Source: Tribonema minus
Taxonomy: Eukaryota; Sar; Xanthophyceae; Tribonematales; Tribonemataceae
DNA length: 64,000 nucleotides
Assembly: GCA_017506865.1 (NCBI GenBank)
Contig: JAFCMP010000524.1
Span: 310,001-374,000, forward strand
Direction: 5' to 3'
Shown here piece by piece: positions 1-64,000 of this stretch. Each line of letters begins with the position of its first letter. The stretch's first letter is position 1. The notes under the pieces are model-generated. The model was not told the DNA's origin. It was given only the letters and a program-made list of their open reading frames with translations, and ran no database searches. Made by a program: the position numbers and the translations under genes.

Positions 1-1111
1 ATTGGTGCATGCAGTACGAGATCGCTAATCAGCTACAAATCTGCAGTTTATCGACTCACTGACGGATCAGAGTCTGAGTGAGGTGTAGGCTCAGCCTAAC
101 TGCAGTATGTATGCATCCACATGCAACGAGTGGGTCGCAATGGATGGCCCGCCATAACAGTATTGCTTAGAGGTGCATCACGTAGAACACGTTCGTATGT
201 ACATGTGTGTGGCTGGATCAGAAGTAAAGTAGAGGTCGCAGTGTGGCAGCGTATAGAGCTGTTGCTCACTGCCCTGTTGCACCACACCGGCAGAGGCAGA
301 CATCAAGGTGACCAATGCAACAGAAGACTGACGCCAGTCGCGTGCTGCTAGCAGTGAATGCATTGTAGTCTGTCTAGTAGCATGTACGTACCTAGGGCCA
401 ACCCTAACCTGAGCATGTAACTGACCATATGCTCCAACACGTAGCTAATCGGCGGGCAGCGTGACCTGCATGCTGAACTCTTGCTGAACTCATGCTGAAC
501 TCAAACTTCCATCCACGGCTGATAGGTCCTTATAAGATGTTTACACAGATACCGAGCATGCTAGCGAGGTACTTCAAGTATGGCGTCCACTGGTGCTAGG
601 GTTAGGTTAGGGTCAGGGTTAAGGTCAGGGTTATCGGTTAGGGTTACCCTAACCCTAACCCTAAGTGCCAGACATTTGCCTTACTGCTGTGACACTGCTT
701 GTTGCTCACGGTGCATTGAGAAGTGTGCACAACATTGCTGTTATGGCTCACGTGCCACTGCACTATCAGTGCAGCGATGGGCCATGGCTGACTCGATGTG
801 ACACCTGCTGCGGCGCATGGCAGTCTCAAGCTAACCACAAGCTAACCCTAGCCCTGACTAAAGAGCGTAGTGGCAGCAGCAGTAAAAGGGAGGCTTCGAT
901 TGTGTTGCCATTTTTGCGCATGCCTGCATCTGACCCTAACCCCAGTTGATTGCGTACCGTATCACCTACAAGCCTGCAGTGGTTGACACTGCAGGCTGTC
1001 AGCAGGTCAGCTACGATGAGTTTTATGATGGCAGTCGTATATCAAAAAAATGTTGCCACCGATCCTGGACACTATGGCAGTTTCTTAGCACTTGCTCTTT
1101 GTGCGCTGCAG
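1..1111. other. No exon recognised; probable intron of the lectin gene
   Basis: I see no exon here that continues the lectin fold upstream of the first recognised lectin exon at 1112. The amino-terminal lectin strands and any signal peptide are therefore probably left of the window. The stretch holds telomere-like repeats at about 598-665 and 1287-1316 and otherwise unremarkable sequence. Confidence 0.5.
598..665. repeat. Interstitial telomere-like repeat, both orientations
   Basis: Degenerate GGGTTA repeats on the left half switch to CCCTAA repeats on the right half, around position 640. Shorter TTAGGG/CCCTAA runs lie near 1287-1316, 7843-7866, 43524-43566, 50081-50096, 56058-56071 and 60770-60786. 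They suggest a TTAGGG-type telomere in this species, but all the copies here are internal. Confidence 0.7.
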
Positions 1112-4100
1112 ATAACTGTAGCCAACAACGAGCTGACGGTGCTGGTGGATCCCAAGAACACGGGGGCGTGGCAGGAATGTACCAAGGTATGTATATATGT
1201 ATCATTGAACTATCATGATACCTGAAACGCGTGCGTCCACATGAGCATCTCGTTGCGTGTATCTCTGGCATTGTGTCTTTCGCAAACCCTAACCCTACCC
1301 CTAACCCTAACCCTTTCAGCCGGATCGCCAACTGAATGTATGGGTGACATCATAGCTACCTACCTTACCTCCCTGGAGTGTGGTTTGCACGTGGCTGTAC
1401 AATGCACCTGCTGATATGCAGTAATCAGATGTTGTGAGATGCGCGTGCCCCTGTCATGTGCGTGCCACATGCGCTCGTTCGTACCACTTTATGTTCATCT
1501 GCTCAGTGTGCAACGATCTGCTGTCATTGTCATCGCAATGATGTTGATACAGTAATGTCTATGCGCGCCACACATGCTGTGCTTTATTTAGCTAAAACCG
1601 CATGTTGTTGTGCTGGCTTGAAGAGGATAGTGCGTTTTTTCAAACTTTTTTGCTGCGATGCGCAGATAGATGTCTTTCTTCCTGGTGACAACCCCAGGCC
1701 TGCAGCGGTGGGAGACTCCATTAAACCTTGCTTACCCTGTTCGCAAACATGGCTACTTGGCTCATTTCCTGTGCATGGGGGGGGGGAGGGAGGGGGGGCA
1801 GGCGATTGTGCGGACGCGCAGAAACTTCAAGATGCTGCAGCAAACTTCAAGATGACCACGAGTCGAACAGTGCCACCATATCCACAGGAGTGAAAAGACT
1901 CCTGTGTGCAAGCTTTTTAGTGTTCGATCACACCCCATGTTGTGATCTTTTTGAACTGCTGCAGGTGCCACTGTGCTGACAGCACATAAAACTTTTCAAA
2001 AAATGATGCAGGCGGTCGCTCCCATCAAGCCCTTCAGTGGCGGGCGCATTGCGATTCACACGCGCCTACTTTTTTTTCACGTGCCCCCCTTGAACTTCTG
2101 CAGGTGCAACTGCCAACCGACAAGCTTGAGGCGGGGTGGCTGTCCTCAGCTCACATTGGTGTAACTGCCAGCACGGGGCAACTGGCGGACAACCACGATC
2201 TGCTGAGGGTAGATGTTTACAGGTGCGCTTCACAGCTTTCAATGAGTGGCAAATATGACCTGCTGAGAGTGGATATTTACAGGTGCGCTTCAAAGTCGGC
2301 ATTTGTGACCAATCATGACCTGCTTAGAGTGGATGTTTACAGGTGCGCTTCAAAGTCTGCAAATCTGAAACCCTACTAGTATGACCTGCTTAGAGTGGAT
2401 GTTTAGAGGCGCGGTCAGCACTGCTTCAATGTTGGCAATTCTGAAAGATCATGACCTGCTTTCAAAGCACCTAGGGTACAGGTGTGGTGAGCGCTGTTTC
2501 AGAAAAATTGGCAGTTCACCAGTTTCTTGTCTGCATCACTCTGAGACGGTCCACCCTGCGCACTCAAGTGATGCACTCGAGCAACCCAACAAGGTCGCAC
2601 CGTTGGGCAGAAAGGATGTGCTTGCATCAGCTGTTAAATTAAGCACTCGACCACAGCTACGAGGCACAGCCCACGCACGTGTAGAGTTCAATGCCTGAGA
2701 TGGAAGCAATGCGACAACAATATTTACCCCCCCTGCCTCCCCTTGTTGCTTTGACGAATCCCCCTTATTCCTTTGACGAATGCAGCGATGAAGCGTCAGC
2801 AGACACGGGAGAGCAGATCCGCGCAAAACGCGGGCACAAAATGGTTGTACTCATGATGGACCGCTGGACTTGCTTTGTACTCGTACACGAATGTACATCA
2901 TCCACGCAAGTAGCAGAAAATACGACAATGATGATCACCGCCCCGCTTGCCCTAACTGTTTGGCTCTGCAGCGATGAAGCGTCAGCTGACACGGGGGAGC
3001 AGATTCGCGCAAAACGCGGTCACGAAATGGCAGACTCAATGTTAGCCAAGGGGGCCCAGGAGTCGGGTCAGCTGGTGGGGATGAAGGGGGGCGTTGATGC
3101 AGATGGGAAGCCTCTGCCGGTTGAGCAGATGACGTCAGAGGTGCGTCACTGCTCAACTTCAACATTTATAAACTTGAGGGCGAATGTTTCGGATGCAGTC
3201 AGCATACAGCATGGCAGTAGCGTGGCGCTGCTGGTCGCACGGAAGTACTGTGAGGGTTTACAGCCACAATGTGATAAAGTCTAAGCCTCATGCTCACGTT
3301 CAAGTTGGCGACTGTCTTACTGAACAGCTTTGATGGTAGGTAGCCAGGTCACATCCCTGTAGACGGCCCGTACTTGAAAATACCTGTGCAACGAATCCTC
3401 AAAGGACTCCTGAAAAGCAGCAAGTCCAGTTAGATGCTGTCTCAAAAGCACAACTCTGAATGCCTGTCCTCGCGGCAGTCGTTGCTGAGTGTTGCTGGAG
3501 AGTCACTGTTTTAGAGCGTCAACTGACACTGTTGATGCTGAGCACTGCTGCAGGAGCGTCACTTGTTTTGGAGCGTCGCTGACACGTTGATATTGCTGAG
3601 CACTGCTGCAGGAGCGTCACTTGTTTTGGAGCGTCACTGGCACTGTTGATATTGCTGAGCACTGCTGCAGGGGCGTGCGTCACTCTTTTTTGGAGCGTCA
3701 CTGACTCTGTGGATGTTGCTGAGCACTGCTGCAGGAGCGTCACTTTTTTTTGAGCGTCACTGGCACTGTTGATGTTGCTGAGCACTGCTGCAGGAGCATT
3801 ACTCATTTTTGGAGCGTCACTGACACTGTTGATGTTGCTGAGCACTGCAGGAGCGTCTGACACGACTGGAGACGTACCTGAACGTCCTTCTAGTCAAGCT
3901 TGAACTTGTGGAACATCACCTGGAGCACGAAATGGTGAGCATGCAGGGGATTCAGCGCACTCATTCTTGTGGTTTCGCATGCTGTTTGCAATGAGTTTTC
4001 CACTCAAGATGGGCACGATTGAGACCAAAACAATTGCCAGTATGCGTGTGCCACATCTTATTTAGTTGCTGCTTTTCCAATGTGGCCATGTACGCATGGC

Positions 4101-4957
4101 AGGAGGTCAGCGTACTCATTCTCGTTTTCCATGAAGTTGAACTTATATGTCAAAAGGACAATGCACTGTCATATAGCAAGTTGAAGTGGGGCATACTCAG
4201 AATGCAATATCTGTTTGTTTGCCAGTAACGCGGTAGACGTGTCACTGATTTTCAATGCAGCTGCTTGTGGCAGCCAGCTTTTATTATTCTGAAAGTTAGT
4301 GCAAATCGAAGGCCAGTGGAATGCCATACTCAAATCTCTGTCGCCTGCTCTTTGATGTACGATGGCAACAACTAGCCATGTGTCACAATGTGTTGTAGCG
4401 CTTGCAAAAGCGGCTGCGCTAAGCAGCTGTCGCAGCACATAGTTCGCAGGCTAGGAAGGCTCACAACTGTCTGACATGCACCACCTGAAGCAGTTGAACT
4501 TGATCGTGAGCCATCGACAATTTACGTCGGCTGTCACTCCAGGATGCGATGACATATTGAAGTTCATGCACATCTTAGGTACATACCAGCCTTTGCTTCT
4601 CCCTCGATGCCAGAGACCGCTGGCTTGTGTGCGTGGCCTTTTGAAATCCTGACGATACTCATCAATAGTGCTATGCAAGCAGTGTTAACTCGTGGGAAGC
4701 ACGTCTTCCACTTACCCAACAGCTTTTGCGCGCTCACGTGTTGTCTATGCATTGTGCAGGTACCGAGATGCGTTGTGTCAACGACACCTGGTCGCACAGC
4801 ATTATCAAGCATTGGCATTGAGCCAGCAAGTTGCCAGCTGCGTCATTACGGTGCCTGATTTTTTTGCCTATTTTTTCTCTCTTCGTTTCTTGAACTTTTT
4901 CCACCTGCGACTTCACAGTGTTCAATTTTTTTTGCTTATTTGTGGCAATGCCCGTGC

Positions 4958-4991
<34 letters not shown>

Positions 4992-5877
4992 GTACAGATT
5001 GACTTGGCGCAGACGACGATGGAGAGCTCTGTCGCTCTCAAGTCGCAGGAGGATCGCATCGAGCTTCAAGTAAATCACCTCGACATCAAGGTAGGCCAAT
5101 TGCACAACGCTCCCAGGAAGCACTACACATGTTCTCTTGGCCGCAAATGCCAAGGTTGCATCTGTCTTTGCTGCTACTCTGTCTGAATGCTGACGTGAGC
5201 TCGTCACTGTACATGCATATATGCATGGTGACACGCCTGCATTAGCGCTTACCACTTCAGCAGCACTCAGTGAAGTACTCGCGGACTTGCATTCATAGAC
5301 GCTGGCCCCCTGGGAAGGCCAGGTTCCTGAGGTTTGCATCGTATGCAGCAACTTTGGTCTGCACTGCGTCCCAAGAGCTTGGACACCGGTGCAACACAGC
5401 CCGGTATTTGATGAATGACTCATGCATGGTCACATTGTGCCACATTGCGGCGTTGATTTGCTTTGTCTCGCAGACTGCGACTGTGCCAGCAAGCTGTCGT
5501 TCGACGCTGTCAGCAAGGCCAAAACAGTTCCTAAAACAAGCATGCTGTGCACTTTCACGCTCACATTCATGGCCGGTGCTCTCTTACCGTTTCAACGTAA
5601 CTGCCTAACCACACTTCATCTGCTCCACGTGAAACCACCGTTAAACACCGTTTCAACGCAACTGTCTTGATCATACTTTGTTTACTCCATGTGAAACCGA
5701 CAGATGAGCGCTGCTGAGGCGCGACTTCAAGAGTTGGTGGAGCAGGGCATCGTGGCAGCGGCGCAGCGCGCACGCGGGTGGCGAGTGCCCGTCCTGCTTC
5801 TGGCGCTGTTTCTGGTGGGCTGTGCAGCTGCGGCAGCTCTGGGCTGGCGCAGATTGAGAAAAACACATCTCCTGTAA
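1112..5877 (+). CDS. L-type lectin ER-Golgi cargo receptor (ERGIC-53/VIP36-like), 3' part
   Basis: L-type lectins are type I membrane proteins that bind high-mannose glycoproteins and carry them between ER and Golgi. Exons: 1112-1186, 2104-2222, 2972-3140, 3851-3934, 4998-5090, 5704-5877; all junctions keep phase. The first two encode the end of the lectin fold: 'ELTVLVDPKNTGAWQECTK', then 'VQLP' and the family signature 'HIGVTASTGQLADNHDLL', whose Asp and His belong to the calcium/sugar site. Exons 3-5 are charged and helical, as expected of a coiled-coil stalk. The last exon encodes a membrane segment (about 'VPVLLLALFLVGCAAAAALG') and a short basic tail ending RRLRKTHLL, lacking the KKFF exit/retrieval signal of animal ERGIC-53. 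TAA at 5875-5877 overlaps AATAAA and TGTAA, both possible polyadenylation signals. The 5' exons are missing, so the start is unknown. Convergent with the DUF3054 gene downstream. Family call is solid; ERGIC-53 versus VIP36 subtype is not. Confidence 0.85.
2192..2510 (+). repeat. Donor-junction copies after lectin exon 2
   Basis: The end of exon 2 and its donor (GTTTACAG then GTGCGC) recur about every 61-68 bp, with copies beginning near 2192, 2254, 2315, 2381 and, more degenerate, 2449. Copies two and three keep a usable AG|GT; the fourth has changed the site. Only the first continues the open lectin exon. Confidence 0.85.
2774..3033 (+). repeat. Acceptor-junction copy before lectin exon 3
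   Basis: About 65 bp containing the acceptor (TGCAG) and the exon start (protein SDEASADTGEQIRAKRGH) occur at 2774-2843 and again at 2964-3033. Only the second continues into the full exon ending at the donor at 3141. The first loses similarity after about 22 codons, so it is either a decoy acceptor or a relic exon. Confidence 0.85.
3530..3860 (+). repeat. Six-unit tandem array ending at the lectin exon 4 acceptor
   Basis: About six units of roughly 60 bp, each with GTTGATGTTGCTGAGCACTG and GCAGGAGCGTC. The last unit supplies the true acceptor at 3850 and the exon start GAGCGTCTGACACG. Each earlier unit therefore presents a look-alike acceptor followed by GAGCGTCAC. Confidence 0.85.
4950..4992 (+). 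repeat. CTG trinucleotide run beside the lectin exon 5 acceptor
   Basis: An imperfect (CTG)n tract runs directly into the acceptor of the exon starting at 4998, in the place of the usual polypyrimidine tract. Length variation here could affect splicing; that is inference. Confidence 0.7.
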
Positions 5878-6524
5878 ATAAACTCGCAGCACATGTGCTG
5901 CAAACCTGCGCTGCGTTGCTGTGCGCTCCAACCCTGATGTGCGTTTCATCTCTGTTCGAATTTGGGGGCACAACATGGCTTGTCAGCACAGGGTGGGGGC
6001 AGACTCAAAGTTTGGCGTTCATGATTGGCTGTGTGCTCCACTGTGTAACGCTCGCAAACTGCGCTCCTCTGTGCAGCAGCGCAACATTGAGTCCATTCCA
6101 TCATTTTGCTCAGAACTGCAGGCTCAATGATGACCAGCACTAGCATTGAACGCACTGAAATTTGTTAGAAAACATGAAGCATGCTAGCTTTCAACCAATT
6201 CCTCCGGTGAGCAGGCAATGGGGCAATGAGACAGCACACAAACAACAAAGCGCACATCACAGCATCAACATAAAAGTGCATACTTGTGCCTATTGCTCCC
6301 ATTCCCATCATGCTGCCCTCGCGTACGCCCCCAAAAGTCGCATACTCTATCTCTGCCACACACGGCACTTGCCACCATCTGCCCTGTGTGCGTCTGCTGC
6401 ACTTGTGGCATATGCCATTGACGTTCCATGTACACAATGCACAGACCAAAGCAGATGTGTGTCCACCAATGGAGTTGCAGCACAAAACACCCTGCATCCG
6501 CGAAACACCCTCTTGCAACAGCCC

Positions 6525-9500
6525 TTAGCCTTTCAGAGTGGCCCTGAGCTTACGATGGAGCTTCTCAGGGACGTCTGCATGGTTGGCTAGCAGTACATAG
6601 ATGCCACGCCAGCCAAATACGACGACACCAGTGATAGCCATGGCTTCCACAGTGAAGGACAGAGGCGGGAGCTCCCAGGCCAAGGCCGCGACAAGTGCCA
6701 CTCCCGCTGCAAGAGGGCACGCGAGACAAGCACTTGAGTGACAGTGAAGCTAGGTAGATCAGTTGCCTGTGACAGACAGAGCCAGGGCTACTGCCAGAAA
6801 GCTTGTGATGCACATACTTCGAAGTATATGAAAAATCTGGTCATATCCGCTGCGAGAGGAGACAAAGGACAGGCACTTTAGTGGCGACGATGACCACTGA
6901 CCTAAGGCAATTAGAGCCAAAGCTGACTAGTCTACTTGTATGGTCAAGCACGTATATACATATATATATGTATCAATGATGTGGTCACTTCCGCTGCAAG
7001 AGGACATACGAGAAGACCACTCGGTGGCGGTGGCAATGAACTCAGATATGAAGCCAGACCTGATCGCTAGTGCAAGAAAGCCTGCGTGTTGAACCACCAG
7101 GGTAAATGAGCTCGGAGCCTTGGCTGTTGGAAGGCATTTGAAATGTTGACGCAGGCGTTGATGACAGCAGTGACTCGTTTGCCGGCTTCACAAGTATGCA
7201 GGGCTTACTTGCGATAGGGCGCGCCTGACGGTGATGCGGGGCCAGCACATGCTGGCATCGCAGAAGTGATAACGCATTGCATTGCACATTTGTCTGCACA
7301 CCTGCAGATGCCGTGCAGCACCCAAAACGCAAGAAGTGACCGCGATCAACAGCTAACTTAAAGCTCATGCAGAGATCCCGTGCTGTAATATGGTGGGTGG
7401 CAACTTTGAAAATCAACCCATGCACCTCAATGATAACCTCGTTTGTGGCGTGAATCTCTCATCCCAAGTGGAAAGTTAAGTTGAAGTTTGCGCTCACCAG
7501 TGACCGCAACAGCCCATGCAGGGGCCAGCGCCTTGACCATATCTTTCTGGCTAGTTGTGGCGTTGGGCTTATAGGCCCCCATCAAAGGTGCCACTCCCAT
7601 CCACCCTGAGGGCACATCAAGACAACATCAGCGCACACATTGTCAAGTTGTTGGCATTAGTCATGTCCTCTGAGGTATTATCACAGCTCTCAATGCATTG
7701 TGCCGCTCACAATTTCAACGTTTAATCATGCTGTCCATAAGTACTCACGGGTGTAGGCAGGTAAGTTTCAATGAACCGGAAAGCTGGACTGACGGGTGGT
7801 CACAGTGTACAATAGACACTGTCGCTGTGGATTGAAGTACTGCTTAGGGTTAGGGTTAGGGTTAGGGGTAGAATCAGGTCAATCGCGCAATCTCCGACAG
7901 TGCAACACCCTTGTCTGCACATACGCGGTGCTGCTGGGGCTACTGCGTACAGTTGCTGAACCACCTTTTGAGACACAATCCTAGCAGTGAAATACCTGCG
8001 CCTGGAGCAGTGCCAGCGATACCGTTAGCGGGCGGCCTGCTACTGCACTGAGGATGATGCCATCGTTTACATTGGTTGCACTGGTGATGGTTAGTGCGCA
8101 CACGCAAGCACAGCCGCATTTGCACCAGATTGAACCATTGCGGATGTGAGAGCAAAAAAAAATTTCTGAGCACTCCACAAATGGTGCTATCAATGACTCG
8201 GAGCAGCCCTACTAGCTAGCTCCATGGTACCGAGGGCCAGCATCAGCGGCAATGTATGCGCGAACTGGTCATTGGTAATTTGCATGCGCAAGCACAGCCA
8301 CATTGCACCAGATTTGACAACAATGTTAGACGCGTGAACACACGCTCACCGATGCAGAATGGTGCTGCCAACCCGACAATGTCAAGGCCAAACGTGGAGT
8401 CGCCTATATAATAGACCTCTCCGATCCACGCACATACAGTAAACGCTGCAACATCCCCCACCACTAGGGGCCACCTGATGCAAGCGAGTCAACAAATAAG
8501 AAGATAGCAAGTCTATTTGAGTGCAATAGGACGACAACAATAACATCGTACAACAATGGATGCCATTGGATCAGGACAGTTACCACAGCGAGCCCTAAGA
8601 TCGGGCACTGAGGGTACAGGCATCACAAACAGGGCCCTCAGAGTAGCAAGTGGAATGGTGCTGCATGCCAGTCGTGTCTGCACACTGGTTCGAATCTCAA
8701 GTGCAAGCGTAAGGGAGGCACAACGCTGTTACTCCACAGCGAATGAAACATGACTCATGCAATGTAGAAGCCTGTCTTATCATTTGGTTCACGGCATCAA
8801 ATTGGTAAATGACAGTCATCATACACCTACAAGTGAAAAGAACGGGCGCAAGTCAATGACTGATGGGGGACCTGAGTGAAAGCGCGCACTTGCTCTTTGG
8901 GATTAGACACTGCATTGGGATCAGACACTGCAAGTTTGGGATTAGACACTGCAAGTATGTGATGTTAGAAACGCGTAGTGGAGTGCGACTGAGTTTTTTC
9001 CACGAAATCTGCGGTTCAGCACAGGACCGACCAAAGGACTGATCGATAGATACAAAACCTTTGGAATCAACGACTATGTCGCATGCAAGGGCTATGATAA
9101 AGCTCTGCAGCTCCCCCCCTCAGTGATAGCCGAAGCCCAGTCGACTTCACGGGAAGACCAAAAACACTGGTTTGCAAACGCACTCTTCACGTCGACAGGC
9201 ATTGCATGCATATGCAAAGCATGTCCCCACCAAGAGCAAACTGTGGCGCCGCAAAACTAACCTTTTGCGCACGTCGCACCAGCCCATGCAGGTGCGGATC
9301 CCACTTGGCCCGTTGGACCCCCCCTTGCCCCCCTCAAATGAAGAAGAGCGCACAGCATCACCATAACAACAGCAAGTGGAACTGTTGTCAGAGGCCGCAG
9401 GTTGTGTTAAAATCTTTGGACAGTGGCACTGAGAGCGATGGCACGCATAAGGTTCAGTACGGCTGCTCAGATTACAAGCGCAGAGGGCGAGGTCATGAGG

Positions 9501-12500
9501 TTGTTCGGATAGTACAGATTGGGCACTCAAGCGCAGCACAATAATCCTGAGCCCCCAATTTCGATTACTGTTGCTGTTCACAGTTGGTGGCATCTACCAT
9601 TGAAGTGTTGTGCACTAACACGCACAAGAGAAACAATTGCAATTGCACCATGGGGCCTGGTTGTTGATGCACATGCTTCCCGTGACGTCTCATGCTGCAC
9701 GTGATGCTCTAGGTGCGACTCAAACACTTTCGATTGGAGATGAAAGTGAGACCTGACAGGGGGGCACTAAAGCAAGCTTGTCAACCGTGCACCCAGCAGT
9801 ACCGTGACGTCAGGCCAGTCAACCACGGTGCGCGATCGAGCTTCTCATATGAAGCGGCGGGTTGGGATTTGCACAGACTGCAGAGCAGCCCAGCTTGAAA
9901 TACTCTACCACAAGTCAGTGCCACGTGGTTTTACCTGAGGTATGTACATCGCAGTGAACTTCACTTCGACCTTGAACCCTCCCTTGCCTCCCTCAGGCTG
10001 ACCGGCGTCCAATGCCGCTGCTGGCTGGCTCAACCAAACAGAGCGCGCACCACCACCATAGCAACAGAAAATGTAACTGTTACAGTTACTGTAGTCAAAG
10101 GCTGCTGGTCGTGCCGATAAGTTTGCACATTTACACTGAGCAATGGTGCGAGCAAGGGTCGACTTGAATCATGTGTGGCTGTTCAGGTCATAAGAGCAAG
10201 GGGCAAGTCACAATGTTGTTGAAATTGTACCGTTTAGGCAGGCAAGTGCAGCACACTGATTTTGAGCCCCAGTTTCAATGACGGTTGCTGTCCACATTCG
10301 GTGGCATCTACCATTGAAGTGTTGTGCACTAATAGGCGCAGGAGAAACAATTGCAATTGCACCGTGGGGCCTGATTGTTGATACACATGTTTCCCGTGAC
10401 TTTTCATTCTGCACAAGCTTGCAATCTAGATGCTCTAGCTGCAATTCAAACCCTTCCAATTTGAGATGAAAGTGAGACCGAACAGAACACGTGCCACCAG
10501 TGGTGCTCCAGCAAGCTTGTCAAACGTGCATCCAGCAGCAGGACACACATGCAGTCAAACACAGTGCGCAATCAAGCTTCACATGAAGCGGCGGGTTAGG
10601 ATCTGCAATGAACAGCACACACTGCGGAGCAACCTGGCTTGGAATACTCTAGTAGGACTCAGCACAACATGACATTGCCTACACGGCACTGAACTTCACT
10701 TCAGCCCTAGCTGTACTTCTAGCTCTAAGCCCGGTTCGCATCTGGCAGACAGAGCACCGAGTATTACCTGGGGAACGTATCTGTCAGTGAGCCTGACCCC
10801 TCTGTCTGAGGCCTGCATCTCAACCTGTGTACAAGAGGAGAGGAGAAAACCTGTGAGTACAAGCATGCGCCCCAGCAGACGAGGTCACGGCACAGGTGCT
10901 GGCAGCAAAGCACCCTGAAACTGGCACCCGGCCGGGGGTAGTCGATACGCCAATGGAGCAAGTGCGCGGCCTGGTACGCGACGCCCGGCGGCACTGCTTA
11001 CACAGCGCAGGGGTGGCAACGACCACCGGGCCAGCTGGCAGCGGCAGTCCTGTCTTCGAATCGGGTCAGGCACATGATCACAGCGATAGGCCTGAGGATG
11101 CTGCCAGCGCAGCCGGACTGCGCCTCGAGGTGGAGGCGGCAGACATACTGTCGACCTTGTCCGCAGCAGGGGCGGGGAAGGCAGGAGGGCTGGACGGCCT
11201 ACGCTATGAACACCTCTTGATGGCCGCTGGGCCTGGTGCACCAGTGAAAGCAGCCACCCGCCCCGTGAGCAGTGCCTCGCCAGGACTAGCTGGTGATTCA
11301 GAATCAGATGTGATGGAACCGGCATTCGCCCATCACCTGGCCAAGGTGTTCACGACGCTGCTTGTTGAGCCCGAACTGCTGCCAGAGCAATCGCAACGGC
11401 TTCTCCGCGCCGCGGCCCTCTCAGGCATAGGACAGAAGCGGCGTCCGATCGCCTGCTCCAGTGTCTGGCGCAGACTCCTCGGGTCCACAGCGGCACGGAG
11501 TGTCAAGGGCAAGATATCGGGGCTGCTGGCCTCCATGTCGCAGTTTGGCGTAGGATACCGATCTGGCGTCGAGCATGTGGCAGCGCGCGCGCGCGTGTGG
11601 CACGAGCTGTATGGCACCACTATCCAACTGGACTGTGAGAACGCATTTAACAGTGTGGATCGCGCCGCCATTGTGCGGGGGCTTATGCTCTTCTGTCCGG
11701 AGCTGCTCCCGCACTTTGAGTCCGTATACTGTGGTGACACTGCCCCAGAGATGCGGGTGGAGGTGAACGGTGAAGCTCGCATTATCTGCTCCCACCTAGG
11801 GTGCCAGCAAGGGGACCCTCTAGGGCCGCTGTACTTGCAGTGGCAGCGGCCTTCCTACTCTTCTACCCTGATGGAGTGAATGCGACGCCCGGCAGTATGC
11901 CGGCCTACGGCCACAGCACAGCGGAACCGCCAGCCCCGCACTGCGCTTTCCTGGATGACCTCAACGTGCTGCAAGCTGCCTACTTCGACGATGCAGCGGC
12001 CGCTGGGGTGGCAGAGGTGATCCGCCGGCTGGCGGCAGGGGGCCTACGCGTTCGACCAGACAAGTCGCTGGCCATCGCCATGCGCGGCACAGTGTTTGAT
12101 GAAGCGGCCAGAGCACGCCTGCGCGCCCTTGACATACCGTTTGTGGACACCACCATGCCAGAATCCAGTCAGGGCTTTACGTCGGTCGGGGTACCGGTAG
12201 GGCACCCAGCCTATGTGCACGCTGCCATGAGCAAGCATCTTGTCGACGCAGGGACATGGCGATTGTCGTGGCAGCTAGCTGGAATGGCGCGGCATCACCT
12301 ACAGGCAGCACAGTTCATTCTACGCAGGTCACTGACGAAGCGCATGGGCTTCTTAGCTCGGGTCGTTGACACGGCTTTGAGTGAGACATGGTTGCACGCG
12401 TTTGACGGGTTCTGTGCATGGACGCTCGAACGCATGCTGCATCTGCACGGCTGCTCTACCGCGGCAGCCATGAAGTCACACCTGCTGGCCGCCTGCACTG

Positions 12501-14931
12501 CTGGTGACAATGAGGAAGCCAGCAGTGGCAGCGTGCTGGTATTGCCGCGCTTGGGCCCGCCAGAACTCACGGACATCGCAGTGCCACTGCGGGCGTCACG
12601 GTTGCCGGAGCGACGAGGCGGTCTGGCCATGCCGCTTTTGGGGCTACTGGCACCAGCCGCATACACGGCCCAGGCATGCACAACACTGAGGCCGGCAATA
12701 ATTCATGCCACTGTGGCAGCAGGGGCCCTGAGGCTCGGCACTGACGAACACGGCGCAGTCACCTGGTTCGCGCAGCACTCATGCGCAATACGCGAGGACC
12801 AGGGACTGCCGCCAATCATCGAGGCCGTGCGACGCTCTACGCGAGCGCTGACAGCTGATGGCGGCGAAAAATCACGCACAGCTGTGGCCGAGCAGCTCCC
12901 AGCATCGTTGCTACGGTGGGCAGCAGATACGACGGCCGCAGCGTCGACGCTCCCCACTGCGGTGCAAGCGATCTACGCCGCAACTGCCGTCACGGAGACA
13001 GTGACCACTGAGCCAGCCCCACACACCCACGGCATTGTGCCTGGCGCCGAGGCGGCCGCTGCGGCGGCGACCGTACCTGGCCCTCAAGCCGCTGCCGCGG
13101 CTGCCCCTTCCACGCCCGCTAAAACACAAACTAGCGCGGAAGAAAGCAGCTGCAGCGGCGGGCAGGAGGACGACGACGACGACTGGGAGGCCTATGCTGA
13201 CGAGATCTGCAGGAAGGTAGTGCCCCGCCGCCGGCGCGGTCACTTCACGCACGGACTACAAGCCGGCCTTTCAAATGTTCTTCGACGTCAATACGAGGAT
13301 TGCCTGGTGGAGGACCTAGAGGCTGCCTCGGCTGGTGCCGTGGGCAAGCCGACGCAGGCTGCACCTATTGGTGACTCGCGCGACACCAGCCGCCGCCGCC
13401 AACAGGCTAGCGCACGGGTCCTGGCGCAGCTGCGCAGCCAGCGTGCGTCCGGGGCAATGGCGTGGATGAGCGTGCCACCCACTGCCAATGACCGCCCGGG
13501 TGCGGCGCCCATGTCCAGTATGGCAGCAGCCACGATGATTTTGATTGCGATCTTCATAGACGGGTGGGGCATACAGGGCGAGGTGTGCCCATGGCGGTGC
13601 AGTGATGTGAGCCCCACCTCCACGCATGCGATCAGCTGCCCCAGCCAGCACATACGGGGGCACAACGCGACACACACTGCCCAAAAGCGGTGCCTGCAGC
13701 GCATCTTGAGACAGCACCATGTCTCTATTGTCCGCAATGAGGACGCTAGCGTCTTCAAGGTACCGGGGTATCGGGCGGACACAGTCATTGACCCAGGGTG
13801 TCTGCACTTTAGCAGTGCATACCGTAACAAGAGAATAGTGCTAGACACAAGTGTGCGCGCGCCCACAGCGAGCTCGTACCTGACAGGCAAAACAAATGCC
13901 TCGAACACGGACGGCTATGCTGCTGGGGTGGGGGAGGACGCGAAGGTCAAGCACCACACCGGCACCTTGACGTCATCTTGGGCTTTTGTGCCATTCGTGC
14001 AGGAGTCGTACGGACGGCTGGGCAAGCAGACAAGCCTTTTTGTTAAGGAGTTGGCAATGCACTCAGCACTGTGCTCAGGGGGGGGGAAGGCAGATGTGTT
14101 ACGCAAGGCCGGGTTAGCTAAGCGTCAGATCCTCATTGAGCTGAGCATATCGCTGGCGCGGGAGTTGGCGGAGCGCGTCATGGCGTACACACGTGGAGCG
14201 CGAATGCTGGGCTGTGTTGCGGCGCCGGTATCCAAGCTCCTAGGGCACAGCGCAGACTAGGCTGCTGCGTTGACGCAAGCTTTTCGATTGCATAGGCAAC
14301 CCGGCCTCCCTTGGGCCTTTATAAATACAAGTCCATACGTACATATGTTCAACTGGGAATATCGCTTAGCAGCACATCGTACTTAAAATTGACAATGTGC
14401 ATTGCATTCGCCAGGCTTGTGCCTGTTGAGTGCAGAGGCGCGTTGCACACCCAGGACACTCTGATAGGACGTATCATCCATGTACGTGGTTCAACGCGAG
14501 GCCTATCGATACTACCATGATGGTATCAAGTGGTGTAACAGTTGACGTCGAGGGGTGCTGCTTACATGTGCTTAGTCCACAACTGCTGAACACCGCTGGA
14601 CGAAATCAAGCATGCACAAAGGTTTCTGTGTATTTAGTAGGGCCACACATGCCAGCTGGCGAACAGTGTCTTGATTGCAGTTGCACAGCAAGTCGGCGAA
14701 AGCAAAATTGAAGCAATGAACTCCAAGAACCCCTTCGGATGCTCTGATTACAATGGTAGTCCTTGACATCCAGATCGGAGTACATGGTCTGGGTTAATTC
14801 GCTGGCAGACACGCATCTCAGGCACATGCATATCAGGCCACAGAAAAATGTTGCTAATACTATACACATGTGATGAGACTGACCTCGGTCCAACCCTCCT
14901 CTTCCTCCACTATCGCCGCAGCATTGTCATC
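6525..14931 (-). CDS. DUF3054-family membrane protein, copy A
   Basis: Multi-pass membrane protein of unknown function; related proteins occur in bacteria and photosynthetic eukaryotes. Recognised exons, in gene order on the minus strand: 14931-14884, 10824-10768, one ending at 9262 (Gly-rich, ending 'CMGWCDVRKR'), 8474-8350, 7605-7498, and 6706-6525 with TAA at 6527-6525. The last three, in phase, form the domain: 'WPLVVGDVAAF', 'AAPFCIGWMGVAPLMGAYKP', 'PPLSFTVEAM', 'VFGWRG'. The family's GR..H after the first helix reads GEVYYIG here, and R(T)AAPF reads GLAAPF, so two usually conserved motifs are altered although no stop interrupts the exons. The first coding exon is unresolved; a conserved ATG near 15447 is a candidate, and any plastid transit peptide cannot be judged. 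A LINE lies antisense in the intron between the first two listed exons. Order of the upstream exons is inferred from conservation with copy B. Confidence 0.72.
6690..7010 (-). repeat. Acceptor-junction copies, DUF3054 copy A last exon
   Basis: On the minus strand the acceptor TCTTGCAG|CGGGAGTGG (exon start 6706) has look-alikes near 6855 (CTCTCGCAG|CGGATATGACC) and 6995 (TCTTGCAG|CGGAAGTGACC), spaced about 150 bp. Copy B has the equivalent near 17615. None of the look-alikes continues the open exon. Confidence 0.75.
9150..10720. repeat. Local tandem duplication inside unit 1
   Basis: The block at about 9.25-9.96 kb recurs at about 9.98-10.70 kb: TGGCATCTACCATTGAAGTG, a Gly-rich exon-like stretch, and CCCGTGACNTNTCATNCTGCAC are shared. 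Unit 2 has a single equivalent at 20.2-20.95 kb. The exon ending at 9262 lies in the first block; the second is degenerate. Confidence 0.65.
10862..14338 (+). mobile_element. Non-LTR retrotransposon (LINE) with RT and RLE-type endonuclease, 5'-truncated
   Basis: Open reading begins in the flank, at 10857 just past an in-frame TGA at 10854, and is coding-like from the first element base, so the 5' end is truncated. RT motifs: 'GGLDGLRYEHLL', 'RRPIACSSVWRRLLG', motif A 'QLDCENAFNSVDRA' (about 11625-11670), motif B 'GCQQGDPLGPL' (about 11800-11830), motif C 'FLDD' (about 11949). One frameshift near 11830 separates motifs B and C. Then come a thumb region, a low-complexity linker, a Cys/His cluster (CPWRC...H...C...H, about 13585-13680) and a restriction-like endonuclease with 'YRADTVID' and 'VLDTSV' (about 13768-13854). 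Stop at 14258-14260, then a short 3' UTR. GTACA occurs at 10857-10861 and 14339-14343, a likely target duplication. The matching site near 21100 in unit 2 is empty, so insertion post-dates the duplication. It is more GC-rich than the host introns and antisense to the host gene. Confidence 0.9.
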
Positions 14932-15639
14932 CTGGTGACAGACGCAAGATGCAAGCACTATAAGTGTCGTCAAGAATCATGGTGTCCATCAATCTCGAGA
15001 GAAGCCTTAACGACCCACTGCTTCTTGTCCAATGCTTTCAGTCAGAATTGAAGCAAGTGTGCATAACGGCAGTTATTCCCCGGTGGTTACAACTCGCTCC
15101 CGTTCAATCAAAAGCGCCAGAAGACGAAGACGCAGAGTGCGCAACCGCATGAGAACGACATGAACGAGCACGATCCGTGTTGCATAGCGTGCAGGAAACT
15201 GAGAAACTGCAGCAATCAACCATTTCCTTGTCACGCGGCACAGGAGGCTCAAACGCTACCAGCTGGACGCACTGGCGTCGTGCCACCATCAGGCGCATAG
15301 TATCTCTAGGATCACGTCACTTCTGTGACCTGTCGAGTAGATGCACACTGCAGCACACAGCACTCTGCACACACTACACAGCTTTAAAAAAGAGAATAAA
15401 TACGATCCTGATCCTGGCGCGACATCCGCTGGAGCTCTTACCGCCATCGTGCGTTGTGTGGTATATGTTGCTGCAGGTCGTCGATCCGCTTTGTTGCTCT
15501 GAGTGGCAGTACCGCTCCCGCTTCGACACACCCGCACAGCTCACCTCTGTTGCAGGAACGTGCTTGCACCGATCTCGCTCCGTTGTGATGTTATTAGTGA
15601 AAGCACACAAAAAGATCTCACATGCGCGCGCATGCCCCC

Positions 15640-17282
15640 CCCCGACCTAAAATTTTGACATTCATGATCGGCTGCACAAACACTTGCAAACTGTACACTT
15701 CTTTGTGCAGCAGGGCAGCATCAAGTCCATTCCATCAACTTGTATTGGTCCTGTACGTTGCTTCCAGGGCTCATCTGCAGCAATTGCTGGCACCGTTTTT
15801 ATGGTGGCACAGGTCATTGTGCACTATCGTGTTGATGATGCTGCAACCCCCATCACAATTCAGCAATGAACATGGTCGGGAACTTATATGCGATGACACA
15901 CAAAAGTTCTTCTTCACATCTCTCGCATGCTTGCGGCATGAAGTTCATGCTTCCGGAACGTCATGCACTGAACTCTGCAAGTCCATCTGCCTACATCATG
16001 GTCAAGGCCGAAGCATCAAATTGGCTGACCATAATCAGCAACAAAGAGATGAAAACGCGGCCACGCACTCGTGTACAACAAGTTTCCATCTTTGCAGTGC
16101 ACGCACGCTTGCGGCATACTCATCGTGCGTTCCGAAGGCGCTGCACCGAATGTTGGAGGATTTTCTTCAGGAATGGCAAAGGAAACAACAACCGTTGAAA
16201 CCGGGAGCATCAAAGTGGCTGGTGAAGGCCCACCATCACCTCTTTGCTTGATGCATGAATCCGAGCTCACACATGTATCCAAGTTTTGTAACCCAACATT
16301 GATTTCTGATGCGCCATGCCAGACTTGCACATGGAAGTATAGCTCAATAATGAGGTATGTGTTCTTGTTGATGCACCAAATGGCCAAATCAGGCCCAATG
16401 CCAATTCCACTGCACCATATGCAAGTGCTTCCAGGGTACCGCAGTGACTTAAGTCAAACCCTATGTAAGACTCAAATGGCAGACAACACATTTTGCTCAG
16501 GACTGCAGGCCCGATTATGACCAGCATGAGTACTTACACATGGAGGAGGACGTGGGGGAGAACCCCGAGATGCCATTTGGTGGCGGCGGCGTTTGAGTGG
16601 TTGTCGTTGCGACACTTTCAGACTGTCATACGACATGTAGATTCCTTACAGCTAGATGCCAATCATCTGGGCTTTTCCGCCCCTGAGCGAGAATTAATAA
16701 AAAGTACTTACTTAGCATTCAATGCACTGAAAATTGGTACAAAACTTGATGCATGGAGCTAGCGGTGAAGTTGTTTTCTCGGGGCTGGCAATGCAGCAAG
16801 GTTGACAGCACAAACAAAACAAAGCGTACATAAAGGCATCAGCACAATAGAGCATGCCCGTGCTTATTGCTCCCATCTCATCGTTCCTCCCTCACACAAA
16901 CCCAAAATTGGCATACTCTACCTCTGCCACACACGGCACTTGCCACTCACTGCCCTGTGTGCATCAGCTGTGCACTTGTGGCTGATGCCACACAAAAATC
17001 TCAAGCCTTGTGGTGGCACATACGACACAAAACCCCCAAGCCAAACCCAAAACAACGCCCCTTGCGAAGGCACCAATGGCGACTCGCAACTGCTGTGCGT
17101 GACTCTCCGGCGGCACCAACTTCAAAGGTTGACGCTCCGCTCCCATAGTTTGGATGGCGTCGGTAGGCTCCATGTACACAGCGCGCACAAAGCAGATGTG
17201 CACAGTGCACACAAAGCAGATGTGCGTCCACCATTGAAGTTGCAGCACAAAGCACCCGCGAAATACCCTCTCGCAACAGCCC
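15640..17282. other. Unit junction and 3' flank of DUF3054 copy B, no gene recognised
   Basis: This stretch resembles the flank downstream of the lectin gene (5.95-6.5 kb), confirming that the duplication includes intergenic DNA. It also contains a 169-bp dispersed repeat at 16539-16707. I recognise no coding exon. Confidence 0.6.
16539..16707 (+). repeat. Dispersed 170-bp repeat, copy 1
   Basis: Reverse complement of 40061-40230 with high similarity along the whole length. Ends are CATGGAGGAGGACG and GAATTAATAAAAAGTAC. AGTACTTA flanks this copy on both sides (near 16529 and 16703), possibly a target duplication. Short relatives of the end (GTACTTTTATTAATTTCGC) occur twice at 40550-40610. 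No terminal inverted repeat or coding capacity is evident; the family is unknown to me. Confidence 0.7.
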
Positions 17283-20200
17283 CTAGCCCTTCAGAGCGGC
17301 CCTGAGCCTCTGATAGAGTTTCTCAGGGACGTCTGCGTGGTTAGTCAGTAGCACATAGGTGCCACGCCAGCCAAACATGATGACGCCAGTGGCAGCCATG
17401 CCGACGACAATGAAGGACAGAGGCGGAAGCTCCCTGGTCATGACCGCGCGCAGTGCCACTCCCGCTGCGAGAGCGCATGCGAGAGAAGCTTCACTTGAGT
17501 GACTATGAAGCTAGGCCAGTTGACCAGTTGCCTGCGACAAACAGAGCCAGAGCTAATGCCAGAAAGCTTGTGAGCTGACGCACACATGTGAACAATCTGG
17601 TCATTTCCGCTGCAAGAGGGGAGACATTGAGGGACAGGCACTTTAGTGGCGACTCACATCATGAGCTCGGAGTCTCGGGTGTTGGAGGGCATTCGAAACG
17701 TAAATCCAGGGGCACTGGCAGCAGTGAATCGTTTGCTGGCTTCAAAGTGTGTAGGTCTACTTGATCGGGTGCGCCTGACGGTGATGCGGGGCCAGCACAT
17801 GCTGTTCACTCAGAAGTGATTAGGCATTGCACGTTTTTCTGCATACCCGCAAATGCCGCGCAGCACCCAGCATGCATGCTCATGACCACAGCTAAGCTCA
17901 CTCAGAAATTCCCTGCTGCGATGTGGTTGGTGGCAAAAGCGAAGTATGCACCTCGAGAACCAGTGTACACAGTGGGTCAGGATCGAAGGACGACGCTCGT
18001 TGTTGCCCACGTCAGAATATGAGAGGATATGAACGAATGACTACAATGCCGCAGATATGGATGGTGCAGAAGTGCGTGTGCCTGAGAGTTCAACTTTGAC
18101 GTTTTACAAGGCCTTGGCACAGATTAGCACCTCGAGCATGTATTCAATGAAGTGAATATCTCATCCCAAATGTGAAGTGAAGAAGTTGAACTTTGCGCTT
18201 ACCAGGAACTGCAACAGCCCATGCAGGGGCCAGCGCCTTGACCATATCTTTCTGGCTAGATGTGGCATTGGGTTTATAGGCCCCCATCAGAGGTGCCACC
18301 CCCACCCATGCTGAGGGCACATCAAGACAACATCAGGGCACACAAGTTGGCGTTGATCATGTACTCTCAGATGTTGCCACAAAATCCAGGTGCATAGCGT
18401 ATGAAGCCGTTGCGGTGCATCAAAGTCGAAGTTCAAATTGCTACGCTCACATGCGTTGGCGGCAAGATTTCTGATGACATGAAAGTGGAAAGCTGGGCTG
18501 AGGGGCCGCTCACTGAAATAGACGCTGTCGTTGAGGATTGAAGTACTGCTGCAATCATACTTACATGCTGTCTGCGGCAGTGCAGCACACTGGGTGCACG
18601 CATGAAGTCCTGCTGCGGCTATGGCGTACAGTTACTGAACTACCTTTAGGGACACAGCCATTATGTAGCGGCGGTATGACTTTCTGAGCAGTGCCGGAAC
18701 ACCGTTAGCGGGCGGGTCTAATACTTCACTGAGGATAGTGTCATCGTTTACACATGCGAAAACTGGCAATGATTAGTGTGCACACGCCAGCACAGCGACA
18801 TTGCACCACTTTGTGAGCTATCTTCTATCTTCAAGGCAGCGGTGGGGGGGTTGGTACAGCAACATTCCGAGTAGTGCCACAAGCGGTATTGTTAGCGGGG
18901 CCCTATTAGCCAGCTCCGCAGCACTTTTGATAGTGAGTCAGCATTATCTGTGGATACAGTATATGTGCACTGGTGGCGGTTAATGCGCATGCGCAAGCAC
19001 AGCCACACTGCACCAGATTGGACGGTTGCGGATGCGTAAACTCAAGCTCACCAATACAGAATGGTGCTGCGGTCCTGACAATGTCGAGGTCAAAGGTGGA
19101 GTCGCCGTGATAGCCCCTTCCTATCCACACAAACACGGTGAGCGCTGCAACATCTCCCACCACTAGGGGCCACCTGATGCACCAAACAGCAGTGAGCAGC
19201 AATTCATGTAGTGATGCAAGTGATCTATCAAGGAATCAGCAGTTATATTGAGTGCGATATGTGGACAACCATGACACTGTCACCAATGGGTGCCATTGGC
19301 ATTGATCAAGTGCGGGCGGTGAGGGTTCAAGCATCACAAACAGTGCTGCATCAGCCCCCACCACTAGGGGCCACCCGATGCAACAAACAGCAGTGAGCAG
19401 CAATTCATGACGTGTCGCAAGTGAGTTGACAAGAAACCAGCAATTCCATTGAGCACGATATGTGGACAACAATGACATTGTCCACCAATGAGTGCCGTTG
19501 GCATTGATCAAGTGCGGGCAGAGAGGGTTCAAGCATCACAAACAGCGCTGCATCAGCCCCCACCACTACGGGCCACCTGACGCAACAAACAGCAGTGAGC
19601 AGCAGTTCATGATGTGACTGCAGGCCGACATTGCAGGCAAAATGAATGTGCAGCAAGGCAGAACCTTGCCACATGGTGGAGCGATGGCATAGAACAAAGA
19701 AAAAGCTTGAAAGCGACATCACACGGCATCAAATCACTAGGGGGCACCTGATGCAAGTGAGTTAACAAGAGAGCATCCAGTACATTAAGTGCAATACGCG
19801 CATAGCGATGACACTGTTAAATAATGTTTGCCATTTGATCGCGACAGTAAGCACAGCAAGGATCAGATGCGGGCAGCGAGGGTTCAAGCATCACAAAGAG
19901 CCCCAAAACGACAGTTGAATGATGCTTCATGCCAGTGGTGCCTGCATACTGGTGTGAATCTCAAGTGCAAGGAAGGCTCAATTGTGGCTGGCTGAAGAAA
20001 GTTACAGAAGCTGTCACTCTGCAATCAATGAAAGCATGTCTCATATGACGTAAAAGCCTCTTGGGTGAACACTGGTTTCTGCATATGCACTCTTCATGTC
20101 GACAGGCTTTGCATGGGGAACGTGTGCCGACCAAGAGCACACTGTATGGCCACAAAAACTAACCTTTTGCGTACATCGTGCCAGCCCATGCAGGTGTGGC

Positions 20201-21693
20201 TCCCACTAGGCCTGTTAGACCCCCTCTTGCCCCCCTCAGACTGACCACTAGGCCCATTAGACCCCCCCTTGGGCCCCTCAGGCTGACCGGCGCCCACCCC
20301 TGCTGCTGGCTGGCTCCAATGAACAAGAGCACGCAGCAGCACCATAACAACAGAAAGTGAAACTGTCGTCAAATAAACAACAGCGCGGAGCGTCACCACA
20401 ACAACATGAAGTGTAACTGTCGTCTGAGACCGCAGGTCGTGACGACATCTTTGCACATTCACACGTAGCAAAGGCGTACAAGTTAGTGCGGTTCTTCAGA
20501 TGACGAAGCAGAGGGCAAGGTCACAATGTTATAACGGCAGTGCAGTTTGAGCAGGCAAGCGCAGTAAACTGATCCCGGTGACATTTCAGGTTCGAGGTGT
20601 TTCGCGCTACAGGTGAAGCCGATACAATAGCAGCACGGGGTTTGATTGACGATACACATGTTTCCCGTGACATTACATGCTGCACGTGATGCTCTAGCTA
20701 CAATTCAAATTCTCTAAATCTGAGATAAAAGTGGGACTTGAACAGGGGGTGCTCAAGCGAACTTGTCAAACGCGCATCCAGCAGTAGGACACACATGCAG
20801 TCAAACACAGCGCGCAGTCGAGGTCCACATGGAAAGGGAGGGTGGGATCTGCAATTACTGCGCGTACACTGCGGCGCAGCCTGGCTGGAAGAACTCTACC
20901 ATAAGTCAGCCGGTGTTTATGTATGTACACGTCAGCGAACTTCACTTCAACCCTAGCTCTACTTCTACCCCTAAGCCCGGTTCGCATCCGGCAATCAAAA
21001 CACCGAGTCTGACCTGGGGAATGTATCTGTCGGTGAGCCTGACCCCTCTGTCTGAGGCCTGCACCTCAACCTGTGTACAAGAGGAGAGGAGAAAAAACCT
21101 ATGAGCACATAGCTTCATGGATGAATATTGCACAGCAGAATCGTCGTACTTCACTGGGTGAACTTGCATTGTATCCGTCAGGCCTGTGCCTGGTGCCTAC
21201 ATCGATGGATGATGGCGTACTGTGCACCCATGACAGTTCACAGGACCGTGGCATTTGTGTACGTGGTTCAATGAGAGGCCTATCGATATTAGCATGATGG
21301 CATCAAGTGGCGCTGACACCCAGGGGTGCTTCACATGCTCGGTCCACTACCGTTGAACATCGCTTGCCAAAAGAGAGCAAAAAAGTTTTGTGTATTTGTG
21401 GAGCGGGGTCACGCATACCAGTTGGCGGAGAGTGTCTTCATTGAAACCGCACAGCAAGTCCGCGAAGTTGAAGCGACATTAGAACTCTGAGGACCTCCTG
21501 TGATGCTGTAACTATAAAACAATACACCTTCGCGTTCGATTTCGAGCACATGGTCGAGCTCATTCGCTGGTGGACATGCATCTCAGGCACATGCATATCA
21601 GGCTACAGAAAAGTTGCTATAGTTGTTGATTTTTTTGCATCTCACCTCGGTCGCACCGTCCCCTTCCTCCACTCTCGCCGCGGCATTGTCGTT
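17283..21693 (-). CDS. DUF3054-family membrane protein, copy B
   Basis: Paralogue of copy A with the same exon layout. Recognised exons: 21693-21646 (48 bp), 21070-21014 (57 bp), one ending at 20164 (Gly-rich, ending 'CMGWHDVRKR'), 19173-19052 (122 bp), 18310-18203 (108 bp), 17464-17283 (182 bp, TAG stop). Phases agree from the Gly-rich exon onward. This copy matches the family better than copy A: 'VVGDVAALTVFVWIGRGYHG', 'IVRTAAPF', 'GAYKPN', 'PAGVALRAVMTRELPPLSF', 'FGWRGTYVLL', followed by a soluble tail ending RAALKG. The GR..H and RTAAPF motifs are intact, so B is the better candidate for the ancestral function. The GW after PF is AW here and GW in copy A. Several hydrophobic helices are expected. 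The 5' end is not resolved; a conserved ATG at about 22218 is a candidate. Function of the family is not established. Confidence 0.8.
19158..19760 (-). repeat. Exon-start copies upstream of DUF3054-B exon (19173)
   Basis: The acceptor and first codons (GTGGCCCCTAGTGGTGGG) recur near 19173, 19375, 19574 and, degenerate, 19745, spaced about 200 bp. The extra copies read WPLVVGADAALFVMLEPS rather than WPLVVGDVAALTVF, and lack the rest of the exon. They also share flanking CAACAAACAGCAGTGAGCAG. Confidence 0.85.
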
Positions 21694-22443
21694 CTGTTGG
21701 CAGACGCAAGATGCAAGCGCCATAAGAGTCGTCACAACTCATTGTGTCCATCGAACTCAAGAGAAGCCTTGAAGAACCCTACTGCTGCTCTTCATCCAAT
21801 ACTGAAAGGAAGTACCTCAATGCGGCAATTAATCCCGTGATTTTAACGTCGATGTAAGCACCTGGCTCCCCTGAACCAAGTGCACGCGGATGGCCAGCAG
21901 ACTAAGGTGGCAGCGTTGAATCGCATGTAAACGACATGACATGAATGAGCACCTGTTTGTGTTGCATGCTTTCAAAAGTATAACTATGTTGCAGGAAACT
22001 GGAGCAACATCAACCACTCATTGATGTTGTGCGGCACAAGACGGCTCGCAAACGCAATCAGCCGATGGATGCACAGGCGCCGTGTGAGCAACATGCACCA
22101 TAATACCTCTGAGAGCATGTTTTTCTCCAGTAAACCTGTACAAGTAATAGATGTATCTTGCAGCTTGAACGAATAAACACGATCCAGCGGCAAATTCGCA
22201 GGGTGCTCTCACCGCCATTGTGCGTTGTGTGGTACGTGTGCCGCAGGTCGTCGTTCAGCTTCAGGTGCTCTGTCACAGTACGTAGCGCTCCCCACTGCAG
22301 ACGCCCACACCTCGCTTCAGCCAGGAACGTGCTCGCACCAGTCTGATCCGTTGCGATCTTATTAGTGACCTTTAATCACCTGATATAGGATACACCAGCA
22401 GAGCGTTGAGAGCAATGGGCGGACGGCGTGATGCCTATGGAGC

Positions 22444-22503
22444 ATGTTTGGAACAGGGGTTAAAGCTCTCGGCACCTCCTCCAAGCTGCAGGATCTTGTG
22501 AAG
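22444..22503 (+). CDS. Candidate first exon of an unidentified plus-strand gene
   Basis: ATG at 22444 opens 20 codons (MFGTGVKALGTSSKLQDLVK) ending exactly at a strong donor, AAG|GTGAGTG. Splicing to an acceptor near 23140 would continue in phase with LREQQASRAATSS, but I cannot confirm that exon. It would be divergent from DUF3054 copy B with only about 0.2 kb between them. Small open frames with a donor can arise by chance. Confidence 0.3.
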
Positions 22504-23369
22504 GTGAGTGCACGATGCTGCGTTTCTTGTGCTCGCATCAAAAACACTGCAGCACCTGATCTTCTGCTGACATGGGGATCGTGAAAACACTTAGGCACAG
22601 TGCATAAGTCGCTCGGCGTCGATTATGGCTGCCTGCACACACATTACTGGTGTCCGCTTGAACCTGTTGCACTTTTCGCTCCTGATGCCATCAGGCAGGC
22701 AGGGAAGTTCTCAGCTAGTTCTGCCAGGAACCAGTTTCTTCAGTGGTGGTGCGCTCATGAGCGCATGACGCCTTCAGCCTGCGCCCTTTCCAGTTTCTCA
22801 GTCTTTGGTGTGTACCAATCGTTTTCTTTGAAGAAGTGCCAATGCATTTTGTGTACCTGCATTGCATATGCCGCCCTCTGACCATGCCATGAAGCTTAGC
22901 TGGGCGGTTTTTCATGGGCTCGGCAATGTACATGATTGTGCACACTGGCACTCACTACATTATCTGACATTTCTCAATACGCTTGTTGCTGTCTGTCTTG
23001 CATTCCAGGCAGCTGGCCTTCCAGTCAGGTCAGAGCAAAAGAACTGACAGAACCTGCTAGCGCAACATGTGCTGGAACATAGCGCAGCATATGCTGGCAG
23101 TGTGCAGTACAGCCACAGTTCAGCCTTGAGAGAAGCGCTTACAGCTGCGTGAGCAGCAAGCATCGCGCGCCGCTACTAGTTCGTGCGCTGCATGCTCAGC
23201 GCAGACGGCAGAACCTCGCATGCAACGACTGCGGCGGCACCGGCCGGAACGTGCTTACACCAGTCTCAAATAAGTTACGATCTATTAGTGCGATGAACAC
23301 GAAAAACATACAGGTCAGCACACATTGGGGGGGGGGGAAACATGCAGGTCAGCACACATTGGGGGGGGG

Positions 23370-23831
23370 GCAGCGGGCTATGGGGTCACGGTGTGGTCAT
23401 CAAAAGCCGCCCAGAAGTTCAACCGTGTGGGCATCGACAGGAGCTGCACGGGGCACCACGTGAAGTCCCTTCTGAACATACTGGACAGCGCTCGTGGTGA
23501 CATGCTGATCACAGACCTCTTTCCGTTGCTCAACAGACCTCGAGAAGGCGGCGTCAGCATGAAGGATCCAAGCCACATGATTGTAGTGGCCGAAGTCCGA
23601 AGTCCTTGAGAGGTTTGTAAGCATGTGGCGTGGATCCTTCATGCTGATGCCGCCGTCCCGAGGTCCGTTGACCAACGGGAAGAGGTCCGTGATCAGCATG
23701 TCGCCACAGCTGCCGTTCAGGATGTTGAAGAGGGACTCCATGTGGTAGCCCGTGCAGCACCTGTCGGTGTCAACACGGTTGAACTTCCGTGCTGCTTTGG
23801 ACGACCACGCTGTGGCCTCACTGCCCGCTGC
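23370..23831. repeat. Inverted repeat of coding-like sequence (two 210-bp arms)
   Basis: Arms 23370-23579 and 23622-23831 are inverted copies separated by 42 bp. Both, read outward to centre, encode nearly the same peptide: W-S-S-K-A-A-(Q/R)-K-F-N-R-V, then C-C/S-C-T-G-(H/Y)-H, then GDMLITDLFPL and SMKDP. Many differences fall at third codon positions. Each arm starts at GGCAG|CGGGC, a plausible splice acceptor, so each resembles the start of an exon. I do not recognise the protein family. Confidence 0.8.
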
Positions 23832-26189
23832 CCAGAGGTGACCGGCATGTTTGAAAATGTGTGCAGCATATGGGTGGACAACAATTGAAACTTGTCCGCA
23901 GCAGACTGTCAGGTGCGTGGCGGCAGCCTATGGGACGTGGCACAGATGGCAAGCTGGCGCCGCAAGTTGAGAGCTCAGCAATCTTCACACCACCGCGCAT
24001 CGGACACAGTCAACATATCTTGACAAGGAGGCTGCGCACAGCCAAAATGGCTCGACCACATGTGGGCTGAGACATTGGACATGCCTTCGGGTGTTCAAAC
24101 GTTCGAGTGGCGCACTGAGACGTACACACCAATTTGGAAAGCATCGCTCACCTGGAAGTCATGCAGATGCGAACCCAAATGGTTCATGCCGTTGATACTC
24201 CTGCCTCCGGCGCCTCCAAGCCCACCACAGCAAACTTCAAGGTCTTCGCGCAGGCGCCCAGTGCAGGTCCGGGACAGCTGCCAGCTGTGCCAGTGTGCCA
24301 TCAAGATGATGCAGCTTCGCCCCCAGGCAGCTGCGGCGAAGATCTTCGAACGTGACGTCGCAGGCCTCAGATAAGTGCCCCAGTGTTGCGCACCTAGGCA
24401 GACCACTTCGTCGCCCGTCTCAAATGCTTCACGCATGGCAGCGCTGAGAGTTGCCACAGCCTATTCATGCCCCGAGGGGGAGGGGGGGGGGGTGGGGCGC
24501 TGCGTGCGGCAGACGTGAGCGTTGAAATCAGAAGGAGTTGGGACAGGCTCTGTTACTCATTCAAAAAGCAATTTGATGTCTCGTGCGTTTGTGCTGCAGT
24601 TCTGTCTGTTCAACATGTTCTAAAGAGTTTTCTTACACAGTAAAAGCCCAGCTCACAGTGTGTGATGCGCCATTGCACCCATTTATCATGCTGTTCTGTG
24701 CTCGTTTACTGCTCAGATCCTGCCCTCATTTGTGGAATGTTACATGCTCTGTATGCATCGAAAAGTATCCTGCCTACACGAAGCTTAATGGTCACAGTCC
24801 TTGTACAACTCCCCATGCACAATTGAAGTTGAACTTGAAGATATGAATTTGGTGCATTACTCATTCGACGGGAGTCTCAAAAAGTATGGTATCCTTACAG
24901 TAACACACATGTCTGACGTCATGAAGAGTTGTAAAGACAACGAAGGTGCGCAGTGGAAGAAACGGATTTAAAAAGTAGTGACAGTGGCCTTGCAGAGCCA
25001 TTTCCAAAAACCCGCTGGTGATCGTGACTGCCAGCTACTAGTATGTTCTGGTTTTTAAGTTGGTTTGAAAAAACTGGCATGTACATGTACAGGCAATCGA
25101 TGATATTGACTTTGGGGCTCTGCCATATATATTATGAAACACATTAGTGCAGCGCAAGCAGCAGCTGTAGTAGGCATTGGTTCACATGCGCCCACAGACC
25201 CAGTCCATCCCGAGGCATCGAAGTTCTTAGTTCAGCGCACAGTTCAATGAACCAAATCGACTGGGCATGCAGTAATAGAGGGCACCGGCAAAGTAGCATT
25301 GTCAAAGCTTCACATGTCCCACCGAACCAAATGAGGGCCATTGCTTAAATGCAAGTCCGAATCATGGCAGGAAAAAGGAGCTAACAGCCAGTGTCTTTGT
25401 AAGTTTACATTCTTAGGCGCTGGTGGCGTAATACTTTCAGGCAAAGCTGGTGGAGATTTCCGTGACAAAGGCTGGACACAAGCTAACTCAAGCAAGACTG
25501 CAACAGGCACACGTCTCCAGGATGAGTTTAAATGTGTGCATGTATTCGTGCAGCGATATGGTGACAGCAACTCCAGTGCACCGTGCCTTTAAAGAGGGTC
25601 AACAACCCCATATAACTTCTTGGGTAGTCCAGAAGGAGTGCACTATGTACACACCTTGAGCACTGTGGAGTGGGGACCTTTGCAAATCCGTCAGATCTAC
25701 TGATTGCAAGTGTACTCCGCCAAGGGTGATCACCGACTGCACTATTTCTACTCAGCCCCAACCGCTGCCAGTGCTGCTGATGCCGCTGTCAATGGTGCCT
25801 GCTCTGTATCAATTGGGCATCCTACTGTCCCTGTAGGCCGTGTGACAGGCGACAGATGTGAAGCTGAACAACATGATGTGAAAACCTATGATGCTATCCG
25901 CATTGCAGTCCGTCACCTGGTGTGACGGCTATCCCTTCATATCTGCTGAGCAAAGTACATCTACTTCAAGGTTTGCTTGCCATCTATATGCAACAGCTCC
26001 TACCATTGCGTTACATGCAAACCGAGAAAGGTGCGGTCCATGAAAGCAGCAATTCGCATGTTTGCCACTGACCCCGGCAGCTGCTCTACTGCAGCCCAGG
26101 TGCCTTCGATCCAGCAAATGTTGCCCAGTGAGTAGGCGCGCTCCCCAATGCACAGTCAGCAAACAGGCTCTATCTGGTGCGCGTAGGTT

Positions 26190-26450
26190 AGGCCACCACT
26201 GCTCAGCAACCCCCAGCACCTGAGCACTGCTCATACACCTGAGCCATGCCGCAGCAGCAATGCTCAGCGTCTCGAGCACCTGAGCAATGCCACAGTAGCA
26301 ACGCTCAGCGTCTCGAGCACCTGAGCGATGCCACAGCAGCAACGCTCAGCGCCTTGAGCAGCTGAGCCATGCCACACCAGCAACGCTCAGCACCTGAGTG
26401 ATGCCACACGGCAGCAACACTCAGCACATCGTGCACCTGAGCCAAGCGCC
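26190..26450. repeat. Minisatellite, about six units of about 45 bp
   Basis: Units share GAGCACCTGAGC and ATGCCACA(C)CAGCAACGCTCAGC. Units vary in length. It lies just beyond the 3' end of the MYND gene. Confidence 0.8.
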
Positions 26451-26466
26451 AAGGCAGCAGCCACAT

Positions 26467-28578
26467 TCACGCATATCTGCCTTGCGCCGACGTGCAGTCG
26501 TTGCATGAGACCTGCCCCCGGTAGGTGGAGTACCCCTCAAAGCCGCGGTGCACACGGCCCTTGCAGACGTCGCACTCCGCCGTGTGGAAGGAGCCCTTGG
26601 GTGGGGCCGGCCCTGGCGTGAAGTTGTAGCCGTTGTTGCTGTACCAGTAGTCATCGTTGAAGTCAGCAGCGCACCGCCTGCACGGACAAAAGGCCAGGGG
26701 CGGGAAGGGGGGTGCAGCTAGGCTTTGGAGAGCTGGCGGGAAAGCGCAGCAGATATTCAGTGGGTGCTTGGGGAAATTCGGGACGCGCAGCAGAACCTCA
26801 CAAATTTTGCATGACCGTCCAACGCCACCAGAGTGGGCTTTGCCTCTTGAAACACGCTCTGCCACTTGACATTTTACCGTGTACTGGGCAGCAAATCACA
26901 TTTCGCTGCACGAGGCGGTCAGTGCCCCTCACCGCTACTACAACTAGCTTGCTTCAGCCATTGGTAGTTGTGCTTGGCACAACATTGGTAGTTGTGCTTT
27001 CCCCGCCAAGCAGACCTGTCCATATAGTGCCAAAGCACAGCGCACACACTCAGTCACTCACAAAATCACTCGCTCGCGCATGCGCCAGTCGCCGGCGTTC
27101 CCCTCGTTGTGATTGGCATTCACTACTGACTCACTCACTCACTCACTCACTCACTCACTCACTCACTCACACGTGTACGATGGCATCCTCAACTCACTGA
27201 CTCAATTACTCACTCGCATGTGCGCCAGTCGCCGGCGTGCCCCACGCCGTGGTGGAAGCCGTACGCCGTGTAGCGATCGTGCGAGCGGTCACAGCGTCGA
27301 TGGCATTCTCAACTCACTCACTCACTGACTCACTCACTGACTCAGCTACACGGCCGCGCGACCGGTCACAGCGTTGATGGCGATTACTTATCTCTCACGC
27401 ACTCACTCACTCACTCCCTCACTCACTCGCATGTGCGCCAGTCGCCGGCGTGACCCGCGCCGTGGTGGAAGCCGCAGGCTGGGTAGGAGCTGTGCAGCAT
27501 CGATGGCATTCTTGACTCACTCACTCACTGACTCACTCACTCACTCGCACGTGCGCCAGTCGCCGGCGTGCCCCGCGCCGTGGTGGAAGCCGCACGCCGT
27601 GTAGCGGTCGTGCGACCGGTCGCAGAACTCGCGCGAGTACGAGAACAGCTCGTACTCGTGCTGGCGGTTGCAGATTAAATTCTGGCAGCACGGCGTCAGC
27701 GACAGCGGCTCCGTACGGCCGCAAATGCCGCATTCGGGGGGGTTGGGCCGCAGCTCAGGCAGCAGCGTCCCCTCGCTGTATCTGAAATGGCGGCGGCAGC
27801 GGCGGCATGGTGGTGGTAAGGGTGTTGGCGTCAGCATGAGGCACCAGTAGCCCTCCGCGGTGGGCGTGCGCGGCCTGAGATGTTCGGGGTAGGCTATGTA
27901 TGTACTTACAGGAATAGGGTGGTGGCATCAGCATCGGCGGCGGCTGCAGCAGGTTGCAATGTGCTGGACCCATGCACAGAAAGCAGGTGACAGCAAAGCT
28001 GGATCATGCATGCCGCCAAGTGCAACAAAACCCCTGTGAGGTGACTGGCCAGTTATCGTATAGACCAGCCATGGAATACACACCTGCCCCAAACGTTACT
28101 GTCCTTACTGGTGAGAATCAGCCCCACCTAATGCAACGCTAATGGTTTCAAAGGTGGCACATGGCCCTGAAAGACATCTCGCCCACAAGGTCCTGCACTA
28201 CGCCAACGTGGATATGGTGGCAGTGTTTGACGCGTGGTCGATTGCCGCAGCAGCGGCGACCACGGTCATTGGTGGAAGGCACTCGCGGCCAACCACACCT
28301 TGTCACCTAGAGCTCTACGACCATCTTTGATTCATTTTCATGCAAACAATATTCACTCACTTGGCAGACTCCTTGGCCTCATCGTACGTGCACCCCCAGA
28401 GCCCCAGCTTGGCCAGGTGCTTGCACTCCTTCTTGTGGCGCGCCCAATCCTCCGTCTGGTGAGCGCTGCTGCAGAAAAGCACCATGTTGCAGCGCGCTCA
28501 CTTCAGCAGCGGCGGCCGCGCTTCGCACCCTTCCACCTCGCAGCGCCGCGGGATCCAGACCATGCGGTCCTTGTTCTA
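26467..28578 (-). CDS. MYND zinc finger plus cysteine-rich C-terminal domain; MYND exon interrupted
   Basis: MYND fingers bind two zinc ions and mediate protein interaction. Exons on the minus strand: MYND exon about 28578-28361, 27781-27545, 26677-26467 (TGA at 26469-26467); both junctions keep phase. The first shows C-x4-C, then C-x5-FCSSAH, then DWARHKKEC, close to the MYND pattern. After it come 'CGICG', 'LICNRQHEYELFSYSREFC', 'HDRYTACGFHHGAGHAGDWRTCERC' and 'CDVCKGRVH...CNDC', a Cys/His-rich arrangement that I recall from fungal and algal hypothetical proteins and that probably also binds zinc. In the MYND exon an in-frame TGA (28500-28498) stands where the third zinc-binding cysteine is expected, and a TAG (28578-28576) stands where the neighbouring copies have CAG. 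The gene may therefore be a pseudogene, although the two downstream exons are undamaged. Upstream exons were not found. Confidence 0.72.
27085..27560 (-). repeat. Donor-junction copies and ACTC microsatellite in a MYND-gene intron
   Basis: The end of exon 27781-27545 (GGCGACTGGCGCACGTGCGA and its donor) is repeated downstream in the intron near 27427-27490, 27212-27300 and 27085-27110, separated by (ACTC)n tracts. On the gene strand these tracts read GTGAGTGAGT, so the donor consensus itself is expanded as a microsatellite. Confidence 0.85.
28208..28338 (+). repeat. Dispersed 131-bp repeat with a conserved open frame, copy 1
   Basis: Matches 43660-43790 on the same strand, roughly 80 percent by eye, without indels in the aligned frame. 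Both read V-D-M-(V/I)-A, FD-(A/S)-W, then AAAA-x-TV-x-GGRH and LELYD. Here it is antisense in a MYND-gene intron. Probably a fragment of a mobile element or of a host gene; I do not recognise it. Confidence 0.65.
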
Positions 28579-28930
28579 GCGGCGCTTGAGCTGGGGCGCA
28601 GATGTGGCGTGCAAGTTGGTTTGACGGTGTTAAAGATGGTGGAATGATGGAGCTTGTGGTAAAGGGAGCTGCATATGTATGCATTCAAGCTAGACCTTGC
28701 GGTCTTTGTTCTGGTGGCGCTTGAGCTGGGGCGCAGAGGTAGCTTGCAAATTGGTTGAAGGTGTCAGACTGGTAAAATCAAGCTGGTGCCGAAGGAATTT
28801 CCGTCGTCATGCAGTTGAGTGTGATGGTATGGGTGTGTGTTTTTTGTTTATAAATCAAGTCTCCACGCGGTCCTTGTTCTGGTGGCGCTTGAGCTGGGGC
28901 GCAGAGGTGGCGTGCAGATTGTTTGGCAGC
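28560..28930 (-). repeat. Acceptor-junction copies before the MYND exon
   Basis: Three copies (starting near 28566, 28687 and 28864 on plus coordinates) of a segment that on the minus strand reads GCCCCAGCTCAAGCGCCACC and AACAAGGACCGC, encoding LKRHQNKDR. Only the copy nearest the MYND exon continues into it, and that copy has TAG in place of CAG. Confidence 0.8.
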
Positions 28931-29041
28931 GCTGAAGGTAAAAGGATAAAGTGCGGCGGTTAAGGGAGCTGCAAATCTATTCAAGAGATTGAGCTGCTTG
29001 TGTGAAAAGAGTGTAGAGGAGTGCGGCACACGTGTGTACAA

Positions 29042-29790
29042 GCATGAGGTGAATAATGAAGCACTCTACTCTATCATTATCATGCAGCTACGCTTGTCAA
29101 CGCTGACACTGAGCTGTATGTTTTGTATGAAATGCAGCAATGACGTGTCAATTTGAGAACACAGCTGTACCATTACATTGCTGGGCATGTTCCTTGCCTG
29201 CATCTGAGTCACGGATGAATAAGGACCTTCGTAAAGGTTCGAGTCGTACGACACACGCCCTAGTTCACATCATGAGACCAGCACGTCTCCCTTGGCATCA
29301 ATCTGACAATGTTGTCGCACTACACACAGCGCGCAGGCAACGACCACTGGTGCTGCATTTGAGGTCGTCATGCAGTCGGAATCGGCGAATTTACGTCGCG
29401 GACTTGATGATGGACATCGGTGCTGTGCAAGGAAGTTGATTGGTCACATCCGCAGTCTGATGTCAGTATGGTGAACGTTGAACAATAACAGGCAAGCTCG
29501 CTCGTCTTTAAGCCCAAAGAGTGCGGCGTATGCACGATTGCATGACCAAAAGATACACGATCGCACATGATCTCGCGATTTACCGTTCTCTCTTGCTCTC
29601 GCCTGCTGGGCGCATGCGCAGCCTGCGGAGCCGCATGCTCTTGCGACACCCGTTCGAGTTGCTGCTCATGCTTGCCGGTTGTGTTTGGTTTTGCGAAAAA
29701 ATGATCTTCAACTTCGCATTGAAGTTCGTGATCTGTTTGGTGTGGTGTGTGTTCGGAGTGCAGCGTTCTTTTGCAGCGCCGCTGCTTGCA
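29042..29790. promoter_or_regulatory. Intergenic region between divergent MYND and ankyrin-methyltransferase genes
   Basis: About 0.7 kb between the leftward MYND gene and the rightward gene starting at 29791. It must hold the promoter of the latter and may hold that of the former, whose first exon is unknown. I see no TATA box or other named element that I would defend. Confidence 0.35.
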
Positions 29791-32700
29791 ATGGCGTCCA
29801 CAGAGCCGGCCACGATGTCGCCTGAGGAGCTGCTGTGTGAGCTGATCGACTGCAGCAGGTACATGGCCAATAGTAGTCTACTTACAATCTTGAACCATTT
29901 TGGCATGCTTGATTGCTTGATATGCTGTTATTCTATGAAGTCCTTCAAAATAAGCAGGCGAGATTCAGTCAACCATTTAGCCACCTGTTCAGGCACTACC
30001 ATCTGCTGCAATGCTGGGCAACTTGAATCACCAAAGCACGGCTTTGATCACGTGTGACATATGGTATTGAAAATGGTTGCTTGGTTGAACTTTCGAGACG
30101 GCGGCGGGCAAGTCAAATTCCAGATCAGATTACTGCTCTGATGATATTCGTAGCAGGCGACGGCGTACTGATGTGATTGGCGATGCGAGTTGCATGCAAT
30201 GCGCGGGGGTCATGGCGTTGATGCCGTGCACTCAACACATCCCAGAACGCACACAGGTACACGGTGCATGTCGAAAGCATGCGTCTCGAGGCGTTGTTGC
30301 AACTCGGCTGCCAGGCAGGGACAACAGCAAGGCAGCATTCAACCTGCGCGGACCGCATGATCACATGCCTCCTGCTCGGGCAAAGGTCAACAGCACCTCA
30401 TACCTCCAGTTGGTAGTAAACCTCCCCAAGCATTATTTGATGACACCAGGACATAACTAGTGATATTCAAGTTTTACATGTACATGTCAGTTATTGATGA
30501 GCATGATGACACAGCACCTCTGTATTTGCTCCTATGCACTCGTGCATTGCCGCCTTGTCACCGCTGACAGGTATGGAGAGTTGGAGGAGGTGCTGCAGCT
30601 GCTGGCAGTTCCAAACATCAATGTCAATGCGCGCAGCGAGGGCGGGGGAAACACTGCACTGCACATGGCGTGTGCCAATGGGCATGTTGAAGTTGTGGAG
30701 GCGCTGTGCAAGGAGGGAGCGGAACATTTTGCGTGAGTGCAATTTATTCATGGCCAGAACATCAACAACGTCAGCGTGCTCACACTGTATCGTGCTGAAC
30801 AGATATCAATCACCTTTGAATCTCACATGGTCGGGCACAACTCTGTGGTTCTGTCACCAAGCGCTTGTGTCGAAAAAGCAATCAAGTGGGACATAGAAGA
30901 GCACCGTATGCCTTCATTTACAGCACATGTCAACGATGTGTCGAGAGCGCGCATGTCTGTTGGTAATATTCTGCCCTATCAGCACGCCCTGCTGATGTAT
31001 GGCATCCGTGTGGCGATGGCTCGTTGTCCCCCCGCTGTTACCCGCTGCACATGCTTACCACAGCTCTTGTGATTGCTGCGACGCTGGGGCACGGTACAGA
31101 TGGTCATGTTGTTACTTCTTTTGAACCTGCAGTGGTCTCCGCCGCTCAGCAATTCCCCAAACCCTGGCCTGCATGTTGTACTTTTGTTACTTTGTTGGCC
31201 ACCGTCAGTGTGGTATGTTGGGCACGCGTGACTGTCTGCGGCCACTGCTATCTGGTTCTGTCGTTACTGCTGCAGCAGCTGCTGCTGCTCACCGGCAGCG
31301 TCACTGTCATACCTGATAGGTCACTGCCTCATTTCACAACTTACGAGGGGCACAAAGGTCATATGGTCATATCCGTCACCTTTTCACTGCGATATATGGT
31401 ACATACCTCGCGCACGCCAGGTCTGCTGCAGCGCAGCAAGTGTCATCCTGCGCCAAACATCATTGCAGTATGGTGTATGGATGGCATGCGTGCTGTTCAC
31501 CAGGCATGCCAGCCTCGGGCAAGAAAATATAGCAATATGATAATGGGTGCAATCAGCTGCAAGAGCTCCCCGGTCAGAATGTTGCAGGTGGTGAAGCTCA
31601 TGCTACATGTGGTACACACTGCGTGCACGCCAGGTCTGCTGCGTCGCATTATGTGTCATCCTGCGCCAACATCACTGCAGCATGGTGTTCGCCCTGGCCG
31701 GGCTCGCCTGGACTGAGTGCTGTTCATCAGGCATGTCAACTCTGCCAGGTCTGGTGAGCCTGTAAAGATGGAGTGCGGTCGGTCTCCTAACCCGGATTCT
31801 CACCCTAACCCCAAGCTGCAAGACCTCTCAGTCATCCTGTTCCAGGCGGTAATGAGCATGTGGTTCTTGTGCTCGTTGGTGCTGATTTTGCAGCAATGCG
31901 GCGGGCAACTACCCCCTGCACTGGGCAATACAGGGGCGCCACCTGGCCTGCGTGCAAGCGCTGTTCAAGGCTTTCCCCACTGCCGACAAGGTAGGCGAAT
32001 GAACTCAACAGCTCTGCCGCATCTGCTGGCTACGCATTGGCATCTTTTAACTCTGAAATTGTGAGGCGTGGTCTTCTTACACAAGTGTGCGTCGCCAGTA
32101 AACTATGCCTGCAAACGTGTGAGGCGCCCCGCCTGAGGTGCGCTTTAATGCTTTGGTCGTCCCCGTAGCATATTTGCTTGCCAATACAGCACACGCTGGC
32201 ACTTGGGCTGCTTCATGAGGCGCCTTAGCCATATGTAGAGTTTTTCGGCATTCCTATCACACCTTTTGCAAACAGACATTCCGGACCACTAAATGCACTT
32301 GAGTTTTGCCACATTGGGCAGCAAACCATCTCTACATTGTTCGGCAAAGCTGAAGACTGTAACTCAAAGGTTATGTTGGTCAACGGTCATAAGTTTTCAG
32401 GTAGTCAGAACTACATCTTTAAATGTAGAGCTCTGGACAAATCCTGCTGCTGTTCTTCGCTGGAGGTGTTTTAAAAGTCTGAATACACATATATGTTGCT
32501 GCGTCCGCGGATGCCCGCTTTGAAAGTTCGCACCTGGCAACCATAGCTGCATCACACGCGAAAATGCCTGAGTAGAGTAATCGAGCACGCTCGGGCAACA
32601 GTATGCATGGGCTTATTGCACAGCTGCACTCAGGATTCCCTATGGCAAACCTCAAGGAAATCTTCCAGCCTCTGTTGTACTCTTCGTGCAGCTCATGCGC

Positions 32701-35700
32701 TGCTTGTGCACATGCAGATTAACCAGCCCTGATTCGTCACACAAAGAACGGGCAGCACATGAGCTGCTTTTTCAAGAGCAGCCCTTCCCCCCCTCCCCTT
32801 CCCCCCTCCTCAATGTCCACTTGTGTCACATCCACAATTGTTCTGCTGCAATGTGCAGATGAATGTGCTGGCCAAGAACGAGTTTGGCCAGTCGGCCATC
32901 AGTGAGGCCTTCAATGCTCAGGTAAGCCTGTTCTACTTACGTCCGCGCATTCATGCAACCTGACTGTGAAGTGCTCCTGTGCCGCTGTGAAAGTCTGTTG
33001 GTATTGGCAGTTCGTTGTTGTGGGAAGCCATGGTGCACACTTTACCCAGCAGCATGCCACACTGTGGCGCTGGCAATGACTGTTCTGGTTCGTGGAATGA
33101 TGCCGGTCTCTCTGCGCCACACGTTCCTTCATGCGCATGGAAGGGCAAGCGCAACAACACAACCGCAGTGGCCAATTGAAATGACTGCTTTTCTCAAGCA
33201 CAAATCACGCATGATGGCCCGTTTATGGGCAGTGCTGCTGCTGATCGTGCTCATCATCTGATGTTACGGCACTGCGCGCTGTTCTGCAGAACTCTGACAT
33301 TGTCAAGCTGGTACTGGAGCACCCATCTGCTGAGGAGGACATGGTGAGTCGAAAATACTTGCCCTTATCTGTGACCCTACCTTGCTACCCTTCCTGGTCG
33401 GTTGTGCAGAACCTACATATTTTCATATCTGTAACGCTCCACAGCAGAGCTCAGGTGCTTGGCATGTCTCAGCAGGGGCGAAGTTGCCCCACAGGGTGAG
33501 GGGGTACATTCCCCCTTCCCCTCCCCCCAGCCACTTATCGTTACTCACCCTTTCTGATTGGGCACGAAGAACCCTTTTAAAACGTTCAGGAATGTCTCCA
33601 CAGCAGCGGTCAGGCACATGCTTCCAGTGACATGGGCCCTTAGCTGGTAATACGAGAGCACCAGCTGCAGCGCATGGCGATATTCCATCAACTGTTTACT
33701 GTCAATTAGCACTCCATAAAGCACGCTGTCAAGGTGATCGGTTGTGGACGAGATGCATGGCACATGTCAGAGTGGTATTTGTAGTAGAAAGCGGCGAAGG
33801 GCTGTGTGAGCATGGCCTGTGCGGCAGAAAGCGGCAAAAAGCGTGTGCGAGCGTGGTATTTGTGTCAGAAAACGGCAAATGCTGCGCCGCTTTTAGCGTG
33901 CAATTTTGTGCATAGAGCCATGTACAGCAGCAGCTGATTATGCGTGAGAGCTTACAAGTCTCAGCATCCAACTTTCCACCTTTGTTTCACATGCAGCGGC
34001 GGCAAGAGGCACAAGCAGAGGCCGCAGATGACGTTGACGACGCGAGCACCGACCAATCAAATGGCAGCAAATGTGCAGCAGCGGCCAATAAAATCGCAGG
34101 AGAGCCTGAGCATAGCGAGGTCACCCATGACCTGCAGCTCCATGCTGGAGTGGATACTGTACTGCGGATACGGGAACTGGCTATTCAACGAGCGAGCTCG
34201 CCATTTGGCACTGGCGCCGATGCGTGTCAAGGTATGTGTCAAGGTGTATCAGCTTTGTACCATACGTCAAGTATGCGCCACAGTTTATAATACAGTCATG
34301 CACAGGTTGCAGTAAGCATGCCTCGTGGCACTTCTTGAAGGTTGTGTGTCGATGTACATGTTTTGGTCGCTCAGAAGGGCTTCTCAAATAGTGCTGGCAG
34401 CTCTCAGCAAACGATTGTTTCCAACAGTGCAGCACAGAGAACATCATCCATCGCATTGCGTGTGCACTTGCTGAGCAGGCGGCATGGGTGTCAAGCTTGC
34501 AAGCCGTGGGGTGATTCCTCACAAACATCTGTCGCGTCTTGGCGACTTGCTCAGCTGGGCTATCGTTGCGCAGCAATGATGGACCATTTGTTAGGAGAGA
34601 ATGGCACACCCAACGTGACGCCTTCACCTTCTGTATCATCACAACCACAAGTGCATGCAGCAGCAGCTGCGCGTGATTGCCCCCACGCTAACATATCACT
34701 ATCTCCCGATATTGTCTCACATGTGCCCTGGGTATCACCACAGCAGGGCTCTGCAGGCAGCTGACGCGATCCATCTTTTATTACCACCTGTTGCATGTAC
34801 CCCCCATCATGCAGATACGACAGGGCTGGGCATCTGGGGGTCGAGCCTGGTCATGGCGCGCTGGCTCACGGATGCGCCCATGCAGAAAATTCTGAAAAGT
34901 GCAACAGTAGTTGAGCTTGGCGCCGGCTGCGGCGTCGCAGGGCTGACTGCTGCGGTTTACACGCGCGCTGCTAGCGTCCTCATGACTGATTTGAATGAGG
35001 CAACCTTGGACAATCTGAGGCACAACGTGGAGCTCAATCGGTCACTTTTTGGTGGAGCGCACACCCCCAGTGTGCGGCCTCCAAGCCTTTCAAGCGCAAG
35101 TGCCCCAGAGGGTGCAGTGGATGACCAGTCAACGGCAGGTGCCGCTATGTTAGGTGTGGCTGCACTGTCAGAGAGCGAAACCCGAGGTAGTGCCACAACT
35201 TCAACTTCAACTGAGCGCATGGCACCGAGCACTGCTCCAGCCGCCTCATCACCAGCAGAAGCATCGGAGCCTTCTGAATTACCAGAGCCTCCATCGACAT
35301 CTGGCGATGGCCCCACGAGCCCATTGCCACCAACTGCTGCAGCAAGTGATGCTGCATCGACGCCCAACGCGGAGGGTGCTGCATCCCATCAGAACGGTTC
35401 TGCAAAAGTTCAAGAAACATTGCCGCAACTACAAGCACATCACGCCGCCACTGACAGCAGCACTGCGGCCCACACGCCGCCTACGCCACCCGCACTTCAA
35501 TGTGAAGTTCAAGTGGCAGCGCTCGACTGGTCCGATCCGTCGACGTACCCCCCCGCGGGAAAGGCGCACGTCCTGCTGGGCTGCGATCTGGTGTACCACA
35601 AGGAGAGCGTGGCACCGCTCATCCGCGTCGCACGCAAGCTGGTCAGACCCGGCGGATCGCTGCTGCTGGTATCGCCAGCCTCCAACCGCGACGGCATGAA

Positions 35701-35926
35701 ACAGCTGTTGGAGGGGGTCCTGGGTCCGAAGGGGGGGTTCAAGCTGGTGGGTGCTCAGGTAGCGCCTCAGGAGTACTTGAGCAATCCGCTGACGGAAGCT
35801 GTCGGTTCCGATGTGCAGTTTCTGCTGCACTTTTCGGATTTGGTGGATGGGCGCTACAGGCTGCTGCACTTCCGACGGCAACCGAGCGCTCATGCAGCAG
35901 CGTCGTCCGAGCCTGCGGCACCCTGA
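29791..35926 (+). CDS. Ankyrin-repeat / METTL21-FAM86-type protein methyltransferase fusion
   Basis: Complete 7-exon gene of 596 codons: 29791-29858, 30571-30732, 31894-31990, 32859-32921, 33290-33343, 33997-34231, 34815-35926; every junction is GT-AG and in phase. Start ATG sits in TTGCAATGGCG. Residues about 14-148 form ankyrin repeats ('NTALHMACANGHVEVVEALC', 'NYPLHWAIQGRHLACVQALF', 'NEFGQSAISEAFNAQNSDIV'). An acidic linker follows. From about residue 227 comes a Rossmann-fold SAM methyltransferase of the Methyltransf_16 kind: 'TGLGIWGSSLVMARWL', motif I 'VVELGAGCGVAGL' (258-270), 'MTDLNEATLDNLRHN', 'ALDWSDP', 'LLGCDLVYHKES' and 'GGSLLLVSP'. About 130 residues rich in Ser, Pro, Ala and Thr interrupt the fold after the third strand. 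Relatives methylate lysines on chaperones and translation factors; the ankyrin part probably picks the substrate (inference). Ends in TGA. Confidence 0.9.
31377..31760 (+). repeat. Tandem repeat in intron 2 of the ankyrin-methyltransferase gene
   Basis: Two units about 235 bp apart share GCGCACGCCAGGTCTGCTGC, GTGTCATCCTGCGCCAA and GCATGGTGT. A third, partial match lies near 31720-31750. No exon recognised in them. Confidence 0.7.
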
Positions 35927-36411
35927 GCAATGCAAACATTCTGAAGAGGCATGCGCACTTTGGCCGTTGCATGCATTGGAGCGTAGTTTTCACTGAGCTG
36001 CTGCATTGATGGTGATGTTTCTGTTGGCATGCCTGCTTTGTTCGTTCTCATACAACCTTACTGCATTGTTTGTCACAGTTCTGCAGTAACAGACTGTCCT
36101 ATTAGATAGTGGGCATTGTGCTTCCTCTGAGTACATGCTAGAGGAACGATGTTGATTCCTGAGGCATATGATCATGGTGTACTCAAGTCCAATTGTGGTG
36201 TGGTGTGGTGCCGAATGGTACGTACGCGTACACGCTGCGCAGAGACGAAGACCGTCCCCCTGACAGGAGAGTGGACCTTGTACATGACAACAGCATTATT
36301 TTAGCCAATATGCTTGAGGTCCATGGTCATGCTGCTAGTCGAGACATTTGCGCCAGCGACAATTCAATTTGCTTGCCTACGCTCGTTTCTGCTGACATGT
36401 AGCGTCCTTAC

Positions 36412-37267
36412 CAGGGCTCGACACGGATCATGGCCTGGCACGGATCATTCAAAAGTCACGGATCAAATCACTGATTCTGATTTGATTCACAACCTCCAAC
36501 CTCCTGAAGATTTGATTTATGAATGATTCTGGGCTGTCTGCACTGATTTGATTTGATCCGTGAGTTTTCGGAGCACCCGTCGACAGACACGGATCAAATC
36601 TCAGCGGTTCAATCGCCAAAAACAAGGCCTTGGAGCCGGTGTTAGAGTCTAAAAGACGCCGTGCAGGTACTGCAGGCGATCACTGAACACATGATAGCCG
36701 CCGTCTTCCATCGCTTCCTTAACCACCACCTTTGTTTGAAACTTCACCAACTTCACGTAAGAGTTGAGGTTGGCCATCAACAACGGTGTGTGTGTGCCAC
36801 TGTGTGGTGTAACACAGCGAGGCACCACTGCCAATGGCGTCATGCGTGTGTGTGGCTCGTACGTGTGGGTTTCGTGTCGAGGCATTGTCAATGGCGTGTG
36901 GGTGGGTGAGCTCTGTAGGCCCACAGCGCGCATGCTGCGTCCGCCAACGCGTTGTTTGTAGGATGACGGAGCTGCCAGTGCTATTTGGGGCCGGGCTAGC
37001 GCCTACACATCTCGCACTATACACCTCGCATATGCCACGAACAAAGTGCTTGTCACGCAATGGTGCTGGCTGCTTGATTTGATCCGTGAGGTACAAGATT
37101 TGATTTGATCCGTCTGATTTTGATTTGATCCGTGGGGCAGGGACTATGATTTGATTTGATCCGTCTCTGTTGGCTGGGGCACTTATGATTGAGTGGATCC
37201 GTGAGCCCACCAAACGCTGTGATTTGATTCACACTTTTGGCAAAAGTGCGATCCGTGTCGAGCCCTG
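36412..37267. mobile_element. hAT-like non-autonomous DNA transposon (856 bp)
   Basis: The ends are near-perfect inverted repeats beginning CAGGGCTCGACACGGATC. An exact 8-bp duplication GTCCTTAC flanks the element at 36404-36411 and 37268-37275. Eight-base duplications and CAGGG ends are typical of the hAT superfamily. Both ends carry arrays of the subterminal motif TTTGATTTGATCCGTG, as expected for transposase-binding sites. I see no transposase coding, so it would depend on a helper. It sits between the methyltransferase gene and the ankyrin gene. Confidence 0.8.
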
Positions 37268-37498
37268 GTCCTTACAAGCCCGTCGCCAGCGGGCTTCGCA
37301 AGCCTACGCGTGAAGCAAATTGCCGCATGCGACCGCCGTCTCAAATGTTTGATGGGAGATCCACTCGTCCAGATTCTCATCGCACAAAACTGTGAAAACT
37401 TCAACACATTGAAAACTTCAACAAAAAAGAGAAATGTGGAAAACTTCAACAAAAACAATCTCTTGAGCGTCGACACCATGCAGCAAGCAGCAGGAGCC

Positions 37499-39275
37499 AT
37501 GGAAGCGAAGAGGATCTGCGTGGACGCGCGTCCCACACAGCCACACCAGCGTGAGTGTATTCGCATGCCTGCCCCCATTGGCAATGTGCAAGTGCATCGA
37601 TCTTCATATCGGACCTCACCGGCGCTCTCCACCCCCACTGACAAGTCCTGCCGTCGCATCTGTACTTACATTGCATCTGCCTTCTGTGTACCACAGGCAT
37701 GCTGACATCCGCGTGCGCAGATGCTGTGTTGAACAACGGCGAACGAGGATGCTTGCAGATGGTTCTGGGCTTTGTCGAGACGGTCACTACGCAATCATCA
37801 GCAGCACGTCACAGCTCTGGAGGCAACAATACCGTGCCCTCTACGCCTCTTGCACCACACACACCGCGCACGTCGTGTGGAAGCCTCGGCAACTTCGCTG
37901 GGCGCGCGAGAACGGGTGTCCCTGAAATGCACATACGTCCGCGCGGGCTGCAGCCGGCGGTCACCTCAGAACGCTTCGCTGGGCACGCGAGCAAGGGTGT
38001 CTGTGGAGCACAGACACGTGCTGGCAGGCGGCGGCTGGCGGCCACCTCAAAATTCTTCGCTGGGCGCGCGCAAACGGGTGTCCATGGGACTGCTTCACAT
38101 GCTCGCGGGCGGCAGCTGGCGGCCACCTCAAAACTCTTCGCTGGGCGCGCGCAAACGGGTGTCCATGGAAATTGGCCACGTTTACGCAGGCGGCAGCTGG
38201 CGGCCACCTCGAAACGCTCATCTGGGCGTTCGAGAATGGGTGTTCTTATAATGGAGACGCTTGTGTGCGCCCAGGTGGTCAATGCAACGCATTTCGACCT
38301 GTGGTCAATGCAACGCATTTCGACCTGTACGACAGGTCGAAATGCGTTGCATTGACCACCTGGGCGCACACTTGCTTTGAAGCGGCAGGCGGTGGCCACC
38401 TCCAGACGCTTATGTGGGCGCACGAGCACGGGATTCGAGGCGTCAACAACATCGAGACAAGCATCCGAGTGGCGGCTGGCGGTCACCTCGCAGTGCTCAT
38501 CTGGGCGCACGAAAACGGTTGTCCTTGGAACGGAGAGACGTGCGAGGCGGCGGCGAGTGGGGGTCATCTCGAAGTGCTGCAGTATTTGCGCAGTAACGGG
38601 CGTGACTGGGACTCCAGGACATGCCGAGCAGCGGCAAAAGGCGGCCACATGACAGTGCTTCGCTGGGCGCATGAAAACGGGTGCCAGCTTAGCTCATGCC
38701 GGTGGGCCCTCAAGCTGACGGCAGCTGGCGGCCACCTCGAAGCGCTGCAGTACCTGCGCGCGAACGGTTGCCCGTTGGACGCGGAGACGTGCCAGGAAGC
38801 GGCGTATGGCGGGCACCTCGAAGTGCTTCGCTGGGCGCGGGAGAACGGGTTTCCATGGTGCACAAACACGTGCGCTGACGCGGCGCTTGGCGGCCACCTC
38901 GAAGTGCTTCGCTGGGCACGAGAGAACGGGTGTCCATGGGACGCATATACGTGCGCTTGTGCGGCACAAGGCGGGCACCTCGAAGTGCTTCGCTGGGCGC
39001 GGGAGAACGGGTGTCCATGGGACGCATATACGTGCGCTTGTGCGGCACAAGGCGGGCACCTCGAAGTGCTTCGCTGGGCGCGGGAGAACGGGTGTCCATG
39101 GGACGCAACAACGTGCGCGGCCGCGGCGAATCACGGCCACCTTGACGTGCTTTGCTGGGCACGGGAGAACGGCTGCCCCTGGCATGCGCAGATCTGCAAC
39201 TCGGTAGCTCATCGCTTCCCAGAAGTGCTGCGCTGGGCGCGCGAGAACGGGTGGGTGCCTCGCAGCACGTCATGA
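37499..39275 (+). pseudogene. Ankyrin-repeat protein gene (GHLEVLRWARENGCPW type), broken
   Basis: Exon 1 is 37499-37550 (ATG in GCCATGGAAG, 'MEAKRICVDARPTQPHQ', phase 1), then a 146-bp intron and a single long exon 37697-39275. The N-terminal part ('GCLQMVLGFV', then 'DGHYAIISSTSQLWRQQYRAL') resembles the leader of large algal ankyrin families. About 16 repeats of about 27 residues follow. Two lesions: a one-base loss near 37775, between 'GFV' and 'DGHY', and TGA at 37923-37925 where the repeat has its conserved Trp (GCPW). After the TGA the frame is open to 39275, with no ATG near its start. Repeats at about 38940-39020 and 39021-39101 are identical over 81 bp. A foldback element lies in repeat 5 without breaking the frame. 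Such ankyrin families are often large and have many dead members. Confidence 0.8.
38264..38370. mobile_element. Foldback MITE inserted in frame in the ankyrin gene
   Basis: 39-bp perfect terminal inverted repeats (38264-38302 and 38332-38370). Between them is a direct copy of the inner 26 bp of the left arm (38303-38328) and a 3-base centre, so the right half can fold into a near-continuous hairpin. CTTG flanks both sides (38260-38263, 38371-38374). Element plus duplication is 111 bp, exactly 37 codons, with no stop in the gene frame; removing it restores GDACFEAAGGGHL. Because the ends are palindromic, a 109-bp element with a TT duplication fits equally well. Superfamily not assigned. Confidence 0.85.
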
Positions 39276-42009
39276 ATGAATGACAGCTGTTTCGATTTTG
39301 TGCAATTCTTGCCTCATTTGCGTGCGCGTCACGGTGCGCGCTTGGCTGCATGTTGCAAGTCCTGCAAGTCGCAATGCCATGCAGTTGTGCAGAAGTTGAT
39401 TGTGCTACTGGCACTCCATAGAGTCCATGCTTGAAAGCTGAAGCGTTGCATGTGCCAGTGGTGTACACGTGGCTGACCGGCAACATGTCGGGCACATGGT
39501 GTCACTTAGGTATCTCCATGCTGTTTGCACGACGTCTTTGTGCAGTCAAACACTACGCAGTGCGATTGCAATTGTGCAGTGCTGAAAAATGTTATTGTTT
39601 GCCATGTACGCAAGGGAAATTATGAGACGCGCGTCGCCGTACGGCAAGGAAAAAAGGTGACTTTTGTAAAATATATGTCGGATGCTGTCATGAACCCAAC
39701 CTGAGTATAGGCTATATAGCCTTTCTGTGAAAGTCAGGGTACAATAGCATGGGAGGTGTTTGTGCACTACCTTGCATCTAGACCAACATTCTGGTCGCGT
39801 ATTTTGTCCCTGTTGCATCCAGCATCCACCCCAGCCTGCCAGAACTACACAAATACAACACTTTCTTTCTTAAAAGAGAGTACAGAAAACGCACGGCTTC
39901 AGTACATGCTTGATTGCCCTGGTTGCGTGCAGCGTATGATTGCATGTATACTTCACTCCAGAAACTAGACGCACACGATATTCCTTGGGTACGGCCATAT
40001 CATGGTGACAGCACCAGCTCTCGTCCGACCGCTGAAATCAAGCACCCTTGAGCGGAGCTAGTACTTTTTATTAATTCTCGCTCAGGGCGCGAAAAAGCCC
40101 AGATGATTGGCATCTAGCTGTAAGGAATCTACATGTCGTATGACAGTCTGAAAGTGTCGCAACGACAACCAGTCAAACGCCGCCGCCGCCAAATGGCATC
40201 TCGGGGTCCTCCCCTACGTCCTCCTCCATGTGCCCCCCCCCCCTGGATTCTGCCATGTGTGTCATGACACGGAGCTAGTACTACGGTGGGGGACCACGTG
40301 GGAAGCCTCTGTGCTGTACTCTTTTTTTCATCTCCCCCCCTTGCCGTGCGAAGATAATACTTGTAGGCAAAGCCTATGGGCCTGCGAGCGAAGCTGATGT
40401 GATCAGTGCCGGCCCATAACCTCCGGTTAAATTACCGGGTAAATCCTGCTCTGATGTTGAAGCTGTGTGTTACAGAATGAAGTCTTCAAGTTGGTGGATT
40501 GTATTTTATTCACTACTTCATTGCATGATAAGTGATACAGCAACCACTACAGGTACTTTTATTAATTTCGCTTCGCAACTACAGGTACTTTTATTAATTT
40601 CGCTTCGCAAGGGGCGAAGAGGTACAGGTACTAGTATAACTATAGTTTGACTTAGTCTTGACGGATTTCAATTTCCCCAGTTGTTAACAGTCCAGCTGGT
40701 GCCCCGTAGACTCTCACTGACAGAATGCCTGGTGCTGCACTACACGTACGTTCTGCTGTATCTACTCCCATGATAGTATGTTTGCCATACACCGACGAAT
40801 GAGATGGTTATGGTAATGCCCGATCACATTACAAACCCACCAGCCAGCCAGATGTGCAATTGCATTCAATTTGCATGCTTGAGCAGCACCTGGTGCCGAT
40901 GTCACTGCTGCTTGTTTCATGGTACAGCCATGCCAGAGGCAGCCTGAAGGCACAGCACTGCAGTGCACTACTAGCAGCAGCAGTGCACTGCAGTGCACTG
41001 AGCGCACTGCAGTGGTGGCACTGGGGCGGTTGCTCAGACTGCAATGAAGCCGAACCGGACATGCACAGTGCTGCCTACTACTAGTAAGTTGGAAGAGGAT
41101 TATGCTGAGGTCCACTTCAGTTACATCAGTGCTCTCTGCATGACCTCCTCGAGTCTGCTTGATCCTTACCCTGCTGCATCTTGCCTCCAAGATAGCGCAA
41201 TACCTCGTCGACCACAGTACACCCGTGAGCGACTATAACAATTTCCGCAGCAGCGCTTCTCCTGAGCCCTGTCGTTCTTGGCTCTCCAGCTGTGCAGCTT
41301 GTCGCAGCTGAACGTTGCGGTAGCAACGACCGTCAGGTGTTCCGCCATGCAGTTGGTCTCTGAAGCGCTGCTGTCTGTCTAACGCTAGGTAAAGGGAGCA
41401 GGTGCAGTGAAGCTCCCGTGCCTCGCCTTCCTAGCAACGTGACTGGCAACAACGCCATGCAGGCGCGGCTCGCACAATGGTCATACATACAGCACAGGAC
41501 CGAGCACGACGGTCACTGGCACCATCATCACGGCTGGAAGTGTAGTGCACCTCTGCCAGCAGCGCCTACTTCTGAAACAGTGCTGCACCATGGTTCGCAT
41601 CCAGCAGTCTGAAGCTGCCCGATGGCCACTGCTGAGAAGCTAGCCGCCATGGCTGCACAGCTGCTAGTCCTTCACTGTAAAGTGCTAAGCCATGCCGCGT
41701 GTGTGCTTTCGCTTAGCTATCAAACTCGACAGTAAATTTCCCAGGAAACTTCATTTGTCGAACACAAACAAACAAACAAACTTGGGGTCGCCTTCCCGGC
41801 ACATACGCACGCGCGCGCGGCCTAGATTCTCGCTCTGCTCTGCAAGGCCAGGGGCCCTGCTGCGAGCTTCGCTCGCAGATTATTTTTACTGGCAAACACC
41901 TTCGTTTCAATCCGCGCCATCCGGGTCCGCCTTCGCCTTTGTTCTTGCACTCACGGCGGGGCGTGCTCTGTTTTCTTACGTGCGGCTAGCACGCACAGTC
42001 TCGACCACA
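39276..42009. other. Intergenic region, no gene recognised
   Basis: It holds the inverted copy of the 170-bp repeat (40061-40230), two 27-bp direct repeats at 40550-40610, and a cluster of palindromic CACTGCAGTGCAC words at 40955-41020. The last 300 bp are GC-richer and should contain the promoter of the gene starting at 42010. Confidence 0.5.
40061..40230 (-). repeat. Dispersed 170-bp repeat, copy 2 (inverted)
   Basis: Reverse-complement match to 16539-16707 over the full length. It is followed by a C-run. GAGCTAGTAC occurs at its left edge and again near 40272. Confidence 0.7.
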
Positions 42010-45000
42010 ATGCATAGGCGGCGGAAGGGAACGCTCAACCATCTGAGCGGAGAGTCACTTGAGTAAGTTACTTTTGTCGTTGAACCGGGGGTATGGCGAT
42101 GGCGATGGTGGGCTGCGGCATCTTAGCTAAGCCGAGGCGCTGCAGCATTGGTTTTTAATGTTTGCTGTAATGAGCAAAGCAAGAGAGTCACAACACGGCC
42201 GGTGAGCTGTTGCGTGGCCAGCAATAGTTGCTGCTCAGTTGGGATTACATGCCAATACCTGCCAGGTCCGGCGGCGATGCAGCATCAGCAGATGCACCTA
42301 CAGCAGGAGAAGCAGCAAGCAGGCCGCATGTCAGGAGTCCAACTGCAGTGCCTCATGGTCTCCACCAGGAAAGGGTGGCCAGGAGATTGGCAGCTCGCTC
42401 AATGACTCCGATCCGGGGAGGTACAGCAACAACACTATTCATCACTTGATCTAGATTGAGCCGTACAAACGGAGTGGTCTGATACGATCTGCTGGTATGA
42501 ACCTGCGAAAGGGACGCTGGCAGTAGGGTGTCATGACTCATCAGTCCATTGCTTCATTTGCCCTCAACTGTTTCTCACCGTTGATGAATTAGATGAATCA
42601 GTTGGGATGACACAAGACAAATGAGTTCCATCACCCAACAAAGAGCGTCACAGAGCATTCGCTGTCATTTTGCATGTAGGAGCAGGCTGCCAACCTGCAG
42701 AGTCAATCGTATGCGCAGGCACTTCCCAATAATCTAACCGATGCCCAATTCACTGTCGCAGCAATTGTGTTGGTCATCGCATTGGCTCAGTAGTGACCTT
42801 GCTCATTCTCTGCGTTGCTGGCTTGCTCTCAAGGTGCGGCCGCTCAAGGCCAGGGAGGGAGGCTGCCTATTAACACTGGCGCAGGTATCATAGCAGCCCG
42901 CCTTAGAGGCGCCTCGCCCCCAGCACAGGTGCGGTGCAAGTAATATTCGTGGCGTCAATCACATCTGAATCACAAAACGATGCTGATGTTCCTGCTGCAC
43001 ACTTGGTGCCAACTCTGCTGACTGCCGCTATAAGCGTACAATTTGTTATGTATGGTTTCACGCCTCTTCAGCACGTCTGTGTAGCTGACTGCGGTGGACA
43101 GGACAGAGGGCACTATATGCGTTGTTAATATTGCACGCACGCACGAAAAACAACGCACCCGAGGCACTGCAGCAATTGTGTCTTGTGCATGTGGTACATC
43201 GAGGCGTGTATGTATGGTTGTGAGCCAAGTGTGGATTCTCGCCTCGTTTGATGAGTACAAGTCACCTGTGTGCGGCATCTCCTCTCATTGATTGAAGACC
43301 TTCAGTCGAGTACATCAGCCCTGCAACAAAAGCAGCTGTACTTTGACCAACCCTCTTCTCGTCATTTACAATGAAATTCATGATTGTTAATTTCATGAAT
43401 GCAGGGGCAAGCGCAGCAGCGCTCGAGCCGGACGAGCAGCCGCAGCAGCAGCGTGAGCGGGAGCAGCCATGCGGAGAGGGAAGCAGCAGCGGGGTTGGGG
43501 CGGGAAGGAGCGGGCGCACTAGGTTAGCTAACCCTACACTATACCCTAACCCTAACCCTTACCCTCATGGGACCAACGGTGCACCAAATTAACGAACCGA
43601 AGGAGCGGTTGCACCAGGTTAGCTAACTCCAACCCTGACACAGAAGTATTTTGACTACTGTGGATATGATAGCACTGTTTGACTCGTGGCCGAGGACTGC
43701 AGCAGCGGCGAACACGGTCACTGGTGGAAGGCACTTGTGGCTAACCGCACTTTGTCAACTAGAGCTCTACGATCTCTTGATTCGTTTCCACTATACCCTA
43801 ATCCTGATGGGACTAGCAGGCGCAGCAGGTGAGTTGGCAGTGGCGCCTGGTGTGCTGGAAAGCTTTGGTAAAGTTGCTGCAGAGTTGAGCCGTGGCGCAG
43901 TGTCAGTGATTGCACAGCACAATTCACAGGCATGTCACACATGCGGCTTCAGTTGAAGTTCATTATCTAGCGTAATCATCGCGGCACGTTAGCGTGGCAT
44001 ACTCTGTATCACTTCTGGTGGCTCTCGTGCATCGTCGAAACCCTCAGGTGAGGCGCGATGCACTTAGGGTTTGGAGTAGGGTTAGTCACCAGCTGTGAGC
44101 TGCACGTTCTCATAGCGAATATAATATCCACTGTTCAGTTCCGCAAGAGAGTCACGCTACATAACCTCAGCCCTAGCCCTATCCCTTCTACAGAGGCTTG
44201 TCAATGGCTGCAGCGCGGTGACATGGCACTGACGCATGCATCTGTATATGTATGAGAAAGGCACACGACAGCAAAGGTCTGTCATTATAGCTGCCTCATG
44301 ACAGTGCCACGGCTAATATAAGTATTTGCTGCTTCATGCGGCCAGGCGCTTTATAGTATTCACCAGCTCTACAAGTTTCCACATGGTTTCTCCAGTTGTT
44401 ACTAACAGCCAAGAGTGGTGCGCAAACGAGGCACTTCGTGTTCAATCGAGCGACCCTGGTTCTTCAAGCACGCGCACATTGCTCACTACTGAGCAATGGT
44501 GTCAAGGCAGTTGCACTGCGCCCGGAAGTGCATGTGGATGAGTCATTGCTGACTGACCTGATCACAACGATGACGTTGCGCCTGCTGCAAGCACTGCAAC
44601 AAATGGTGCAACAGCAACAACAACAGCTGCGGCGCAGCTGGTAACTTCAACTGCAACAACAGCAACAACAACTGGTAACTTCAACCGAACCCATGTCCTC
44701 CATGAGATTGAAATCAGAGTTTCTATTTTAATACAAAAAATAGGTGATGCTCATACTTTCACCACGCCTAGGAAGGTCAAGCAGGCGAGAGCTGTGCTCT
44801 GGGAAAGGTCCGGCGCCATAACGTTGGAGTTGAAGTTAGTTGATGCTCACATTCCCCTGGTGGCTTTTGGAGTTGTTGAAGCCAGCAGGTGAGGCGCGAT
44901 GCACTAGGGCTAGGACGAGGGTTAGTCACCAGTTGTGCGCTGCACGTTGTCCGATATGATATTAACTCCGCCGTTCTGACCCGCAGAAGAGTGCTCTGTG

Positions 45001-48000
45001 GTCACGCTTCGTGACCCCAACCGTAGCCCTAACCCTTGTACAGGGGGGGCTTGTCAGCAGCGCGATGAGTTGGCACTGATGCTAGCAAGCAGGCGAGGGC
45101 TCTGCTCCCTGAAACGTCCATTGCCACGATGTTGAAGTAAGCCAATGCTCACATTTTGAACGATGATTTGACCAATTCCTCTTACTTGCACTTGCAGGTC
45201 GCAGCGAGCGCCCCCTCACGCCCGATCGACCCGTATCAGAAAGGAAAGGGGGACAGAAGGGCGGAGCACTGTCACCCCTGAGCGACACCCCTTCCTCACC
45301 CGGAGGTAGGATACACTTGAGGTAGAATAAATGTTGAAGTAGTATAATGCTTGCAGTATGATAAACACCTGAAGTAGGGTATACACTTGAGTTCTTTGCA
45401 CGTCTCCATCGTGTGGCAGGTCACAATGGCCCCACGTGCTCTCACAGCTGTCATTTCCATATGGCAGCCACAACGGCTGTTGAGAGGTGCAGAATCGCTG
45501 TGTCGGTGGCTCACTTCAAGCGCTTGCCAGTGTATTGATTTTGCAGCTCAGCGGTGCATCATTGTGTCGTGAATTGCTATGCTGGTGCTGCCTCACCACA
45601 GGGGGAATTGTGTGCTGACACAGGGCCAGTGCTGTCTGACGCAACGCACTGGAAGCATGTACCGAATGATGCCTCACATTTATTTTAAAATGATATATGT
45701 GTTGGTGTGTGTGTGCGGAACATCACTGGTTTTGGCAGTTTCTGCATGTGATGCTCCTGTCATTGTCATCCACACTGTACTGGCAAAACCCATTCCCTGG
45801 AGCATCGACTGTCATCATTACCTGAACCCAATTGTCATGCACATTTGCATGCCATTGTCATCCTTGTGCCATTGCCAATGCCAGTCTTCAGCAGCCCCAC
45901 ATCCACTGCCGCGCTGCTGCTGCTGCCGCTGCTGCTGCTGCTGCCGCTGCGGGCAGTTGGAGCTCCTGGCTGACACCATTCCTTGGACAATTGCTGATCA
46001 TCATTACCTGAAGCCACTTCTCATGCACATTTGCATGTCGTTGTCATCTCATGAACGTTTGCCATTCTTGTACTAATGTCAGCCTTCAGCAGCCCCACAT
46101 CCACTGCGGCGCTGCTTGGGAGGCGCAGTGGCGGAGCTGCTGCTGCTGCCGCAGTTGGCAGTCGAACCTCTGGACTGAGGGAGAGCGCCTTGGGAGTACT
46201 TAAAAGGCTCAGTGGCGGGGATGGTGAGATTGGGGTGGTCTCATCTGATGCTAAAGCTCACTCTATGTGGCCCTCTATATTATATGATGAAGGGTAGACC
46301 AGGGCAGATCTGTAGTGAACTTTTTGTGTGGCTCTTTTGGTTCATCAGCGAGGGGTAGACCAGGCAGATCTGTGGTGAGCATCATACGTGACAGATCATT
46401 TGCCATTACAGTGCGCCACCAATCTTGCTAAGCAGATCATGACGGCGCGTTGCTATTCCTTCTGTACCTTCACAACTGGCTTTAAAGTCAACTGGCATGC
46501 ACAGTTCGTATGCACAGCTTATCGAATATGTTGCTGGTCATTGTGACCCCGCACAGATCCGCGAGTCCTCTCAAGCAGGCAATACTTTCTTGCCTTTTTC
46601 CACAGTCAATTCCACGCACTCTGCCTCTCCATAAGAGCTACGCATGGAGCCATTTACATGCTCAGCTACGCATGGAGCCATTTACATGCTCACACACACA
46701 CACCAACACGCACCCAACACCCCCGGGCTGCAGGCAGTGATGACACCCCCCCTCCCTCCCCCCCCCCACTCCCCCCTCAACCCCCACACCTTTGGCCTGC
46801 AGACAACGACGACAAGCCGCGCACCTCATGGGGATCCCCTGGCCGCATCAAAGAGAGCCCCTCGCCACGCCGGCGCGGCAGCAGCAGAGCTGCGCTGCTC
46901 AGCGACCACTCGCCCCGACAGTCCGGGGTCCCCGCCGCCTACCTCGAGGAGGACGCTCCCGCGCTTGAAGATGAAGTTGGTGACGCCGCGCCAGCAGTTA
47001 CGCCAGCGGCAGTTACAGCATCGGCAGTCACGCACGGAGGGGCGCGCAGCAGTGCTCAGCAAGCCGCCGCTGCTGCCGAAGTTGAAGATGAAGATCTGGA
47101 AGCTGCAGGAGGGGGTCTACCGCCACGGTGGGGGTCCCCTCCCCCCTGGGGGGCGCGAGAGCCAATAGGAAGCGGGGTTCCGGCGTCTCTCACGGGGCTA
47201 GAGGCGCTTCGGGCTGCTGCCATCCATTCGGCACGAATGAAGGCGGCGAAGGGCAGGGATGGCGACTGGTCCGACGTTGCACCGGAAGGAGAAAATGGTG
47301 CAAGAGGAGGGGAGAGGCGTTTTGGGGGGGGTGCTGCGCATGAGGGGGAGGCGAAAAGGGGGGTGGGGAGGGATGGTGCGGGGGCGCCAGGTGTCAAGTT
47401 TGTGGAGCCGGAGGAGACAGAGGTGACCCTAGCCATTATCTAACCCTATCCCTACCTCTAGCCCTGACATTACTTCTGGAGTGATTACCTGGCATTACGT
47501 TGTTGTGTGATTAGCGGACGTGTTGTCGGTTGAGGCAGGGAGGGGGGGCGTTGCTGCAACGAGTGTCCGATATTCCCATCGCAATCTCTACGCATGTAGG
47601 GCACGGTAGTGCTTCTGTCGGTTGAAGTCCCTGCTTGCACCATCAGGTCGATCTCTTGTCCGGATGCACCATTTCTCAGCTGTCTCTTGCAGCCCGTGCA
47701 GTGGTACCTCCAGCAGCAAGGTTTAAAAAGTATCTGCCATTTTCTGAAAATGTAAGGGGCCAGAACATGGACTGATATGTACCTACCTTGCTGCGTTCAT
47801 TTTCCTCACGCAGACACGTTATCGGATGAACCAATGTGAATGTAGATGTAATGTGCCACTTAGAGTATGAGCAGGGCTCGAGGTGTCAGAAACAGGCAGG
47901 AGTGTATAGGTGTGCTTGAGGGCAATTAAGTCGCCCTGACTCGACCACCAATTCATCTGATCTGCGGCATATGCATGGGTGTGTTGCCAGGCTGAGAAGC

Positions 48001-51000
48001 AGTGAATGACAACCATCTTGCTGCAGACTGAGGTTGACTCACCAGGGTAGGCAAGTACTAGAAAATCAGCGTTGCCACGGCACAATGTAATTGCCATGTA
48101 ATGCGCACACGCCTCTGTATCTATCAAGGCATCTGCTGCATCTGCTACACACACAATTGGTGAGGTCGAGCCCCACATCTGGTGAGGTCAAGCACGGGTT
48201 CCCCATTGAAGAAAGGAGAGTCACAGACCTTGATGTTGAGCGCCATTTACATCACGCCCTGATGTGAGTGCGGCATTGTATACTGCCTCTCCGGCACCAA
48301 CGGTCGTTGCCGAAGTTACAGTGAACAGGCGTAACTGTGCCACACTGTTGCAATGACAACAGCGCCGCCCGCTACTGAAGCTTCTGTCCAGCGCTCTCCC
48401 ATTGTCTTACCAGTGCAAAATCTCGCTTCGACTCACTGTCCCTGCGCCTCACACGTACGTTATCGTGCAGGCCGGCGGCAGGCCCGTCTCCAGGGACTAC
48501 GTGCACAACAGCATCACACGCGCGGCACACCCACACTCGCTCGCCACCCTTGCAGCAAATGTGCGCGGTGTTCTGAAGCTTCTGTCCAGCGCTCTCTCCC
48601 ATTGTCTTACCACTGCAAAACTCACCTCCACTCACAGTCCGCGCATTGCGAACGTCACCACGCAGGCCGGCGGCAGGCCCGTCTCCATGGGCTACGTCCG
48701 CAACAGCATCACGCGCGCCGCGCACCAGCACGCGCTCGCCACCCTCGCAGCAGCGGCTCAGCAGGGACCCCCCCCTCCCCCCCTCAACCCCGCTTCCGCC
48801 CCCCGACTCCAAGGCGACGCGTCTACCCCCCTAGGGGGCGGCGAGAGGCCAACTTCGAGAGCGGCGGCGGGGGGCGTCAACTTCAACAACAGCAGCGGCG
48901 CCAACCTCAACATGAGGAAGAGCGTAGCAGGGACGGCGAGGCCGGAGTCCAGGCGCCGCAGCCGCCACCGCCGCCCCGTTACCATCACCGCTGCCGCTGG
49001 CGCGAGCGCTGCTGGCGAGGTGGCTGCAGTGCTCAGGGGGAGGGAGGGAGGAGGGGGCGGGGGGCGGGGGGAAAGGGGGGTGTTGGCGGACGGGGGAGAG
49101 GGCGGTGCGGTACGGCGGCCGAGACGCCAGGTGCGTGGGAAATATCGGTACTTTAGCTACATGGGCCGATGGGTTCTGTGAAGGTTGGGTAGTGTAATGT
49201 CAGTGCTGGGTGAAATTGAAGTGGGGTTCAGAGGGGGACAGTAGGGTTGAGCTTCGGCTTAGGTTAAGCTGTGGGGTGGTACTGGCGGTGCTTTTCGGAA
49301 CGTTCAAAGTGGTATGCATCCCATTGAGAGGAAAGTATTGGTTTGTGGCATCTGTGATTTACGGCTAATTTACTGGGGGGAAGCAGGCAGGCATGTATGT
49401 TTAGGGGCGAGGTCATCTGAGGCTGGTGATGATGACCAGGTTCCCGAGGAATGAAAAGGAAGTGGCTCCACTGCGGACAGTGCTTGATAGGGTTGGGTTA
49501 GGGCTAGGGTCAGGCACCAGAATAGAGCTGTGAGGCAATGTGTGGTCGCATACCACCGCTTTCAGCCTATGATTTGTGAGCTGCTATGTGGTTTCTGATA
49601 TATTTTACGGTACGCATGCATCGGCAACCTCAAGCCCACTGACCCGATTGCATGCCATTGCTGACAGAACACAACTTGATCTTCGACTTTGATTAGTGCT
49701 ATCAAAAACGGAGGTGCACATTTGTCACCTCGAACCGCAGCGGTGTGTAGGCAGCTCATGCCAACGCGCCGCACAAAAGAACAAGATCCGCAACACCATG
49801 TACTTTGCAGCCTACCGTATATGGACAAGCACCATGGCGACCATGATTTCAATTTAGCACCTGCATACATTGTTGCTCGCCGCTTCTGCTGCTGGCCGTG
49901 TCATTGACTACTTGCGCATGGCTCACTGCTACATGTACATGTTCTGAACATGTGCACAGGCCTGAAGCGGCAACATGCGGCAGCCTCCCCCTCCCGGTGG
50001 TGCGCCGGATGGGGCGGCGCCTGATGCTAATGTAGCACCTGCGTACATCGTTGCTCGCCGCTTCTGCTGCTGGCCTCGTCCTAACCCTAACCCTAACTCG
50101 TATCCTGGCTGCTACCTTTCTGAAAACGTCACCAGGCTTCAAGCGTCAACATGCGGCAGCCTCCCCCTGATGCTGCGCCGGAAGGGGCGGCGCCTGATGC
50201 GGTGAGTTATTGAAGTCAAAGTTGAAGTGCAGACTTGCGAGGCCAGCCTTGTGGGCATAGATGTACAGGCCTTTTGGTGCTGATGCTTCAGGTCGGATCT
50301 TTGCAAACTGCTAAATGGGCTTTCTTGTTGAGCTGCATGACGATGCCTCACAAGAGGTACAAGAGTAGTAGATGCTCTGATTGCCTTTCCTTCTTGTTGA
50401 GCTTCCCTCGCCTCTGGATACATTGTGCAGCTGGCTCATCTCATGGTCCATTTTGTGCAAGTTTTGTCCCTCCGCTGTTGCCTGCTTCTGAAGGAACAAG
50501 GGCAGGGGAGTCCGTCACCCCCTTGCACCCTTTCACTGTGACCTGTTCCACCCCGACCCCACACAAATGCCATTAGCGAACCTCTGAAAGTACCTCCCAA
50601 CTCTGCGTAACTCTCTCTTGAAGATGCTCACCGCCCCCGCCCCCCTCCTTCCCCCCCCCATACCTGCGCCTCCATAGAACGATGGAGAAGAGAGCCACAC
50701 CCCCCCTGGGCCCCGCTTCGATGTCGATCGCACATTCCACGATACTGCAAGGGGGCGACTCTCCGATCGCATGCGCCTCGACGCCGACAACCGGCAACGG
50801 CGCCGAGACAGAGACATGTACGACTGGGCGCAGAGGGAGGGACAGTACGAGTTCGCGCTGGTGATGAGAGTGGATGACAGGTAACAGCGTTTGTTCATGG
50901 ATTTCTTCCTTCGTGATGTTTTTAAATACTATGAATTTGTGTTGACAAAAGTACATACTTCGAAGTCTAATTCTGAAGTTACAGTGAATTTGTTTAATAT

Positions 51001-54000
51001 TTTTATTTGAAGGTTTGTCCAGAGTGTAGCTGTGCGATGAGACTTCATCCGTGTAGAGGAAGGGGCAGTATGAGTTCGCGCTGGTGATGAGAGTGGACGA
51101 CAGGTGACAGCATTCATTCATGAATTTCGCTTCTTTCAAAAATTTGTTCTACGTAGCGGTCGTCCAGATTGTAGCTCTGTGATGAGTCTTCATGGCCATT
51201 CGTGCAGAGGGAGGGGCAATACAACTTTTTGCTCTGGTCATGATAGTGAATGACAGGTGCAGCGTCCATTCGTGATGTCCGCTTGTCCAGAATGTAGCTT
51301 TGTGGTGAGCCTTCGTGGCCATTCAGCAGAGGGAGGCAGTACGAGTTCGCGCTGGTGATGAGGGTAGATGACAGGTACAGCGTTCATTCATGAATTTCGC
51401 TTCCTTCTTTGGTGATTTTTTAGTTGCTGAGGGTTTGTCCAGAATGTATCTTTGAAATTGAGTCACCGTGGCCATTCACGCAGAGGGAGGGGCAGTACAA
51501 CTTTTTGCGCTGGTCAGGATAGTGGATGACAAGTATAGCATTCATTTATCATGTTTGCTCTTTGTTGATGATCTTCGTTTCGCTCATAGTTACCCAAAGT
51601 GTTCTCTGTGTAGTGAGCCATCATGGCGAATCTCGGTATTGTAGCAGCAGGGACATGAGGGTGGTCGAAGGTCAGACAGGTGCTGCGTTTCATTCATGGT
51701 GCTGCGTTTCACTCATGAATTCCACAGACATCATTTTGATCAATTTTTTCTGTATTGTGACTGCGCCCATGACGCGCTGATGCTATGTATGTACCGTGGC
51801 ATTGGGTGACACTGCTTCCAGTGGCATGCGTGATCCGCGCAATATATCGCTTGCACATCGTTTTTGGCCGGAATCGAGCACGTTACAAGATACATCCCCC
51901 ATTTTGGCGCCTGCATCAGGTACCGCACAGCTGCCAATATGATGGAAATGGCACTGGAGCAGCAGCAGCGGTTGCAGATACAGAACAACATACCATCGGA
52001 AGAATCCACTCCCATGGCCACACCCTACAACCAGCAACAGCAAGACGACGGCGACAGAGGCAGCAGCCCGCAGCAAATGTGAGTCAGAACACCATGTGAT
52101 TTGAGCGGTGCCACTGCGTCGACTTGCAAACCGGGGCTGCCATGGGGCAGGGCTACGCGCTGGTTTGCTCTTTGAAGGGTGCAGGCGGGCGGCTGCACCA
52201 TGAATGAATGGTGCAGGCAGGCGCCTGAATGGTGCAGGCAGGTGACTGCACAATTAGGACAGCGCAGTACCCGTACAGCTCAGCACAGTACTGTGTGGTA
52301 CAGTTTGGTAAAAAAAAGTCTCCGTGCATGATCTTGTTGCAGTACGGCGCAGTTCATGTACAGTACAGCATAGTACACTTTATCTCGTTGCGCACTGTGA
52401 GTCCAGCCCTCATTCAGCATGTTGCCTGAATTGGCCAGAGTCACCACGGTCGTGACATGCTTGTCGCACTGCAATCAGCTGATGCGGCCACCGTGGCAGG
52501 CAGGCAACTGCTCTCGGATACCCTTTTTCAACGACTCTGGATGCAATACTTATTTGCCACATGTGATGTGACAGCGAGGTTCGGCAATCTAGTCGCACAT
52601 GCGTTGACTTTGTGAGTTGCTTGCTGCTACTGCTGATGCCTCGATCACTGCTGCTTGTGCGCACGTAGCGAAATTGTGGTGCAGGCTACCGCTGTCCCTG
52701 AGGCTCATCACTCTGGCTACACCATCTATCACAACAGCGACTGGCATGATAGCATGCAGCCGCCATCGCTGCCACCGCCGCCGCCACCAGTACCTCCGCC
52801 GCCGCCGCCACCTCCGCTGAATGTCGAGGAATACAGGTAATGGTTCAAGTTGGTGATTGCTACGCACTGGTGTGCGCACTGCGCGCTATGAATGTGTTCT
52901 TTGCTAGCCTACCAGCTAGTTCTCTGCTACAGCTGTGTGCCCAGTCTTGCTGGTCGATGCCAAGCAAGGAGTGATGCACATGCTGCTGCCTCTCCCAGAC
53001 TCTTCGCGAAAACTTCACACTCTTTAAGGCCCGTTTCCTGTTTGTGTGCGTTTAGTGCGTGTATTGAAGTTCTCGTTATACTTTGATGAGCGTCACGCAG
53101 CCGTGCAGTGTGAGCTCACATCCGCCTCAATGGCTGAGGGACACAATGCGAATCGGTACTAAGCAAAAAAAGAACATATTCGCTGCATGCATGATCTGTA
53201 CTTGCAGCTGCGCTATCTTGTATGACGCTTCCACATACCAGGCACTTTCATCATTTTGTTTTGATGTGCTGGGTAATACGCCTTCCCACAGTCCCTACAT
53301 TTCGTGAAAACGATGATACTGCAACCTGCAGTACAAGTTCAGCTGGGGTGTGCAAAAGGACTTTACAGCCCAAATTTTGCACATATTTCTGTTGCCAGCG
53401 CACGGAGCAGCAATGTTGCAACGTTTCAGGCGGACACGACTCCATGCTCACCACTTGACACCACCATCGCTGACAAGTACAATCTCGACGTGCACACGGT
53501 CGCCGTGAATCCATGATTCACAACAGTTCACACACGTCCATCGCTGCTGCACCTTTTGCCCGTGCCGTGAGCAGCAGCGTCGCAGTGGTTTAGGCAGACA
53601 CGTCTCCACGCTCACCATGCCTTGACACCATGCCTTGTCAGCACCATTGCTGACAAGTGCAATCTCAACGTGTACACAGCCGCCACAACAGCTCACACGC
53701 GTCCAATGCGTGCTGCACGCGTTGCTCATGCCGTGAGCAGCAGCGTTGCAGTGGTTCAGGCGGACAACGGCCCTGCTTCGCCGCCTCCGCTGCCCCCGAA
53801 GCCCACCGGCCTGAGGAACAGCATGCGGTCGCTGAGCACTGTCAGCAGCCCACCCTCATCGCCACCGCAGCGGTGTCACAGGTGATGACATATCGGTAGT
53901 AGTCCTGTGCACCGATTGGAGGTAGTATTGGCACGCACCGTGGCCTTTGACCCACATTTTTACATAGGGTTTAGTGCGAGTATTGGGGGTGATGGCATAC

Positions 54001-57000
54001 GATCGCTGAGCACTGACATGTTAGGTACTTGAAGTAGAGTTTTTGTGGACTGATTGAGAGACTCATTGTGGCCGTTTGATTGGTGGGCTGCTTTATCGCC
54101 ACCTCAGCAGGCGATCCCACCGGTCGTCTTATTTTAAGAGGAAGATTTATGTATACGTATTAGGGGTCACTATCAGAAGCATGGTGGCGGGTGAGATTGA
54201 CCCACCACTTATGTATGTATATATGTATGAGTGGCGCGTGCACAGGTATCACGTACTTAAGTGCTGAAAGCCGCATCAGAAGCGGCAGAACTTGCGTGCG
54301 CAATCAGGGCTGACGTCATTTTTGTATAAAGAAAGGACGGCACTTTTCGAGTTCCGCAGTGTGAGTTTTCGCGTGTGTCACCTCTTGTGATCACATGAAG
54401 GTCCTGCCTGAAGTGGCGCACGCAGTCGAGTACAGTGTGCAATGAGGTGCGGGACTCAGGCAGGCCATTCAAAATTGTGAAGCAGTCACGATCGCAGGAT
54501 ATCACACTGTGCCTGCATCAGTGCCTATACAAAGCGGCGCTTTAAGTCTTCTTCAAGGGGTTGAACTGCACATGCACTTTCTTTCGCCTGCTGCCTTCAC
54601 CAGTGCAATCGTTGTGAGCTGTAGCCCACTCGTACAAGAGTCGCTGTTGCATTGCAAATGGTGACATGCTTGTCATGGCACTGCAGTCGCACAACACACT
54701 TCGCGCTGCACCAGGCCACGTAGACATCGTATGCTCTCCCTGTACGTACTGACATGAGTGAGTGAGAGAGAGAGTGTGTGTGTGTGTGAGTGCAAGTGCG
54801 CTTATTGTTGCGGCCATTGAGTGTGTGTGCTGTCGTTGAGTGTGTGTGCACATGCGAACGCGCGTTGTGTGTTTGCATGTGCGCTTGTTGTCACTGTCGT
54901 TGCAGGCGCGCGCAGACATAGGGTATGTATGCATGTACGGGTCCGTCTGCGGAACCCTAAACCCTCACAATAGTCCATGTGGTCATTGAAATGTGAGTAC
55001 GCGTGCTTGTTGTCGCTGTCTTTGCAGGCGCACGCAATCATAGGGTATGCATGTGTGTATGGGTCCGTCTGCAGACCCCTAGATCCCCACATTGCTCTAT
55101 TTGGACACTCACATGTGTGTGCATGTATGCTTGGGTTGTTATTGCAGGTGCGCCAGACAGGGTATGCATTTATGTATGGGTCCGTCTGTGATCCCTATAA
55201 CCTCACAACAGAACATGTGAATAATGAAATGTGTGTGCGTGCGCTTTTTGTTGCTGCCGTTGCAGGCGCGCGCAGACGTCGCTGCCCGTGCGTGTGCGCA
55301 CGGACAGCGTCCTCGGCCGCGTGCAGCAGCTGCAGCAGCAGATCAACAGCCAGCAGGCGCAGCTGCAGCAGCTCACCGAGCAGCAGGCGCAGCAGCAGCA
55401 GCAGGTGGTGATGATCAGCAGCAGCCACAACCCGCCGCCCTTCAACCCCGCGGCGGGCTTCAGCAAGGCCAGCAGCGATATGAGCAACAGACACGCACGC
55501 AGCAGCCAGAGCGCCATTTCTCTAGGCATCACTGTCGATACGCGGCACGCGCCCTCCGCACCCCCCGCTTCTGCCCCTCCTCCTCCGCCTTCCTCTCCTC
55601 TTCCTGCTGCTGCTGCTGCCGCGGCGGCGGCGGCAGCGGCGGCGGCGGCGGCGGCGACGGAGCAGCCTACGCCTGTTCCGCCCTCAAACCGCAGCATGTC
55701 TACAAAGAAGGTATATCCGTCTACTTCAAATTCAAGTATTCACAACACCTAGACTTGCAGCTTTGTGTGACATCAGATTGTGGCAACAGATACCTGCATA
55801 TGCAGCGCGATCACGCACCAGTTGCGTGCGTCATCGTCAAGCCACTGATGCGCCTGTGGTTCAGGACCTTCATCGGGAACTTTGACTGTGCGCGATGCCC
55901 TTGCTTTGGATGGAGGGCACAACTGTGACGCGTGCGGTGTGAAGCACCTTGTGATCACTGTGATCCATGCTGCACCCTGATCAATTGGTTGACCTTCCTA
56001 ATTGGTGACCATGCACCTCAAACGATACAGGTCCTCGGTGTCACTGCTCTGTCAGGGATAGGGTTAGGGTTAGAAGTGTGACTCTTCAGCCCTCACTTCA
56101 ACTGCTGAGTGAGTGCATGTTGCTGCTGTACGTTGCCGTTTTGCTTTACAGGCTGTAGGAACACCGCGGACGCATGCAGGCGCATCAGCTGCTGCGCCAG
56201 CTACCCCCCAAAGCGTGCGTCACAACAGGTATGGGTATACATACATGCTCTGTCAAAAGTTCAAGTTTGCCACGCAAAAAGGCATTTTGGCATGGTAATG
56301 ATCATATCAACAAGGCGCTGCTGTATTGTGGGTATGGTCACCTGCGTCTGAGCTCTGGAGTTGCGTGACCGTGCGCGAGCTTTCAGACAGAAAAATGAAG
56401 CGATGGAAAGCTCATGAAGGTGCGGACCTTGTGAGACTTGTCTTGCAAAAAACCGTTGCCCTCTGCATGCGCTCAGGGATCTGTCAAGAGTGCCATGTCA
56501 GCATATTTCAATCGCAAATGCCCCTCAGTCACACACTTCACACTTGAAGTAAGAGTGCATGGTGCCGCGTACCTGTTCATCACGTCGCCCGACACAATGT
56601 TTCGAAGACTGCCCACTTCAGCATATCTCAATAAGCCCTCAGTCACACACTTCATACTTGATGTATGGCGCTGTATTGTTTGCTCATCAGGTCGCCCGGC
56701 ACGATGTTGCTAAGACTGCCCATGTCAGCATAGCTCACAAAGCCCTCAGGCACATACTTCGTACTTGAAGTACAGTCGCATGGTGCTGCGTTACCTTCGC
56801 ACCAGACATTGTTGATTTATGAGGTTTGACCCCCGAGTAGAGTTGCCGGGGTGACTTGAGGAATCCGAGTCGATTTGTCACCGAGTAAACTCCTTTTGCC
56901 AAACCGACCGAGTCATGATTAATGTGGTCAGCCAAGAAGCGAGTCGATTTTTACTCGGACCCCCGAGTAAATGACCAGCACCTCGCCAGGCGAGTAATGG

Positions 57001-57013
57001 CGAGTAATTTGGC

Positions 57014-57068
<55 letters not shown>

Positions 57069-60000
57069 TTCTATACCGATTTTTACGATTGCATTGCAAT
57101 GTCCATCGTCGTCTCGGAGTCCTTTCTTGAGTCGTGCCTCAAGCAGAAAGCTGCACTTCTGAGGCACAGGCTATTGCTGGTTTTGTCAAACTTGATGTGA
57201 CGAATGATGTCGCGCTTCATGCCAAGCTTTTATGCTGCAGCAGCTTACCGGAGCCTCCCAAGAGCTTCTTCTCTTCCGTGAGATGCTCGTCCTCGACCTC
57301 CGAAGCATTGGTTGTTGCATGACTGAGTACACTAAACTCCATGCACGTGCATCCCCTTCATGAGGGGGCTTAAGTAGAGCATGTGGCTGCAGGCAGTGGG
57401 GTGGGAACTCCAGCTCTTCCACAACTAGTAGTACTGCAGCTTCTGCTGCTTCACAGCCTGGCATGGCGTATTTTTTGTCAGCGCAACCAGCCCCCCCAAA
57501 AGTCGGTCCGACTTTGGAGGAATAAAAGGATTCGACTCGACCTTTCGGAACTTCCTGTCGTTCGGCTTTCGGAGGCCCCATCACCCACACATGTGTAGCT
57601 TTGAAAAGAATCGGTGTTAGGACACCACACCGAGTAATATTTTGTAGCATCTCTGGCAGACCGAGTGATTTATCACCGATTTTAATCGGTGTGTCCGAGA
57701 CCCCGAGTTGCGAGTAAAACTCGGTCAAAAATCGATTCGCGACTCGGTCTGTCCAATAAATCGGCAATGTCTGCTTCGCACGGCACAACTGCCCATTTCA
57801 GCATATCTCAATATCTCAATCTCAAAGCCCTCAGCCACACACTTCAGACTTGAAGTACAATCACACGGTGGTGTGCTATGTACCTCTTTATCAGGTCGCC
57901 TGGCACGCCCAGTGAAGGTGCATCTGGCGGCGGTCCGGCGCGCGCCAACATTGCCAGTCGCCGCTTCACAGGGCAGCAGCAGCAGCAGCAGCCCATTAGC
58001 CTCGTGCGTGGGGGGCGAGAGGTTGCGGTGAGTCTCTGTTGCAGTTTGAAGTCAGCAGTTGAGTTTGGACATGCAGCCACTCACAGCCTGTTGGTCACGC
58101 CCAGGCGGGCGCGAGGTGGCGGTAAATCAACGTCAAAGTTTGAAGTAAGAGCTTGGGGTTATAAACGGCGGCATGCCGTGCGCCACTGGAAGAAGTGCAT
58201 TGGTACTGCCTGTGTGTGTCAACGCTCAGTCGCCGATCTTCTAGGCAGCAAGTTTTTGGGGCGCTTCTGCTGCGATGTTTGCGACTGCATGGGTGCGCAT
58301 CATGGGCTTGTGCTGATTCAAATGTGGTGAACAAGTCAGTGCCTGCAGACAGTCACAGGCGGCCCGTTGAAAAGTACACCTCAAACCCCTAACTTGAACT
58401 TCAAGTAGGAGCGTCACACCTGGTGATCCCGCCTGCCACGTGTTCACCTTGTAACAATTGCCGTGGGCTAGCTCAGTGCTGCTGCGTGAACTTCAAGTAG
58501 GAGCGTCACACCTGGTGATCCCGCCTGCCACGCGTTGTAACCAGTGCTGTGGGCTACCTCGGTGCTACTGCCAAGAGCTGCCACAGACTACAAGCGCTGT
58601 CGCAGTGCAGAGCACGATGGAGAAACTACGGACGTGAACCTTGAACTTTGCCGGACGCTCATCGCCGTGACGGCAGCAGGGCTCAGCTCAGCTTGTCATC
58701 GCATATTCAACAGAAGTGACGATTCCACTCTTGCACCACGCGTTTTATGTCCTGCATATTCACTTCTTTACGCTGTGCACGTTTTGCTGCTGCGGCGCTG
58801 TTGCTGTGACCGGTGCAGCTGCTGCGAAGGCGCAGACGCCACCTGGCACTGACGGAAGAGGTGCTGAAGGCAGGCATTGTGGTGCGCAGGCACAGGTGCG
58901 TGCCGTTTCTTGTTGCATTTGCTGATTTTCACCATGTTAGTTGTAAACAAACACCACACTTGAGCAGCACTTCAAAGGGCTTTAGCATGCGCGCGCCCTT
59001 TATTGTTGCATGTGCTCATTGTCAGCATTCAGCTGCAAACCTTCGCCACAGCTGGAGTGGCACGTCAAGAGGTTTACGCATAGCAATGAAGTGGAGGCTC
59101 TGACACGCAAGTTGCTTTCACAGATTGGATCATGGTGCTGCCACTGTCGTACAGTTGGTTCAGCTGCCATGGCCCCCATCTGACTGATACATTGTGTTAA
59201 GCTAATAGCGGTATGTGGGCGACCAGGACACTGCTTCATTCACCGTGGCATGCTTGAGGGTATATCCTACTTCCTAGTACACAGGAAGCTGAGAGTATGA
59301 CAACTGCCGATTCTTGAAAGTTATGCTGGAAGGGTGCGCATGCGCAGCCTGCTCGCCTAAGCAAGCTCGTAGGGCCTTCAGGGTGTCCCTTCATGAAGAC
59401 CGCACAGCTGAGAACTTTCAACGCACCCAATTTGTGTCCACAGTCACACTGCCCTGCCCTTGTGCTCTACCCTCATCCTCGACGTTCTGCGCTCACCTAA
59501 CTTCAACCCTACTTGAGTGTTCACGCCCTACCGCAAGAGCGATTACATCCTGCTCACCAGCCTGAATAATACGATCTCAGCCACGCTGCACTCACCTAAC
59601 TTCAACCCTACTTGTGCGCGCTCAGGCCCTACCGCAAGAGCAATTATTTCCTGCTCACCAGCCTGAATAATTTAATCCCAGCCGCACTGTGCTGACCTTA
59701 ACCCTACTTGTGTGTGCTGAAGCCCTGCCGCAAGGGCAGTACATCCTGTTCACGCCAGCCTGGCTAATCTCATCTCAGCCGCACTGCACTCACCTAACTT
59801 CAACCCTACTTGTGCGTGCTCAGGCCCTACCGCAAGCGCGAGCACATCCTGCTCACCAGCCCCCGGATAACCCCATCCTACCCGCACTGCTGCGCTTACC
59901 CAACTTCAACCCTACTTGTGTGCGCTCAGGCCCTACCGCAAGAGCGAGCACATCCTGCTCACCAGCCCGGACGGCTGCCTGACGTTCATGTGGCGCACCA

Positions 60001-63000
60001 TCAATAGCGCATCAACTGCTGCTCATGACTATGGCGTTCCCGCATACGACGCGCGAGCAACCGCACAGCAGCAGCAGCAGCAGCAAGCGGGCAGTGCGTG
60101 GCGCGAGGGCCGCCTCGGTGAGTCACTTTTGAAGTTTTGGCACAGCGCCGTTCAGCAGTGTTGCTTACTCATTGACTCATTGCGGGAATTCGGACTGCCC
60201 CCGCATGAGGGAGGTCACTCTTGAAGTTGGGGACAGTGACGGCACCTGACAGCAATCGCTCAGTCACTGAGAGAAAATACTCACTCCGCACAAGAAGAGT
60301 GAGTCACCCTTGAGGTTGTGGTTGTGCAGCATGAGGAAGTACAGCCTGTGCTTCTGACACATGCTGGCTGGTGTGCAGTAGACGAAAGGCGCTGGGTGCA
60401 GAGAGTTGTTGGCTGCAAATGGCCATCGGCTTGTGCTCCACAGGCAGTACGAGTATTTTGTGTAATATGAGTACATGATGCTGTTCGCATCGGGCATTGG
60501 GGACTTGCTTGTCCGACAGCAGCCAGTCAGCGCCAGCGTCATGAGAGTCGCGCAATGGTCAATTGTTGCAACATACTCTTGGCTGCTACACACATGGTCG
60601 CAGCCAGCAGTGCGATGCATGCTATTGCAGCCAACTTCAAGGCGGGCTGGAGTGCTGCTATGACACCAGCTTTGTACCGGCATGCACGCGTTGTAGTGTA
60701 CCGTTATGTTTTGAAAGGTAAATTATTGTCAGCCGATGCTTGAGCATATCAGATATGCTGGGTGCCTGACCCTAACCCTTACCCTTGAGCGCTTACCATG
60801 CGAAACAACAGTTGCAATCATGCACCCCACACAGCACAACCACGTGCGATGCCCATTTCCACTTCAACATTCTTGCAAGACACCAGTAAGTTATCACTAC
60901 AAAATCAACAACACATAATTTCACGTCTACTGTTCACGTGCGCTTCCTCGTGAAAGCGGTTCGCAGCGCTCGCGCACACCATGACGCGACGCATGCGCTG
61001 CAATCCTCTTCACTCCTCTCGCAAGAAAGAACAATCCTTGTGCGCATTGACGTTTCACTACTTCACTGTCCCTCTACAAATGTGTTGCATGCACTGCCAT
61101 GCAGGGAGAGCACTGCAACGGCTGCAGACGTACTTTGACCCTACGCCTAACCCCAATACAGGGGATTCAGCACTTCAAGTATCTATCTTCGAATGTGATG
61201 TGCCATGCAGGCACAGCTCTGCAGCGTCTGCAGACGTACGTTTACTCTACCGTTAACCCTAACACTGGCGACTCAGCACTTCAGTCTTGAAGTTTATCCA
61301 CAAATGTGACGTGCCATGCAGGCGGAGCGCTGCATCGGCTGCATGCGCTGCCATTCACTCTTACACTGCCATTCACTTCACTCCTCTCGCGTGGAAGAAT
61401 AATCACTGTGTGCACTGGCGTTTCAATGCTTCACTGTTTCTCTACAAAAGCGACGTACGTGCCTCTACAATGTGCCTCTACAAATGTGACGTGCCATACA
61501 GGCGGAGCGCTGCAGCGGCTGCAGACGTACGTCAACGGCGTCTCGCACTTCCCCGCCGCGAGCCTCATGTACGTGCTCAGGGCTACGGACCTCGATCCCG
61601 ACAACGCCGGCCTGTTTGGGACGCGCACGCTCAGGTGACGCACCGATGTGCACTTCAACTCAACTTCAACTTCAATTTGGGGTGTGACGCGCGCCCGCGC
61701 ACCCGTTGATGCTGTTTGCGAGGTGCACGGGGTACAGGGAGGTCCGCTGTGGCGTGCCGCAGGTGCTCGCAGCGTGTGCTGTTTGTGAGTGCACGGGGTA
61801 TGATGAGGTTTTGCTGTGGCGTGCCACAGGTGCTTGCAGTGTGTGCTGCAGTGGAGGTGTTGACGCGTTTTGATACGGTCTTGACTACTTCTCAGGATTG
61901 ACGACAAGCGCGCAACAACGTACCGCATGGCTAACTTGCTCCATGTTTCTAGGTTTTGTCAAGCGTCGGCACGATGTGTAGGTTTGCAATGTACAAGTAC
62001 GGAACTTTGACAGTACATACTGCAAAGGGTGACATTTTACTTTAAGATGTGAACTTTGAACGTGAAACTGTCACAAAGCACAGCATGTCTTGAGTCATTG
62101 CCTCACTATCACAGCGGTTCTCGCTGCTGTAGAGTGACAGTTCATTGATGCGACTATGAGGCAGACTTCAAAGTGTCACACTGCACAGTGCCTTTTGTGT
62201 GCCACTGTCAGAGCAATTCATTTCATGGCGGATTTAGAGTCTGACAACGCATAACGACGGCGCCATGGGCGGGGTTCTTTGCAACATGCTTTTCTTTACG
62301 CAGCTCTGTTTGCACGGGCAGTGAGCTTGCTGACCAGCGGCAAGCTTATGTGCGATAGTATACATTTATAAAATCGCCATCGACGGCATCCAAAGGCAAC
62401 AATGACTGCCATGCATACTGTCGCATGCGTTGTGTTGGCTTCCCCTCAGTGCTTTGTTGACCATCTGGATTCCTTTCCAGCTAATTCAGGCTGACTGTCA
62501 TCCGCACGTTGGCTGCTTTTGTGTTCTGTCAGGCAATCGGGGGACATCCCACACAGGGGGAGGACATTCAGCTGCACTTCAACTACAACGTGAAGTGTGA
62601 ACCTCAACCAGGGCAGCTAACCCTAATTGTGCAACAGCGCCATATCGCAACAGCCACCAAGTCCAATGTAGGCTGACTGTCCTACGCACATTGTCCTCCG
62701 CACGTTGTCTGCTTTGGTGTGCTGCCAGGCAATCGGGCGACATACCGCACAGGGGGAGGACGTTTAGCGTGCTGTACAAGGGGGAGGGCGCCTTGGGTGG
62801 CGACCCGCTGCTATCGCTTGACCTGGAGTGCGATGATGACAAGGTGACTGAGCAATGCACCACGCTACTGTCGACTTTGCGCTCATGCATACTTCAATCA
62901 GATAAAAGCGGATAACAGCGGGCGTCCAATGTACTCTGTGCAAAAATTATCATCTCTACTCACTTCTTGACAATACATGCTTAATAATTGCTCATTCAGA

Positions 63001-63600
63001 AAAAGGGCGTGATCCGAGGGTCAGTGCGATTGCCAACCTCACTGTTGCAGTGCCAGCGAAGCCTGCACACAGAGTGGCGTAATGCGGACTGGACTGGCTT
63101 GCCTGACACGTGATGATATCAATCATGACAATGACGGTGATAATGAAAATGTATGCACATGCCAGCTGTATCGGAACTTGCAGCGATGACCTTGTAACGC
63201 ATGACATGTGCCGATAATGATAATTCCAACGATGACAGCAACGACGCATGCACACTGCAGCTGTGTCGCAACTGGCAATGGTGGCAATGGTATGCATTTG
63301 ACACGTCCGGTTGCTGTCGCAGTTTTGGGAAACAGCGTTGTGCAAAACATGTCCTCACAACAAAAACACCTTGTTGCATCGGTGTCCCGCAGCTCTACGC
63401 AGACCTCTACCTGGGCTTCTGTCTGGTGCTGGAACGCGAACAAGCCAAAGCACAGGCAGCGGAACCGACAGCAGAGGAGGGGGCCCTAGCGGGGGGGGCT
63501 GGTCCTCCTCAGGGGGGCAGTGCTGCAGTGGCAGGCGCAAGGGGGGGGAGGGGCAGCCTGGCTCAGCGGGTCGACTTTGCAAAACGCCAGGACATCACGC
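42010..63600 (+). CDS. Large low-complexity protein with a PH-like domain (partial, continues past the window)
   Basis: Twenty exons in continuous phase give 1255 codons: 42010-42062, 42266-42420, 43405-43522, 45198-45305, 46090-46223, 46803-47422, 48666-49130, 50136-50201, 50678-50880, 51920-52078, 52669-52836, 53741-53881, 55266-55710, 56152-56228, 57895-58027, 58819-58895, 59930-60117, 61502-61634, 62729-62843, 63393-63600. The start 'MHRRRKGTLNHLSGESL' ends at a consensus donor GTAAGT; the frame is also open upstream to an ATG at 41692. Residues 1-1015 are mostly disordered (Ser/Arg, Pro, Gln, Ala runs), with a glutamine-rich coiled coil near 805-840. Residues about 1016-1202 look like a PH domain split by a Gln insert: 'VLKAGIVVRRHRPYRKSEHI', 'LLTSPDGCLTFMWRT', 'HRGRTFSVLYKG', 'LSLDLECDDD'. 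The core resembles PH domains of phospholipase C and plant PH-RCC1 proteins, which bind phosphoinositides. The full function cannot be given without the C-terminus. Confidence 0.78.
43660..43790 (+). repeat. Dispersed 131-bp repeat with a conserved open frame, copy 2
   Basis: Partner of 28208-28338; here in intron 3 of the PH-domain gene, in sense orientation. Frame stays open and shares GGRH and LELYD with copy 1. Confidence 0.65.
44020..45080 (+). repeat. Two 200-bp copies about 850 bp apart in intron 3 of the PH-domain gene
   Basis: Blocks at 44045-44235 and 44890-45085 share CAGGTGAGGCGCGATGCAC, GGGTTAGTCACCAG, GCTGCACGTT and GGCTTGTCA. Each begins with a donor-like CAG|GTGAGG. Confidence 0.75.
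45785..46105 (+). repeat. Acceptor-junction copy before exon 5 of the PH-domain gene
   Basis: Two units about 190 bp apart share CATTACCTGAA, CATGCACATTTGCATG, CTTCAG|CAGCCCCACATCC. Only the second continues into the exon starting at 46090; the first runs into CTG repeats. Confidence 0.8.
48374..48760 (+). repeat. Exon-start duplication before exon 7 of the PH-domain gene
   Basis: A unit of about 197 bp occurs twice: intron end plus 'AGGRPVS', then 'NSITRAAH' and 'LATLAA'. Copy 1 (acceptor near 48470) has RDYVH where copy 2 has MGYVR. Copy 2 continues into the full 465-bp exon; copy 1 does not. Confidence 0.85.
49856..50201 (+). repeat. Two copies of exon 8 and its upstream intron, PH-domain gene
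   Basis: A unit of about 177 bp: TAGCACCTGC, GCTCGCCGCTTCTGCTGCTGG, then CAACATGCGGCAGCCTCCCC. The second copy gives the in-phase exon 50136-50201; the first has an in-frame TGA after its acceptor and no donor. Confidence 0.8.
50826..51540 (+). repeat. Five donor-junction copies after exon 9 of the PH-domain gene
   Basis: The exon end (peptide 'REGQYEFALVMRVDDR') and donor recur near 50826, 51057, 51207, 51329 and 51481. Copies one, two and four keep QYEFALVMRVDD almost exactly; three and five are degenerate (CAACTTTTTGC). CAGCGTTCATTCATGAATTTCGCTTC is shared by the following intron parts. Confidence 0.85.
53395..53760 (+). repeat. Three acceptor-junction copies before exon 12 of the PH-domain gene
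   Basis: GAGCAG|CA(A/G)(T/C)GT(T/C)GCA, then TTCAGGCGGACA and CACCA(T/C)(C/T)GCTGACAAGT, recur near 53410, 53575 and 53735, spaced about 160 bp. The last opens the exon starting at 53741; copy two has TAG in place of CAG. Confidence 0.8.
54900..55275 (+). repeat. Four acceptor-junction copies before exon 13 of the PH-domain gene
   Basis: TTGCAG|GCGCGCGCAGAC or close variants occur at about 54906, 55029, 55149 and 55266, pitch about 120 bp, each decoy followed by GGGTATGCATGTGTGTATGG-like sequence and GGGTCCGTCTG. The fourth opens the coiled-coil exon. Confidence 0.85.
56560..57900 (+). repeat. Acceptor-junction copies before exon 15 of the PH-domain gene, split by a transposon
   Basis: A unit of about 120 bp with CATCAG|GTCGCCCGGCACG, ACTGCCCATTTCAGCATA and ACTTGAAGTACA occurs near 56575 and 56690, then in a third unit that the hAT-like element interrupts, then at the true acceptor (57894). 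Confidence 0.8.
56803..57773. mobile_element. hAT-like non-autonomous DNA transposon (971 bp)
   Basis: The ends are imperfect inverted repeats: CAGACATTGTTGATTTAT on the left and the complement of CAGACATTGCCGATTTAT on the right. The 8-bp duplication CTTCGCAC flanks it exactly at 56795-56802 and 57774-57781. Both ends are packed with the subterminal motif CCGAGT/ACTCGG, many copies each, like hAT transposase-binding repeats. A (CA)n run lies at about 57014-57066. No transposase seen. Confidence 0.82.
58395..58570 (+). repeat. Two tandem 85-bp units in intron 15 of the PH-domain gene
   Basis: GAACTTCAAGTAGGAGCGTC, ACACCTGGTGATCCCGCCTG and CTGTGGGCTA(G/C)CTC are shared by units at about 58398 and 58487. 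Confidence 0.85.
59500..59975 (+). repeat. Five acceptor-junction copies before exon 17 of the PH-domain gene
   Basis: Units of about 102 bp: AACTTCAACCCTACTTGTG, GCTCAG|GCCCTACCGCAAG, AGC..CATCCTGCTCACCAGCC, then degenerate spacer. Exon starts sit near 59525, 59625, 59721, 59822 and 59930. Only the last continues past CCCGGACGGC into an open exon; the others run into TAA or TAAT within about 40 bp. Confidence 0.9.
61095..61530 (+). repeat. Four acceptor-junction copies before exon 18 of the PH-domain gene
   Basis: TGCCAT(G/A)CAG|GCGGAGCGCTGC and CGGCTGCAGACGTAC, or close variants, occur near 61105, 61210, 61320 and 61502. The fourth opens the true exon. Confidence 0.85.
62525..62765 (+). 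repeat. Acceptor-junction copy before exon 19 of the PH-domain gene
   Basis: CAG|GCAATCGGG(G/C)GACAT and CACAGGGGGAGGAC occur at about 62533 and 62729. The second opens the exon; the first soon diverges. Confidence 0.85.
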
Positions 63601-64000
63601 GTGAGTGCTTTGGCATTAGTTGCGAAGATAATGGATTACGTGCCTCGTGTCCAGCTATTGTTGCACTCCACGAATGCTTCCGGCAGGAGTTCAATTGTTT
63701 GGGGCGGGGATCAGTCAATGAATCAGACAGTGCACTCGCTTCCCATGCTGATTTTGTTGAGCTCCTTCGATAGCGGGATTTTTTTGGCCTCTGTTGTCTA
63801 TATTCACCAAGTTACTTATTTCACGAAGACCGTGTCAGCCAGAGTTGGGTCAGAAGGACACCAAAACAAATAACACGGCGGGCTGCTCATTCGCAAGGGT
63901 AAGGCAACGGTATGCGCTAGTATACTCCTGCTCTTGTGGCACGGTCATGGCAGTCTGATATTGGAGCCTGTATGCGTGTCTTTCACAGAGTCCTGGTCTT
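63601..64000 (+). other. Intron of the PH-domain gene, no exon seen before the window edge
   Basis: Exon 20 ends at donor C|GTGAGTG. I find no following exon with matching phase that I can defend; the gene continues beyond 64000. Confidence 0.5.

Follow-up and report, generated by a model that had tools for sequence, protein, structure and literature searches.

Splice junctions copied in tandem within introns of at least three genes in a 64-kb window of Tribonema minus DNA

The stretch of Tribonema minus DNA analyzed here, 64 kb in length and referred to as the window, raises the question of how introns come to hold rows of copies of their own splice junctions and whether such copies arise preferentially at junctions or have a function. 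A sequence-only reading had described these rows at ten junctions of one gene, which we rebuilt exon by exon and then checked for phase; the positions of the features are collected in Table 1. The last exon ends at a donor site at 63600, and therefore the gene runs on past this position. Nineteen introns had been claimed for the gene. However, exons 11 and 12 can be joined in frame only through an additional exon, probably 53399-53504, which is skipped in the exon numbers used here and brings the number of exons to 21. A small gene finder called this probable exon only at a low penalty. At a higher penalty, it called 15 of the 20 numbered exons exactly, gave different starts for exons 6, 7, 10, and 12, missed exon 1, added two short exons, and left 53399-53504 uncalled. 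It also indicated genes elsewhere in the window: a lectin-like one (2105-3934), an ankyrin-methyltransferase one (29791-35926), and, on the minus strand, one with a MYND finger at about 26.5-28.6 kb. Since the gene finder was trained on the main gene and two frames of the same window, it offers no independent proof of the exons, unlike the continuity of phase and the Pfam matches, which do. The label "PH-domain" that had been attached to the gene found no support: Pfam returned no family at E values up to 10 for two C-terminal pieces of the protein, and no PDB chain matched one piece.

Self-BLAST of the window yielded 94 plus-strand pairs within 1500 bp. By self-BLAST and by searches anchored at splice sites, copies were detected at nine of the ten junctions named earlier, namely, the acceptors of exons 7, 8, 12, 13, 15, 17, 18, and 19 and the donor of exon 9. 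The array described for exon 5 was not recovered, with no copy in either search. In alignments centered on the junctions, every clear copy shows the acceptor and the exon start. The main-gene arrays have a pitch of about 95-225 bp, and one to four clear decoys stand beside the real copy. The exon 12 and 15 arrays gave 0 under the spanning rule of the anchored search because their copies reach just 7-12 nt into the exon; both were found by self-BLAST and by the junction-centered alignments. The exon 12 array extends only 7 nt into the exon, and its first copy lies inside the probable exon 53399-53504.

The copied segments vary from junction to junction. The unit at exon 8 consists of the intron tail and practically the entire 66-nt exon, and the copies of the exon 9 donor retain GT in 4/4 cases, one of them as AA/GT. 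A short donor-spanning pair at exon 4, absent from the list in the earlier reading, relates 43504-43532 to 43599-43627 (90%, E 0.007, anchored score 43). The exon 18 array adjoins a 368-bp repeat (60998-61080 and 61366-61448), and the likeness within the exon 19 pair is limited to about 77 nt around the junction. An insert of about 0.95 kb (56798-57778, in intron 14) interrupts the exon 15 array; its inverted ends are imperfect, and it is possibly a non-autonomous element.

Table 1. Positions of genes, exons, and repeat arrays in the window
Feature	Position	Strand	Detail
Main multi-exon gene	42010-63600	+	single open reading frame; phases match once 53399-53504 is included
Main gene, exons 1-5	42010-42062, 42266-42420, 42834-42928, 43405-43522, 45198-45305	+	
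Main gene, exons 6-9	46803-47422, 48666-49130, 50136-50201, 50678-50880	+	
Main gene, exons 10-11	51920-52078, 52669-52836	+	
Main gene, probable extra exon	53399-53504	+	between exons 11 and 12
Main gene, exons 12-15	53760-53881, 55266-55710, 56152-56228, 57895-58027	+	
Main gene, exons 16-20	58819-58895, 59930-60117, 61502-61634, 62729-62843, 63393-63600	+	
Donor-spanning short pair, exon 4	43504-43627	+	29 nt, pitch 95
Acceptor-spanning array, exon 7	48375-48752	+	2 copies, pitch 195-198
Acceptor-spanning array, exon 8	49851-50200	+	2 copies, pitch 178
Donor-spanning array, exon 9	50829-51575	+	real site and 4 copies
Acceptor-spanning array, exon 12	53389-53766	+	2 decoys: 53430, 53594
Acceptor-spanning array, exon 13	54868-55277	+	3 clear decoys: 54906, 55028, 55148
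Acceptor-spanning array, exon 15	56486-57906	+	decoys 56584, 56691 and a partial copy
Acceptor-spanning array, exon 17	59487-59968	+	4 decoys, pitch about 100
Acceptor-spanning array, exon 18	61095-61532	+	3 decoys: 61105, 61211, 61322
Acceptor-spanning pair, exon 19	62496-62768	+	decoy 62533, pitch 196
Lectin_leg-like gene fragment	2105-3934	+	exons 2105-2222, 2972-3140, 3851-3934
Donor-spanning array, lectin-like exon 2105-2222	2190-2461	+	unit 60
Acceptor-spanning pair, lectin-like exon 2972	2781-3030	+	64 nt (-5 to +59), 92% alike
Acceptor-spanning array, lectin-like exon 3851	3481-3866	+	5 decoys with AG, unit about 58
MYND-finger gene	about 26-29 kb	-	called by gene finder; MYND clearly supported by Pfam
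Acceptor-spanning array, MYND-finger gene	28557-28983	-	copies at 28893, 28725
Donor-spanning array, MYND-finger gene	27043-27625	-	4 copies: 27564 (real end), 27446, 27233, 27093
Ankyrin and Methyltransf_16 gene	29791-35926	+	7 exons, 6 introns; clear Pfam support for ankyrin and methyltransferase
Telomere-like stretches	402-1305, 7848-7860, 43544-43550, 45027, 50085, 60770		

Chance similarity is excluded as a source of these copies, since none of 400 dinucleotide-shuffled targets reached a score of 30, compared with scores of 63-128 for the six passing acceptors. The copies differ from one another by 6-35% in the self-BLAST; because of this divergence an assembly error is unlikely, and an assembly artefact was rejected as an explanation.

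Junction arrays are present in at least three genes of the window: the main gene, a lectin-like gene, and a MYND-finger gene. Pfam support for the lectin-like gene is weak: a 38-aa piece matches PF03388 at E 0.0037, which does not reach the cut-off. The two copies at its exon 2972 are parted by 122 nt of unlike spacer, and the unit holds just 5 nt of intron tail. In the MYND-finger gene, the real acceptor lies approximately within 28575-28590. The finger itself (28575-28361, minus strand) matches with an E value of 8.9e-9 and contains an in-frame TGA mid-finger, indicating a pseudogene, a tiny intron, or a sequence error. The ankyrin-methyltransferase gene is the negative case, one gene of four, with no junction array at its 6 introns by self-BLAST and a single intronic repeat pair at 31388-31688. 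Local repeats cover 26% of the introns of the main gene, 46.5% of those of the lectin-like gene, and 4% of those of the methyltransferase gene; the cover outside the named genes and frames of the window is 8.5%. The window also contains a single frame with ankyrin-like repeats (37893-39253), in which 81-nt units are up to 82% alike at the DNA level and the coding sequence has grown in tandem and in frame.

We consider it probable that short local duplication, blind to junctions, together with neutral decay of the decoys, explains the arrays. Short duplications with units of about 60-200 bp, mostly head to tail, would hit genes often and regardless of junctions. A duplicated unit that straddles an exon-intron boundary would produce a copy bearing either an acceptor and exon start or an exon end and donor. 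The spliceosome would keep using the copy beside the exon body and the gene would survive; the outer copies would turn into intron and decay neutrally, leaving the intron longer by one unit, and repeated duplication would build arrays. Exon definition, in which the shortest acceptor-donor pair wins, would silence the decoys. The presumed real site lies nearest the exon body at acceptors and donors alike, which fits exon definition; had the first acceptor made strictly been the one used, the array-bearing genes would have been disrupted. The copies, their placement and divergence, and the lack of significant coding constraint on them are direct observations; we infer that the duplication is neutral, that its origin is of a repair type, and that exon definition is what silences the decoys. 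Repair of paired nicks with tandem doubling is known in plants and is a candidate origin of the duplications. Since tandem duplications that include the junction lie inside introns, these introns must have lengthened, and the earlier proposal of intron growth by junction-spanning tandem duplication is thus borne out in at least three genes of the window.

In order to assess placement, 20 arrays in three scored genes were listed by hand from the self-BLAST pairs, with overlapping pairs merged. The repeat at 60998-61448 was merged into the exon 18 array, and the insert was subtracted from the length of the exon 15 array. The set leaves out the repeats of the ankyrin-like frame at 37893-39253, repeat pairs outside the scored genes (5586-5698, 8080-8314, 9345-10651, 19141-19900, and 26223-26447), and the two arrays of the MYND-finger gene, which was not scored because a stop interrupts its frame within the finger. 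All counts come from this 64-kb window, with three genes supplying most of them. An acceptor is crossed by 10 arrays, a donor by 3, and neither by 7. Under a null in which arrays are dropped randomly on introns and may enter an exon by at most the unit length less 10 (exon integrity), 2.46, 2.43, and 15.11, respectively, are expected (p 3e-5 for acceptors and 0.45 for donors), and junctions are crossed by 13/20 arrays versus 4.9 expected. Under a circular-shift null, in which coverage is shifted round each gene and repeats may fall on exons, 8 acceptors are covered versus 5.1 expected (p 0.09) and 2 donors versus 5.1, giving 10 junctions versus 10.2. The two nulls disagree; whether junctions are in excess depends on the null chosen.

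Around acceptors, coverage by local repeats stays level between -300 and +5 (8/27 at -10, 9/27 at -1, and 8/27 at +5) and falls inside the exon (6/27 at +20 and 2/27 at +60), as expected if breakpoints ignore the junction and exons must stay whole. The 3' halves of introns are richer in repeats than the 5' halves (10 introns versus 5 of 27, with 1919 more covered bases; one-sided sign-flip p 0.035). The circular-shift and half-intron tests, like the donor-acceptor comparison described below, used 3853 as the start of a lectin-like exon that truly begins at 3851; in the exon-integrity test, the choice of start leaves the array class unchanged.

Alternatively, duplication may be targeted to or favored at acceptors, triggered by nicks, R-loops, or lariat-related repair at 3' intron ends, and introns would then grow mainly from those ends. 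The predominance of acceptor over donor arrays against nearly equal expectations argues for such targeting, as do the 3' bias and the copies scoring at least 44, which occur at 6/19 acceptors and 1/20 donors, versus 10% of 948 intron interior points when searching left and 14% when searching right. However, 10 versus 3 is by itself a weak contrast (two-sided binomial about 0.09), the circular shifts give only the modest acceptor excess and the donor deficit noted above, coverage shows no peak at the junction itself, and the data derive from a single window with three scored genes. We regard targeting as unlikely. We read the data as duplication without regard to the junction, possibly combined with some preference for 3' intron ends. 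The intron-only arrays (7/20) were counted in favor of blind duplication. Counted against it were the crossing of acceptors at four times expectation under exon integrity and the 3'-half excess, neither of which blind placement accounts for, the open decoys described below (3/10), and the pairs at 2781-3030 and 62496-62768, which have a non-contiguous copy-spacer-copy layout; the gene of four that lacks a junction array is a further point against it.

The state of the decoys bears on whether they are used. Each site was scored with a matrix derived from main-gene acceptors, minus the site being scored; two weak copies without AG in place (3500 and 54823), copies that stop short of the junction, and a distant donor copy in the lectin-like gene (near 2446) were left out. 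AG is kept in 20/23 scored decoy acceptors (20/25 with the two weak copies), and for 14 of these 20 the score equals or exceeds that of the real site; at exon 3851, up to five decoys outscore the real acceptor. Because decoys so often equal or exceed the real site, the choice between them must rest on position and not on site strength. Unpolarized differences by codon position total 32:22:65, a strong third-position bias. Changes private to decoys number 20:10:23 (p 0.08 for a third-position excess), so that coding constraint on the decoys is not significant, and changes common to all decoys, which belong to the real exon or to the stem branch, number 1:0:6. Arrays with a single decoy give 3:8:17, a count that cannot be polarized and could include constraint on the decoy; this count and the unpolarized total were also entered as points against blind duplication. 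These data fit decoys that drift and exons that are held, are compatible with some constraint on single decoys, and speak against a general function.

The earlier reading had stated that only the copy next to the real exon is open in phase. This does not hold for the nearest decoys of exons 7 (48471, 195 nt), 18 (61322, 180 nt), and 2972 (2786, 186 nt), which are in frame and stop-free. Such open nearest decoys number 3/10, against 0.75 expected with the exon portion taken as open (P 0.03), an excess that is suggestive only. It is conceivable that decoys are under selection as alternative acceptors, mini-exons, or splicing regulators of the real site. The stop-free in-frame extensions of exon 7, exon 18, and lectin-like exon 2972 would agree with this, as would the third-position excess in single-decoy arrays and the behavior of the gene finder, which at the higher penalty starts exon 7 from its upstream acceptor and at the low penalty calls copies of the exon 9 end (51059-51103 and 51327-51374) as exons. 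In contrast, the codon bias on the decoy branch falls short of significance, the retention of AG is close to that expected at an estimated 10-12% change per site, and in 18/23 scored decoys the phased reading runs into a stop ahead of the real exon, with 2 of the other 5 out of frame. Selection on the decoys appears improbable.

The earlier reading had also suggested that introns originate through such duplication. In the published form of this model, tandem duplication of an AGGT-containing exon segment gives rise to an intron (Rogers 1989; Hellsten 2011, for ATP2A1; both as cited in PMC3443670 and PMC4974935), and the arrays would be remains of that birth. As in the model, to the extent that these sources describe it, tandem duplication in or around exons yields copies of splice sites here, and exon-exon junctions read AG/G in 13/28 introns. 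However, the model duplicates exon sequence, and the donor and acceptor flanks of the same intron should then be alike; over 28 introns they score 14.36 on average, versus 14.68 for mismatched flanks, although likeness may have decayed. Moreover, the arrays repeat the intron tail and exon head of an acceptor that already existed. We consider such an origin very improbable. A dispersed element such as an introner or other mobile element was rejected because, on both strands of the window, every match to a junction unit lies within 1.5 kb of it, except for a GTGAGT-type simple repeat in the MYND-finger gene, and tandem exon duplication was rejected because, among 10 acceptor arrays, only the exon 8 unit covers a whole exon, its copy lacking GT at the matching end and meeting a stop.

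The closest known case to the arrays, as far as the parts of the literature drawn on here describe it, is a tandem duplication across an acceptor in the RdRp gene of potato (Ma, Lan, and Niu 2016, PMC4974935). There, too, the unit joins the 3' side of an intron to the 5' side of the downstream exon, acceptor signals included; units holding intron tail, AG, and exon start occur here in 10 arrays of two genes and in 1 more of a third. In potato, a single duplication in one gene reportedly created a new intron and an inserted piece of exon, whereas the extra copies described here appear to be plain intron, arrays reach up to six copies, and three genes of a single 64-kb window are affected. Within-gene duplications, some including whole introns, have been described as common (Gao and Lynch 2009, as cited in PMC4974935). 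Among the matches listed in our search, which comprised titles and abstract beginnings from a part of the literature with few subscription journals, no report of junction-spanning repeat arrays across many introns was found. Events of this type are known; what is unusual here is how densely they occur and that strong decoys stand in rows.

If the pattern is general, the arrays would be natural experiments on splice-site choice, with decoys in near-identical context and presumably one site used; exon definition could be examined in a protist or alga with no need to build constructs, and the arrays would provide a datable record of intron lengthening. A broader reading, which we put forward tentatively and hold to be doubtful, is that tandem duplication across acceptors could be a main engine of intron lengthening in this lineage, that rows of equal-strength decoys might be silenced only by exon definition, and that an occasional open in-frame decoy, such as those of exon 7, exon 18, and the lectin-like gene, would offer a ready-made protein extension.

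Several further features of the window were observed. Two colinear copies of a long segment, at 6004-15600 and 15647-22368, share pieces that are 66-90% alike. The first contains about 3.5 kb with reverse-transcriptase frames (10862-14356; RVT_1 match below the cut-off), which the second lacks at the corresponding place (21109 to 21123), as if this were an empty site. The heptamer ACTTCAA occurs 37 times on the whole window and its reverse complement TTGAAGT 30 times, versus about 4 expected for each, and of the 40 sites that fall in scored-gene introns, 11 are no more than 50 bases from a donor. Telomere-like stretches of short length also occur in introns and elsewhere; there are 13 occurrences of CCCTAACC and 7 of GGTTAGGG, versus about 1 expected for each. 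Finally, the region 39987-40232 holds a shortened 5S rRNA-like stretch (Rfam, 40.8 bits) beside a 173-bp piece that recurs on the other strand at 16537-16708 with 96.5% identity; together they are perhaps a young 5S-derived SINE.
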